Source: Candidatus Beckwithbacteria bacterium | GTDB taxonomy: Bacteria; Patescibacteriota; Microgenomatia; UBA1400; UBA1449 | Length of the DNA stretch: 47,332 nt | Direction of reading: 5' to 3' | NCBI GenBank assembly: GCA_012797845.1 | Contig: JAAZOH010000010.1 | Span: forward strand, 1 to 47,332 | Shown here: positions 1 to 47,332 of the stretch, piece after piece | Layout of the letters: each line of letters begins with the position of its first letter | Numbering within the stretch: position 1 is the stretch's first letter | Position numbers and translations under genes: made by a program | The notes under the pieces: generated by a model | What the model was told of the DNA's origin: nothing | What the model saw: the letters and a program-made list of their open reading frames with translations, nothing else | Database searches by the model: none

Positions 1-1082
1 AAAGTCCCTGGCCTCGCCTTGCTCACCATGAAGTCATGGAAAAATATGGCACTGACAAACCAGATTTGCGCCAGGATAAAAATAACCCTAACGAGTTGGC
101 TTTCTCTTGGACTTTAGATTTTCCTTTATTTACGCAGCAATCTGAGGATGATTTTTTCCACGGTTCTGGTAGTGCCAAATTTGCTCCATCCCACCACATG
201 TTTACCGCCCCGCATCCGGATGATATTCCTCTTTTAGACACTGACCCAACCAAGGTTCGAGGCTTGCAGCATGATTTAGTTTTGAATGGATATGAAGTGG
301 GCGGTGGCAGCATCCGAATCCACCAGCCAGAAATTCAACAAAAGATTTTTGACTTGATTGGTTTTAGTAAAGCTCAAAGCCAGCAATTTGAACACCTACT
401 TACCGCTTTCCAATATGGTGTCCCGCCTCATGGTGGCATTGCTCCTGGTTTTGACCGGCTTTTGATGGTTACTTTAGGCGAACCCAATTTACGGGAAGTT
501 ATGGCTTTTCCTTGTGCCACTTCTGGTATCACTGCTGTAGTTAATGCACCATCGCAAGCTACTGACGAGCAGCTCAAAGAGCTTGGGGTTCAGGTCCGCT
601 CAATGGGTAGTAAGCCAGCTGGCTCAGTCTTTGAGCAAATCAAAAATTATCTGGAAACAGAAAAAGTTGCTTTCGAAATATTTGAGCATGAGCCTGTTTT
701 CACCTGTGAGCAAGCTATTGCTATTTCTAAAACTAAACCAGAAGAAAACGCAAAAGCGCTGCTTTTAGAAGCTGACGATCAAGCCATTATGACCGTGCTA
801 TCAGCTGACAAAAAGTTAGATTTAAAAGCTCTTAAGCAGATTACCGGTAAAAAGGATGTTTCAATCGGTAGTAAGGAGTTGCTTAAAAAAGCTACAGGCT
901 TGGAACCTGGCTCAGTGCCACCATTTGGCAGTTTATGGAAACTTCCGACTTATCTCGAAGAGGGTTTTAGTAAAGCTGAGACAATTTATTTTAATGCCGG
1001 CTCTCACACTCAAACTATTAAAATGAGTATGGCCGATTTTATTAAGGTAGAAAAACCTCAGATCGCCAGTTTTGCTAAATAA
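1..1082 (+). CDS. aspS: Aspartyl-tRNA synthetase C-terminal part fused to YbaK-type aminoacyl-tRNA deacylase domain (5' partial)
   Basis: The frame is open from base 3 and enters from outside the window. The first visible residues (PWPRLAHHEVMEKYGTDKPD) match the conserved class II AspRS segment just after motif 2. Further on are the GAD/insert region, VLNGYEVGGGSIRIH and motif 3 (GIAPGFDRLLMVTLGEPNLR), which builds the ATP site. The AspRS part ends near base 600. About 160 residues follow that resemble the YbaK/ProX editing family: an ENAKALLL segment carrying the conserved lysine, GLEPGSVPPFG, and YFNAGSHTQTIKMS near the end. YbaK-family domains hydrolyse mischarged aminoacyl-tRNA. There is no stop between the two parts, so the protein charges tRNA-Asp (possibly Asn too) and may edit in cis. 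An internal ATG at 603 could also start a free deacylase, but no ribosome-binding site is obvious there. Confidence 0.9.
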   Translation, partial: SPWPRLAHHEVMEKYGTDKPDLRQDKNNPNELAFSWTLDFPLFTQQSEDDFFHGSGSAKFAPSHHMFTAPHPDDIPLLDTDPTKVRGLQHDLVLNGYEVGGGSIRIHQPEIQQKIFDLIGFSKAQSQQFEHLLTAFQYGVPPHGGIAPGFDRLLMVTLGEPNLREVMAFPCATSGITAVVNAPSQATDEQLKELGVQVRSMGSKPAGSVFEQIKNYLETEKVAFEIFEHEPVFTCEQAIAISKTKPEENAKALLLEADDQAIMTVLSADKKLDLKALKQITGKKDVSIGSKELLKKATGLEPGSVPPFGSLWKLPTYLEEGFSKAETIYFNAGSHTQTIKMSMADFIKVEKPQIASFAK

Positions 1083-1138
1083 AAACTAATAGTTTCAAGT
1101 TTGCCTTGATACACAAGTTTTCGTGTTAAGATTAGTTT
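1083..1138 (+). promoter_or_regulatory. Hairpin leader abutting the start codon of the carboxypeptidase gene
   Basis: The 56-base gap folds on itself. An 8-bp stem joins 1083-1090 with 1131-1138, ending at the base before the ATG. Inside it CTTG (1105-1108) pairs with TAAG (1127-1130) and ACAC (1111-1114) with GTGT (1123-1126). A weak promoter reading, TTGATA 1106-1111 and TAAGAT 1127-1132 with a 15-base spacer, overlaps the same bases. It could be the end of the aspS transcript, a start-site-masking leader, or both. Confidence 0.4.
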
Positions 1139-2119
1139 ATGCCCAAAATCAAACAACTCAGAAAATTTTTCCAAAAACTGTTTAAAGCTAAAATTAGACT
1201 AATTGCCACAGTTGGGCTAGTATTATTTTTTTTCACTATTCCTTCTCGACTAATCTACTCTTTTCCACCGCTAGAACCCAAACACCCACCCAGTAGAGAG
1301 ATTGATCTACAAATCCCGGAACCAGATCTATATCCAATCAATGTTACTGACGAAGCAGCCCCATATTTTTCAGCTCGCTCAGCTATAGCAGTTGATGTGG
1401 ATAGCAAAGCGGTTATCTATATGAAAAATCCTGATGAAAAACTTTTACCAGCCTCAACTACTAAAATGGTTACAGCCCTGGTTGCTCTAGATAATTACCA
1501 ACTTGATCAAGTTGCTAGCATTAGCTCACCACTACGGGAAGGTCAAATTATGGAGCTGTATGAAGGTGAGCAAATCACGGTCAATAATTTACTGCACGGT
1601 TTATTGGTCTATTCGGGCAACGATGCTGCTTATGCACTAGCTGAGCTTGATCCCAATGGGGTTGATGGATATGTCGCTAAAATGAATCAAAAGGTTATAG
1701 ATTTAGGTTTAAAAGAAACTCATTTTACCAACCCAACTGGTCTTGATAATGGTAATCATTATTCCAGTGTTCACGACTTGGCATTAATTGGCGCTGAGCT
1801 AATGAGCAAACCGGAGTTGGCTCAAATTGTCCAAATTCAAAATGAAGTTGTTACTGATACTTCCGGAGAAATAACTCACGAACTAACTACAATCAATGAG
1901 CTTCTGGGTCAAGTTGAGGGGCTTAAAGGCATAAAAACTGGCTGGACTGATGCAGCCGGGGAATGCTTAGTTTCCTATACTGAACGAGATGGTCATAAAG
2001 TTATCACTGCCGTTTTGGGTAGCTATGACCGCTTTGGCGAAACTCGAAGTTTAATCGAATGGGTTTTTGGCAATCATGAATGGAAGAAAGTAACGTTGCC
2101 AAAAGAGATTAATCCTTAG
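1139..2119 (+). CDS. D-alanyl-D-alanine carboxypeptidase (peptidase S11, PBP5 type)
   Basis: This 326-residue enzyme removes the terminal D-Ala from peptidoglycan stem peptides outside the membrane. A basic N-terminus and one hydrophobic segment (about residues 20-40) anchor it or serve as an uncleaved signal. The three active-site motifs of the S11 family are present and in order: SxxK as S106-T-T-K109, SGN at 159-161, and KTG at 266-268. It is shorter than E. coli PBP5 because the C-terminal beta domain and amphipathic anchor are missing, leaving mostly the catalytic domain. The ATG at 1139 is the only sensible start before the hydrophobic segment. Its 3' end overlaps the convergent small ORF by 11 bases. 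The family is clear; the exact physiological substrate is inferred. Confidence 0.93.
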   Translation: MPKIKQLRKFFQKLFKAKIRLIATVGLVLFFFTIPSRLIYSFPPLEPKHPPSREIDLQIPEPDLYPINVTDEAAPYFSARSAIAVDVDSKAVIYMKNPDEKLLPASTTKMVTALVALDNYQLDQVASISSPLREGQIMELYEGEQITVNNLLHGLLVYSGNDAAYALAELDPNGVDGYVAKMNQKVIDLGLKETHFTNPTGLDNGNHYSSVHDLALIGAELMSKPELAQIVQIQNEVVTDTSGEITHELTTINELLGQVEGLKGIKTGWTDAAGECLVSYTERDGHKVITAVLGSYDRFGETRSLIEWVFGNHEWKKVTLPKEINP

Positions 2120-2318
2120 GAAACTTAACAGCAACAACATTGCCATCATTAACTATTGCTCTGCCCCCTTTTTCACCAAGTTGTTTAAACCCTTCAATTG
2201 TTTTTATAGAGTTCGTTCTTACTGTTCCTACAAGTTTGCCAGCTGCTTTATCGGGATCAACTCCAGTCAATCTAGCTTTGACCTCGAATTGATTTGGAGA
2301 TTGCCTATTATGTTCCAT
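2109..2318 (-). CDS. Small hypothetical protein (69 aa)
   Basis: I do not recognise this 69-residue soluble, mildly basic protein. It has no membrane segment or signal peptide; the middle contains GKLVGTVRTNSIKTIEGFKQ and the end reads VKFPKD. The case for a real gene rests on a well-formed promoter just upstream (TTGTAA-N17-TATAAT at 2361-2333), which would place the 5' end of the mRNA only about 8 bases before the ATG. It converges on the carboxypeptidase gene with an 11-base overlap, and its promoter lies in the last codons and downstream flank of the DUF4340 gene. It could be a fragment of a longer ancestral gene. Confidence 0.55.
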   Translation of the reverse strand: MEHNRQSPNQFEVKARLTGVDPDKAAGKLVGTVRTNSIKTIEGFKQLGEKGGRAIVNDGNVVAVKFPKD

Positions 2319-2332
2319 AAGATATTAATTGA

Positions 2333-2361
2333 ATTATAATAACATTACTCCACCATTACAA
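2333..2361 (-). promoter_or_regulatory. Promoter of the 69-aa ORF
   Basis: On the minus strand, TTGTAA (2361-2356) is separated by 17 bases from a perfect TATAAT (2338-2333). The expected transcription start is near 2326, giving a leader of about 8 bases before the ATG at 2318. Confidence 0.65.
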
Positions 2362-3256
2362 AACTATCTTTAGTTTTATTGAGTTCATCAGCACTGTAAC
2401 TAGATAAACTAAAGTATTGATTATCTATAGATCGCTTGAGTAGATATGTTTCTTCACCAACATCATAAAAGTCTAAAGAAACTGTTTCGCCATTGCTTTT
2501 ACCAATAGCCAAACTAAAGATTGGGTTTCCAAAAGTGTATTCTTGTAGTTCCGGCTCCAAAACAAGATTTTCAGACACTAGTGGATTAAGTTTCATCACA
2601 AAAGTATTTAAACCATCATTGTTAATCTTACTTTCTTGATCGTCTTTAAATTGCCATTTACCATCTTCTATTTGATCAGCTTCAAAACTACCATTAGCGC
2701 TAGAAAAGGTTAGGTTTTTAATATCTTTACTGTCAATATCAACCACATCAAGATTAAACCATTGATGAGGATCAAAACTAATAGTAGGTAAGTTTCGCAA
2801 ACCATAAATAGTAGTTTGATCTGGAATTCTAACTGTGGTTTCTGTGCCCGTAGAGTTACCAATCCAAATCGTCAAGGTTTTCCCTGAACCATCTTTTAGC
2901 GTTACAACTTTGGCTGTATCTTTAGTCAGAGAAAAATTTTCTTGCAACTGCTGCGACTCACCAACTATGATTGGCGAAGTTGTAGGTAAAAAGCTGGCAA
3001 CCAATTCATCAACTTTAGCTAAATCCGCTGATTTGCTAGCTACCTGCCAACTACCGTCTTTTTTAATAAACGTTAGACTTTGACCTTGCTGAGCTAAATT
3101 AATATAGATAGGGTTGTCTTTATCAAAACCTTGAACATATTGTAAATAGTTATTTGGTTGATGAGCGCGATAGTTTTGCCATAAATTTCGGCCAAAAATA
3201 GCAGCAATGCCAATCAGTAAAACTAGAACTAGTTGCACTAAAGTTTTTGAATTCAT
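2345..3256 (-). CDS. DUF4340 domain-containing membrane-anchored protein
   Basis: This 303-residue protein has one N-terminal membrane segment (about residues 7-25, VQLVLVLLIGIAAIFGRNLW) and a long extracytoplasmic part made of repeated beta-rich units. In each unit a polar segment precedes an ILVG-like or LTIWIGNSTG strand. This matches DUF4340 proteins, which are commonly encoded beside GldF/GldG-type ABC exporters. It is the last gene of the minus-strand cluster that starts with the ATPase at 6494, separated from the permease by a palindromic repeat (3265-3340). By context it is an exported accessory subunit of that transporter; the transported substrate is unknown. Confidence 0.75.
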   Translation of the reverse strand: MNSKTLVQLVLVLLIGIAAIFGRNLWQNYRAHQPNNYLQYVQGFDKDNPIYINLAQQGQSLTFIKKDGSWQVASKSADLAKVDELVASFLPTTSPIIVGESQQLQENFSLTKDTAKVVTLKDGSGKTLTIWIGNSTGTETTVRIPDQTTIYGLRNLPTISFDPHQWFNLDVVDIDSKDIKNLTFSSANGSFEADQIEDGKWQFKDDQESKINNDGLNTFVMKLNPLVSENLVLEPELQEYTFGNPIFSLAIGKSNGETVSLDFYDVGEETYLLKRSIDNQYFSLSSYSADELNKTKDSFVMVE

Positions 3257-3264
3257 GTATTCGT

Positions 3265-3340
3265 GTCATTCTGAGTCCTGAGTTTATCGAAGGGCGAAGA
3301 ATCTTTTTGATAAGATCTCTCTGGACAAGCTCGGGATGAC
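3265..3340. repeat. REP-like imperfect palindrome
   Basis: This 76-bp unit starts with GTCATTCTGAG and ends with CTCGGGATGAC, which pair at 9 of 11 positions when inverted. The interior contains GAAGAATCT and AAGATCTCT segments. Similar GTCATTCTGAG...GAAGAATCT sequences are, from memory, dispersed repeats in several bacterial phyla. It sits in the gap between the permease and DUF4340 genes, where extragenic palindromes usually lie. A degenerate relative is at 6504-6571. Confidence 0.6.
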
Positions 3341-3350
3341 AAAATTCCAC

Positions 3351-5564
3351 TTAAACTTTATACGTTCTCTTAGCTAATATTCTTCTTCGTCGTAAATACC
3401 AAACCCCAAAAGCAGCTACCAAAATTGGTGGCGCAAATAAGTTTCCATACTGAACTATGATTGGCTGCGATGGCTTAGTAAAAGTAAAGACCGGCGTATC
3501 ACCAATTTTTCGCGGAATACTAGCTAAATCATCAGGAGCTGCTGTCCAATCTATAATAGCTGAAGTAAAGTTTTGATTGCCAGGATCTCGACTCATAAAT
3601 TGATCAGAAATAAAATCACTGTCTCCAACCACTACTATTTTTGAGTTTTGCTTAATTGCGGCCGCGGCCACCAATTCTTGAGCTTGCCCACCCGTAAACG
3701 TTTCGTCGGTAAATTGCTCTGGCAAAATAGTGTAGCTGCCGCTTTGTACGCCACCGTTAGGGCTAGTTTCTAAAAGTTTAAATTGATTAACATCTTTAAT
3801 CTCATTTAGTTTTAAACTATTGGCCCAAGCCATACTCACTGATTTCACTTCACCTAAACCAGGAAAATTAGTATCAGCCGGAATGGCTTTGATCCATAAA
3901 GGATAAGGCACTAAGTAAGAAATTCCATTACCTCCACCCAAAGAAATCGTTTCATTTAAAGCTGTATCATAAACAATATCTTGATTGAGCGTAATACCAT
4001 AACTATCTAAGATTGATTCAAAGCCAGTGATATAGGGAGCAGCCGAGCCAGTACTAGGATCAATGTGGTGATTTTCTATAAAAAGTAAAGCTTTACCACC
4101 ACTTGCTAAATAATCTTTAAGCTTAGCGGAAGCCGTAGCTGATAAAGGTTCTTGCAAACCATAGATCATGATAGCCTGAGCTGAAATAGTGGCTTCAGGC
4201 TGATCCAAAGAAATACTAGTCAAATTATATTGGGTTTCCAGATTTTGCCGCAAAACCTCAATACTATTATCGATAACAGGTTGTGCCTGCGGCAGTGTGT
4301 ACATAGCTAGGGTTGACTGGTTGGTACTTGTCATTTTTCTAATCCGTCTGGTCAGCTGGTATTCCAAATCTGAAGTATCTTGGACAAATGGAATGGTTTC
4401 TTTTTTATCACCATAGCTGATTTGTAATCCAAAGTAACCAGCTTGGACCGCATAAGCATTTACTCCCAAAGTATTAAACTGGATTTCCTGGATCCCATTT
4501 TCTACGGCCAAATCTTTATCTTCTTTATTAGTGTCTGGATATTTAATGGTAACTTTGACCTTACCTTGGCTCAAACGACTATAGTCAGTCAAAACATCTT
4601 TAACTTTTTGGACATTGCTTTGAACTGGACCTGGCAAATTTTTAGATACATACAAGGTTACATTCACAATATCTGGCAACTGGTTTAACGTTTGTTTAGT
4701 CCCCTTAGACAAGGTAAAAAGTCGATTAAAAGTCAGATCTAAACGAATTGGATATGAATACATCAAAACATTGGCCACGATAGCAATACCAATAATTAAA
4801 CCTAATCCTAAGTTAAGTTGGCTACGTTTAGCTAAATTTTCAGTAGTTTTACGCTGGGACAATCTAATCACCGCTATCATTAAAAAAGCACCGGTTAAGC
4901 TAATAAAGTAAAGTAAATCTCGCAAATCCAAAACTCCCCGACCAATATTTTCCATATGAGGCAGAATAGCCAGTTGAGTGATAAACGGAGCAATAAATTG
5001 CGGTAATGACAATAGTACAAAATCAAAACCGATGAGAATAAAAACAAAGTTAATAGCAGCTGCCAACAAGAAACTAGAAACCTGAGATGAGGTCAAAGAT
5101 GAAGCCGCAATACCAATAGCTAAAAAAGCTCCCCCTACAAATAAAGCTCCTAAATATTGAGCAATTACCACCCCAGGATCAGGATTCGAAAAAATAAAAG
5201 TGGTAATGGGCATGGAAATAGTTGTAGCCAACATGACAGCAAAAAAGCCTAGAGAACCCAAAAATTTACCCAATACAATTTCTAATTCGGTTACCGGATG
5301 GGCATAGAGTAGTTCTAAGGTTTTGTTTTTTTGCTCTTGGGCAAAAGTTCGCATAGCAATCACTGGCGCAAACAGCAGTAAAGCAAAAGGCAAAAAGTCA
5401 AAGTAGGGTCTCAGTGAAGCTTGGTTAGCTAAAAAAGCACTGCGAAAATAGAGAAAAAAAGTAATCAGCAAAAAGGGCGCAATCAAAATATAGCCCATGC
5501 TGGAGTTGAAAAAACTCAATAGTTCTTTTTTGGCAATAGAAATAATGGGTTTTGCATTCAACAT
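3351..5564 (-). CDS. ABC transporter permease fused to GldG-like extracytoplasmic domain (GldF-GldG type)
   Basis: The 737-residue protein has two parts. Residues 1 to about 270 form an ABC-2 type permease with about six membrane segments and the family's early motif around EQKNKTLELLYAHPVTELEI. From about 290 to 690 there is a large extracytoplasmic region like GldG (LFTLSKGTKQTLNQLPDIVN; a later ALLFIENHHIDPS and VVVGDSDFISDQF), closed by a C-terminal membrane helix near 700-725. In Bacteroidetes GldF and GldG are separate proteins in a gliding/secretion ABC complex with GldA; single-chain fusions occur in other phyla. It lies 9 bases after the ATPase gene and is clearly co-transcribed. The substrate cannot be read from sequence. 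Confidence 0.85.
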   Translation of the reverse strand: MLNAKPIISIAKKELLSFFNSSMGYILIAPFLLITFFLYFRSAFLANQASLRPYFDFLPFALLLFAPVIAMRTFAQEQKNKTLELLYAHPVTELEIVLGKFLGSLGFFAVMLATTISMPITTFIFSNPDPGVVIAQYLGALFVGGAFLAIGIAASSLTSSQVSSFLLAAAINFVFILIGFDFVLLSLPQFIAPFITQLAILPHMENIGRGVLDLRDLLYFISLTGAFLMIAVIRLSQRKTTENLAKRSQLNLGLGLIIGIAIVANVLMYSYPIRLDLTFNRLFTLSKGTKQTLNQLPDIVNVTLYVSKNLPGPVQSNVQKVKDVLTDYSRLSQGKVKVTIKYPDTNKEDKDLAVENGIQEIQFNTLGVNAYAVQAGYFGLQISYGDKKETIPFVQDTSDLEYQLTRRIRKMTSTNQSTLAMYTLPQAQPVIDNSIEVLRQNLETQYNLTSISLDQPEATISAQAIMIYGLQEPLSATASAKLKDYLASGGKALLFIENHHIDPSTGSAAPYITGFESILDSYGITLNQDIVYDTALNETISLGGGNGISYLVPYPLWIKAIPADTNFPGLGEVKSVSMAWANSLKLNEIKDVNQFKLLETSPNGGVQSGSYTILPEQFTDETFTGGQAQELVAAAAIKQNSKIVVVGDSDFISDQFMSRDPGNQNFTSAIIDWTAAPDDLASIPRKIGDTPVFTFTKPSQPIIVQYGNLFAPPILVAAFGVWYLRRRRILAKRTYKV

Positions 5565-5573
5565 ATGTTTCCT

Positions 5574-6494
5574 TTACTCTTGAGTTAGCTTCGTAAAAAT
5601 ATCCTCCAAATCAACCTGTCTTCTCGTCAATTCATACAGCTTCCAGTTTTTGGTTTTAGCCAGCTCAAAAATCGGTAATCGTAGGTCTTCATCACTAGAA
5701 GTAGTGAGATAAAAACGATGCCCTACATCTTCTTTACTTTGTTCGATAGTATCTAAACCAGGCAAGGCTTTTAGATCAGTTTTTATATCCTTGCCACTGG
5801 CTACAAATTCATAGCTTTGTTGACCAGAAGCCAGTTTATCCAACTGGGAAGTTGGCGAATCAGCTACAATTTGACCCTTGTTGATAATGATAATGCGCGA
5901 GCACATTCTCGTAATTTCAGATAATACGTGTGAACAAATTATCACGGTGCGTTTTTTACCAATTCCTTTAATAAGATCATGAATTTCCCGACGTTGATTG
6001 GGATCAAGACCTTCAGTTGGTTCATCAAGGAGAAGAATTTCTGGCTCAGCCAAAATCGCCTGAGCTAATCCGGTTCGTTGTCGATATCCTTTGGAAAGCT
6101 CAATAATTGGACGGTAAAAAACGTCACGAAGCCCAGCTGCTTCAACTGCTTTTTTAATCTTTTGTTCACTATCTGTTGGAGTGATTTTTTTGATTTTAGC
6201 CCAAAATTTTAAAAACTCTTCTACAGTCATATCGTCATAAATTGGATTGTTTTCCGGTAAATAACCAACCTGACCATGCTGACTGACGTCTTCACTAAAA
6301 AAATCTTGACCATTAACCAAAACCTGACCCTTGCTGGGTGGCAACACTCCAGCAATCATCCGCACAGTTGTAGTTTTACCAGCTCCATTGGGACCCAAAA
6401 AACCTACCACTTCACCTGGCTGAATTGAAAGACTAATGTCCTTAATTACTGTTGTACTATCAAAGGTTTTGGAAACTTGCTTGAGTTCAATCAT
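5574..6494 (-). CDS. ABC transporter ATP-binding protein (GldA-like)
   Basis: This 306-residue cytoplasmic ATPase drives the permease encoded immediately downstream. All nucleotide-binding motifs are present: Walker A GPNGAGKT (34-41), a Q-loop region in the form YLPENNPIYDDM typical of ABC-2 exporters, the signature LSKGYRQR (133-140), Walker B ILLLDEPTEGLDP (about 153-165) and the switch histidine in ICSHVLSE. The last ~80 residues form the regulatory tail common in this subfamily. It is the first gene of the three-gene minus-strand cluster ending at 2345. No clear promoter was found in the repeat-containing gap upstream. Confidence 0.92.
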   Translation of the reverse strand: MIELKQVSKTFDSTTVIKDISLSIQPGEVVGFLGPNGAGKTTTVRMIAGVLPPSKGQVLVNGQDFFSEDVSQHGQVGYLPENNPIYDDMTVEEFLKFWAKIKKITPTDSEQKIKKAVEAAGLRDVFYRPIIELSKGYRQRTGLAQAILAEPEILLLDEPTEGLDPNQRREIHDLIKGIGKKRTVIICSHVLSEITRMCSRIIIINKGQIVADSPTSQLDKLASGQQSYEFVASGKDIKTDLKALPGLDTIEQSKEDVGHRFYLTTSSDEDLRLPIFELAKTKNWKLYELTRRQVDLEDIFTKLTQE

Positions 6495-6503
6495 GTTCGT
6501 TTT

Positions 6504-6571
6504 ATCATCTCGAACGAAGTCGAAATTCTCTTAAAAAACTTCTCAACTACGATCTACATGACAAAAACAAT
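6504..6571. repeat. Degenerate REP-like element
   Basis: The sequence runs from ATCATCTCGAACGAAGTCGA to ACATGAC and looks like a decayed relative of the palindrome at 3265-3340 (GTCATTCTGAG...GAAGAATCT...GATGAC). The ends are weakly complementary. It lies just upstream of the ABC ATPase gene, so the two elements bracket the ATPase and permease genes. Confidence 0.4.
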
Positions 6572-6619
6572 CTTTTCAATTTAGTTTTTATAGAACAAGT
6601 TTAATTTTTTTTCAAGTAG

Positions 6620-7243
6620 TTATTCGACTTTCAAAAGTTCTATTTCAAAAACCAAAGTCGCTCCTGGTGGAATTGATCCTATCCCTTGATCTCCATAAGC
6701 CAGTTTAGCTGGGATAAATAATTGCCGTTTACCACCTACTTTCATTCCCACAATACCCATATCCCAACCCTTAATCACTTGACCAGCTCCAATTGTAAAA
6801 CTAAAGGGCTCACCTCGATCCACAGAACTATCAAATTTTTGACCATTGGTTAAAGTTCCGGTGTAATGAACAGTAACTTTAGAACCTTCAACTGCTTCAG
6901 TCCCAGTTCCTACTACTAAATCTTTGCCTTGCAATTCATCAACCGTGGTTAGCTCTTGTTTTTTAAGCTGAACCTCTTCTGAGTTTTGAGATTGCTCTGC
7001 TGTAGCTGGAGACTCAATATCCTCTGGATCAATTTGTAAATCAGGCATATCTTCTGCTCCCAATATTGGAGTACCTGGTTCCCGCAAAGGTCCACTATTA
7101 TATTTTTTGGCAGCTTCTGCTTGAGATTTTTTACCAATTGTTAAATCACTAGAGACATTAGTGAGCGTATCGTTTTGCCCACAGGCAGACAGTAGTAATC
7201 CCAATAAAATAATCAAACTGATAAAGGTTTGTTTCACTTTCAT
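6620..7243 (-). CDS. FKBP-type peptidyl-prolyl cis-trans isomerase lipoprotein
   Basis: This 207-residue protein has a lipoprotein signal with the lipobox LLSAC (Cys21), so it should be lipid-anchored outside the membrane. A charged linker (about 22-105, rich in Glu and Gln) leads to a C-terminal FKBP domain (about 108-207) with VTVHYTGTLTNGQKFDSS, FTIGAGQVIKGWDMGIVGMK, AYGDQGIGSIPPGATLVFEI. These cover the aromatic and hydrophobic residues that bind the prolyl substrate. It probably helps fold secreted proteins, which are numerous here. It follows atpC but seems to have its own promoter (7282-7254). Confidence 0.93.
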   Translation of the reverse strand: MKVKQTFISLIILLGLLLSACGQNDTLTNVSSDLTIGKKSQAEAAKKYNSGPLREPGTPILGAEDMPDLQIDPEDIESPATAEQSQNSEEVQLKKQELTTVDELQGKDLVVGTGTEAVEGSKVTVHYTGTLTNGQKFDSSVDRGEPFSFTIGAGQVIKGWDMGIVGMKVGGKRQLFIPAKLAYGDQGIGSIPPGATLVFEIELLKVE

Positions 7244-7253
7244 AGCCAGGATA

Positions 7254-7282
7254 GATATAGCGCAAAGTTTGACAGAAGTAAA
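7254..7282 (-). promoter_or_regulatory. Probable promoter of the FKBP lipoprotein gene
   Basis: On the minus strand TTTACT (7282-7277) and TATATC (7259-7254) are 17 bases apart, each matching the consensus at four of six positions. The start codon is at 7243, so the mRNA leader would be only about 3-4 bases. Confidence 0.4.
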
Positions 7283-7285
7283 CTA

Positions 7286-7549
7286 TTAAAAACCAATCAG
7301 AATAGTTAGGGTGTTATTTTTGATTCGAGCTACACCACCATCAATTTTTTCTTCAATCTTTTGACCACTCTCTTCTTCAATTTGAATAGTTCCCTCAATC
7401 AGTTCTGTATAGAGTGGTGTGTGCTCTGGGAGTAGGGCTAAATCAGCAATTTTACCTGGAGCAAAAACCCGTTTAGCTTTACCTTCATAAACAACATGGT
7501 TCGGATCAACAATAACAACATCAAGAAAATTCTGTTTCTTAAGTGGCAT
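7286..7549 (-). CDS. atpC: F-type ATP synthase epsilon subunit, beta-sandwich domain only
   Basis: This 87-residue protein corresponds to the N-terminal beta-sandwich of subunit epsilon, which sits on gamma in the central stalk. Recognisable parts are LDVVIVDPNHVVYEGKAKRV, ALLPEHTPLYTELIEGTIQI and the last strand VARIKNNTLTILIGF. Typical epsilon subunits have about 130-140 residues with a C-terminal helical hairpin that inhibits ATP hydrolysis; here the stop comes right after the sandwich. It starts 5 bases after atpD ends, consistent with translational coupling at the end of the F1 cluster. Confidence 0.9.
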   Translation of the reverse strand: MPLKKQNFLDVVIVDPNHVVYEGKAKRVFAPGKIADLALLPEHTPLYTELIEGTIQIEEESGQKIEEKIDGGVARIKNNTLTILIGF

Positions 7550-7554
7550 ATTTT

Positions 7555-10418
<2,864 letters not shown>

Positions 10419-10421
10419 TGT

Positions 10422-11384
10422 CTAATTTTTGACTTTTTTACCAACTAAAATAATTGCTACCGAACTTAGCAAACCTCCCCAAAGTGCTACATACAAAGCT
10501 AGCATTTCTCTAAACTGAGACAGGCTAAAAAAATCTGCCACTAAATATGCGCTACTGTATATCAACTCAACCGGATAGGCATATTGTCCATGAATAAATT
10601 GGCCACTACGAGCCAATTCCTTAGCTACCGCAAAATACTGCACCATACTATCCCAACCTCCGGGAATTGCCTGCATCATAATAGAAAAATTCAAAGTCAG
10701 TACCACAAACCAAAACCAAGCTCCCCAAAATTGCCAACTTTTTAAACTTGTCTTCCAGGTAAAAGTTTGTAAGCCTAAAGTTTTAATTTGAACAAAATTA
10801 AAGTAATTCAGTCCAATTCCAAATAAAAAAATTGCAATAACTAAGAAAGAGTTGAACATATTTATCAACGCCAAAATTAAAAATACGAAGGTCAACACAA
10901 CGTAGCCAAAACCAAGCGATAAAACGACAGTTTGAGCCGATAGTTTTTTATTTGTTTCCATTTTTAAAAGCCTGTAAACAAAACTACCAAAACCATAACA
11001 AGCAAAAGTCAAACTAAGCAGCCAAAGTAAAATAGTTATGATTTTAAAACATAAACTTATACTGACTAAAAAAATGTCTGAGAGAGATACAATCCCTTTC
11101 ATGAATCCACTAAACAACAAGCCATTAAAAACCAGAACGGCAAAAAAGATAAACAAATCCAAGATCGTAAATTTAATATGTAACTTTTGTCCTTGAATTT
11201 GATTGCGGCTATGTAAATAGGCTAAAAAACCACCGGTATAAAGAAGGGGGATAAGTACCCACACACTACTATTTTTAAGCGTTGGCAGGTATTCGGAATG
11301 AAATTGGGGATTATAGTAATAAAAGCTGACAACACCAATCCAAAGCAAGCTTAGAGCCAAAAATAGATACTGCAAAACTTTCAT
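10422..11384 (-). CDS. Upstream fragment of the interrupted membrane glycosyltransferase
   Basis: This 320-residue piece has a natural start (MKVLQYLFLALSLLWIGVVS) 17 bases after atpG and contains about eight membrane helices. The loop GGWDSMVQYFAVAKELARSG follows a helix, placing an aspartate where GT-C enzymes have their catalytic acid; this assignment is inference. The frame ends at the TAG at 10424-10422 in the middle of a helix-loop unit that continues in the downstream fragment. Alone it would lack half the membrane domain and the whole soluble domain. Confidence 0.6.
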   Translation of the reverse strand: MKVLQYLFLALSLLWIGVVSFYYYNPQFHSEYLPTLKNSSVWVLIPLLYTGGFLAYLHSRNQIQGQKLHIKFTILDLFIFFAVLVFNGLLFSGFMKGIVSLSDIFLVSISLCFKIITILLWLLSLTFACYGFGSFVYRLLKMETNKKLSAQTVVLSLGFGYVVLTFVFLILALINMFNSFLVIAIFLFGIGLNYFNFVQIKTLGLQTFTWKTSLKSWQFWGAWFWFVVLTLNFSIMMQAIPGGWDSMVQYFAVAKELARSGQFIHGQYAYPVELIYSSAYLVADFFSLSQFREMLALYVALWGGLLSSVAIILVGKKVKN

Positions 11385-11401
11385 AAATTTAGAATTTATA
11401 G

Positions 11402-12286
11402 TTACTCAGCCCACAACGCTCTACCAGCCTGAACTTCTTGAATTTTTTTATCAATTTGCTTACGCCGGGCTTTGTTATACTCCATTTGTAAATCTTTGAG
11501 CAAGTCTTTAGCGTTGTCTGAAGCAGTTTGCATGGCTACCATTTGTGCTGAGTAAAGCGATAATTTAGAATCTAAAATTTGCTGACGGAATAGTGAATAT
11601 CGCAATTTAGCTGTCACACTTTCAATAAGATCATCTAAATCTGGTTCAAAAATAAATTTACCTTCATTTTCTTCCTCTTTTTCCTTATCTTCCTCAGTTT
11701 CAATGGCTGGTTCTGCTAATTCCAAAAAGACTACTTCCCTTGTGGCGGTATTAATGTATTTAGAATAAACCAGATAGATTTGGTCATAATACACAAACAT
11801 GCTAATTAAACGCTTTAGATCTTCAATTTGCACTTCTTCCGGAATATCATATGGATAATAATTGAGATTGGGATTTTTACTAACTTGTCTACGAAAATAA
11901 TCTTGGCCTTTTGAGCCAATAACGAAGTAATCAGCTTCGAGATGTTCTGGCAAAATCTTTTCCAATTTAGCAATAATTTCAGTATTGTACGAACCGCATA
12001 ACCCCTGATATGAACTAACTACAATAATGGCCTCGCGACGCTTAACGCCAAATCGTTGACTTAATTTTTTATCAATCTTTTCTAATTCTTCAATAAATTG
12101 AAGTTGCTTCTCTCGCTTCAGCTCCCGCAAAATCAAAGTAGCTTCATCTACAAAACGCCGACTGGCTAGCACTGCTTTGCGCAAAGAGGTCATCCGCATA
12201 GTTGCAATTTGTTGCAAGCTATTGGCAAAACCGCCAACTGAAGCTACCACTATTTGTTGCTCTTTAATTTCATTGACTTTAGCCAT
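11402..12286 (-). CDS. atpG: F-type ATP synthase gamma subunit
   Basis: This 294-residue central-stalk subunit rotates inside the alpha-beta ring. The family hallmarks are the N-terminal helix (IKEQQIVVASVGGFANSLQQ onward), the SSYQGLCGSYNTEII segment, and the C-terminal helix with MVAMQTASDNAKDLLKDLQM and YNKARRKQIDKKIQEVQAGR. An acidic insertion (EPAIETEEDKEKEEENEG, about residues 192-209) lengthens the Rossmann-like middle domain. It follows atpA after a 175-base gap that contains the structured element at 12343-12424, unusual for a tight atp operon. Confidence 0.95.
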   Translation of the reverse strand: MAKVNEIKEQQIVVASVGGFANSLQQIATMRMTSLRKAVLASRRFVDEATLILRELKREKQLQFIEELEKIDKKLSQRFGVKRREAIIVVSSYQGLCGSYNTEIIAKLEKILPEHLEADYFVIGSKGQDYFRRQVSKNPNLNYYPYDIPEEVQIEDLKRLISMFVYYDQIYLVYSKYINTATREVVFLELAEPAIETEEDKEKEEENEGKFIFEPDLDDLIESVTAKLRYSLFRQQILDSKLSLYSAQMVAMQTASDNAKDLLKDLQMEYNKARRKQIDKKIQEVQAGRALWAE

Positions 12287-12342
12287 AGCAGTAAAAACTA
12301 AAAACTAATCGCATAATAAGAAATTTTTTAATAGCGCAGAGA

Positions 12343-12424
12343 TTTTTACACTTTTTCAAGGCATTATTTGTCGATAGTACTAGCCGTACTTGAGGCAAAT
12401 AATAACGCAGAAAAAATGTAAAAG
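12343..12424 (+). ncRNA. Structured element, copy 1 (between atpA and atpG)
   Basis: On the plus strand the 82 bases fold as follows. The outer stem pairs 12343-12357 with 12410-12424 (one C·A mismatch, one G·T). An internal loop has AAGGC (12358-12362) facing AACGCA (12404-12409). A 10-bp stem pairs 12363-12372 with 12394-12403. A GAT/TGA loop with tandem G·A opposition (12373-12375, 12391-12393) follows, then the stem AGTAC/GTACT and the five-base loop TAGCC (12381-12385). Copy 2 at 47064-47146 has the same loops with different but paired stems. The plus strand is antisense to atpA-atpG. I do not know the family; RNA versus single-stranded DNA is open. Confidence 0.6.
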
Positions 12425-12461
12425 ATCAAGTTGATAAAGATTTGTCATTGTGCAATTAGTT

Positions 12462-14180
12462 TTAAGCGCTTTTTTCCTGAACTGGAGTGCTTTGATTTTG
12501 ATTAGCTTGACTTGGGGCGGGCGTAGTTGCCTGAGGTGGTTGGGCTTTATAAAGTGCAAAAAGCCGATCGACTTCGGCATCAATTTCTTTAAGATCTTTA
12601 GCTTTATCACAAAGGGTAATAAATTCATCACCAACTTGCTTTCGATAAAAGATCAGGAAGTTTTTCCTAAAATCTCCTAGCTCGGTTAGCTCCATTTCAT
12701 CTAATTTACCCGAATTGGCCATGTATAAAAATATAATTTGCTCATCCCAGGAATAGCTAATCTCAGAGTTTTGAGCCAGCATTTCTCTGACACGTTTACC
12801 TCGATTTATTTCTCGTAATGTTTCTTCAGCCACTTCGGTATTGATAGTTTCAAATGATTTTACTTCAGCATAACGGGCTAAAGTTCTTGAGGTTAGTTCG
12901 CCTATTTTTTTCATAAGTGAAGTTTGGACCTTGCTTCCAATACGGGACACTGAAGCTCCGGAATTAACTGCCGGTAAAATTCCTTCATGCATCATATTGG
13001 CATCGAGATAAATATGACCATCCGTAATTGACATAAGATTAGTAATAATATAGTCGGAAATATCCCCAGATTGAGTTTCAGCAATTGGCAAAGCTGTGAT
13101 CGAACCAGCTCCTAATTTTTTACTAATTTTAGAAACTCGTTCAAGTAGTCTGGAGTGCAAAAAGAAAATATCACCAGGATAAGCATCTCTACCAGGAGAA
13201 CGTTTAAGTAGTAGCGAAACCTGACGATAAGCTTTGGCTTGTTTAGAAAGGTCATCGTAAACAATCAAAGCATTTTTACCTTGATACATATAATGCTCAG
13301 CAATAGCTGTACCCACATATGGAGCCATATATTGTAGGGACGGTGGCTCATCAGAAGTGGCAATAACCATAGTGGTGTATTCCATAGCTTTTCGTTCCTG
13401 TAGTAGTTGCAGTGTGGCTTTGGCTTTGGCAGCCTGAATTCCTACCCCTACATATACGCAGATAATTCCATGACCTTTCTGGTTGCTAATAATATCAATA
13501 GCTAAACGACTCTTGCCAGTTTTGCGATCACCAATTACTAGCTCTCTCTGTCCTCGACCGACAGGAATGGTAGTATCAACCACCATAACTCCAGTTTTCA
13601 GTGGCTCATAAATTGGTTCACGAGCCATAACTGAGGGGGCAGGAAATTCCACATCGCGGTAAGCTTCTGGTTTTATACTGCCCTGCTCATCAATCGGTTG
13701 GCCCAAGGGATTAATAACTCGACCTAATAGAGATTTTCCTACTGGCACTTTTAGTTTTGAGTTATTAGCAACAACCTGATCACCTTGCTTGATTTTGGTG
13801 TAATCGCCCAAAACTACAGTTTCTATATGAGTATCCTCAATCCCCAAAATCATAGCTTTTTCCGTTCCAGTAGAAGTTTTAACAGTTACAATATCTTCAA
13901 TCCGAGCATGGGTAAGACCAGCTACTTTACAAACTCCATCGCCAATATAAATAACCTCACCAATCTGAGTAATACCTTCTTCAACTTCTTCAGGAAAAGA
14001 AAAGTCTAAAAGTTGTGTAAAACTGGTTTCAGCTTCTAGGTCTCGCTTACCTAGATTTTCAGCTTCTGCAAAAGGATCATAAATGAACGTATTTGGAGGA
14101 AGTACAGGATCTAATTCTGGCTTGATATGAGTACTTTGTAGAACTGATTCCAACGTTGGTGCAATCTTTTTAGCAGGCAT
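12462..14180 (-). CDS. atpA: F-type ATP synthase alpha subunit with N-terminal extension
   Basis: The 572-residue alpha subunit binds non-catalytic nucleotide and supplies the arginine finger to beta. The P-loop is GDRKTGKS (217-224) and the arginine-finger region is SGASVSRIGSKVQ. The homologous N-terminal barrel starts near residue 70 (GEVIYIGDGVCKVAGL), about 45 residues later than in the E. coli protein. The extra segment is proline-rich and acidic. The C-terminus adds a Pro/Gln-rich tail (from about 547). The start is supported by a TATAAT at 14196-14191, only 11 bases before the ATG. It is the first gene of the F1 cluster; no atpF or atpH lies upstream of it. Confidence 0.96.
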   Translation of the reverse strand: MPAKKIAPTLESVLQSTHIKPELDPVLPPNTFIYDPFAEAENLGKRDLEAETSFTQLLDFSFPEEVEEGITQIGEVIYIGDGVCKVAGLTHARIEDIVTVKTSTGTEKAMILGIEDTHIETVVLGDYTKIKQGDQVVANNSKLKVPVGKSLLGRVINPLGQPIDEQGSIKPEAYRDVEFPAPSVMAREPIYEPLKTGVMVVDTTIPVGRGQRELVIGDRKTGKSRLAIDIISNQKGHGIICVYVGVGIQAAKAKATLQLLQERKAMEYTTMVIATSDEPPSLQYMAPYVGTAIAEHYMYQGKNALIVYDDLSKQAKAYRQVSLLLKRSPGRDAYPGDIFFLHSRLLERVSKISKKLGAGSITALPIAETQSGDISDYIITNLMSITDGHIYLDANMMHEGILPAVNSGASVSRIGSKVQTSLMKKIGELTSRTLARYAEVKSFETINTEVAEETLREINRGKRVREMLAQNSEISYSWDEQIIFLYMANSGKLDEMELTELGDFRKNFLIFYRKQVGDEFITLCDKAKDLKEIDAEVDRLFALYKAQPPQATTPAPSQANQNQSTPVQEKSA

Positions 14181-14190
14181 AAGTAACTTT

Positions 14191-14196
14191 ATTATA
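14191..14196 (-). promoter_or_regulatory. -10 element for atpA
   Basis: A perfect TATAAT on the minus strand (14196-14191) precedes the atpA ATG (14180) so closely that the mRNA leader would be about 4 bases. I see no convincing -35 hexamer at the expected distance. The rest of the 257-base divergent gap (14181-14437) is AT-rich and holds the promoter of the secreted protein on the other strand. Confidence 0.5.
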
Positions 14197-14341
14197 ACGT
14201 ACCAAACTAGGACATCATATTAGAATTAGTAATTGCAATTTTATATCAATATTCTTAAATAGATTAAAAAGTATCAAAATTTTCACGATATTTTAATATT
14301 ATTTAAGATAAAAACAATAAGACTTCCTCTGAAACTCCTAC

Positions 14342-14371
14342 TTGACAATGCCTGATCAAACTCCTTAGTAT
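14342..14371 (+). promoter_or_regulatory. Strong promoter of the secreted surface protein at 14438
   Basis: A perfect -35 TTGACA (14342-14347) is followed after 18 bases by TAGTAT (14366-14371). The transcription start is expected near 14378, leaving a leader of about 60 bases that contains the hairpin and strong ribosome-binding site described separately. Confidence 0.75.
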
Positions 14372-14399
14372 GGAATATGTAGTATTAATTATTAGCTTA

Positions 14400-14433
14400 T
14401 TCTCAACGGGTAATACGTTGAGAAAGGAGGTGA
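14400..14433 (+). promoter_or_regulatory. Leader hairpin and strong Shine-Dalgarno
   Basis: A 9-bp stem pairs 14400-14408 with 14416-14424 around a seven-base loop. It is followed at once by AAGGAGGTGA (14424-14433), one of the few full Shine-Dalgarno sequences in the window and four bases before the ATG at 14438. The hairpin could stabilise the mRNA 5' end and keep the site exposed. Confidence 0.65.
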
Positions 14434-14437
14434 GATT

Positions 14438-15547
14438 ATGAAAACTGCCCGAATTTTATTAGGCACATTATTAGCATTTGTACTGGCTTTAATACCAGGC
14501 TCTGCTTATGCAGCTGGTTTACTTGAAGATATTACTATCAATATGTCTTCAGCAGCACCCAGTACTTCATCAACTCATACCTATTCCCTAACAGTAGGAA
14601 GTGATAGTACTACTATGAGGACAGTGACTTTAAGTTACTGTAAAGAGGCCTCCGGAGCTTGTACAGCTCCAACTGGTTTGAGTTTAGCTAGCGCTACTCT
14701 CGGAACTATGGGAGGAGCTTCTGATGGCAATTGGAATTTATCAACTGCTGATAATGTTGCTACCTTAACTCACACAGACGTTGCTTCATCAACAGATGCT
14801 TGGAGTGATGGTGATGTTATTATTTTTGATATTCAAAGTATCACCAATCCAACTGTAGCAGGCTGTAGCGGCTCTGGAGGCACATCTGGAACCTGTTATA
14901 TTCAAATTGCTACTAAAAACTTAACCGGAACAACTATTGATGATGGGGTTGGTTCAATCAGTGTTATTACTGAAGTTACCGTTACCGCTAGAGTTGATCC
15001 TACTTTCACTTTTGTAGTAGCAGGAGTAAATAGCAGTACTGTCAATAATGGCATTACTACATCAGTTAGCTCTGCTTACAATACTCTGCCATTTGGTAAT
15101 TTAACTGCAGGCACCCCTAAATATGCTGCACATAAGTTAAATGTAACAACCAATAACAATGGGGGTTATTTTATTAAAATGAAAATGACCACTCAAATGA
15201 CAGGAAAGTATAGTGGTAACAATATTGATCCATTTGCTTACAATAGTGTTAGCTGGTCATCACCAGCAGCTTGGACAAATCCAGGTGCTACTACTCCAAA
15301 TACCAACACTGCTTGGATTGGAGCTAATACCACAGATACTGATATCTCTGGTTGGTCACTAAGTCCATCTGGTAAGTTTGGTCCAGTTCCAACTGGTTCA
15401 GATAATTATGTTGTGGTTATGCAAGATGCAAATCAAGATGATGGCTCAACAGCTATATATGTTACATATGCTATTCAAGCCAATACCTATCAACCTACTG
15501 ATCTGTACACTGGAACTTTGATGTATAACGCTTTACCGACGTACTAA
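14438..15547 (+). CDS. Secreted surface protein with conserved C-terminal domain
   Basis: This 369-residue protein has a clear signal peptide (cleavage after SAYA, about residue 25). The N-terminal half (about 26-185) is Ser/Thr-rich and beta-rich with two cysteine pairs. The C-terminal half (about 190-369) is shared with the next gene: YNTLPFGNL, WIGANT, GKFGP, YVTYAI and a final LYTGTLMYNALPTY. No membrane anchor or sortase motif is present. The strong promoter, full Shine-Dalgarno and perfect terminator suggest high expression, as for a major surface or pilin-like protein. The function is unknown; the expression inference comes from the regulatory sites only. Confidence 0.85.
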   Translation: MKTARILLGTLLAFVLALIPGSAYAAGLLEDITINMSSAAPSTSSTHTYSLTVGSDSTTMRTVTLSYCKEASGACTAPTGLSLASATLGTMGGASDGNWNLSTADNVATLTHTDVASSTDAWSDGDVIIFDIQSITNPTVAGCSGSGGTSGTCYIQIATKNLTGTTIDDGVGSISVITEVTVTARVDPTFTFVVAGVNSSTVNNGITTSVSSAYNTLPFGNLTAGTPKYAAHKLNVTTNNNGGYFIKMKMTTQMTGKYSGNNIDPFAYNSVSWSSPAAWTNPGATTPNTNTAWIGANTTDTDISGWSLSPSGKFGPVPTGSDNYVVVMQDANQDDGSTAIYVTYAIQANTYQPTDLYTGTLMYNALPTY

Positions 15548-15569
15548 ACAAATCTACAAAGTTTGTTTA

Positions 15570-15583
15570 TACGTCCGGACGTA
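15570..15583. repeat. Perfect 14-bp palindrome TACGTCCGGACGTA
   Basis: This fully self-complementary sequence lies 23 bases after the stop of the secreted protein gene and just before its terminator. It could be a protein-binding site or extend the 3' RNA structure. Confidence 0.5.
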
Positions 15584-15590
15584 GAATGTA

Positions 15591-15621
15591 AACACCCCCT
15601 TGGCCAAGGGGGTGTTTTTTT
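15591..15621 (+). terminator. Intrinsic terminator of the secreted protein gene
   Basis: The perfect 12-bp stem ACACCCCCTTGG / CCAAGGGGGTGT (15592-15603 with 15604-15615) is followed by a run of seven T. It is by far the most GC-rich stem in the window and clearly ends the transcript of the gene at 14438. Confidence 0.92.
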
Positions 15622-15633
15622 ATTGTTTAGCAC

Positions 15634-15661
15634 TTGACTGAGGTAGCCAATTATTTATTTA
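15634..15661 (+). promoter_or_regulatory. Probable promoter of the DUF2341/LamG protein gene
   Basis: TTGACT (15634-15639) and TATTTA (15656-15661) are separated by 16 bases, downstream of the terminator and upstream of the ATG at 15707. The start would be near 15668, so the leader is almost wholly the hairpin at 15675-15702. Confidence 0.5.
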
Positions 15662-15674
15662 TCCGCTATTATTG

Positions 15675-15702
15675 AAATAAGCAATTATTCGATTGCTTAT
15701 TT
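15675..15702 (+). promoter_or_regulatory. Terminator-like hairpin touching the start codon
   Basis: A perfect 11-bp stem pairs 15675-15685 with 15692-15702 around the loop TATTCG, followed by TTCT and the ATG at 15707. Because the upstream gene already has its own terminator, this one may act on the downstream gene as an attenuator or translation block. Confidence 0.55.
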
Positions 15703-15706
15703 TTCT

Positions 15707-17821
15707 ATGGTAAGAGTTCTCAATAAACTAATATCAAGTTTTATAATCATCTTATTTTTGTTTTACATTTTCCCAAGCTCCTCATTTGCCTGGTGGGATA
15801 GTTCATGGCAATATCGTTTTAAATATACAATAGATAACTCTGGTGTTGGAGAAACTTTAACCGATTTTCCACTTCATATTGATTTAACCAATGACGCTCC
15901 AGCCCATTTCTGGGCTTATGTCGCTGCTGGGGGCACTGATATCAGAGTTATCGATGAAAATGACAGCACTAACCTTTCTTCCCAAGCTCATTTAGAGGGT
16001 TTTGATAAAGCTAGCTCCAAAGGACATCTTTGGGTAAAAAAAACTATTACTACCACCGGCAATGCCGATTTTGTCTGGGTTTATTATGGGAATTCTGGAG
16101 CTAGCTCTGCTTTCTCCGACACTACTAAACAAAATACTTATAACAATAATTATGCAGGTGTCTGGCACTTGGACGAAACCTCCGGAACACATTACGATGG
16201 TACGACCAATAACAAGGACTCAACTTCAATAACAATAACCACTCAAGGCAGTGCTATTGGTCAAATTAATGGTTGTGATTTATTTGGCGGTAATTCCGAT
16301 TCGATCTCAATGGGAGATGTTTTAGATTTTGAACGCACTAATCCCTTCACCTTTGAAGCCTGGATAAAAAATTCAGCGACACATCAGGAACCAATTATTT
16401 CAAAACTTGCTAGTTCCTCCCCGAATAATGGTTTTGAGTTTGGCTATAACGCCTCAACTCCCAATGTTCTCTATTTCGCTTTAGCCAACAATTATAGTAC
16501 TAATGCTATTGTTGCTTATGGCTCAAAGGCTGTAAACGATGGAATATGGCATTATGCGGTAGTGAGCTACAATGGTTCATCTAATGGATCTGGAGTAAAT
16601 TTTTATGTTGATGGTAGCTTGGGCAATGGCTCTGTTCCCAGAAATAGCCTTAGCGCTACAACACTAACTGCATATGATTTTAAAATAGGTTATCGAAGTT
16701 CAACTATCTACTCTGGAAACTCCAATGTTGATGAGGTAAGAGTTTCCAATATTGTGCGTTCCGCTGAATGGGTCGAGTTTGCATATAAATCTGATGGGGG
16801 AAATGGTGGAAGTAGCGAAGATACTCAGTATATTATTTCTGCAGAACCAACTGGAGCTGATGTGGTTTTAGCTAGTGATTGGTCAACAAATGTTGACAAC
16901 TCGGCCACAGGCGAAGGTCAGACTGGGGTCGTAGCAGTAGGAGTTCAAAATGAAAGTTATCGCATTGCTACATTTAATGCTGATTTTGATCAAAGCTTAG
17001 ACTGGAGTGATTTGACAGTAGACAGTGATGGTAGCAAGGCTTTATTCCACTATGATGGTGGTTTTACTAGTTTACCGGGATCTTCGGGAAGTACCTATAC
17101 CCTTTACATTCCCACAAACAATAAACCTTACATTAGAATTTGCCCAGACGCCACAAGTCTTGAAGAAGTTACAAGTGCTTGTAGTAATGGTTATCTTTTG
17201 ACAACTAATGACATTAATGTAAGCAAGGTGATTGAAGGTGAAACTGAGTACTATAAAGTCTCAGGGCTTAGTTCTACTGGAGGAGAAGGCGAAGATCCGA
17301 GTATTAGTTTTTCTGTTATTGGAGTTGGAGCTAGTACTGTTACTAATGGTATCACCACTTCAGTAGGAAGCGACTATAATACTTTACCTTTTGGTAATTT
17401 GATTTCAAATACTCCTAAGTATATGGCTCATTATCTTTCAGCCAGCACCAACGCAAACTCAGGCTATACTGTTTATGTCAAACTTTTAAACACTCTTCAG
17501 GGCGAATATCCAGCAAATATGATTGATCCTTTTGATGGTAGTTGGACTACCCCTCAAGCTTGGTTTAGTCCAACCGGAAGTGTTCCAAATATTAATACGG
17601 GTTGGATCGGAGCTAATACTAGCGACACTAGAGTTTCCGGCTGGAGTGATGGCTCTGGGAAATTTGGCCCTTTAAGCACTATATCTCATCCGGTTATGTA
17701 CTCATCAACTATTGATACCGGTACAAATGCTTATGTTACCTATGCCATTGAAACCAATGTCCATCAACCTTCAGATTTATATATGGGAACCATTATCTAT
17801 AATATTTTACCCACTTATTAG
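15707..17821 (+). CDS. Secreted DUF2341/LamG surface protein with shared C-terminal domain
   Basis: This 704-residue protein has a signal peptide (about 1-28, ending SSFA). Domain order: DUF2341 from about 28-145 (WWDSSWQYRFKYTIDNSG, later DFVWVYYGNSGASS); a LamG/concanavalin-like domain from about 150-350 (GVWHLDETSGTHYDGT, FTFEAWIKNSA, IWHYAVVSYNGSS, VDEVRVSNIVRSAEW); an unassigned middle region; and a C-terminal domain (about 524-704) shared with the preceding gene, ending LYMGTIIYNILPTY. DUF2341-LamG pairs occur in surface proteins thought to bind glycans. No membrane anchor is visible. The two proteins probably share a surface location or partner through the common domain. Confidence 0.88.
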   Translation: MVRVLNKLISSFIIILFLFYIFPSSSFAWWDSSWQYRFKYTIDNSGVGETLTDFPLHIDLTNDAPAHFWAYVAAGGTDIRVIDENDSTNLSSQAHLEGFDKASSKGHLWVKKTITTTGNADFVWVYYGNSGASSAFSDTTKQNTYNNNYAGVWHLDETSGTHYDGTTNNKDSTSITITTQGSAIGQINGCDLFGGNSDSISMGDVLDFERTNPFTFEAWIKNSATHQEPIISKLASSSPNNGFEFGYNASTPNVLYFALANNYSTNAIVAYGSKAVNDGIWHYAVVSYNGSSNGSGVNFYVDGSLGNGSVPRNSLSATTLTAYDFKIGYRSSTIYSGNSNVDEVRVSNIVRSAEWVEFAYKSDGGNGGSSEDTQYIISAEPTGADVVLASDWSTNVDNSATGEGQTGVVAVGVQNESYRIATFNADFDQSLDWSDLTVDSDGSKALFHYDGGFTSLPGSSGSTYTLYIPTNNKPYIRICPDATSLEEVTSACSNGYLLTTNDINVSKVIEGETEYYKVSGLSSTGGEGEDPSISFSVIGVGASTVTNGITTSVGSDYNTLPFGNLISNTPKYMAHYLSASTNANSGYTVYVKLLNTLQGEYPANMIDPFDGSWTTPQAWFSPTGSVPNINTGWIGANTSDTRVSGWSDGSGKFGPLSTISHPVMYSSTIDTGTNAYVTYAIETNVHQPSDLYMGTIIYNILPTY

Positions 17822-17830
17822 AAAAAGTAT

Positions 17831-18367
17831 TTAGAGAGTTCGTTTGTTTTCGACTAAATTATATTGCACTGTTGCTGAGCTTTCACTTTGTTCAAACCGC
17901 AATTCAATAAGATCAATGTCTTTGACATCAACTTTTCGTTTATAAGTAAAATGACCAACTGAATCGGTTTTAACCGCATGAACTTCAACCTGTTCTCCTA
18001 GTACTGATTCTCCACTCCCATCTTTATTTTTTGTTTTAGTGTTGTAAGTACTAGGGGTAACAACTGCCGAAACCATCACATTTAAGTTTGCAGCCGGCGC
18101 AGCTCCTGAAACAATCAGCTCTCCAGATTCTGATGCATAAGAAACATCTGCAATTTCAATTGGAGCTATTTTTGGTTCTTCTTGCTGAGGTACAGCTGCT
18201 TCTTGGATTTTAGCTACGGCTTCATTAAGTTTTTCTTCTGCAATTTGCACTTGCTCTTCTTTAGGTTCATCCAGCTGGCCAGCATACTTAGAAGCAGTAT
18301 AAATCCCCACAGGTAATATCAAAACCATAAGTAGGATTAGAATTTTATCTAAAAAATCAGTTTGCAT
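17831..18367 (-). CDS. Membrane-anchored hypothetical protein with Ig-like C-terminal domain
   Basis: I do not recognise the family of this 178-residue protein. One N-terminal membrane helix (about 9-26, ILILLMVLILPVGIYTA) is followed by an acidic, Glu/Gln-rich stretch of about 55 residues that could form a helix. A beta-rich domain (about 75-178) then has spacing like bacterial Ig-like or carboxypeptidase-regulatory folds (GELIVSGAAPAANLNVMVSA, DSVGHFTYKRKVDVKDIDLI). It is convergent with the DUF2341/LamG gene (9-base gap) and divergent from the CAP-domain gene. It is likely displayed on the outer face of the membrane. Confidence 0.7.
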   Translation of the reverse strand: MQTDFLDKILILLMVLILPVGIYTASKYAGQLDEPKEEQVQIAEEKLNEAVAKIQEAAVPQQEEPKIAPIEIADVSYASESGELIVSGAAPAANLNVMVSAVVTPSTYNTKTKNKDGSGESVLGEQVEVHAVKTDSVGHFTYKRKVDVKDIDLIELRFEQSESSATVQYNLVENKRTL

Positions 18368-18459
18368 AATGCTTGCCCTAGCTTTAGTAAAAGTGTTTAA
18401 ATAATAAAGGAACGGGTATATAAAACATGTAATCTAAGCCATACTATAGCAAGCTACCT

Positions 18460-19260
18460 ATGTCCAAGCAAGTTATTATTCATCCAAGCATCACTGGTTT
18501 TTTACTTATTTTTGTACTGCTAATCCAAATAGCATTCACTCGTTTTTTACCTCAGGGAAAAGTATTAGGAATTAGCCTGGATTTAAATGAATCAAAAATT
18601 ATTTCTTTAGTAAATTTACAGCGCCAAAAAGAAGGACTAACACCTCTTAAACCAAACGATAAACTGGCGGCGGCGGCTAAGGCTAAAGCCAATGATATGT
18701 TTGAATTTGGCTATTGGGATCACTATTCTCCAACCAAACGCCCTCCTTGGACTTTTATTTTAAATGCTGGTTATGATTATCACTATGCTGGTGAAAATCT
18801 AGCCAAAGACTATTATGACGATCAAAGTTTAGTACAAGCCTGGATGGACTCTGAACCCCATAAGGCCAATATTTTAAATAAAAATTATGAAGATATTGGC
18901 ATTGCCATTATGCAGGGCGAACTCAATGGCAAAGATACGGTTTTGGTAGTCCAAATGTTCGGAGCTCTTTTCCCTGCATCTTTAACTGAGAGCGAACGTA
19001 TTACTCAAGAGCTTGGCGCACCACTCCTTGATTCTAAGCTTGACCAAGCAAATACATTTGTAAACACTAATTTTCAAGCCAGTAAGATTGTAGCGCTTAT
19101 TGTTATTGGTTTATTGTTGGGCCTTCTTATTTATGATGTAACCAAGAGTCATCGTTTTCGCAATTTTAGCCGTAATACCAAACAATACTGGGGGCATTTT
19201 TTATTTCTATTTGCCCTAGGGATTATTATTATTTTAACCAGACAAGGTAGTATTTTATGA
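18460..19260 (+). CDS. CAP-domain (SCP/PR1-like) membrane protein
   Basis: This 266-residue protein has an N-terminal hydrophobic segment (about 10-28) and a CAP domain (about 42-175). The domain's metal/active cavity motifs are WDHYSPTKRPPW, YAGENLAKDYY and WMDSEPHKANILN, with the two histidines and glutamate expected in CAP proteins. Two further membrane helices (about 208-228 and 243-260) close the chain, so the CAP domain probably lies outside the cell on a three-pass anchor. The molecular activity of bacterial CAP proteins is unsettled. The last four bases (ATGA) overlap the next gene, indicating translational coupling. Confidence 0.85.
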   Translation: MSKQVIIHPSITGFLLIFVLLIQIAFTRFLPQGKVLGISLDLNESKIISLVNLQRQKEGLTPLKPNDKLAAAAKAKANDMFEFGYWDHYSPTKRPPWTFILNAGYDYHYAGENLAKDYYDDQSLVQAWMDSEPHKANILNKNYEDIGIAIMQGELNGKDTVLVVQMFGALFPASLTESERITQELGAPLLDSKLDQANTFVNTNFQASKIVALIVIGLLLGLLIYDVTKSHRFRNFSRNTKQYWGHFLFLFALGIIIILTRQGSIL

Positions 19261-19496
19261 AAGATATTTTGCAGCTTTTTATTGTTATTTGGCTGGCAAT
19301 TTTTGCTTATTTACTTTTTCCCAATCAGCAATTGATCCGTTTATTTATTTTAATAACCATGACTTTAGTTTTTATTGCCTGGGGTTTAAAACAACATATT
19401 GTCAATAAAACTTTATCTTTAAATATTATTTTAGAATACTGCTTTTTAGGCCTGCTTGGTATTGCGCTGGTTTCTTTTTTACTTTACTATAAGTAA
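19257..19496 (+). CDS. Small three-helix membrane protein
   Basis: This 79-residue protein consists almost entirely of three hydrophobic helices (about 4-20, 26-42 and 56-77) joined by short polar turns (GLKQHIVNKT). I do not recognise a family. It overlaps the CAP-domain gene by the four bases ATGA, so its translation is coupled, and the two products may form one membrane complex. The coupling and uniformly membrane-like composition favour a real gene. Confidence 0.65.
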   Translation: MKDILQLFIVIWLAIFAYLLFPNQQLIRLFILITMTLVFIAWGLKQHIVNKTLSLNIILEYCFLGLLGIALVSFLLYYK

Positions 19497-19522
19497 TAGC
19501 CTGTTAATTAGTAATTTAAAAC

Positions 19523-19544
19523 ACATAACAAGAAATTGTTATGT
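19523..19544 (+). promoter_or_regulatory. Hairpin just upstream of the PEP synthase start
   Basis: A perfect 8-bp stem ACATAACA/TGTTATGT surrounds the loop AGAAAT and ends seven bases before the ATG at 19552. It has no T run, so it is not a normal terminator; it may influence translation of ppsA. Confidence 0.4.
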
Positions 19545-19551
19545 CCTGCCC

Positions 19552-21885
19552 ATGAATAAACATACTGCCCCCCATGTTGCCTGGTTTGATGAAATCGACC
19601 ACGACAGCATTCCTCTAGTCGGCGGCAAAGGTGCTAACCTTGGCGAGATGACCAAAGCCAAAATTCCGGTTCCACCTGGATTTTGTGTTACTGCTCCAGC
19701 CTACTTTTATTTTTTAGAAGCCAATAATTTGCGTGACGAAATCCGCAGCATTTTAAAAGGAGTCAATATTAACGTGGGCAGATCACTCAATGCTGCTCGT
19801 GACAAAATTCAAGCTCTTATTTTGAAGGCAAAAATCCCAGAAGATTTGGAACAGGCAATTGTTGAAGCTTACAAAAAAATGCCTCAAAAAGATCAAACTC
19901 TAGTAGCTGTTCGTTCTTCAGCTACAGCTGAAGACTTACCAGATGCTTCTTTTGCCGGTCAACAAGCGACTTACTTAAATATCCAAGGTACAAAAGATGT
20001 AGTCAGACATGTTCAGAAGTGTTGGGCTTCACTCTTTGAATCTAGAGCTATTTTTTACCGAGAAGAACGAGGTTATGATCACTTTAAAGTAGGTATTGCT
20101 GTGCCAGTTCAGAAAATGGTCCAGAGTGAAGTTTCCGGAGTTATGTTTACGATTAATCCAGTCAATAATGATAAAACTTCTATTGTGGTCGAATCCATTT
20201 TTGGTTTAGGCGAAATGATTGTTCAGGGTAGTGCTACTCCTGATCATTTCGAAATTGATCGGCGCAATTGGAGAATTATTCACAAGGAAGTTTCCGATCA
20301 AGATATTGAGTTGATTAAAGTCAATGGCATTACTAAAGAACGCAAAATACCAGAAAGCCGAATTGGTAAGCAGAAATTGGAAGACAAACTAATTGTTAAA
20401 GTTGCTCAAATTGGCGAACAATTGGAAAAGCATTACCGTTGGCCTCAGGACGTAGAGTGGGCTTTTGAAGACGATAAGATTTATATTGTTCAAACTAGAC
20501 CTATTACCACTCAAGACGCAGTAGCTAAGAAAGTTAGTATTGCGGAAACGACTGTAATGGCTGAGACTAAAAAAGCTGCCATTTTATCGGGTGCTGCTGC
20601 CAGCCCAGGTGTTGCTGTTGGTACAGTCAAAGTTCTTAAATCACCAGATGAAATTGATAAAGTTTTGGAGGGTGATATTTTAGTAGCCCCCATGACTACT
20701 CCAGACTACGTTCCAGCTATGAAACGAGCTGCTGCTATTGTCACTGATAAAGGCGGTCAAACTTCCCATGCTGCTATTGTCAGCCGAGAACTGGGCGTGC
20801 CCTGTATTGTGGGAACTGACAAGGCTACTGCCAAGCTTAAAATGGGTCAAATTATTACCGTTGATGCTAATAAGGGTAATATTTACCTTGGTAAAATTGA
20901 GATCAAACATCAGAAAATGTCCTTACCTCAGGGTATTAAAGCTATTACTGATATCAAAACCAAAACCAAGGTTTATGTGAATTTGGGTGAACCAGAACTG
21001 GCTTTTGATACTGCCCGTAAATATGTTGATGGCGTTGGTTTGCTAAGAGCCGAATTTATCATTTCTGAATACATTGGTATCCATCCTAAAAAATTAATCA
21101 AGGATGGTCGAGGTAAATTCTTTACTACCAAATTAGCTGAAGGCTTGGAAGAGTTTTGTCGGGCTTTTTACCCAAGGCCAATTATTTATCGGGCTACTGA
21201 TTTTAAAACCAATGAGTACCGGGAATTAATTGGCGGCGATGAATACGAGCCTGTCGAACCAAACCCCATGATTGGCTATCGAGGCTGTGATCGTTACATC
21301 CAAGATGGTGAAGTCTTTGATCTAGAAATGGCCGCTATCAAAATGGTAAGAGAAAAATTTGCCTGGAAAAACCTCCATGTCATGATTCCTTTTGTACGAA
21401 CGGTTGCCGAAATGAAAGAGATCAAAGAAATGATGATCAAAAATGACTTAAAGCGAACCCCTAACTTTAAGTTATTTATGATGGTGGAAATCCCTAATAC
21501 AGTCTATCAACTGGATGATTTTATTGATGTGGGTATTGATGGAGTTTCTATTGGCTCTAATGACTTAACCATGCTTATTATGGGAGTTGATCGAGACAAT
21601 GAACAAGTAGCTCACATCTATGATATCCATGACAAAGGTCCTTTAATGGCTTTGGAAACTATTTGCAAAACCTGCAAGCGCCGCAAAATTCTATGCTCAA
21701 TTTGTGGCCAGGCTCCTTCTCTTTACCCTGATATTACCGAGAAGTTAGTCAAATGGGGAGCAACTAGTGTGTCTGTTAGCCCGGATATGGTTGATAAAAC
21801 TAGAGTCATTGTCTACCAAGTCGAACAAAAACTTAAGAAGCTTAGAGCTGCTAAAGAAACTAAAAAAGGAAAAAAGTCTAAGTAG
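19552..21885 (+). CDS. ppsA: Phosphoenolpyruvate synthase (pyruvate, water dikinase)
   Basis: The 777-residue enzyme makes PEP from pyruvate and ATP (reversible in some fermenters), linking pyruvate to sugar and glycan synthesis. The N-terminal ATP-grasp domain starts PLVGGKGANLGEMTKAKIPV and includes VAVRSSATAEDLPDASFAGQ. The mobile phosphohistidine domain has the catalytic histidine in GGQTSHAAIVSREL (H406). The C-terminal barrel has YVDGVGLLRAEF, NPMIGYRGCDRYI, DGVSIGSNDLTML and the CSICGQAPS cysteine loop. A Lys-rich tail ends the protein. The ATG at 19552 is chosen because upstream codons extend into the previous gene and lack homology. Confidence 0.95.
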   Translation: MNKHTAPHVAWFDEIDHDSIPLVGGKGANLGEMTKAKIPVPPGFCVTAPAYFYFLEANNLRDEIRSILKGVNINVGRSLNAARDKIQALILKAKIPEDLEQAIVEAYKKMPQKDQTLVAVRSSATAEDLPDASFAGQQATYLNIQGTKDVVRHVQKCWASLFESRAIFYREERGYDHFKVGIAVPVQKMVQSEVSGVMFTINPVNNDKTSIVVESIFGLGEMIVQGSATPDHFEIDRRNWRIIHKEVSDQDIELIKVNGITKERKIPESRIGKQKLEDKLIVKVAQIGEQLEKHYRWPQDVEWAFEDDKIYIVQTRPITTQDAVAKKVSIAETTVMAETKKAAILSGAAASPGVAVGTVKVLKSPDEIDKVLEGDILVAPMTTPDYVPAMKRAAAIVTDKGGQTSHAAIVSRELGVPCIVGTDKATAKLKMGQIITVDANKGNIYLGKIEIKHQKMSLPQGIKAITDIKTKTKVYVNLGEPELAFDTARKYVDGVGLLRAEFIISEYIGIHPKKLIKDGRGKFFTTKLAEGLEEFCRAFYPRPIIYRATDFKTNEYRELIGGDEYEPVEPNPMIGYRGCDRYIQDGEVFDLEMAAIKMVREKFAWKNLHVMIPFVRTVAEMKEIKEMMIKNDLKRTPNFKLFMMVEIPNTVYQLDDFIDVGIDGVSIGSNDLTMLIMGVDRDNEQVAHIYDIHDKGPLMALETICKTCKRRKILCSICGQAPSLYPDITEKLVKWGATSVSVSPDMVDKTRVIVYQVEQKLKKLRAAKETKKGKKSK

Positions 21886-21925
21886 TTTTTTACTCTTGCA
21901 TAATAAGCTTTTTTTTGCCAATATA

Positions 21926-21955
21926 CACAGGTGCAAACAATGCACCTGTGTTTTT
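21926..21955 (+). terminator. Intrinsic terminator after ppsA, also abutting the next start codon
   Basis: A perfect 10-bp stem CACAGGTGCA/TGCACCTGTG (21926-21935 with 21941-21950) with loop AACAA is followed by five T. It lies 41 bases after the ppsA stop. The next ATG (21958) is two bases beyond the T run, so the same bases are the leader of the next gene. Confidence 0.8.
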
Positions 21956-21957
21956 AT

Positions 21958-22692
21958 ATGACCGATAATCTTCAAAGTAATATTACTACTTCACCTAAAA
22001 AACGTTTAGTTAAAATTGGCTTAATTATAGTTATCGGAGTCATTTTTGTTACTGGAGCTTATTTGCAAAATCAAAAACAGCAAACTAAAAAAGTTATGGG
22101 AGCAAAAGCAGCTAGTGCTCAGTTAGTTTATACCTCCAAAGCTACTTTCAAAACAAAAACAGCTCCTTTTATGCAGAAAACTTTTGTTAAAGTTTCCTTT
22201 CTCCCACCTAAACAACCATCGCCAGTTTGGCTCGAATTAGCTACCAAAGATAATGTAGAGGGAGTTAGTCTATTAGTGTATCACCCCCTGCTAGCTAAAC
22301 TTGACTGGCCTTTTATTGAAAATACCAAAATGACTCTGTATCAAAGAAAGCCTATATATACTTCAATTGATGAGTTTGCTAAAAATCCACCTACAGACAA
22401 AATCGTAGTTTTTGATGACTATATGCCTAGAGCCTTAATGTCTAATTTTAAAAGCTTGAGTGATACAGAAAATTTGGATGGAGTTGATTTTATCGCTACA
22501 ACTCATCACCAACTATTCGAAGAGGATGGATTTTTAGTCTATGAAGCTATGGTTGATGCCAGCGGGGCAAAAATAGAAAATGATCAAATGACATGGAATA
22601 TGTTTATGCCTGAAGTTTCAGAAAATAATCCAATTACAATAAAGGGGGTTGACATAACCTATAATCAACCTGCTATGATAGAGTCACAATAA
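21958..22692 (+). CDS. Membrane-anchored hypothetical protein
   Basis: The family of this 244-residue protein is not recognised. After a short basic N-terminus, one membrane helix (about 20-38, IGLIIVIGVIFVTGAYL) leads to an extracytoplasmic domain of about 200 residues with regular beta strands and no cysteine pairs. Readable segments include PVWLELATKDNVEGVSLLVY and DKIVVFDDYMPRALMSN. The ATG at 21958 is preferred over in-frame codons from 21931 because those lie inside the terminator hairpin. It stands between ppsA and the surface-protein cluster, with which it shares its single-anchor layout. Confidence 0.7.
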   Translation: MTDNLQSNITTSPKKRLVKIGLIIVIGVIFVTGAYLQNQKQQTKKVMGAKAASAQLVYTSKATFKTKTAPFMQKTFVKVSFLPPKQPSPVWLELATKDNVEGVSLLVYHPLLAKLDWPFIENTKMTLYQRKPIYTSIDEFAKNPPTDKIVVFDDYMPRALMSNFKSLSDTENLDGVDFIATTHHQLFEEDGFLVYEAMVDASGAKIENDQMTWNMFMPEVSENNPITIKGVDITYNQPAMIESQ

Positions 22693-22794
22693 ATCTGCTG
22701 CCCTTCTTGTAAAAAAGAGATTTTTATTATTTTGTTTTCCTGCCCTAGACAAAAAAAGATAAATACCCTACCATGGATATGGTGTGGACAATAT

Positions 22795-22822
22795 TTGACA
22801 AAACGTTTCTAACTGAGATAAT
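22795..22822 (+). promoter_or_regulatory. Promoter of the WxL-interacting-like gene
   Basis: A perfect TTGACA (22795-22800) is followed after 16 bases by GATAAT (22817-22822). The start would be near 22829, about seven bases before the ATG at 22836. This rules out the longer in-frame start at 22773, which lies upstream of the promoter. Confidence 0.7.
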
Positions 22823-22835
22823 ATCAAGAAAATAT

Positions 22836-23792
22836 ATGAACCACCTCAATAATCTGATGCACAACACTTTTAAAATATTTCTAATAGCATTTTTCTTTGT
22901 CTTTTATGTTATTATTTCAAATAAATTTGTTTTAGCTCAAGGTACTAGTTTAACGATAATTCCCCCCAAATTTGAACTTTTTTCAAACCCTGGTGAAACA
23001 ATTAGTGAAAAAATTAGAGTCAAAAATAATTCTGATGCCCCTCAAACCTATACCGTTTTAATAGAGGATTTCACTACTTCTGGAGAAGAGGGCGATGTTG
23101 TTCTAGAGGAAGAACAATCCGATACCTCTTATTCACTAGCAAAATGGATTGAACCAGCTTTTAAAGATGTAATTCTACAACCGAATGAAGAAAAAAGTTT
23201 ATCATTTGTAGTTAACGTGCCTCGTAATGCTGAGCCTGGTGGTCACTATGCTTCAATTTTATTTCAAAGCAATCTTGAAGGAGTAAATGTTGAAGGTGGT
23301 GCCTCAGTAGCACAACGAATTGGTAGTTTGGTTTTATTGCGAGTATCAGGTAATGTGAATGAAAAAGCTGCAATCGAAAATTTTTCTACTCCAGCCTATC
23401 AGGAAAAAAGCCCTATCAGTTTTCTACTTAGAGTAAAAAATGATAGCAATACTCATATCAGACCCCAAGGAACTATTGTTATTACTAATTTATTTGGTAA
23501 AAAAGTAGCTGAAATTCCTCTTCAAGGATTAAATGTCTTACCGGGAGCAATTAGAAAAATGGAAACGATTTGGGACGAAGGTAATGTTTTAGGAGTTTAT
23601 ACAGCAACTTTAATTGCTACTTATGGACAACAAAAATTGCCACTTACCGCTGCAGTTCGTTTCACTGTAATCCCCAAAACTTTACTTATAATTGGCTTTG
23701 TTGGTGGCGTAGCTTTGATTGGTTTTATTCTAACACTCATTATGGGTCGAAAGCGGTTTGCCAAAATGATGCGGGTCCTTATGAAAGGTTAG
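22836..23792 (+). CDS. Secreted two-domain Ig-like protein with C-terminal membrane anchor (resembles WxL-interacting/DUF916 proteins)
   Basis: This 318-residue protein has a signal peptide (about 10-34, ending VLAQ), a first Ig-like domain (about 36-160: SLTIIPPKFELFSNPGETIS, VKNNSDAPQTYTVLIEDF, PGGHYASILFQS), a second (about 165-275: ISFLLRVKNDSNTHIRPQGT, GNVLGVYTATLIATYGQQ) and a C-terminal membrane helix followed by a basic tail (GRKRFAKMMRVL). Length and layout match WxL-interacting proteins of Gram-positives (DUF916 plus DUF3324), which hold surface proteins at the cell wall. I see the similarity only by eye, so the family is tentative. It opens the cohesin-dockerin surface cluster. Confidence 0.7.
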   Translation: MNHLNNLMHNTFKIFLIAFFFVFYVIISNKFVLAQGTSLTIIPPKFELFSNPGETISEKIRVKNNSDAPQTYTVLIEDFTTSGEEGDVVLEEEQSDTSYSLAKWIEPAFKDVILQPNEEKSLSFVVNVPRNAEPGGHYASILFQSNLEGVNVEGGASVAQRIGSLVLLRVSGNVNEKAAIENFSTPAYQEKSPISFLLRVKNDSNTHIRPQGTIVITNLFGKKVAEIPLQGLNVLPGAIRKMETIWDEGNVLGVYTATLIATYGQQKLPLTAAVRFTVIPKTLLIIGFVGGVALIGFILTLIMGRKRFAKMMRVLMKG

Positions 23793-23891
23793 TTTATTTG
23801 ACTTTTTTCTTCCTCTTCCTCTTGCTACAATTTAACATATTAGACGTATTGCCAAAAAGGTATTTATTGGCAAATAATCAATCGTATCTTT

Positions 23892-25148
23892 ATGAGTCTA
23901 TCTGCCAAGCTGTTGACTATATTTTGTTTTTTAACTCTGATTATATGTTTATCATTTCATTCTCTGGCAACTATTATTCCTATAACCTTAGCGGTAGGTG
24001 AGCTGGAAGATGCCCAGGATTTACTCAACAACGATCAGGAAGGTCTTGTAGGCGTTGAACACGCTATTAGTTTTAAGCTTCCATCTGACGCTCAACACAT
24101 CAGATCATCAGACTATGTAATTGTTTCACTGTATAATTTTGACGCAATCACTTTGCCTACCTCACTTAGCGGTGATTATTTAGGTAATCCTTCTTACTCC
24201 CTTGATGAGAAAGATATTAAGATTACTGGGATCTATTTAAGTCCTGGTGGTACTTTACGTATAGTCGGAGTTACTGCTACCAATCCTAATTTAGAAGCTC
24301 ATTTTAATGTCACGATTACCGTATCTGAAGATGAAGAAGGAGCTATTATTAAAAATATTATCCATATTCAGGCAGCAGCCTTTGATGGCTCGGTAACGGT
24401 CACTGCGTCAATTGCTCCACCTGTCGCTTCACTTAATATTAGCGGTTATTCAGCTCCAGATACTTTTATAACCCTTACTGAAAATGGAACCACGATTGGT
24501 ACTGATGTAGCAGATGCTGAAACAGGGTTATTTAGTAAATATTTAACCGGCTTAGCCAGTGGTAATCATAGTATTACTATTTATGGCGTAGATAATAATA
24601 GTTTAACTACTTCTCCCTACACCTTCTCGGTTAGCACTCCACTTTACCAAGTTACAAGTGTTACTGGATTACTTCTTTCGCCAACAATTCAAATAGATAG
24701 CACAACCATCGTTCAGGGTGATAACCTAATTGCTCAAGGTTCCACTATCCCATCTGGAGATATTAGCCTTTTTACTGAATCACCACTTTCAACTTACTAT
24801 ACAACAGCAGATTCAGTTGGTGCCTGGTCATACACTATTGATGATACGAGCACTTATAATGTTGGTGATTACCGGGTATATGCATTGGTTCAAAATAGCA
24901 TTGGTACTCAAAGTTTGTTTAGTAATTCACTACAGTTTTCGGTAACCGCTAGTTCTAGTGCTACCCCAAGCCCTCCGGCTTGCAGCATTGATCAAGGAGA
25001 TCTCAATTGTGATGATGCAGTTAATTTGATCGACTTTTCTATCCTAATGTATTACTGGGGAACTGATAGTTCTTCTGCAGATATTAATGAGGATGATATC
25101 GTTAACTTGATTGACTTCTCTATCATGATGTACTACTGGGGTACATAA
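23892..25148 (+). CDS. Secreted dockerin-bearing protein with Ig-like modules
   Basis: This 418-residue protein has a signal peptide (about 1-34). A first module (about 35-170) resembles a cohesin-type or CBM-like beta sandwich; then come two Ig-like repeats (about 180-355, each starting near a segment such as SAPDTFITLTENG). A short Ser/Pro linker leads to a C-terminal type I dockerin: two calcium loops, D-L-N-C-D-D-A-V-N-L-I-D at 370-381 and D-I-N-E-D-D-I-V-N-L-I-D at 397-408, each followed by FSI(L/M)MYYWGT. The ligand residues at loop positions 1, 3, 5, 9 and 12 are all present. Dockerins bind cohesins; two cohesin-like proteins are encoded just downstream. Confidence 0.88.
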   Translation: MSLSAKLLTIFCFLTLIICLSFHSLATIIPITLAVGELEDAQDLLNNDQEGLVGVEHAISFKLPSDAQHIRSSDYVIVSLYNFDAITLPTSLSGDYLGNPSYSLDEKDIKITGIYLSPGGTLRIVGVTATNPNLEAHFNVTITVSEDEEGAIIKNIIHIQAAAFDGSVTVTASIAPPVASLNISGYSAPDTFITLTENGTTIGTDVADAETGLFSKYLTGLASGNHSITIYGVDNNSLTTSPYTFSVSTPLYQVTSVTGLLLSPTIQIDSTTIVQGDNLIAQGSTIPSGDISLFTESPLSTYYTTADSVGAWSYTIDDTSTYNVGDYRVYALVQNSIGTQSLFSNSLQFSVTASSSATPSPPACSIDQGDLNCDDAVNLIDFSILMYYWGTDSSSADINEDDIVNLIDFSIMMYYWGT

Positions 25149-25237
25149 GCAAATTTCTTCATAGATTCACACTATCTTTCTGCTTGCGAAGCTATCTCAA
25201 ACTTGCTAATCTAATATAAGGAGTATTAGTAATTTAC

Positions 25238-25340
25238 CACTTTGCTTTGTTTGTCATTGCAATGCCAAACGTAGCGTATGTAAACCTGACAAGGTTTTGT
25301 TTGGTGTGATGCAATTATTGGATATATGGAAAGCAAAGTG
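25238..25340. repeat. Long interrupted inverted repeat (103 bp)
   Basis: Nested perfect arms are 25238-25248 with 25330-25340 (11 bp), ATTGCA 25256-25261 with TGCAAT 25310-25315, CCAAAC 25265-25270 with GTTTGG 25299-25304, and AAACCT 25282-25287 with AGGTTT 25292-25297, around the loop GACA. The outer arm ends 14 bases before the start codon at 25355. The rest of the 206-base gap (25149-25354) holds no gene. It may be a palindromic mobile repeat or a structured leader. Confidence 0.55.
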
Positions 25341-25354
25341 ATTTGATTTCTGCC

Positions 25355-26995
25355 ATGGCTCGAACTAAAAAATACCTGTCTTCACCGAGTAGTTCGGCAG
25401 CAAAGAGGGGGTTTTATCGCCCTTTGCGTCGAATTAGTGATAAGCCTGCTGCTAAGGTAGTTTTGTCTTCGGCTAAAAATACAATTAATCCAGATAATGC
25501 AACTAATACTGAAATTGAGGAACTAAAAGCTCAGATTCAAAAAGCCCAAGACTTAAAAGCTGAACTGGAGCAAAAAATCAAATCTGAGCTAAATGATTCA
25601 TCACATGAACCAACCTACCAAGCTCTGTCCAGAAATCTAAAACCACAGTCAGCTGAGGAAGAGTCAGAGCCTCAAATTTCACACCTCAAACCATTACATG
25701 CTCAACAGCAAGAAACAGAAGAAGAGCCTGATTTTACAAGTCATAGTGGCGATGAAAAAATGTTGCTATTAGAAAAAGAACTTAATTATGCTTTAAAAAA
25801 AGAAGAACAGTTTAAACACCAGATTTCCGAAATGAGAGAAGAGCTAGAAAAAGAGCGAGAGCAAATGCAACATACTATCAAAAACTTGCGCCAAGATGTC
25901 AGAGGTATGCAACCTTTACATGAAAATAAGTTTTTTTCAATTTCCCAGGAATTGCAGGAAGTGGTTTCTGCTATGAATCAACTTGTTGAAACTGAAAACA
26001 CTCCCACCTCTTCGGCAAACAATACAACTCAAACAGCAGTTACCCCTGCTAATCAAACTAATAATATTGTTACTAACCAAGCGGCAGCAACTCCTCAAGG
26101 AGGAGAAGGAAGTCCGGCTGAGGCACCTACTAATACTCAACCTCAACCCTCCGCCAACCAGCCGACTCCTGCTGATCAAGCTCCTGGGACAACAACCCCA
26201 GAAACACAAGCTGCTCAACCTGGGAATACAGAACCAGAGCCTAAGAAAGGAGGTCTACTTTCAAAAATTCCCAAACCAGTTAAAGTTCTAGCAATTGCTT
26301 TAATTATTGTGACAGCTTTAGGAGGAGGCGCTTGGTATTTCTTAAATCGTAAAACTGAAGTCGATACTGCCCTTTTACAGGAATATTTACCCGAAGGAGT
26401 TGAAGCCCCTCAACCACAAGTTGCTGGTGATAGTACGGTTGCTGAACCAGAACCAACAGCTAAGCCAACTCCAACTCCAAAGCCAGAAGCCAAAAATAAG
26501 GGCAGTACTCCAGAACTAAGTCTTGAACCAGAAAAAGATAAATACGAGGAGTCTCAAGCAGACATCTCGTTTGCTGATACAAAATGGGATACTTATGTTG
26601 ACCAGGAATTTGGCTTTGAGTTAACGTATCCTAAAAACGTAGTCAATATCGTTAGGACTGATAGCAGTATTACCTTTATTAGGAAAACTGGCTATGTTTT
26701 TAAAATCCAAATTATTGAAACTGCACTAGATCTAGCTGAGTATTGGAAGCTGATTAAAGCTAGCAGTTTAAGTTATAAAGTTAAAGAAACTACCTTTAGA
26801 GACAAACCAGCTCTCCTGCTCGAGCTTGAAGATTTTTCTGATTATCCTGGTGATAAGTATTTGGTCAAAACCTCAGAAAACTATGTTTTAGACATATGGT
26901 ATGCAACTTATAGCAACACACTTTCTGACGATGATGCTAAGAGAATTGATATTATGCTCAACTCCATGAAGTTTATCGATGAAAAAGAGGAATAA
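25355..26995 (+). CDS. Coiled-coil single-pass membrane protein with extracytoplasmic domain
   Basis: No family is recognised for this 546-residue protein. The cytoplasmic part starts basic (MARTKKYLSS), then has two heptad-rich coiled-coil stretches (about 50-80 and 130-190) and a long Pro/Thr/Gln/Asn-rich linker (about 215-300). A membrane helix follows (about 312-332, VLAIALIIVTALGGGAWYF), then a Pro/Lys/Glu linker and a compact outer domain (about 410-546: WDTYVDQEFGFELTYPKNVV, YVLDIWYATYSNTLSDDDAK). The N-terminus-in orientation is inferred from the charges. The ATG at 25355 is preferred over the in-frame TTG at 25343. Its position before two cohesin-like genes suggests a scaffold linking cytoplasm and surface. 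Confidence 0.75.
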   Translation: MARTKKYLSSPSSSAAKRGFYRPLRRISDKPAAKVVLSSAKNTINPDNATNTEIEELKAQIQKAQDLKAELEQKIKSELNDSSHEPTYQALSRNLKPQSAEEESEPQISHLKPLHAQQQETEEEPDFTSHSGDEKMLLLEKELNYALKKEEQFKHQISEMREELEKEREQMQHTIKNLRQDVRGMQPLHENKFFSISQELQEVVSAMNQLVETENTPTSSANNTTQTAVTPANQTNNIVTNQAAATPQGGEGSPAEAPTNTQPQPSANQPTPADQAPGTTTPETQAAQPGNTEPEPKKGGLLSKIPKPVKVLAIALIIVTALGGGAWYFLNRKTEVDTALLQEYLPEGVEAPQPQVAGDSTVAEPEPTAKPTPTPKPEAKNKGSTPELSLEPEKDKYEESQADISFADTKWDTYVDQEFGFELTYPKNVVNIVRTDSSITFIRKTGYVFKIQIIETALDLAEYWKLIKASSLSYKVKETTFRDKPALLLELEDFSDYPGDKYLVKTSENYVLDIWYATYSNTLSDDDAKRIDIMLNSMKFIDEKEE

Positions 26996-26998
26996 ATC

Positions 26999-27547
26999 AT
27001 GAAATTTACAGACTCTCATTATTTTACTTTATTACTAATCTTTGCCGTAATAGTCATAGCAGCTTTTGGCCTTTTTTCATTACTGTCAGGGGGGTTAAAT
27101 AAATCAGGAAATATTTTAGGTCAAAAACATAAAGTAGGCACATATCAAATTGAAAGTGATCAACAGGTATCAGTTTCTATCCCTTTTACAATGCGCTTTA
27201 ATGTTGACACCAAAGGCAAGGCTGTTAATGCGGTTGGGCTATACGTCAACTTTGACCCCAATATGATTGAGATTATTAACTTAGAAACTGCTCAGTCATT
27301 TTGCCAATTCTACCCAGAAAATAAATTTAGCAATAGCGAAGGTACGATTTCGATTGGCTGCGGAGCTCCTAATCCAGGTTTTACTGGTAAAAATACGATT
27401 GCTGTTGTCAAGTTTTATCCTAAAAATTTGGGTGAAACAATTATTAAAGTTTTACCTAAAAGCCAAATTTTACTCAATGACGGCAAAGGAACGGACATTT
27501 TTTCCGGTCCCATTGAACACAAGATCACTATTTTAAATAGTATTTAA
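26999..27547 (+). CDS. Membrane-anchored cohesin-domain protein
   Basis: This 182-residue protein has an N-terminal membrane helix (about 8-30, FTLLLIFAVIVIAAFGLFSL) and one cohesin-like domain (about 50-180). The fold markers are SIPFTMRFNVDTKGKAVNAV, the VNFDPNMIEIINL strand that is nearly invariant in cohesins (YDP..L form), an ISIGCGAPNPGF segment, and a late VVKFYPKNLGETIIKV strand. Cohesins bind dockerins; a dockerin protein is encoded 1.9 kb upstream. It begins four bases after the preceding stop, with GAGG nine bases before the ATG, so the two genes are co-expressed. Binding is predicted, not shown. Confidence 0.82.
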   Translation: MKFTDSHYFTLLLIFAVIVIAAFGLFSLLSGGLNKSGNILGQKHKVGTYQIESDQQVSVSIPFTMRFNVDTKGKAVNAVGLYVNFDPNMIEIINLETAQSFCQFYPENKFSNSEGTISIGCGAPNPGFTGKNTIAVVKFYPKNLGETIIKVLPKSQILLNDGKGTDIFSGPIEHKITILNSI

Positions 27548-27594
27548 ACTTCATTTCACAATTGTTTTATTGTCTGATTAAAAAGTATTCTTCA

Positions 27595-27623
27595 TTGCAA
27601 AATTTTCTCAAACTCCTCATAAT
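27595..27623 (+). promoter_or_regulatory. Promoter of the second cohesin-like gene
   Basis: TTGCAA (27595-27600) and CATAAT (27618-27623) are separated by 17 bases. The start near 27630 gives a leader of about 31 bases before the ATG at 27661. Confidence 0.6.
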
Positions 27624-27660
27624 GTTAAGATAAGTTCAAGTTTTTTGAGCTGGTTTTTAT

Positions 27661-28842
27661 ATGAGTTTGATTAAATTATTTTCAGCAACTGTTTTGGTTT
27701 TTATCTTTTTGCTAGCATGTACACAATCTGTATTTGCTAATCCAAACTGTTTTATCACTACTTCCAATCCAAATATCGATGGCACTGACCCAGTAACATT
27801 TAATATTTATCTAGATACTGATGGTGATCAAGTCGGTGCAGTGCAAATTGCTGTTGGCTATGATAGTGAATATTTTGGAACAGCTTTAGTAAGTAGCTAT
27901 GGTTCTGTTTGCTCCATGTGGGCTCCAGCTAATTCCGTTCCTCCTGGTGAAAATCTTATCCGAACCACTCCTTACATATATAGTAACAAGGCTATTTTTA
28001 GCTGTGGAATTTTAGGACAAGGTTATAATGGGACCAGTGGTTTGATCGGCAAACTAACACTCACGCCACTAAAAGATGGCAATACAACCCTAACATTAGG
28101 TAATGCCTTTTTCGCTTTTTTGGGTTCTTCTATTACTCCAGGTGCCATGAGTAATTATCCAGTAGTTATTTCCAATACCTTCACCGACCCTGATGCCACC
28201 CCTACTCCTACCCCATCACCTACGCCAACCACTATTGCTACTTCTTCAGCTACTCCAACTCCCATAGTAACCACTGAAACAATCTTTGATGATGTCGAGG
28301 TGGTTGATTTTCAAAATAATACTAGCTCTGGTTCTACAGGAAGTACCACTGTCGGTTCAGATAATTCAGAATTAGATATAGTTGAAGAAGATAATACTAT
28401 TCCAGCTCCCCCACCCATGACTCCAAGAGCCAAGGCTACTCCTTTTGCCACTCCTGATATCAACTATATGGCTCCAGATACTATGCCGGTTGGAGAAGTT
28501 TTATCTGTTCAAAACTTAAGGGATCTTCTTGTTCCAGGGAAATCTCAGGCAGATAAAACCGTAGTAATGATCAATTTTATTTCCACCATAACTTTTCTAG
28601 TTTTAATTGTCTTAATCTTGTGGAAAATGATGATGAGTACTCGAAATAATAAGTTGAAAAGTCGCTACATCGAAGAAATGATTTCTGGAGAACTCTCAGC
28701 TCTCGAAAGCAAAATGGCTATTGTCAAAGAAAAAGAAGGGCAGCAGAAATTCCAAAGTGATTTTAATGAGTCGGTCGAAAAAATCTTAGAGGAATTCAAG
28801 GAAGGAAAAGATAAAAATGACGAAAAAACACCAAAAGCATAA
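27661..28842 (+). CDS. Secreted cohesin-like protein with linker, membrane helix and cytoplasmic tail
   Basis: This 393-residue protein has a signal peptide (about 1-26, ending VFAN). A cohesin-like domain (about 27-175) shows DPVTFNIYLDTDGDQVGAVQ, AVGYDSEYFGTALV and GLIGKLTLTPLKDGNTTLTL, with four cysteines. A Thr/Pro linker (about 180-280, repeated T-P-T-P units) spans outward. A membrane helix (about 305-325, FISTITFLVLIVLILWKMMM) is followed by a cytoplasmic charged tail of about 65 residues with heptad character. The linker-plus-anchor layout resembles surface-anchoring cohesin proteins of cellulosomes. It has its own promoter (27595-27623). The cohesin assignment is less sure than for the neighbour because loops differ. 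Confidence 0.78.
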   Translation: MSLIKLFSATVLVFIFLLACTQSVFANPNCFITTSNPNIDGTDPVTFNIYLDTDGDQVGAVQIAVGYDSEYFGTALVSSYGSVCSMWAPANSVPPGENLIRTTPYIYSNKAIFSCGILGQGYNGTSGLIGKLTLTPLKDGNTTLTLGNAFFAFLGSSITPGAMSNYPVVISNTFTDPDATPTPTPSPTPTTIATSSATPTPIVTTETIFDDVEVVDFQNNTSSGSTGSTTVGSDNSELDIVEEDNTIPAPPPMTPRAKATPFATPDINYMAPDTMPVGEVLSVQNLRDLLVPGKSQADKTVVMINFISTITFLVLIVLILWKMMMSTRNNKLKSRYIEEMISGELSALESKMAIVKEKEGQQKFQSDFNESVEKILEEFKEGKDKNDEKTPKA

Positions 28843-28882
28843 ACTTGCTTTAAGGTGGTACACTATCACTATCAGCTAAAGT

Positions 28883-30001
28883 ATGAATAAAACAACTAAA
28901 TTGGTATACCTACGTTTTGTTTTAATTTCCTGCCTTTTCTTGACCGCTTGTAATCCTTCAATTAATTTGGATCAGCTTAAAAATTTAGGAAGTCAAAAAC
29001 CCGAAGATACTATCTCTCAAGGTAACATTAATTCAGAAGATATTTTAAAAGCAGATCGTTTAGTAGCTTTGGTTTACCAAAATAAACTCTATCTAGCTGA
29101 TCCTGATTATCCCAAACCTTACCCAATTTACGAATTCAAGCATCAAGAACAGCCAGTTCGTCAAAAACTTGATACTTTTGAAATTAGTCCTGATAAGCAG
29201 TGGGTAGTTTGGTATACACCTGGTAAAGGAGTTTTAGCTTTAGATACCAGTACTAAAAAAGTGCAAGTAGTTAATCAACCTAGCGATTTTTTAAATACCA
29301 ATCCATACTTCGAATTTGACCAGGGTAACAACTTATACTTCATTACCAATAACGGCAATACTTTAGTAAAAACGAACTTAACATCCGGAGAAAGAAGTAG
29401 TGTCGCTATACCTTATCCATACGGGAACGTTTTTAAAGTATCCCCTGATCAGCAACATATTCTGTTTATTTCCGGATATGGTCAAACTGAAGGTGAGCCT
29501 CAGTTTATGTTTACTGATAATAGTGGAAATTTCTTAGTACAATTTACCACCAAAACTAACTTAGCTGACCGACATCAAGTCATTTGGACACCTGATTCTA
29601 GAGGAGTAGCCATGATCAATGGCCAAAATTTGGAATACTATAGTGTCAATGACCCTAACTCGGCTCAAGTTCTTTTTTCAGTCGGTGAAGGTGACCGAAT
29701 TTTAAATATTAATCGAGTTGGTAATGATATCTATCTTTTTACCAGTCAGGGGTATTGGCATGTCTATGATTATGCTCAGGGCAAGGAAGTAGCCCGAACT
29801 CCGATTGCTATTGCCAAAGAACTCAATAGTCCAGTTTTTTATCCTTGGAAAGAAAAGCAGCTTCTTATAGAAGAAACGCTCCCAGAAGGTGAAGCTCAAT
29901 TTAACCGCCTTTGGGTTAGTGATTTAAAAGGGAATAAGAAAATGGTTATGGATAAATATCACGAAGTTATTGTCAAAACCCAGCTCCAGGATCTAGATTA
30001 A
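28883..30001 (+). CDS. Beta-propeller-like lipoprotein
   Basis: This 372-residue protein has a lipoprotein signal (LFLTACNPS, Cys at about 23) and so is anchored on the outer face of the membrane. The mature part contains several repeated four-strand units recalling TolB/WD40-like propellers, for example FEISPDKQWVVWYTPGKGVL, FKVSPDQQHILFISGYGQ and VIWTPDSRGVAMINGQ, spaced by 50-60 residues. Such propellers act as binding platforms; no catalytic residues are visible. It starts 40 bases after the second cohesin-like gene, with a weak TTGCTT-N16-CACTAT upstream, and probably belongs to the same surface cluster. Confidence 0.8.
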   Translation: MNKTTKLVYLRFVLISCLFLTACNPSINLDQLKNLGSQKPEDTISQGNINSEDILKADRLVALVYQNKLYLADPDYPKPYPIYEFKHQEQPVRQKLDTFEISPDKQWVVWYTPGKGVLALDTSTKKVQVVNQPSDFLNTNPYFEFDQGNNLYFITNNGNTLVKTNLTSGERSSVAIPYPYGNVFKVSPDQQHILFISGYGQTEGEPQFMFTDNSGNFLVQFTTKTNLADRHQVIWTPDSRGVAMINGQNLEYYSVNDPNSAQVLFSVGEGDRILNINRVGNDIYLFTSQGYWHVYDYAQGKEVARTPIAIAKELNSPVFYPWKEKQLLIEETLPEGEAQFNRLWVSDLKGNKKMVMDKYHEVIVKTQLQDLD

Positions 30002-30004
30002 ATA

Positions 30005-30577
30005 TTATTTGACAGTCATTGCTTCTAGTTGTCCAAATTCTTTCTTAGTTTTTTCAAACAGTTTATCAAATAAACTCTTAGAGTAAGAGAAATGCAACAT
30101 ATCTTTAACTTGAGGAGTTTTTTCAAACCATCCTTTTTTATAAAAAATTCCTTTATCAATATTTTCAACGCCATCATTAATTGCTTGAATGAGTCGACGT
30201 GTTCGCAAAGGATTAACATATTCCAGTTTATCAGCATCAAATAAAACTTTAGCTTCAAGGCTTATCTGTTTTTTCCCAAAAGAATGACTTTTTATAACCT
30301 TCAAACATTTTTTTATAAAAGAATTGGAAAAATGGTTTTTTTCTAAGCTTTTAATTATTGCTATTTTTGTCTCCAAGTCACGATCAATATCGTGCCACCA
30401 AGCACTAATAATAACCACTGGTAATTCTACAGATAATTTTTCAGCCTCAATAATAAACAGGCAGTTTTGACATACTTGAAAGTGATGAATCACATCATGA
30501 ACAATATCAAATGGATTGTGAATAAGTTCCTGCTGGGCGTCTAAAATAGCCCGAGTAATATTTCCTGAAGATGGCAT
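30005..30577 (-). CDS. HD-domain phosphohydrolase
   Basis: This 190-residue cytoplasmic protein carries the metal-binding HD signature: H27 in DIVHDVIHH, the H62-D63 pair in WWHDID, H98 in KSHSF and D114/D116 in LFDADKLE. These fit stand-alone HD hydrolases, which remove phosphate from nucleotides or other small phosphoesters. The substrate cannot be told from sequence. It is convergent with the lipoprotein gene (3-base gap) and lies 9 bases after the DUF2723 gene on the same strand, so it may be the last gene of that transcript. Confidence 0.85.
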   Translation of the reverse strand: MPSSGNITRAILDAQQELIHNPFDIVHDVIHHFQVCQNCLFIIEAEKLSVELPVVIISAWWHDIDRDLETKIAIIKSLEKNHFSNSFIKKCLKVIKSHSFGKKQISLEAKVLFDADKLEYVNPLRTRRLIQAINDGVENIDKGIFYKKGWFEKTPQVKDMLHFSYSKSLFDKLFEKTKKEFGQLEAMTVK

Positions 30578-30586
30578 AGCAAGTAA

Positions 30587-32824
30587 TTAATTTGCAAACA
30601 ACGCTACTTTTTTCTTTAACTCCTCAATGGTTTGTTTTATCTGCTGATTATTGGGATCATGTCGCAAAATATTCTGATATTCCATTAGAGCCTCGTCGTA
30701 ATATCCTCCTCTGGTGTAAAGCTCAGCTAGTTCAATTCTGGCTTCCAAACTTTCCGGATTACGTAAAGTGGCTTTGAGGATTTTTTGATAAGCCTCATCT
30801 AAGTCACCTAATTTTAAAATACTTTGTCCAGCCTCAAGTAGCTGGGCCGAACTAGAGCTTTCCTGACCCAAACGATACTCAGGATTACCTTCATAGCCAG
30901 CTAGGCTTGCATACAAGTCTCTAGCGTTCTTATAATCGTCTTTCAATGATAAAGCTAGTTTGAAATTTGTCCTGGCGTCAGCTTTATCATTTAAATAGCT
31001 ATAGATCATAGCTGTCAAAGTATGGAAATTAGAAAAATAATCTTGCTGGCCATTACGCCAAAAATCTTTGGGTGATTTTTTATCAGATAACAGCTCTTTG
31101 CTAATTTGATAATCAAAAGTGCCGACTTTATTGGGAACTTTATCCACAACTTGGAAGAGATAGCCTTTGGGAATTAAGAAAAATGGATCTCCTTCCATAC
31201 CAATAAAAGAAATATAAAAACCAACTGCATCAGATAAAAATACAGGTCTACCTTTATATAAATTCCAGGAAATAATATCAGCTGAAAAGTATGGATTGTC
31301 GGTTCCAACTAAATAGTACAGTTCAGGATGTCTTTGAACATAATAATGTTTGATATAAATATTTTTAGTAACTAATGACACATCTGGCCTAACGCCCTCA
31401 ACTTCTTGCATATACATCATCGAAAAACAGGAAAAATCAGCAAAACAAACAAGCACTGAATCTTTGGGAACACTTTCTAAAACTTGCTTAGCATAATTCC
31501 AAGCATGACGATTATTTCTTTGTACACCAATCGAGTAGTTATCATAAACTGCCCAACTAATTAGAAGCACGCCCGTTAAACTTACGACCAAAATTGCATT
31601 GACTGTATTATTTTTAAAATACCGCCACAGCAGGTTAAGTCCCGCCCAAAGACCTAAAATGATAAAAATTCCCCAAACAGTCTCTCCTAGCAAGTATTGC
31701 CGATGGGCTACTCCTATAGCACTACGATATTCCAAATTATTGGGATCGTTTTCCGGCATAGTCATATATATACCGATAAAAAAGCCTGAACATAAAAACC
31801 ATGTAGCTAAAATAGTTCCTAATTTCCAATTTCTTTTGAAAAGATATGCAGCGCCTCCTAAACCGATAAAGGCTCCTAAATAACTAAAATGCTGATTGAG
31901 GTAATACCAATAAATTGGGATATTGTTAATAAATTTACTAAAAATAAAGCCGCCTAAATAAGCTGCTCCCTGCACATTTTTTTCTGGAATAAAGCCAGTA
32001 TAAACTTTGCGGGTCACCTGTCCCCACCAACCCGACCAGGTTTGAGGAAAATACCAGGAGACATTAGCTTGGTGACTGTTAAGCCAAAACAGTATCAAGT
32101 TAACTCCCAAAAAAGCTCCAAATCCCAAAACGGCGGCGGCAATTAATTTAATTACTCCATATTTAGACCAAACTTTTTTTTCCAAAAATGTTAAAAGCAA
32201 AGCTACTGCAAAACCTGGTAATAAAAGAACAAAAACATGAACATGTGAAACACCAATACCAATTAAAATAGCGGTGAGAAAAAAGCATAATAATTCTTTA
32301 AACGTCGCCTTCGAATCAGCTAAAGCAAATTTCCGCCAATAAAGCGTAGTTAAAATTGCCGCAGCTCCCAATAAATCATTGAGAGGACCTACTTCCGTCA
32401 CTCCGGCATAGAGCCAAAACATAGCAGAAAAACCTAAAAACAAAGAACCAGTAGCAGCAATCAGGGTTGGTAATAACTGATTTGACTCTTTTCCCTTTTT
32501 ATCATTATCTAGTGGTAATAGCCTGGTAAGTTCAAGGCCAATTAAATAAATAGCCAAAACTGTCAAACTATGAAGCAAACTATTAAGAATATTAGCTCTA
32601 AAAGCAATAGTGCCAGGAATTGGTAATAAAGTAAAAAGTTTAATTAAAACTACCATCAATGGATAACCGGAAGGGTGAGCTGAACCAAGAAGATAGCCAA
32701 CAGTAATAAGCTCATCACTATCTGCATAACCGGGATTAGTTCTACTAGCGCTAAAAATATAAACAAGCAATGAAATAAACCATACCAAAAGCGCCCCAAT
32801 AGTTTTAAACGATGGTTTTTTCAT
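30587..32824 (-). CDS. DUF2723 membrane protein with C-terminal TPR (paralogue 1)
   Basis: This 745-residue protein is predicted to be a GT-C type glycosyltransferase or surface-protein glycosylation factor. An N-terminal helix is followed by the family loop (YADSDELITVGYLLGSAHPS, then GYPLMVVLIKLF), whose acidic pair is a likely catalytic site. About 11 more membrane helices extend to about residue 420. A soluble extracytoplasmic region comes next (for example VLVCFADFSCFSMMYMQEVE). The last ~110 residues form TPR units (ILKLGDLDEAYQKILKATLR, YYDEALMEYQNILRHDPNNQ). It lies 8 bases after paralogue 2, and the two are likely co-transcribed. Substrate unknown. Confidence 0.85.
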   Translation of the reverse strand: MKKPSFKTIGALLVWFISLLVYIFSASRTNPGYADSDELITVGYLLGSAHPSGYPLMVVLIKLFTLLPIPGTIAFRANILNSLLHSLTVLAIYLIGLELTRLLPLDNDKKGKESNQLLPTLIAATGSLFLGFSAMFWLYAGVTEVGPLNDLLGAAAILTTLYWRKFALADSKATFKELLCFFLTAILIGIGVSHVHVFVLLLPGFAVALLLTFLEKKVWSKYGVIKLIAAAVLGFGAFLGVNLILFWLNSHQANVSWYFPQTWSGWWGQVTRKVYTGFIPEKNVQGAAYLGGFIFSKFINNIPIYWYYLNQHFSYLGAFIGLGGAAYLFKRNWKLGTILATWFLCSGFFIGIYMTMPENDPNNLEYRSAIGVAHRQYLLGETVWGIFIILGLWAGLNLLWRYFKNNTVNAILVVSLTGVLLISWAVYDNYSIGVQRNNRHAWNYAKQVLESVPKDSVLVCFADFSCFSMMYMQEVEGVRPDVSLVTKNIYIKHYYVQRHPELYYLVGTDNPYFSADIISWNLYKGRPVFLSDAVGFYISFIGMEGDPFFLIPKGYLFQVVDKVPNKVGTFDYQISKELLSDKKSPKDFWRNGQQDYFSNFHTLTAMIYSYLNDKADARTNFKLALSLKDDYKNARDLYASLAGYEGNPEYRLGQESSSSAQLLEAGQSILKLGDLDEAYQKILKATLRNPESLEARIELAELYTRGGYYDEALMEYQNILRHDPNNQQIKQTIEELKKKVALFAN

Positions 32825-32831
32825 AGTTTTG

Positions 32832-35186
32832 TCAATTTTCCGAAGTTAACTGGCCAAAACACTGGGCAGCTTCTTTGTTGTCGGGATGATATTTAAGTAT
32901 ATTGCTATATTCTAAAGCAGCCATATCATATTCTTCAAGTTGTTCGTAGATTGAAGCCAGTTTTAACCTAGCTTTGACATCGAGTGGCTCCATGGCTACT
33001 GCCCCATAAGCTCCTATATATGCTAAATCAAGTCGCCCTCTTTTGATAAATTCATCTACATTTTTTAAGACCTCATCTACTGTTTGTCCTGATTCTCCAG
33101 GACCAAAAGCTTCAACTGGTCCAGCATTTTCAACATAACTTCTGGAGGCTTCAATTTGGTTGTGTGAAATTTGCGGAATTTGAAATAGTAAGTCTGAAGC
33201 AATATTGAGCTCATCTCTGACTTTAGCTCGAAATCCCATTTTTTGGTACATTACACTATTAAAATTATGAATTCTTGCAAAAATTGTTTTGATCCAAGAA
33301 CGCATTAGGTCTTTTGAGCTAACATGAGCTTTTTTTAAATCCAGCGATAATTGATAATCAGTTTTTGGCAGAGTTTCAGGAACTGTTTTTACCAGCTGAC
33401 CATAGTAACCATGCGGTATGTAGTACAAGAAACCATAATGCATACCCAAGAAATTGTAATAGGTTTGATCTATATCAGTAACAAAAACTGGTCGCTTACC
33501 AACATTCCAAGTTATGTAGTCTAAAAGCAGGAATGGGTTTTTATCATAACCATAGCCTCGTAAATTTGGATATTTTGCTAGTTTATCAGCCACCAAAGGA
33601 TATTGAACTGGCAGTACAATCACATCTGGTCTTACATTATTAACGCTTTGTTCATATAAAAGAGCAAAGCAAGCAGTATCAGTAAAACAAGCTAGCATTG
33701 AATCTTTAGGTAAGTTAGATAACATCTGGTGATACAGTCGACTAACGATATTAAAATGGGATAAATCAACCTGACGATAATTGCTTTGTACTTGCCAAAG
33801 CAAAACTATGCTTGCCAAAGCAATAACGGTAATAGTAGCCAAACTGCCCTGTTTTGGCTTAAGTAAAAAGGTTAAAACTTTACGCAGCCGAACTAAAACC
33901 CACCACCAACCAACCATAAGTGGAAAAACTAAAAAGATATATCCCATGAGATAGAGTCGCATTGTTACTGCTTGCATCCCAATATCACCAGTAAAGCCTA
34001 AATAAAGAGGTAGCAAAATAGCTGTCGGCACTAGCCCCGCTAAAACTAACCAACCAAAACGTTTTAAATCTTTAAGACTAAGCCATAAACCAATCGCTAT
34101 CATAACTAAATTGATGAGGCCAAAGTGGCTGAGAATAATTTGAATATAATGAGGTAAGCTTTCTAAACTCTGGCCAATATCAACAGACAATTGATATGGT
34201 GTAGTTTGAACCCCAGTACTAAGATTGGTACCGGCAAAATCCTGTCTAAAAATATGGCCCAGTAAACCTGATAGGCTTTGTTCAAAACGCCAACTGACTA
34301 TAGCGCTATGGCTATTCTGCCACCATAAAATACCGGCTGAAACTAGTAAAGTTGCTAGAAAAGGAATTAATACCCAACTAATTTTTTTTATACTCAGGTT
34401 TTTTTTGACAAAAATCAGTAGGGTAATTATTGATGGTAGCAACAAAATAGAGAGTTGGTGATGAGCTAAACTTAGACCAAAACTTCCGCCTAGAATTATC
34501 CACCAAATCTGAGTTTTTTTGTTTTGCGCTAAGGTAAAAATACTAACAGCAGATAACAAAAAAATAGAAATTAAAAAGTTACCAAAGGCATATTTTTCCG
34601 GCACTACTCCATAAAGCCAGATCAAAAAAGATGAACCCAACATTGCAACTGGCAAAAAACTCAATAACACCCTATCCCATAGAGTTGAAAAAATAGTATT
34701 TTTAGTAAAGATATTGGCTTGCAAATAAGCAATGCTTCGCCACAAAACCAGAAAAAGTATCGACATTGTGCTAGCTGTCAGCAAAGCTGTAAGCACACTC
34801 CCTCTAAAGGCTACTGAACCAGGGATTGGCAAGTTGGTAAAAAAATGAAGTAATAAAGTATATAAAGGATAACCTGGTGGGTGCGCTACTCCAAAATGAT
34901 ATGCCACCGCCAACAATTCATCGCTATCCGCATAAGAAACATTGGTTCGCGGAGCCGTTAATATGTAAAGAATAAAAAACCCTAAACCTACCGCTACTGT
35001 TCCTAACCAAGCCATATTTGGCAGCAATGCTTCAACCCTAATTTCAACACTGGGTTTTTTAGTTTTTGTAGAATTTATTTTTTTATTTTGGGAAATATTT
35101 TTTCGGATAATCTTTTTTGCTATAGTTTTCTTATTAGATACTTGTTTTATTTTGTTGGATTTAGTTTTTTTTGTCTTAGTTTTCAT
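32832..35186 (-). CDS. DUF2723 membrane protein with C-terminal TPR (paralogue 2)
   Basis: This 784-residue paralogue has the same plan as its neighbours. A Lys/Thr-rich cytoplasmic N-terminus of about 50 residues is unique to this copy. The first membrane helix is followed by YADSDELLAVAYHFGVAHPP and GYPLYTLLLHF, then about 11 helices, a soluble region (MLACFTDTACFALLYEQSVN) and a TPR end (LKLASIYEQLEEYDMAALEY, SNILKYHPDNKEAAQ). It is the first gene of the pair on the minus strand. The Lys-rich N-terminus is encoded by poly-A-rich codons and could interact with nucleic acid or the inner membrane surface; that is speculation. Confidence 0.85.
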   Translation of the reverse strand: MKTKTKKTKSNKIKQVSNKKTIAKKIIRKNISQNKKINSTKTKKPSVEIRVEALLPNMAWLGTVAVGLGFFILYILTAPRTNVSYADSDELLAVAYHFGVAHPPGYPLYTLLLHFFTNLPIPGSVAFRGSVLTALLTASTMSILFLVLWRSIAYLQANIFTKNTIFSTLWDRVLLSFLPVAMLGSSFLIWLYGVVPEKYAFGNFLISIFLLSAVSIFTLAQNKKTQIWWIILGGSFGLSLAHHQLSILLLPSIITLLIFVKKNLSIKKISWVLIPFLATLLVSAGILWWQNSHSAIVSWRFEQSLSGLLGHIFRQDFAGTNLSTGVQTTPYQLSVDIGQSLESLPHYIQIILSHFGLINLVMIAIGLWLSLKDLKRFGWLVLAGLVPTAILLPLYLGFTGDIGMQAVTMRLYLMGYIFLVFPLMVGWWWVLVRLRKVLTFLLKPKQGSLATITVIALASIVLLWQVQSNYRQVDLSHFNIVSRLYHQMLSNLPKDSMLACFTDTACFALLYEQSVNNVRPDVIVLPVQYPLVADKLAKYPNLRGYGYDKNPFLLLDYITWNVGKRPVFVTDIDQTYYNFLGMHYGFLYYIPHGYYGQLVKTVPETLPKTDYQLSLDLKKAHVSSKDLMRSWIKTIFARIHNFNSVMYQKMGFRAKVRDELNIASDLLFQIPQISHNQIEASRSYVENAGPVEAFGPGESGQTVDEVLKNVDEFIKRGRLDLAYIGAYGAVAMEPLDVKARLKLASIYEQLEEYDMAALEYSNILKYHPDNKEAAQCFGQLTSEN

Positions 35187-35294
35187 AAATACACGATTGT
35201 TTTTTAGCTCATAATACTCATAGCATAATAATGGTCAAATTAAAATCAGTCAAATCAAAAATCTACCTTTTGAAGAACTAGTTTTTTCTTGGCT

Positions 35295-35366
35295 AAAACA
35301 CCTCTTTACAAAGACCCAAGAAACGTTCATAGTTATTAATAAGCTTAGTGTTAATAAGGTGTTTTT
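35295..35366 (+). promoter_or_regulatory. Attenuator-like leader of the gene at 35372
   Basis: The 9-bp closing stem AAAACACCT/AGGTGTTTT (35295-35303 with 35357-35365) encloses an inner stem (35333-35338 region with 35352-35357, TTATTAA/TTAATAA) and a weak CTTT/AAAG pair near 35304-35313. The outer stem runs straight into five T and then the ATG six bases later. The upstream gene is divergent, so this cannot be its terminator. It resembles an intrinsic terminator placed in a leader, as in riboswitches or attenuators. Confidence 0.45.
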
Positions 35367-35371
35367 CTTCT

Positions 35372-35971
35372 ATGGTATACCACTCTCTACAACGTTACTT
35401 TACCCCAAAATGGCAGGCTCGTGTGGTTCCTAGTTCAGCTGCCTTTAAGTTTAATAACGGTGTTATCGTTGCTAATCTTTGGGAACTCAAACAAGCATTG
35501 CGAGTTGTCAGAGAAGACATTATCGCTGAACACGTTAATGATAAAAAAAATGATTTGGCTGACTGGGTTCAAAATGTAGTCAAAGATCAAGAATTGGCAG
35601 AAGAATTGCGCCGAACTACTACTCGTTGGGGTTTAATTGTTGGTCTGGAACGGCAAATGATGCGGACTATTAACTTGCCTTGGTATGTGGCTGATCGCTG
35701 GCTTCAAAAAACTGATTTACCTTTTTACTTTTTCAATGGTAAATCAGCTGCTAGCTTAGATGAGCTGGAAAAAGTTTTAGGAGAAATTGAAGACAGCGTT
35801 GTTGACTTTCATCTTGAACGTGACCCTAACGATATTGCCAAATGGGTAAATGATGTTATTGGTGATTACCTTTTAGCAGAAATTTTATGCGAAAGCACTT
35901 CTCGAGAACAAATGATTACTTTTGTAGCTGATCATATTGTTATGCTTCGCGATGCACTTGAGTGTAAATAA
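35372..35971 (+). CDS. Hypothetical protein with two copies of a DUF5752-like domain
   Basis: This 199-residue soluble protein contains the same ~75-residue unit twice: FKFNNGVIVANLWELKQALR to about residue 95, and FYFFNGKSAASLDELEKVLG to the end. Each copy has a helix, then an H-x-n-D-x-x-DxAxWV segment (HVNDKKNDLADWVQNVVKDQ; HLERDPNDIAKWVNDVIGDY). The second copy reads like the DUF5752 family known from archaea and bacteria, function unknown; this assignment is from memory. It has no signal or membrane segment. The ATG at 35372 is chosen over codons from 35348, which lie inside the leader hairpin. Confidence 0.7.
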   Translation: MVYHSLQRYFTPKWQARVVPSSAAFKFNNGVIVANLWELKQALRVVREDIIAEHVNDKKNDLADWVQNVVKDQELAEELRRTTTRWGLIVGLERQMMRTINLPWYVADRWLQKTDLPFYFFNGKSAASLDELEKVLGEIEDSVVDFHLERDPNDIAKWVNDVIGDYLLAEILCESTSREQMITFVADHIVMLRDALECK

Positions 35972-36014
35972 GTAGACTTCCCTGCTAGCTTCATATTTTT
36001 CTTTTTGATACAGT

Positions 36015-37553
36015 ATGGGCATGAGAAAAAGTTCAAAACTTAAAACTCAAAGTTCAAAATTTTTGGAACAAAAAGAGTTTATTTTTATTGCTAAATATGC
36101 TAATTGGTTGGCATTAATCGCTATATTAATTTATAGCCTTTTAGTTTGGTGGCCAACCAAGCTTCTACCTTATCATTGGGATAGTGCTGGCTTTGTAATC
36201 AATTCAGCTGTTGATCTACTTAAAACTAATTTTAATCCTTTAATTGCTCCATATTCAGACTTTGCTCATCCACCGCTACTAATTGCCTTGCTAGCTCTTT
36301 CATGGAAACTATTTGGTCAGCATATTATTGTCTCTCATCTACTTATGTTTTCTTTTTTACCGATTTTAATGTTTAGTACTTATTTAATTGGTAAAAAAAT
36401 TACTGATTCCATTTTGGGATTGGTAAGTGCTTTTATTATTGGCACAGTGGCAGTAGTTGTTGCTGAATATGGTTTGATTTACATAGATCTGCCAGTAGCT
36501 GCTTTGGGGACAGCTTTTTTAGCAGCTTGGCTGCATCGTAAACATTTCCTGGCAGGAATCATATTAAGCCTGGCAGCACTGATTAAAATCCCAATTTTAA
36601 TGCTTATTATTCCAATTCTTGCAGCTGATTTTTTAGAATTTGGGAAGAAAAAGCTGGAATGGAAAAAATTCCTACCATTATTGCTACCAATCACAGGCGT
36701 GGTAATTTGGCTCATATATCATAAAAATGTTACTGGCTGGTGGTTAGTTATGCCTGGCCGCGGTAGTTTAATTCCTAAAACCATTGGTCAATTTTTAGCT
36801 TCTTTTGGTTTTGTTTCTCAAAATTTATTACTAAACCAGTATCGATTTAGTTTACTTATCCTAGGGCTGAGCGGCTTTTTATACGTCTTAAGTCTTAATC
36901 CTAAAATTCGTATTGTAAAACCAGTTTCCACCTTGGGTTTAACTATTATTACTGGAATTATGTTTTTTACCTTGGCTGGAGAATTTGGCTTAAGATATGG
37001 AATTTTCTTATTACCAGCTTATGTTCTAACCATGATGTATTTTGTTCATCAAGCATTGCCTCAAAAATTATATTTATGGCCTGTGGGGATAATGATTGTC
37101 ATATTATTTCTTTTTACTTGGCATCCCAAAATCGCAGCTACACAGGATTATGAATTTAGACCACCGGAAAATCTAAGCTATCAAGATCTCATTTCAATAG
37201 GCAGGCAGGCAGCGTTATTCGTCAGTGTTAACTTTCCTCAGGCCAAATTTTATGGTGGTTTTCCGGAAAATTATCAGCTAGAGCAACCATACCAAGGCTA
37301 TGTTGATCAAGGGCTAGATTTCTCCCTATGTAAAGATTTTAAACCAGAACTTGATAAAATCCAGATTATTTATCTCCACCCTTACTCACCCACTCAAATT
37401 CCTTGCCGTCAATTGCTTGATATGGTTCCCACGCTACCGCTTAATAAATTTGAAAAAAACGGTAAGTGGCTAGAACTTTACATGGTTGATGCTAGTGCTA
37501 CTGCTCAACTTATTAAGACCAATACGGATAGCGCTCATGCTCAAGAACCATAG
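36015..37553 (+). CDS. GT39-like membrane glycosyltransferase
   Basis: This 512-residue protein has about 10 membrane helices and the loop HWDSAGFVINSAVDLLK followed by DFAHPPLLIALLALSWKLF, as in dolichyl-phosphate-mannose-type (GT39/PMT) enzymes. These move a sugar from a lipid-linked donor to an acceptor outside the membrane. The soluble C-terminal part (about 380-512) is small. Two ATGs (36015 and 36021) are equally likely. It overlaps the flippase gene by 17 bases, and both belong to a glycan cluster. Donor and acceptor cannot be read. Confidence 0.78.
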   Translation: MGMRKSSKLKTQSSKFLEQKEFIFIAKYANWLALIAILIYSLLVWWPTKLLPYHWDSAGFVINSAVDLLKTNFNPLIAPYSDFAHPPLLIALLALSWKLFGQHIIVSHLLMFSFLPILMFSTYLIGKKITDSILGLVSAFIIGTVAVVVAEYGLIYIDLPVAALGTAFLAAWLHRKHFLAGIILSLAALIKIPILMLIIPILAADFLEFGKKKLEWKKFLPLLLPITGVVIWLIYHKNVTGWWLVMPGRGSLIPKTIGQFLASFGFVSQNLLLNQYRFSLLILGLSGFLYVLSLNPKIRIVKPVSTLGLTIITGIMFFTLAGEFGLRYGIFLLPAYVLTMMYFVHQALPQKLYLWPVGIMIVILFLFTWHPKIAATQDYEFRPPENLSYQDLISIGRQAALFVSVNFPQAKFYGGFPENYQLEQPYQGYVDQGLDFSLCKDFKPELDKIQIIYLHPYSPTQIPCRQLLDMVPTLPLNKFEKNGKWLELYMVDASATAQLIKTNTDSAHAQEP

Positions 37554-38835
37554 ACTTCAATCTATTTATAAATCCTCTCAAGCCTTACTACCTTTAGTAT
37601 TTTTCTGGTTTGCTAGTATTGTAGGAAATATTTGCAGCTGGGCACATAATCTTATTGCCAGCCATAATTTGAACTTACCTCAATTTGCTAACTTTACAAT
37701 TTACCAGACATTTCAATATTTATTTTCAATTTTTACGGTTTCTTACATGATCGCCGTCAATCGTTTTGGTTCTGCATACTTCAAAAGTAAATCTAGCAAA
37801 ACTATCTCACCTGTTTATTTTTCATTGTTTTTTAGCATAGTTTTGGGCTTAGTTAGCTCAGGACTTTACTTGCTTACTATTTCTTGGTGGACTAAGTATT
37901 TACACTTTTCGGCAATCACCTGGTTTTTCCCACTTAGTACTTTATTATTTTTAATTTCTGTCCCGCTATCTTGGACAAGAGGTATATTTAATGCCCAAGA
38001 GCAATATGTGACTAGTGGTGTCTCACACCTACTGGAAAGCTTTTCCAAAATCATACTGGCAGGATTGGCAACGCTAATTTTTTACAAGTTTGCTTTTATC
38101 TCTTTGGCTTTACCATTTTCTATGCTTATTGCTTTTGTTATAGCCTTGTTTCAGCTTAAAAAACCTTTGCAAATTTTATTTGCTAAACCTATAAAACTTT
38201 CAATTTCTAAAAGTTTTTTGCATTTTTATCTCCAAGCTATTGTGTTACAAATTGGCGCTCTAACGCTTATTAACATCGATGTCTTACTGGTTAAACATTA
38301 TTTTTCTCCACAGCAAGCTGGGGTTTATGCACTTTTAAGCTTAGTCGGCAAAACTATTCTCTTTGGTAGCCAAAGTTTCGCTTATTTACTTATTCCTATT
38401 GTTTCCAGCAAAATTGAAAAGGGAGAAGCTACTCAAAAAGCTTTTTTTCTGATTTTACTAATTACTACTGGCTCTGCTGCCCTGGCTTCAGCTTTGTTTT
38501 ATTTTTTACCAAACCTGGTTTTGCGACTTTTACTTGGTTCGCATTATCAACTGGTTTTACCATATTTAGGCGCCTATCAATTAGCCATGATTGGTCTGAC
38601 TATTGCTTTAACTTTTTCTGTATACCATCTGTTAAAAAAGCGGTTTTTATACACATTACTAGTCGTGATAGCCCTTGTATTTGAGACTGTACTGATTATA
38701 TTGAGACATCAAACATTGACTCAGGTAGTTGGCAATGTTTTACTTGCAGCTGGAACACTTTGTCTTTTCATGATAATAATGCATATGCATAAATTTATAA
38801 CAATGCTAAAAAACGGATATGGCCAGAACAATTAA
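37537..38835 (+). CDS. Oligosaccharide flippase (Wzx/MATE-like, MOP superfamily)
   Basis: This 432-residue integral membrane protein is made of about 12-14 helices with the MOP-type pattern: FWFASIVGNICSWAHNLIAS near the start, an internal polar break (LINIDVLLVKHYFSPQQAGV) and a MYGSQSFA-like YSLVGKTILFGSQSFAYL stretch. Such proteins move lipid-linked glycans from the cytoplasmic to the outer face. The ATG at 37537 overlaps the preceding gene by 17 bases; a longer start at 37486 is possible. It overlaps the next gene (38819) by 17 bases as well, so the three genes at 36015-39691 form a tight operon. Confidence 0.82.
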   Translation: MLKNHRLQSIYKSSQALLPLVFFWFASIVGNICSWAHNLIASHNLNLPQFANFTIYQTFQYLFSIFTVSYMIAVNRFGSAYFKSKSSKTISPVYFSLFFSIVLGLVSSGLYLLTISWWTKYLHFSAITWFFPLSTLLFLISVPLSWTRGIFNAQEQYVTSGVSHLLESFSKIILAGLATLIFYKFAFISLALPFSMLIAFVIALFQLKKPLQILFAKPIKLSISKSFLHFYLQAIVLQIGALTLINIDVLLVKHYFSPQQAGVYALLSLVGKTILFGSQSFAYLLIPIVSSKIEKGEATQKAFFLILLITTGSAALASALFYFLPNLVLRLLLGSHYQLVLPYLGAYQLAMIGLTIALTFSVYHLLKKRFLYTLLVVIALVFETVLIILRHQTLTQVVGNVLLAAGTLCLFMIIMHMHKFITMLKNGYGQNN

Positions 38836-39691
38836 AGTCAGCCTTGGTGTTTTTGCCCACAACGAAGAAAAAAATATCAGCAAGGTTTTAAATTCGATTT
38901 TAAAACAAAAAACTGAAATTGCTCAGATCACCGAAGTTTGGGTGGTTTCTTCTGGTAGCCATGATAAAACCAATCGAATCATCAGACAGTTTTCTAAAAA
39001 AGATAAACGGATCAAGCTTATGGAACAGTTTAGTCGAATTGGTAAAACTTCAGCTGTTAACACTTTTATCCGCCGGGCTAAATCTTCGGTTTTGGTCATT
39101 ATTAGTGCTGATCTCAGGCTTCATACTCATGCTATTGAAGAAATCATTACTCCATTTTTACATGCCAATATTGGCATGGTCGGAGCTCATGCTATTCCAA
39201 CTAATATTGCTAGCAATCCCATTGGCCAACAAGTTAGACTACTATGGAAGCTTCACCACTTAGTTTCCTTGCAAAACCCCAAATGCGGAGAGATGGTAGC
39301 ATTTCGGAAAGTGATCCGCCTAATTCCTAAACGTTTCTTTGATGAAGCCACGCTAGAAGTTTTATTAAAACTAATTGGCTATAAAGTTATTTATGCTCCT
39401 AGAGCTATTGTTTATAATAAAGGCCCCAGATCAACTCGAGAATTTATCCGTCAGCAGAGACGCAATTATGTTGGTCATCAATGGATTCAGAAACATTACA
39501 ACTACCAAGTAGCTACTATGGATACGACTAAAATTGGTCCTTTAATTATCAACTATTTGTTGACCAATCCTCGGGATTTTGTCCCTATGATTTATCTGCT
39601 GCTTTTACAGTTTGTCAGCCGTACTTTGGGCTGGTTTGATTACTATATTTTTGGTAAAAATCCCTTTGTTTGGAAAATGGTTAGTCGGTAG
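38819..39691 (+). CDS. GT2 family glycosyltransferase
   Basis: This 290-residue protein has a GT-A catalytic domain starting SLGVFAHNEEKNISKVLNSI and the nucleotide-sugar site region VVSSGSHDKTNRII. The usual metal-binding DxD is replaced by a weaker form in IISADLRLHTHAI. An RQQRRNYVGHQW segment resembles the QxxRW motif of processive GT2 enzymes. Two hydrophobic segments at the end (about 240-285) dock it to the membrane. It is probably involved in chain building before flipping by its neighbour. Its 3' end overlaps the convergent methyltransferase gene by 11 bases. Confidence 0.85.
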   Translation: MARTIKVSLGVFAHNEEKNISKVLNSILKQKTEIAQITEVWVVSSGSHDKTNRIIRQFSKKDKRIKLMEQFSRIGKTSAVNTFIRRAKSSVLVIISADLRLHTHAIEEIITPFLHANIGMVGAHAIPTNIASNPIGQQVRLLWKLHHLVSLQNPKCGEMVAFRKVIRLIPKRFFDEATLEVLLKLIGYKVIYAPRAIVYNKGPRSTREFIRQQRRNYVGHQWIQKHYNYQVATMDTTKIGPLIINYLLTNPRDFVPMIYLLLLQFVSRTLGWFDYYIFGKNPFVWKMVSR

Positions 39692-40460
39692 AAGAAAGTT
39701 TTTCTTGCTCAAGATGGTAATCATTTTTAAAATGAGGATTCTTAATAGCAGCAATAAAAGCTACGTCACCCCAAGTTACCGGCAGAGGAAAACCAAATAC
39801 AAATAATATTTGGGTTGGTAATTGCAAAAAAAGTTTTTCAAAAAGAGATAAATTAATATGTTTGTAAATTGGGTTTAAAAATCCGCTCATCCAGCGTTTG
39901 ACTGGCAACAAACCATTGGTTCTTAAACGTTGTTCCCAATCCTGAGCTGAAAGCAAATAAATATGGCTGGAATCTTGTAAACATTCCCAGGATTGTAATT
40001 TTCTGCGCAACATTAAGGAGCTGGCATTGGGAAAACTAACAATGAGTTTGCCGCTTGGTTTTAGAATTCGATGCATCTGAGAAAAAATAGCAGTATGATT
40101 GGTCACATGCTCTAAAACATCAAAACAAGTGATGATGTCAAACTCCTGATCAGGTAATTTTTTCAAATCATAAATGGACAGTTTTTTGAAAGAGGCTTTT
40201 GGAGCTTTTTTCTTAGCTAGCTTTAAAGCTTGAGTTGAAGTATCAACACCCAAACAAGCAAAATGATTTTGGACATGTTGTAAAAATTTAGCATCACCAC
40301 AGCCAATATCTAGTAGCTTGGCTTTTGGTTTTTTTTGAGCAAGAAGGTAAAAAAATATCGGCCCTTTTCTATCTATAAGTGAAAGTAAATAGGTGTGAAA
40401 TTTATTCTTTTTTTCAAATTTTTGATAATAAGAAGTATCAAAGTGGTTTTTCGAAGACAT
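39681..40460 (-). CDS. Class I SAM-dependent methyltransferase
   Basis: This 259-residue cytoplasmic enzyme has motif I LLDIGCGDAKFLQHVQ (about 50-65), an acidic residue ending the next strand (CLGVDTSTQALKLAKKK), motif II FDIITCFDVLEHVTNH and motif III LKPSGKLIVSFPNAS. These match the family of small-molecule or sugar methyltransferases often found in glycan clusters. It is transcribed opposite its neighbours, converging on the GT2 gene and diverging from the GT4 gene. The acceptor is unknown; an O-methylation of a surface sugar is the likeliest job by context. Confidence 0.88.
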   Translation of the reverse strand: MSSKNHFDTSYYQKFEKKNKFHTYLLSLIDRKGPIFFYLLAQKKPKAKLLDIGCGDAKFLQHVQNHFACLGVDTSTQALKLAKKKAPKASFKKLSIYDLKKLPDQEFDIITCFDVLEHVTNHTAIFSQMHRILKPSGKLIVSFPNASSLMLRRKLQSWECLQDSSHIYLLSAQDWEQRLRTNGLLPVKRWMSGFLNPIYKHINLSLFEKLFLQLPTQILFVFGFPLPVTWGDVAFIAAIKNPHFKNDYHLEQEKLSSTD

Positions 40461-40471
40461 ACTTTTTTCTA

Positions 40472-40561
40472 CTATGGTATATATAAGAGAATAACAAAAT
40501 AATTATAAACCAATCTAAAATCAAACGCGCCTCATTATAACAAATCATAGTCCTACCATAG
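40472..40561. promoter_or_regulatory. Inverted repeat spanning a divergent promoter region
   Basis: Perfect 8-bp arms CTATGGTA (40472-40479) and TACCATAG (40554-40561) lie at the two ends of the 105-base gap between the methyltransferase (minus) and GT4 (plus) genes, each close to a start codon. It could be a pair of operator half-sites; the gap holds no gene. Confidence 0.35.
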
Positions 40562-40565
40562 CTAT

Positions 40566-41669
40566 ATGCATATTGTTTTAAGTTCAATTTATCATGTTTC
40601 AGCTTACTTAGGCGGCAATGAACAGTATGCTCATCACTTAGCTCTAGGCTTAGTTCGAGCTGGACATCAAGTTAGTTACCTAACAGCTATTGCTGACAAC
40701 ACTAAATCTTTTCCTTACCGCTTGGTAATTAAACCAGCTACATTTGTAGCTGGCAAACCACTACTAGCCTTACCTTGGTTGTCAACATTATCAGGTTTAT
40801 CAGCAGATATTTTTCATGCTAGTGGTTCAGGCTTGCCTTTACTTAGCGTTGCTGCTTATTATCGCTTTCGTCACGTCCCAACTGTCTTAACCTATCAAGG
40901 TGATACTAATCCCCAAACTCCCTGGTTTAAGCTTGGTAGTTATATTGAGAATTGCGGCATTCACCATCTGTTTGACCAAATTATTACCACCTCACCATAT
41001 TATGAGCAGCTTTTACAAAAGCGTTGGCCAAACAATCAGATTCGCTTTGTTCCCATGATGCTAGCTGAACATTTTTCCCAAAAATTACCAAACAAAATTT
41101 CTGTGCGTAAAAAGTTAGGCATCTCTTCTCAAACAAAACTAGTCTTATTTGTCGGAGCTTTGAGTAGCCATCAATACTACAAAGGTGTCCAGGTTTTACT
41201 TCAGGCTGTCCAAACTTTGCCCAAACATTACGTGGTCCATATCATAGGCGAAGGAGATCAAAAAGCCGAGTATCAAAATATAGCTAAACAAATGGGACTT
41301 GAAAAACGAGTGGTTTTTCCAAGTCATATTAGCAATAAAGACTTGCTTAGTTACTATCTCGCAGCTGATATTTTTACCTTACCTTCCACCTCCAACTCGG
41401 AAGGTTTCGGTTTGGTACTTTTAGAAGCCATGGCCTGCCAAACTCCTACGATAACAACTACCATTATTGGTTCAGCTCCGTGGTTTCAAAAAGAACAAAT
41501 TACCCAACTTATTCCCCCAAATAATCCTCAGGCTTTAGCTAAAGCTATCATAAAAAATATGAACAAACCTGACAAAAATAGGATCAAACGGGCCTGTAGT
41601 TTTGCCCGCAGTTTAACTACACAAAACATGGTTCAAAAAACACTCAAACTTTATCAAGATTTACTATGA
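40566..41669 (+). CDS. GT4 family glycosyltransferase (first)
   Basis: This 367-residue GT-B enzyme uses a nucleotide sugar donor in the cytoplasm. The N-terminal domain starts MHIVLSSIYHVSAYLGGNEQ with the acceptor glycine loop. The C-terminal Rossmann domain has VLFVGALSSHQYYKGVQVLL, IIGEGDQKAEY and the donor-binding E-x7-E motif in SNSEGFGLVLLEAMACQTP. The chain overlaps the second GT4 by the four bases ATGA. The two act in the same pathway, probably consecutive steps of one surface glycan. Confidence 0.92.
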   Translation: MHIVLSSIYHVSAYLGGNEQYAHHLALGLVRAGHQVSYLTAIADNTKSFPYRLVIKPATFVAGKPLLALPWLSTLSGLSADIFHASGSGLPLLSVAAYYRFRHVPTVLTYQGDTNPQTPWFKLGSYIENCGIHHLFDQIITTSPYYEQLLQKRWPNNQIRFVPMMLAEHFSQKLPNKISVRKKLGISSQTKLVLFVGALSSHQYYKGVQVLLQAVQTLPKHYVVHIIGEGDQKAEYQNIAKQMGLEKRVVFPSHISNKDLLSYYLAADIFTLPSTSNSEGFGLVLLEAMACQTPTITTTIIGSAPWFQKEQITQLIPPNNPQALAKAIIKNMNKPDKNRIKRACSFARSLTTQNMVQKTLKLYQDLL

Positions 41670-42799
41670 AAAAAGTAGTTTTATTTTTAAATGAAAACCC
41701 GCTACCTAAAATGTTCACCACGGGATCAATTGCTGGCAAAGAGTTGAGGCTGCGAGCTGCTTTGCCGCAAATTGATGAAGTACATGTCATTGCTCGCCAA
41801 GGTCAAAGCGTCGTAGATCAAAGCAATCAAAGCATCGGTCCCTTAGAAAAAAAAGTATTTATTCATTTGTTGCCACCTTGGCCTTATTATTTAGCAGCTC
41901 TACCGCTTTTTTTCTGGGGATTATACTGGAGTTTAAAACTTAAACCTATTTCCATCGAAGCTGAAAGTCCCATCATTTCCGGACCAGCTGCCGTTTTGCT
42001 AGGAAAATTATTAAAAAAGCCAAGTTTAGTTGAAGTTAGAGCTAGCTATGACGAACTACCTAAACATAAGCTTACTTTTTTACCATTGCCAGTAAAACAA
42101 TGTTTACTAAACCTAGTTTTAATTCCAACACTTAAACATGCCAATATAGTTATTGCCAATTCTAAACTATATAAAAAACAATTAGCCAAACTGGGTATCA
42201 AATCTTACGAGCTAAATCCCGGTCTACAAAATACACCTAAGAAAATCCAAAAATCAAAACATACAATTTGTACTATTGGCTATTTGGGTCGGCTCGTTCC
42301 GGAAAAAGGAGTTGATATCCTTATTGAAGCTTTGGCTCAGCTAAATAGTTTGAATTTTAGATTAGAAATTGCTGGCCTTGGCCCCAGTCAAGATAAGCTC
42401 AAACAACTTGTTAAAAAAAGAGGCTTAATTAAAAAAGTTTCTTTCTTAGGTTTTACTAATAATTTTAAAGCTTTAGCTAGTTGGGATATTTTAATTAATC
42501 CCAATCTGGTCAAACATCCTTTAGAAATGGTTAATGCCGAAGCTGCTTTTATGGGAGTTCCGGTACTTTGTTTTGGCAACCAAGATTATCCCGAAACGGT
42601 AATAGATGGTCAAACTGGCTTAAAAATTAAAAATGTCAATTCTAAAGCTTTAGCTCAAGCTTTACAAAAACTAATAAAAAATTCTAAATTAAGAAAAAGA
42701 CTAGGCCAACAAAGCCAAGCTTTTGCCCTTAAAAACTACTCGTTTATTAGCCAGGTTAAACGACTCAAGCAGTTCTATCAAGAAAACAATATCATCTAA
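41666..42799 (+). CDS. GT4 family glycosyltransferase (second)
   Basis: This 377-residue GT-B enzyme has an N-terminal half more diverged than its neighbour (FTTGSIAGKELRLRAALPQI, ISGPAAVLLGKLLKKPSLVE) and a canonical C-terminal half (GYLGRLVPEKGVDILIEALA, LEIAGLGPSQDKLKQ). The donor-site acid region reads NPLEMVNAEAAFMGVPVLC-like (PLEMVNAEAAFMGVPVLC). The start codon overlaps the stop of the first GT4 (ATGA). An 86-base gap without an obvious terminator separates it from the convergent SGNH gene. Confidence 0.9.
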   Translation: MKKVVLFLNENPLPKMFTTGSIAGKELRLRAALPQIDEVHVIARQGQSVVDQSNQSIGPLEKKVFIHLLPPWPYYLAALPLFFWGLYWSLKLKPISIEAESPIISGPAAVLLGKLLKKPSLVEVRASYDELPKHKLTFLPLPVKQCLLNLVLIPTLKHANIVIANSKLYKKQLAKLGIKSYELNPGLQNTPKKIQKSKHTICTIGYLGRLVPEKGVDILIEALAQLNSLNFRLEIAGLGPSQDKLKQLVKKRGLIKKVSFLGFTNNFKALASWDILINPNLVKHPLEMVNAEAAFMGVPVLCFGNQDYPETVIDGQTGLKIKNVNSKALAQALQKLIKNSKLRKRLGQQSQAFALKNYSFISQVKRLKQFYQENNII

Positions 42800-42885
42800 A
42801 TCATTTATCCACTCCTTTAAAATCCATTTACCAAGTTTTTGTTTTATCAATCGCTTTTTTATGGAAAAGAAAAGTGTTTTATTTT

Positions 42886-43992
42886 TTATTCATTAATCTT
42901 TTCTGATCTTTCCAACATTTCTTGAAGTTTAGTATTAACTTTATCTGCTACAAAAGCATTCCCTTTAACATTGTAATGACCAGCAAACATGCTTTCTATT
43001 TCAGAAGAATGTAATGCTTGAAATTCTGGGGTCAAATCTAAATAAGGTATTTTCAATTCATTGCTTATTTGTGGCAGCAAAACTCGCCAGGCATTTAAGC
43101 TCACCATGTCATCCTTTGTTGGCAAATATAATATCAGTAGTTTGGTGTTTTTTTCTTGAGTTAGTTTATTCAAATCGGCCAGCATTGCTTTAACAATAGC
43201 TTGTTGCTTTTGCTGGCTATATTGCGAAACTTGAGTTGGTTTTGCTAATAATGTATTGATAAATGGTAATTTTTCAGCTACTTTTTGTAGTAGTGCAATT
43301 ATCCGCAATTTACTACCAGCTTGAGCAATGCGAATCGCACTACTACTTTTCTCAAGACTTAGTGGATAGTTAGCAACTTTTAACTCATTTCCTTTTAGAT
43401 CTAAAATTGGCTTACTGTAGCCATAGAGCGACTTTTCCCACATCCGATTAAAATCATCGCCAATAACCGCCAAGACGACAATATTGCTATCTAATTTAAC
43501 CCCGTCACGCTGGTACCATAAATAAGCCTGATCAACTCCATAACCACCTTGTCCCATATTAACGGTTTGGTAATTTTGATTTTGGTTTTGCAATTCAGCG
43601 CACCAAGTCTGGTCATTATCAACTCCATAACCCATGGTAAATGAATCACCCAGGCAAATAATCCTGGTTTTCCCGTCCGGGATTTTTTGGCTAAAATCTT
43701 GGCTATTCCGAAAGCCCTGGCTATTGGTTTGAAAAAAAACTCCTGGACCATACTTATTGGGCAAATCAACATTGGCTTTGCTAACCCAACCTAAAAGCTG
43801 GTCAGGCTGGGTATGGCTGGCTTCGGAGATTGGCAAACTATCTTTGATAAAAAGTACAGTACTAGCCAAACCTTCTACTAAAGCAAAAAGTAATAAGGTA
43901 ATAAGCAGTATTAATAAAATCGAAAGCAATACTTTAAGACCTTTTTTTTCTTCCGCTGGTGGTTTTTCCTCTTTGGGATCAGGTTCACTCAT
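42886..43992 (-). CDS. Membrane-anchored SGNH/GDSL hydrolase (AlgX-like)
   Basis: This 368-residue protein has a charged N-terminus, one membrane helix (about 18-45, LKVLLSILLILLITLLLFAL) and an outer SGNH hydrolase domain. Block I is CLGDSFTMGYGVDN with the serine at about 117; NMGQGGYGVDQ supplies the glycine/asparagine block; the catalytic histidine is in AGHYNVKGNAF near the C-terminus. AlgX/AlgJ-type proteins acetylate or deacetylate surface polysaccharides. The ATG at 43992 is preferred over 44013 because the latter overlaps a -10-like TATGAT. It is divergent from paralogue 3 of the DUF2723 family. Confidence 0.85.
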   Translation of the reverse strand: MSEPDPKEEKPPAEEKKGLKVLLSILLILLITLLLFALVEGLASTVLFIKDSLPISEASHTQPDQLLGWVSKANVDLPNKYGPGVFFQTNSQGFRNSQDFSQKIPDGKTRIICLGDSFTMGYGVDNDQTWCAELQNQNQNYQTVNMGQGGYGVDQAYLWYQRDGVKLDSNIVVLAVIGDDFNRMWEKSLYGYSKPILDLKGNELKVANYPLSLEKSSSAIRIAQAGSKLRIIALLQKVAEKLPFINTLLAKPTQVSQYSQQKQQAIVKAMLADLNKLTQEKNTKLLILYLPTKDDMVSLNAWRVLLPQISNELKIPYLDLTPEFQALHSSEIESMFAGHYNVKGNAFVADKVNTKLQEMLERSEKINE

Positions 43993-44021
43993 AAGCTTTT
44001 TTAAGCATATCATACTTACGG

Positions 44022-44027
44022 TATACT
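44022..44027 (+). promoter_or_regulatory. -10 element for the DUF2723 paralogue 3
   Basis: TATACT (44022-44027) precedes the ATG at 44044 by 16 bases; the start would be near 44034. The -35 region (TTTTAA at 43999-44004, 17 bases away) is weak. A TATGAT on the other strand (44014-44009) may serve the divergent SGNH gene. Confidence 0.4.
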
Positions 44028-44043
44028 AAGTCTGAAATTACTT

Positions 44044-46167
44044 ATGTTTTATTTTTCGAAAACAGTCAGTCTTCAAAAAATTTTAGTTTTATTTATTTTT
44101 GTTTTCTCTTTGGTAGTGTATGTATCAACCACAGCTACCTTACCTCAAAACCATGCTGATAGTAGTGAGCTAATCACTGCCGCTTTTACCAAAGGTATTG
44201 CCCATCCTCCTAGCTACCCACTCTATACTTTTTTACTTGGCTTAGCCATGAAACTACCAATGTTTACTCCGGCTTACTTAGCCAATTTGTTTTCAGCCTT
44301 TTGGCAAAGTTTGAGCTTGGTTTTCCTGTTTTTGGCTCTTAATAAACTTTTGGAAATTGTAAGTAAGAAACAAACTGTAGCTAGCCAAATTATAGCCTTG
44401 GCTACAACTTGTATTTTCGGTTTTAATTCTTTAGTTTGGACCTATGCCACTCTAGCTGAAGTTTTTAGCTTTAATCATTTCTTTATTTCTCTCTTCTTGT
44501 ACCTAACTTTGCTATGGTACCAACAGTATAAAAAAGCCAAAAAGATTAACTGGAAGCTTTTTTATAGCTCTATTGTTGTCTTGGGATTAGGAGCTGCTCA
44601 TCACCAAACTATTTTGTTTTTCTTACCAGGTTATGTGTTCTTTTTATTTTTAGAAGTCAGAAGAAAAAGCCAGCTTCAGCAATACTTAATAAGTTTAGGT
44701 CTTGGCTTACTCAGCTTTCTACTACCTTTTTCATTGTTGTGGTATTTTAACACTCAAGTCTCACCTTTTTCCTGGTATTTTGAACCAAGCCTAAAAGGGG
44801 TTTGGCAAATTATCTCTCGAGCTTTGTATACCCAAGAAGGCTCTGCTATTGAAACCTATGCTCATGAATTTAATATAAATCATTCTCTTATCGCACTTTG
44901 GTTTTATCTTAAATATCTAGCTTTTTATCTGACCATACCTGGTTTAGGGTTGGCCTTGCTGGGAGCTATACAAACTTGGCAAAAATCAAAATCGCTAAGT
45001 TTGTTTCTGAGTCTAACCTTCTTTATTTCCGGCCCTTTGCTAGTTTTTTATCTCAAATTTCCTTTACCAAATACTGGGTCAGAAATTGCTTATTTTTGGG
45101 GCACAGCTTTACGGCTACGGATGCTTTTGCCCAATATTCTAGTCATAACCATATTAATAGGTTTGGGATTATATTTTTTTTATCAGTACGCAAATAAGTT
45201 TGTCAAAATAAAAAAACAGTTTGTCTCCTACCTTCCTCTTGTTTTTCTTATCCTACCTTTATATCTAGCCGCAAGTAATTACCAGATTAATAATTTGAAA
45301 GAAGATAATTTTGACTACCTTTTTGCCAAAAAAGTCTTAACTGATTTACCAAAACAGGCAATTTTAATAGTAGATTCAGATCGGGTTTTTAGCTTACTGG
45401 AAATGCAATTAGTTGAAGGTCAAAGACCAGATGTCACTATAGTACCAGTAACTCTAGAAATGCGCTGGCCTTGGTGGCAAAAGCATAAGCAAGAATTAAT
45501 TTTGGGAGATTATAGCGATCGACAAATAAGGGTAGCCCATATTATTGCTTGGCAGCTGAAACGAGGTAGGCGGGTTTTTATCTTTGATCCAGAAACCAGA
45601 TTGCTGGATATACTGGGAGTTGAAGGCAATCCATTTTATGCTTCGGTTTATGGTTATAGTTTAGAAATTAGCAAAACTCCAAAACCATTCATTAGCTATG
45701 ACTATGGTTTGACTAAACAACTGGCTAATCATGTTTTTTCCGATTACAGTTGGTGGAACTATGGTCAACGGGCAACTTTTTTAGGAACTCATACTATTTT
45801 TAGCTATTTAGCTAACAAAGCCAAAGAACCAAAACTTGCCAATGAGCATTTGCAACTGGCTTTAAGCTTAAGTAGTTTTTCTCAAACTCAAAACCAGGTT
45901 TATAAAATTTTTCACAGCTCTCAACAACTTACTCATTCCTATCTAGAAATTCCTCCTTCTTCAGCTGAAACATATCTGGAAAATGGGCAAAAAAGTATGG
46001 AAATTAATGATGTAAAAACTGCTAATCGTTATTTTTTTAGAAGTGTTTTATTGGATCCACTTGATCTAGCTGCTAGACAGTTACTTATAGAAAGTTATAA
46101 GTTACTTGGTCAGCATAACTTGGCAAAAGAAGAACAAGCGGCTTTACATAAAATAATAATTCCCTAG
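44044..46167 (+). CDS. DUF2723 membrane protein with C-terminal TPR-like repeats (paralogue 3)
   Basis: This 707-residue third member of the family has the first-loop signature NHADSSELITAAFTKGIAHP then SYPLYTFLLGLAMKL, so the acidic residue shifts to S-S-E rather than D-S-D-E. About 12 membrane helices follow, then a soluble domain (AILIVDSDRVFSLLEMQLVE, RPDVTIVPVTLEMRWPWWQK) and a C-terminal helical-repeat end (SMEINDVKTANRYFFRSVLL, YKLLGQHNLAKEEQAALHK). It lies on the opposite strand 9 kb from the other two copies, next to the atpB promoter. It is a likely surface glycosylation enzyme; substrate unknown. Confidence 0.83.
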   Translation: MFYFSKTVSLQKILVLFIFVFSLVVYVSTTATLPQNHADSSELITAAFTKGIAHPPSYPLYTFLLGLAMKLPMFTPAYLANLFSAFWQSLSLVFLFLALNKLLEIVSKKQTVASQIIALATTCIFGFNSLVWTYATLAEVFSFNHFFISLFLYLTLLWYQQYKKAKKINWKLFYSSIVVLGLGAAHHQTILFFLPGYVFFLFLEVRRKSQLQQYLISLGLGLLSFLLPFSLLWYFNTQVSPFSWYFEPSLKGVWQIISRALYTQEGSAIETYAHEFNINHSLIALWFYLKYLAFYLTIPGLGLALLGAIQTWQKSKSLSLFLSLTFFISGPLLVFYLKFPLPNTGSEIAYFWGTALRLRMLLPNILVITILIGLGLYFFYQYANKFVKIKKQFVSYLPLVFLILPLYLAASNYQINNLKEDNFDYLFAKKVLTDLPKQAILIVDSDRVFSLLEMQLVEGQRPDVTIVPVTLEMRWPWWQKHKQELILGDYSDRQIRVAHIIAWQLKRGRRVFIFDPETRLLDILGVEGNPFYASVYGYSLEISKTPKPFISYDYGLTKQLANHVFSDYSWWNYGQRATFLGTHTIFSYLANKAKEPKLANEHLQLALSLSSFSQTQNQVYKIFHSSQQLTHSYLEIPPSSAETYLENGQKSMEINDVKTANRYFFRSVLLDPLDLAARQLLIESYKLLGQHNLAKEEQAALHKIIIP

Positions 46168-46198
46168 CTTAATACATAACAGGTATATAAATCAGTCA

Positions 46199-46227
46199 TT
46201 GATTTTTTCTATCTTGATTTGTACAAT
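46199..46227 (+). promoter_or_regulatory. Promoter of atpB
   Basis: TTGATT (46199-46204) and TACAAT (46222-46227) are 17 bases apart. The start near 46234 leaves a leader of about 45 bases with no Shine-Dalgarno before the ATG at 46279. Confidence 0.55.
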
Positions 46228-46278
46228 CCAAGGTGTTTGCTTGTCCTGGTAAAAAACCAAACATGCAAACTATTTATT

Positions 46279-47025
46279 ATGGGATTGGCTATTTCTATTG
46301 CCGCCGAACCTGTCCTCCACATTGGTAATATTGCTATTACCAATTCCTTGCTTTCCACTTTTTTTGTTCTTCTTTTCTTTGTCAGCATTACCTTTGCCTT
46401 TAGTTCTAAAACCATAACAAGCTTTCCCAAAGGTAAAAGTCTCCAAAATATTCTTGAAATTATTTGTGAAACTTTACTTAGTTTTTATGCTTCTATCGTA
46501 GGTGACAAAAAGGCGAAAGCCTTTTTTCCTTTTTTAACCACTCTATTTCTCTTTATCTTAATTAGCAGTTGGTCTGGACTTTTACCGGGAGTGGGATCAG
46601 TAGGTATCAAAGAATTCCATAATGGCGAAGAAATTTTAGTTCCTTTTTTCCGAGCTCCAACCGCTGATCTGAATACCACCATTGCTCTAGCCATTTTAGG
46701 CGTAGCTTTCACTCAATATCAGGGCTTACGACATCTAAGCATTCATTACCTTAAGAAGTTTTTCAACTTTAGCAATCCTATGTTTACCTTTGTTGGTTTG
46801 TTGGAGCTAATCAGCGAGTTTGTCAAAATTATTTCTTTTGCTTTCCGGTTGTTTGGTAATATTTTTGCCGGGGAAGTTCTACTGGCCGTGATGAGTTTTT
46901 TGTTGCCAATTGTCGCCCCATTACCATTTTTAGGCTTGGAAATTTTTGTAGGTCTTATTCAGTCATTGGTTTTTGTCATGCTGGTACTTGTATTTACTGG
47001 CGGAGCTACTGAAGCTCATCATTAG
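46279..47025 (+). CDS. atpB: F-type ATP synthase subunit a
   Basis: This 248-residue membrane subunit forms the proton (or sodium) half-channels of Fo. The essential arginine is in KIISFAFRLFGNIFAGEVL (R190, equivalent to E. coli R210), and the helix before it contains LLELISEF. Other landmarks are ILISSWSGLLPGVGSVG and APTADLNTTIALAI. The ATG at 46279 gives the usual N-terminus (MGLAISIAAEPVLHIGNI); in-frame codons from 46219 overlap the promoter. The residues that distinguish H+ from Na+ use lie mostly in subunit c, which is cut off. Confidence 0.95.
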   Translation: MGLAISIAAEPVLHIGNIAITNSLLSTFFVLLFFVSITFAFSSKTITSFPKGKSLQNILEIICETLLSFYASIVGDKKAKAFFPFLTTLFLFILISSWSGLLPGVGSVGIKEFHNGEEILVPFFRAPTADLNTTIALAILGVAFTQYQGLRHLSIHYLKKFFNFSNPMFTFVGLLELISEFVKIISFAFRLFGNIFAGEVLLAVMSFLLPIVAPLPFLGLEIFVGLIQSLVFVMLVLVFTGGATEAHH

Positions 47026-47063
47026 ACTTATTGTAAAATAAAAAATGTTACAGAAACGAGGTA

Positions 47064-47146
47064 TTTTTGATCAATTTGCAAGGAACTAAATATTGATAGT
47101 ACTAACTGTACTTGAAATATTTAGTGACACCGAAAATTGTCAAAAA
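47064..47146 (+). ncRNA. Structured element, copy 2 (between atpB and atpE)
   Basis: The 83 bases fold like copy 1 (12343-12424). The outer stem pairs 47064-47079 with 47132-47146 (one bulge at 47071, one G·A). The internal loop has AAGGA (47080-47084) facing GACACC (47126-47131). A 10-bp perfect stem pairs 47085-47094 with 47116-47125. The GAT/TGA loop (47095-47097, 47113-47115) precedes the stem AGTAC/GTACT and the loop TAACT (47103-47107). It occupies most of the 193-base atpB-atpE gap and here is in the sense direction of the operon. Function and family unknown. Confidence 0.6.
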
Positions 47147-47173
47147 GACGAGTTGGTGTGTATTTGCTTATTT

Positions 47174-47211
47174 TATAATAAGTCTAATAATAATTATTAA
47201 TATAATGGAGG
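47174..47211 (+). promoter_or_regulatory. atpE upstream region: TATAAT and Shine-Dalgarno
   Basis: A TATAAT at 47174-47179 (with only a weak TTGGTG at 47153 as -35) suggests an extra promoter after the structured element. GGAGG at 47207-47211, seven bases before the ATG, is a full ribosome-binding site, fitting the high copy number of subunit c. Confidence 0.5.
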
Positions 47212-47218
47212 AAAACAT

Positions 47219-47332
47219 ATGGCAGATGTACTGCAAATGTCCGAAGCTATTAAAGCTTTAGCCGTTGGTATTACCATTGCAATTGGTGGCGCTATGCCAG
47301 CTTTTGGTATTGGTAAAATTGTTAGTAAAGCT
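47219..47332 (+). CDS. atpE: F-type ATP synthase subunit c (3' cut off)
   Basis: The first 38 residues are visible: a short polar start (MADVLQMSEAIKALAV) and the first membrane helix with the small-residue pattern GITIAIGGAMPAFGIGKIV, as in the N-terminal helix of c subunits that packs the ring. The second helix with the ion-binding acid lies beyond the window. It follows atpB after 193 bases, in the order expected for an Fo operon. The strong Shine-Dalgarno supports the start. Confidence 0.9.
   Translation, partial: MADVLQMSEAIKALAVGITIAIGGAMPAFGIGKIVSKA

Follow-up and report, generated by a model that had tools for sequence, protein, structure and literature searches.

A previously unlisted mobile palindrome of about 165 bases that keeps its shape rather than its letters in Patescibacteria

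Twin hairpins were found in the window, by which we mean the whole 47,332-nucleotide stretch of Candidatus Beckwithbacteria DNA that was analysed. They are copies of a previously unlisted mobile palindrome of about 165 bases, spread through small and probably parasitic bacteria. The element keeps its shape, not its letters, through compensating mutations. Its kind is already known, namely the prokaryotic MITE or palindromic repeat; the strength of the structural constraint and its persistence across genera are the new part. We consider it likely that this is a MITE-like mobile element that is moved in trans and whose folded plus strand is under constraint.

Extent and parts of the window copies

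The initial annotation had described two structured elements at 12343-12424 and 47064-47146. Both hairpins are real, but they were delimited too short. Alignment of the genome copies showed that they are the middle parts of longer palindromic elements (Table 1). The shared loops, the AGTAC/GTACT stem and the pentaloops TAGCC and TAACT agreed with that description in sequence and in folding. Among 12 aligned genome copies, the similarity extends far past the hairpin, up to inverted-repeat ends of about 19 bp, TAGACTTATTGCAAAATAA...TTATTTTGCAATAAGTCTA. The whole elements are near-perfect palindromes of about 164-165 bp, and their length is near-constant (162-168 bp in each full copy). Neither window copy contains an ORF of 80 aa. 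Both hairpins are much more stable than their dinucleotide-shuffled versions (z about -7, 0/200). The core motif GATAGTACTANCYGTACTTGA occurs twice on the plus strand of the window, both times in the hairpins (0.00 expected). The 1.28-Mb genome contains it 12 times and the reversed control 0 times.

Table 1. Features of the two element copies in the window
Feature	Position	Strand	Evidence
Copy 1, whole unit	12301..12463	+	Covariance model R1 141 bits, E 1.8e-22, spanning model positions 1-164; R2 130.7 bits; alignment
Copy 1, left terminal arm AAAACTAATCGCATAATAA	12301..12319	+	Alignment, inverted-repeat search
Copy 1, internal loop AAGGC	12358..12362	+	Opposite AACGCA 12404-12409; sequence, fold
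Copy 1, apical module GAT-AGTAC-TAGCC-GTACT-TGA	12373..12393	+	Tandem G.A loop and 5-bp stem; motif search, fold
Copy 1, right terminal arm	12445..12463	+	Alignment, inverted-repeat search
Copy 2, whole unit	47023..47186	+	R1 165.5 bits, E 6.1e-27; R2 155.5 bits
Copy 2, left terminal inverted repeat TAGACTTATTGTAAAATAA	47023..47041	+	Sequence, inverted-repeat search
Copy 2, internal loop AAGGA	47080..47084	+	Opposite GACACC 47126-47131; sequence, fold
Copy 2, apical module GAT-AGTAC-TAACT-GTACT-TGA	47095..47115	+	Motif search, fold
Copy 2, right terminal inverted repeat	47168..47186	+	Inverted-repeat search

Genomic context

Copy 1 is antisense to atpA-atpG and occupies nearly the entire 175-bp gap between these genes. 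TA lies directly outside its left arm (12299-12300), and the stop codon of atpA on the minus strand, TAA at 12464-12462, overlaps the end of its right arm. Copy 2 is sense to atpB-atpE and occupies most of the 194-bp gap, and the TAG at 47023-47025 within its left repeat is the stop codon of atpB. The start of each copy coincides with the stop codon of the atp gene upstream of it, which is expected if the cell tolerates only insertions at or just past gene ends. The copies are probably insertions of long standing, at the 3' end of atpA and of atpB, that the cell tolerates. The element seems to give neighbouring genes stop codons and sometimes start-codon contexts.

The position of both copies between atp genes, starting at a stop codon, would also suit an RNA element acting in cis in the mRNAs of the atp operon. 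We regard this as very improbable, because one window copy is antisense and the atp operon of a relative, the JAHIVK bin, lacks the element: its atpA-atpG and atpB-atpE gaps are 6 nt and 23 nt. In addition, 12 further copies lie at other sites. The ATP synthase genes form one run in JAHIVK. In the window they are split: atpA-atpG lie on the minus strand in mid-contig (11402-14180), atpB-atpE at the end of the contig on the plus strand (46219-47332).

According to simple ORF calls, the element lies between tandem genes in the sense orientation 15 times and antisense 15 times, in divergent gaps 13 times and in convergent gaps twice. There is thus no orientation bias in tandem genes. The earlier view that copy 1 is not a simple operon spacer was borne out.

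Copy number and distribution

A search with the covariance model R1 gave 14 copies in the own genome (1.28 Mb) and matches in 9/88 genomes of the order. The R1 search of two same-family relatives gave no match. A loop-and-end pattern was run over 84,980 genomes, and its matches were then checked with R1. The pattern found 47 stretches, all of which were confirmed (47/47). They came from Patescibacteria bins and from one bin titled only uncultured bacterium, which was placed in the order. The viral pattern matches (0/4 confirmed by the covariance model) are attributed to chance, and no real match was found in the phages, plasmids and viral contigs searched. The Rfam search gave no match above the gathering score, in line with the remark that no family with this layout was known. 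No description of such an element in Patescibacteria was found in the open-licence literature.

Folded structure and covariation

The element was predicted to be under selection on structure, and the alignments strongly support this. In the 12 genome copies, 27/60 pairs have changed on both sides (61 cells, compared with 17 in shuffles; 0/500). In 19 type-A copies from several genera, 46/60 pairs have changed on both sides (165 cells compared with 47; 0/500 shuffles), and 93.1% of the cells are paired, against 39-50% in slid controls. The loop letters GATAGTA...TACTTGA are nearly invariant across subtypes A and B. In the type-B subtype the outer rod and apical module are retained, and stem 3 is replaced by TTCTGATGAC/GAGGAAGAAGAA, which may be read as additional tandem G.A steps. 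A hammerhead-like CTGATGA...GAA in type-B copies was rejected as a shared core because it is absent from type A.

For a MITE it is uncommon that length, loops and pairing are kept across genera while the sequence is not; one folded strand therefore seems to matter. The constraint could instead be that of a trans-acting structured RNA gene family, a small RNA with its own promoter, which spread by duplication and for which the DNA is only the gene. In its favour are the strong covariation, the loops that hardly vary between genera, the near-constant length and the plus-strand folding bias described below. However, both ends of the palindrome abut the duplicated target, ANT duplications accompany near-identical copies, a 68-bp form without the middle recurs at several sites, and there is no orientation bias. 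We therefore hold an RNA gene family to be improbable as the main explanation, and a mobile element could also make an RNA, so the two readings are not exclusive.

Strand probably under selection

The shared loops had been taken to fix the orientation as plus strand, and folding supports this. Of the two strands, the plus strand gives the more stable fold in every one of the diverse copies compared (43/43; mean -62 compared with -51 kcal/mol), part of this advantage stemming from the common G.A loops. Stem G.U pairs exceed A.C on the plus strand: 35:16 in the first count, 31:12 in the end arms and 68:26 on alignment A7. The excess is significant by cells and not by columns (28 compared with 19). 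From the folding in 43/43 copies and the 68:26 excess, a single strand, either RNA or ssDNA, seems to be under selection. Strand-specific selection is likely and not proven, because the column excess is not significant and the copies share ancestry.

The compensated double changes are more often of the transversion type (40 compared with 26). This, the concerted change of the arms in related copies, and the deletion derivatives, which indicate hairpin instability, would fit an ordinary MITE without structural selection, in which one arm templates repair of the other by template switching and the loops persist by shared ancestry only. Arm-to-arm templated repair may contribute to the compensated changes. 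As the whole explanation we find it unlikely: the loops are nearly invariant though the adjoining stems differ widely between genera, multi-base loops have not been erased, and on one strand G.U is in excess over A.C.

Evidence of mobility

The initial annotation was right about the structural constraint but incomplete, since the hairpin forms just the central part of a repetitive, mobile palindrome of about 164 bp. Repetition, a recent burst, a 3-bp ANT duplication and a fitting empty site together indicate a MITE-like mobile element rather than an operon spacer. The element is short and non-coding, with inverted-repeat ends of about 19 bp in full copies, multiple dispersed copies and a target duplication.

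The JAHIVK bin (G053/G069; genome about 1 Mb) holds 245 TIR end sequences in 925 kb. There, 49 copies are truncated at contig ends, where the contigs break inside the element, and the most similar complete copies in the main subgroup are only 1-10 bases apart. Many near-identical copies and contig breaks inside the element indicate a recent burst. Patescibacterial genomes are small and streamlined, yet this relative has around a hundred recent copies. Paired ends stand at discrete distances. Most are 165-168 bp apart; besides these there are deletion forms (51, 68 and 77 bp) and palindromes of just 24 bp. The 68-bp form without the middle turns up almost unchanged in sequence at several unrelated sites, which suggests that the middle is not strictly required for movement or that the same deletion recurs.

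Flank statistics showed direct matches between the bases that adjoin the TA ends on the outside (42, with 22 expected). This match resolves to a 3-bp duplication ANT around AGACT...AGTCT, exact in 28/51 (shuffle mean 11.3, maximum 20). In a larger JAHIVK set the exact duplication was found in 29/55 compared with 12 expected, always ANT, and a 4-bp duplication in 0/55; full-length copies alone gave 15/30 compared with 5.1. The exact duplication is rare (3/19) among the old copies in the own genome and in two relatives, and in the own genome it has decayed. A paralogous empty site, ACYG-AAT-GCAC, fits the filled site ACCG-AAT[AGACTT..AAGTTT]AAT-GCAC (L150:15449) with exact AAT. Two more paralogous empty sites gave one loose fit and one no fit. 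A TA target duplication of the IS630/Tc1-mariner kind, the first guess from the conserved TA ends, was ruled out by the 3-bp ANT flank statistics and the empty site.

Several other arrangements were seen in JAHIVK. At L177:1-210, three left ends stand in tandem with a 32-bp period, as if by repeated insertion at the same TA within earlier copies. Single-ended remnants occur at L175:718, L145:12263 and L137:266, where the left arm (TAGACTT..AAATAAGAAACGAGTTAATTATG) continues straight into adjoining sequence; those in L175 and L145 apparently provide a gene's start codon. At L155:770-3290, two element ends facing outward bracket about 2.5 kb of host genes; this may be a composite or a chance pair.

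Search for the mobilising enzyme

We propose that an enzyme supplied in trans would cut the ends 5'-AGACT...AGTCT-3' and join them to an A-N-T target, which would create the 3-bp duplication. This mover may be a DDE-type transposase, as the ANT duplications are reminiscent of the ISL2 group within IS5. The folded plus strand, as an ssDNA hairpin or cruciform in transposition or as a transcript, presumably matters to the element, and the arms may therefore drift in sequence yet stay complementary.

Among the genomes searched, none of the Pfam models DDE_3, DDE_Tnp_1, DDE_Tnp_4, DDE_Tnp_1_2, Y1_Tnp and RVT_1 tracks element presence. DDE_3 was found in 1/11 genomes searched, and DDE_Tnp_4 and DDE_Tnp_1_2 gave 0 matches in 15 genomes. 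Two DDE_Tnp_1 matches in JAHIVK have no such TIR nearby; in this bin several contigs below 3 kb were masked, where a multi-copy IS could lie. The Y1 transposase is absent in carriers G022, G049, G066 and G079-G082. Reverse-transcriptase mobility was rejected, as RVT_1 is missing in most carriers. None of the TIR pairs examined encloses a transposase, and pairs over 300 bp were rejected as autonomous elements, since those examined enclose host genes. The own genome (G000) carries IS200-like Y1 transposase pieces at C2:4691-5050 and at the ends of C2, C23, C31 and C38; their place at contig ends suggests a separate multi-copy IS.

A more specific form of the MITE-like reading is that the mover, or an RNA step, recognises the folded plus strand and not the end sequence, so that the inverted repeats drift freely and stay complementary. 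The signal would be the nearly invariant tandem G.A loops, their fixed spacing and the 165-nt rod. We offer this tentatively, as a doubtful extension. If true, such recognition by shape would represent a novel mode of non-autonomous transposition, in which the reading of structure goes together with a 3-bp duplication of the DDE-like type. Whether selection acts on MITE structure, and what moves the element, can be put to a defined test here.

Comparison with known systems

The palindromic MITEs ERIC, Correia (CREE), RUP and YPAL are short, AT-rich, intergenic, repetitive and non-coding, with terminal inverted repeats and foldable transcripts (PMC10969869). The present element resembles them as a short, AT-rich, intergenic and repetitive near-palindrome with inverted-repeat ends and no coding capacity, but it differs in sequence and hosts. 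ERIC, Correia and RUP duplicate TA on insertion, whereas the present element duplicates ANT. Unlike ERIC-type MITEs, it keeps interior loops and length across genera with covarying stems, and no related IS was found. Descent from IS630/Tc1-mariner, as for an ERIC-like MITE, is contradicted by the 3-bp ANT duplication and by the single DDE_3 genome among the 11 searched.

The ISL2 group of the IS5 family makes a 3-bp ANT target duplication, which is the likeness to our element. However, three Pfam models found no IS5-type transposase in most carriers, and no IS5-type DDE transposase with the same TIR was found, so the element was not classed as an ISL2 derivative. REP/RAYT and IS200/IS605 hairpins share imperfect hairpins, conserved irregularities and a fixed strand with it, but membership was rejected, since the present element has a target duplication and Y1 is missing in most carriers. 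TIGR-Tas guide arrays (PMC12045711) were rejected because the architecture differs.

Integron attC sites likewise preserve structure while stem letters vary. In contrast to them, the present element has no RYYYAAC/GTTRRRY end boxes and makes a 3-bp duplication on insertion. A second dispersed repeat of JAHIVK is attC-like, GCGTATGARTTCAACACATC...TGGAGTTGAAYTCRTCGA with RYYYAAC/GTTRRRY boxes. It was seen at L158 about 1130-1250 and L169 about 14790-14910, and also in L134, L156, L173 and L180. The palindromic element lies within or adjoining two of these repeats.

Follow-up and report, generated by a model that had tools for sequence, protein, structure and literature searches.

Across Patescibacteria there recurs an operon that combines a WxLIP-like gene, a gene for an exported protein with two Ig-like domains and a C-terminal dockerin (the Ig-Ig protein) and between one and five genes for membrane cohesins. 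The phylum is very large, and its few members in culture grow on the surface of other bacteria; to our knowledge, there are few accounts of how surface proteins are held in it. We consider it probable that the operon is a phylum-wide module in which the Ig-Ig protein is held on the membrane cohesins via its dockerin. The most telling evidence on function comes from a natural swap of tails, in which a transmembrane (TM) segment takes the place of the dockerin; in our reading, dockerin and cohesin form an exchangeable tether to the membrane that probably depends on calcium, and the locus encodes no enzyme. A fastener pair otherwise known from cellulose-digesting complexes appears here to clip a secreted protein to the membrane. 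Of the 137 genomes in the class, 100 have dockerin domains and 101 have cohesin domains; the question is therefore not marginal.

Organization of the locus

The window, the whole stretch of DNA that was analyzed, comprises 47,332 nucleotides of a Candidatus Beckwithbacteria genome. Its ORF listing places six genes on the same strand, from 22773/22836 to 30001. The features of the locus and its flanks are:

21931..22692, + strand: membrane protein of no named family that opens the dockerin module, probably starting near 21958
22836..23792, + strand: WxLIP-like (DUF916) exported protein with C-terminal TM segment; PF06030, 32.4 bits
23892..25148, + strand: secreted protein with N-domain, two Ig-like domains and C-terminal dockerin; PF00404, profile A6
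24420..24977, + strand: the two Ig-like domains, common to the TM-tailed version in other Patescibacteria; profile A8
24996..25145, + strand: dockerin, two near-identical loop-helix repeats; PF00404 and repeat comparison
25343..26995, + strand: coiled-coil, single-TM protein ending in an extracytoplasmic domain; probable start about 25355
26999..27547, + strand: cohesin 1, N-terminal TM segment and predicted cohesin with LLNDGKGT motif; Pfam 19.3 bits, AF2/VIA of ortholog
27661..28842, + strand: cohesin 2, signal peptide, predicted cohesin, PT-rich linker, TM segment and cytoplasmic tail; AF2, VIA, alignment A3
28883..30001, + strand: lipoprotein (lipobox LTAC), read from its sequence as propeller-like
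30587..35186, − strand: two TMEM260-like protein O-mannosyltransferases, convergent to the cohesin module; PF11028, 91.9 and 94.4 bits

The term operon denotes shared orientation and spacing here; promoter and terminator scans gave counts at chance level (30 vs 27.8 and 6 vs 5.6). The ORF of the WxLIP-like protein opens at 22773, and 22836 is the likelier start because of a promoter-like match at 22795-22822 and a signal peptide. A terminator-like hairpin (21925-21951) lies upstream of the likely start of the first gene, whose ortholog stays adjoining or close to the WxLIP and dockerin genes in four other genomes (G212, G213, G199, G200). In G199 both modules, dockerin and cohesin, are retained on separate contigs, and the counterpart of the coiled-coil gene is grouped with the cohesins in the separate locus. 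The lipoprotein is kept within the family only, with orthologs in L106 and L107 alone; the O-mannosyltransferases adjoin the module in L106, L107 and L108, and in L115 and L116. The membrane protein 21931..22692, the coiled-coil protein and the lipoprotein match no Pfam family above its cut-off, and none of seven window proteins exceeds an NCBIfam family cut-off.

The gene order of the module is not due to chance, because two further genera of the family, and genomes across the phylum, preserve it. Misbinning was set aside as an explanation, as the order and the orthologs recur in many independent assemblies; the sole locus resembling a stray contig is L156, labelled Methylomirabilis.

Domains of the module proteins

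The dockerin of the Ig-Ig protein is recognized by the type I dockerin model PF00404 (residues 369-413) at 28.0 bits against a cut-off of 22.9, and matches solved dockerins in a PDB sequence search (E 0.0025 to 0.0064). Both D-x-N-x-D...D calcium loops are intact (about 24996-25145), with D/N at positions 1, 3, 5 and 12, in agreement with the first-pass annotation. The two repeats are identical to each other at 18 of 23 positions and share the helix motif DFSI(L/M)MYYWG; the dockerin of C36, in which an insertion misaligns the repeats, was left out of the internal-symmetry count. In an AF2 model of the L117 homolog, the homolog in which helices were seen, these span 16-24 and 43-51, after the loops. 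Orthologs in G212 and G213 are 51-54% identical to the window protein, and among five orthologs the dockerin is the best-conserved part, with 30 of 50 columns invariant compared to 67 of 341 for residues 28-368. The Ig-Ig protein is its genome's sole dockerin protein of this subtype (profile A6, 1 match in G000).

The cohesins are far more divergent. Cohesin 1 scores 19.3 bits with the Pfam cohesin model PF00963, below the cut-off of 24.1, and cohesin 2 has no PF00963 match in the Pfam scan; of the Pfam check proposed earlier, the dockerin half thus succeeded while the cohesin half failed. We took this cut-off as a mark of sensitivity and not as a defining trait; operon homologs in L118 and L136 clear it with 29.9 and 30.1 bits. 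The cohesin 1 ortholog matches an HMM of other Patescibacteria cohesins at 73.9 bits (E 1.7e-21), and hhalign shows cohesins 1 and 2 to be homologous (probability 93.8%, E 1.8e-7). PDB sequence searches with cohesin profiles gave no match (best E 0.29 and 0.4), and fold comparison was therefore needed. The AF2 model of the cohesin 1 ortholog in L117 aligns with 4uyp_A over 135 residues (VIA Z 15.7, rmsd 2.4), and that of cohesin 2 itself (pLDDT 86.8) with 2vo8 over 131 residues (VIA Z 14.3, rmsd 2.4). The top 45 and top 31 VIA rows, respectively, are all cohesins by title or as entries for a cohesin-dockerin complex or cellulosome, and they include the Archaeoglobus cohesin 2xdh and Clostridium perfringens modules, at an identity to solved cohesins of just 7-18%. 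By modelled fold, both proteins are cohesins, cohesin 1 by way of its ortholog, and not members of another beta-sandwich family, the alternative raised with the original assignment. Read from the sequence, the membrane segment of cohesin 1 is N-terminal, and cohesin 2 starts with a signal peptide, its cohesin domain being followed by a PT-rich linker, a C-terminal membrane helix and ~65 aa of cytoplasmic tail. Each window protein carries one cohesin, and there is no multi-cohesin scaffoldin.

A single-chain AF2 model of the L117 dockerin with cohesin 1 reached a pTM of 0.79. This value was dropped as proof of docking, since the membrane helix also packs and the score comes without inter-domain error; the VIA comparison of this chain spans residues 105-248 only, with the dockerin part outside.

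The WxL-interacting-like protein of the first-pass annotation likewise held up, with PF06030, the peptidoglycan-binding DUF916 domain, at 32.4 bits against a cut-off of 27.3, and is the genome's sole WxLIP. The host-binding DUF3324 domain (PF11797) goes unrecognized in it and is sub-threshold (17.0) in the L118 homolog. Pfam finds no WxL domain in the locus; the genome's single PF13731 (WxL) match is on another contig, C2. WxL-like neighbours picked by eye in L115 (360 aa) and L118 (211 aa) were dropped for want of a Pfam match.

Distribution of the operon

The set had seemed peculiar to one genome, a view that 57 loci and a draw of 379 genomes overturn. The 57 loci were gathered by two dockerin peptides and labelled by hand (43 Patescibacteria-type, 13 unlabelled, 1 Methylomirabilis); motif conservation within them is circular because the dockerin peptides picked them. 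Gene order was counted in 56, L167 having no detected dockerin ORF. A cohesin gene lies within 4 kb downstream of the dockerin gene on the same strand in 49 of the 56 (48 of 52 where there is room), and a WxLIP lies upstream in 29 (27 of 41 where there is room). Up to five cohesin genes accompany one dockerin, and some operon-homolog ORFs combine cohesin and dockerin-profile matches.

Searching an even draw of 379 genomes with profile A6 gave, among the best 51 rows, 44 full-length Ig-Ig-dockerin matches in 40 genomes once 7 rows ending before the dockerin were removed; in one of these seven, G330, the dockerin is listed as a separate piece. An operon-type cohesin lies within 6 kb on the same strand for 41 of the 44 (39 downstream), and somewhere in the genome for all 44. 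At E<=1e-15 such cohesins occur in 40/40 genomes with a full-length match and in 24/339 others, a co-occurrence for which the Fisher tests ignore relatedness. As some of these 24 genomes (e.g., G230, G270, G343, G344, G372, G408 and G439) are without a full-length match of this kind, such cohesins may have other partners. Across the class, a cohesin among those listed lies within 5 kb of at least 36 of 150 dockerins, on the same strand in every case, where ~2.2 were expected; this count took 150 dockerin and 150 cohesin rows among the matches listed.

Judged from profiles and motifs, the dockerin and cohesin subtypes go together. The NDGxGT motif is found in 73/117 cohesin ORFs of operon loci and 0/75 of other cohesin loci, this pattern and DFSI having been chosen after the alignments were inspected. 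Profile A7 beats a general cohesin profile for 119/119 operon ORFs, compared to 4/58 of the class and 0/4 elsewhere in the genome, a partly circular comparison as some rows built the profiles.

Exchange of the dockerin for a transmembrane segment

Twelve loci encode the same Ig-Ig protein without a dockerin and with a TM segment after the Ig domains instead. A cohesin is nearby in 47/54 loci with a dockerin tail versus 0/12 with a TM tail; a WxLIP adjoins the Ig gene in 10 of the 12. Cohesins occur elsewhere in six of the 12 TM-tailed genomes, in no case within 100 kb on the same contig. A TM helix standing in for the dockerin is most easily explained if the dockerin tethers the protein that carries it to the cell that made it.

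The 12 remain from 14 candidate tail-less loci, L184 and L185 having turned out to be dockerin-tailed. L185, with a degenerate dockerin that escaped the pattern and was tallied as tail-less, has a cohesin. The TM window of L181 is weak (1.71), and in L182 and L183 more sequence lies beyond the TM segment. Seven dockerin-tailed loci are without a nearby cohesin: L114 has cohesins at another locus of the same genome, the contig ends near the dockerin gene in L134 and L147, L113 yielded no cohesin, and in L149, L151 and L152 none came into view even by permissive search of their ORFs.

Proposed mechanism and alternatives

The data above have led us to propose a model whereby the Ig-Ig protein, exported without a membrane anchor of its own, would be captured through its C-terminal dockerin by cohesins seated in the cytoplasmic membrane, cohesin 1 being held by an N-terminal helix and cohesin 2 by a helix near its C-terminus, with a tail reaching into the cytoplasm. 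The WxLIP, membrane-anchored too, probably links this assembly with the cell wall or a WxL protein. We infer that the dockerin binds the window cohesins and that this putative binding needs calcium; the near-symmetric dockerin may bind in two orientations, and the Ig-Ig protein would be the outward-facing functional part. The folds, adjacency, co-occurrence and tail swap all support the earlier proposal of an enzyme-free device docking an Ig-like protein on the membrane; the putative adhesin role of that protein and the possible host contact, suggested there as well, go beyond this support.

The dockerin protein might instead be released and bridge cohesins on different cells or matrix, serving cell-cell or host attachment. 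Many operon homologs with several cohesin genes per dockerin, and ORFs with both cohesin and dockerin-profile matches that could chain, would suit such bridging, as would the proposal, in the part of PMC10599100 consulted, that WxLIP proteins bind hosts and the listing of a dockerin protein as essential in the epibiont Southlakia in the consulted part of PMC10633639. The partners are encoded side by side in one genome, however, and the TM-tailed form speaks for self-anchoring; we regard bridging as unlikely. Still less credit is given to the idea that dockerin and cohesin are mere folded spacers that have lost their mutual binding. The distance of these cohesins from characterized ones leaves room for it, and binding within this operon is predicted only, but both loops and helices are the best-conserved part of the protein, and the two subtypes, which go together, are absent together at TM-tailed loci.

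A cellulosome-like polysaccharide apparatus, with cohesins and dockerins holding carbohydrate-active proteins, draws on the rest of the genome. The suggested scan for further dockerin proteins located three more cohesin/dockerin loci, one with cohesins beside a GH39 protein and another with a CBM60-bearing protein ending in two dockerin-like loops; a dockerin-like tail is also found on a sub-threshold polysaccharide-lyase-like protein, and the part of PMC9123182 consulted reads expressed Shapirobacterales genes as such an apparatus. In the locus, however, Pfam finds no glycoside hydrolase, CBM or scaffoldin, as the first-pass annotation had said in denying a cellulosome, nor any above cut-off in 10 operon-homolog proteins of L115, L118 and L136; in every case the partner is the Ig-Ig protein and not a set of enzymes. 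This explanation, too, is very improbable, and the operon counsels caution in taking expressed cohesin/dockerin genes of the phylum, such as those of Shapirobacterales in that source, as cellulose breakdown.

Returning to the membrane tether, the conservation of the fastener and its natural swap of tails open surface attachment to tests with short, expressible domains. More tentatively, and with considerable doubt, Patescibacteria might quite generally build surface complexes with private cohesin-dockerin fasteners, without sortase-type covalent attachment; locus-matched subtypes could allow several complexes per cell without crosstalk, a TM helix could stand in for the fastener, and cohesin proteins might relay contact information inward through their cytoplasmic tails.

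Comparison with known systems

The operon was not described in the literature searched, a scope that leaves out most subscription papers and all preprints. Cellulosomal type I pairs share the cohesin fold (VIA Z up to 15.7) and a dockerin with two calcium loops, but there one scaffoldin serves many dockerin enzymes, whereas here several separate membrane cohesins serve one dockerin protein, with no enzymes or scaffoldin in the locus. WxL/WxLIP gene clusters occur in Gram-positive bacteria and, as far as the consulted part of PMC10599100 describes them, also place a WxLIP-like membrane protein beside surface proteins; here, the surface protein has a dockerin or a TM helix, and the locus lacks a recognizable WxL domain. 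SEML1_0315 of Southlakia epibionticum, an essential dockerin-domain protein according to the part of PMC10633639 consulted, is likewise a dockerin protein in a patescibacterium, likened by that domain alone; the word "cohesin" has 0 occurrences in the main text of that paper.

Cohesins and dockerins outside cellulosomes were reportedly treated by Peer et al. in 2009. Such non-cellulosomal cohesins and dockerins, including Archaeoglobus 2xdh and the Clostridium perfringens modules, have the same fold; in Patescibacteria, by contrast, both partners and a WxLIP are united in one phylum-wide operon, with a TM tail as a natural alternative.

The locus and the identity of its cohesins

The source genome comprises 1.28 Mb in 46 contigs, of which the window is C10. 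It carries six co-oriented genes from 22773 or 22836 to 30001, encoding, in order, a WxLIP-like protein, an Ig-Ig-dockerin protein, a coiled-coil transmembrane (TM) protein, cohesins 1 and 2 and a lipoprotein; a conserved seventh gene lies ahead, at 21931. A strong terminator-like hairpin (21925–21951) at the end of a phosphoenolpyruvate synthase-like gene overlaps the start annotated for the 21931 ORF.

The Pfam search proposed in the first-pass annotation recovered the dockerin, which along with the WxLIP-like protein scored over the cut-off, and did not recover the cohesins: among the window proteins scanned, cohesin 1 fell slightly below the cut-off and cohesin 2 had no cohesin match. In the homologous contig L117, the dockerin and cohesin 1 genes occupy a single frame around one stop; the predicted structure of this chain (pLDDT 90.6) contains a cohesin part that matches solved cohesins at Z 15.7 to 12.1 (ranks 1–45). 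Window cohesin 2, folded alone (pLDDT 86.8), matches cohesins at Z 14.3. Cohesins 1 and 2 are homologous (hhalign probability 93.8%), and the L107 ortholog of cohesin 1 reaches 73.9 bits with a profile built from other Patescibacteria cohesins. By predicted fold, both proteins are cohesins, the fold of cohesin 1 being taken from its L117 homolog, in keeping with their initial description as cohesin-like.

Adjoining the cohesin module, here and in loci L106, L107, L108, L115 and L116, are:

30587–35186, (−) strand: two TMEM260-like protein O-mannosyltransferases (PF11028)

The pair adjoins the module in this lineage even where a relative, G199, has the module split off. TMEM260 mannosylates Ig-like domains, making the cohesin or Ig proteins possible glycosylation substrates of these neighbors.

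Conservation and distribution

Relatives G212 (labelled Candidatus Beckwithbacteria) and G213 (UBA1449) share the family of the source genome, while G200 (SZUA-360) and G199 (RBG_16_45_19) belong to the sister family. Two further genera in the family retain the entire locus. G199 has it in two pieces, with the 21931-like, WxLIP and dockerin genes on one contig and the coiled-coil protein and both cohesins on another. At the level of the order, 5 of 88 genomes encode the full-length dockerin protein, and four of these five have a clear cohesin 2 ortholog. Class-wide, 100 of 137 genomes contain dockerin and 101 contain cohesin; of the 150 listed dockerin matches, 36 are accompanied by a listed cohesin no more than 5 kb away, in every case on the same strand, where about 2 would be expected.

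With the dockerin protein as query, a scan of GTDB species genomes yielded 57 loci, 56 with a recognised dockerin gene, most carrying Patescibacteria-group labels (e.g., Falkowbacteria, Nealsonbacteria, Parcubacteria). In 49/56 a same-strand cohesin gene follows downstream within 4 kb, and in 29/56 a WxLIP-like gene lies upstream; operon homologs have one to five cohesin genes after the dockerin gene. We also drew 379 genomes evenly from the phylum, independently of the peptides used in the GTDB scan, and found 44 full-length dockerin-protein matches in 40 of them. Operon-type cohesins, the kind found beside the window-type dockerin, were detected at E ≤ 1e-15 in all 40, versus 24 of the 339 others. 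The set had been presented as a self-contained one of an unfamiliar kind; it is an ordered, phylum-wide system, and 41 of the 44 even-draw matches have a same-strand operon-type cohesin no more than 6 kb away.

Four genomes of family f63 (G230, G372, G408, G439) have strong operon-type cohesins without a full-length Ig-Ig-dockerin profile match. ORFs of ~600 aa in L142, L143, L150, L154, L157 and L158 match both the dockerin-protein and cohesin profiles; the former match may reflect the Ig part alone. A dockerin-cohesin-cohesin set in L156, on a contig labelled Candidatus Methylomirabilis, probably belongs to a misbinned Patescibacteria contig.

Dockerin tails and transmembrane tails

Using the Ig-Ig part alone as a profile, 14 loci were fetched, mostly where the dockerin profile stopped before the end. 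Two of them (L184, L185) still end in a dockerin-like tail, and a cohesin is present there. The other 12 have a hydrophobic segment after the Ig domains (best Kyte-Doolittle window 1.71 to 4.21, L181 being weakest), with a WxLIP within 2.5 kb in ten. In six of these 12 genomes Pfam matches a cohesin elsewhere, in no case within 100 kb on the contig concerned. Since TM-tailed loci have no cohesin within the stretch fetched (0/12) whereas dockerin-tailed loci have one nearby in 47/54, the simplest reading of the sequences is that dockerin plus cohesin would stand in for a transmembrane anchor.

Putative dockerin-cohesin pairing

The genome scan for further dockerin proteins suggested at the outset revealed three other cohesin/dockerin loci, with different dockerin helices and different cohesins, including:

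C12 (L007), 4595–10299: NHL-propeller protein bearing CBM60 and, at its C-terminus, dockerin-like loops; cohesin + dockerin protein; Fn3 cohesin protein with TM
C36 (L009), 3225–9743: DUF5719 protein whose C-terminal tail resembles a dockerin; three proteins that are cohesins or cohesin-like, one of them with an LPSAG-like motif and TM at its end; GH39 protein

An NDGxGT motif is present in 73/117 cohesin ORFs beside the window dockerin subtype versus 0/75 cohesin ORFs of the first 69 loci. This split, together with the differing loci in one genome, fits putative private dockerin-cohesin pairs. The two repeats of the window dockerin have the same residue at 18 of 23 positions, which would be expected were each able to bind; type I dockerins are known for dual binding (cf. 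structures 2vn5/2vn6).

Proposed mechanism and relation to known systems

We propose a model whereby the Ig-Ig-dockerin protein would be secreted and held by the membrane cohesins, with calcium probably in both loops; this predicted docking is strongly suggested. A C-terminal TM-like stretch is found in 96 of 113 distinct operon cohesin ORFs, with at least 40 residues beyond it in 53 of the 96, and cohesin 2, as read from its sequence, crosses the membrane and has a coiled-coil-like tail beyond it. Alongside, the WxLIP could attach to the wall or to a WxL protein, as PMC10599100 proposes for Gram-positive WxLIP.

No description of a WxLIP/Ig-Ig-dockerin/cohesin operon was found in the available text of the literature searched. 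Cohesin and dockerin genes of Shapirobacterales are reported as expressed and read as a cellulosome (PMC9123182), a Southlakia dockerin protein is listed as essential, with host glycans suggested (PMC10633639), and dockerin repeats of Omnitrophota are named as possible adhesins (PMC10066038). The system described here is real, ordered and phylum-wide; its parts are known, and their arrangement is new.
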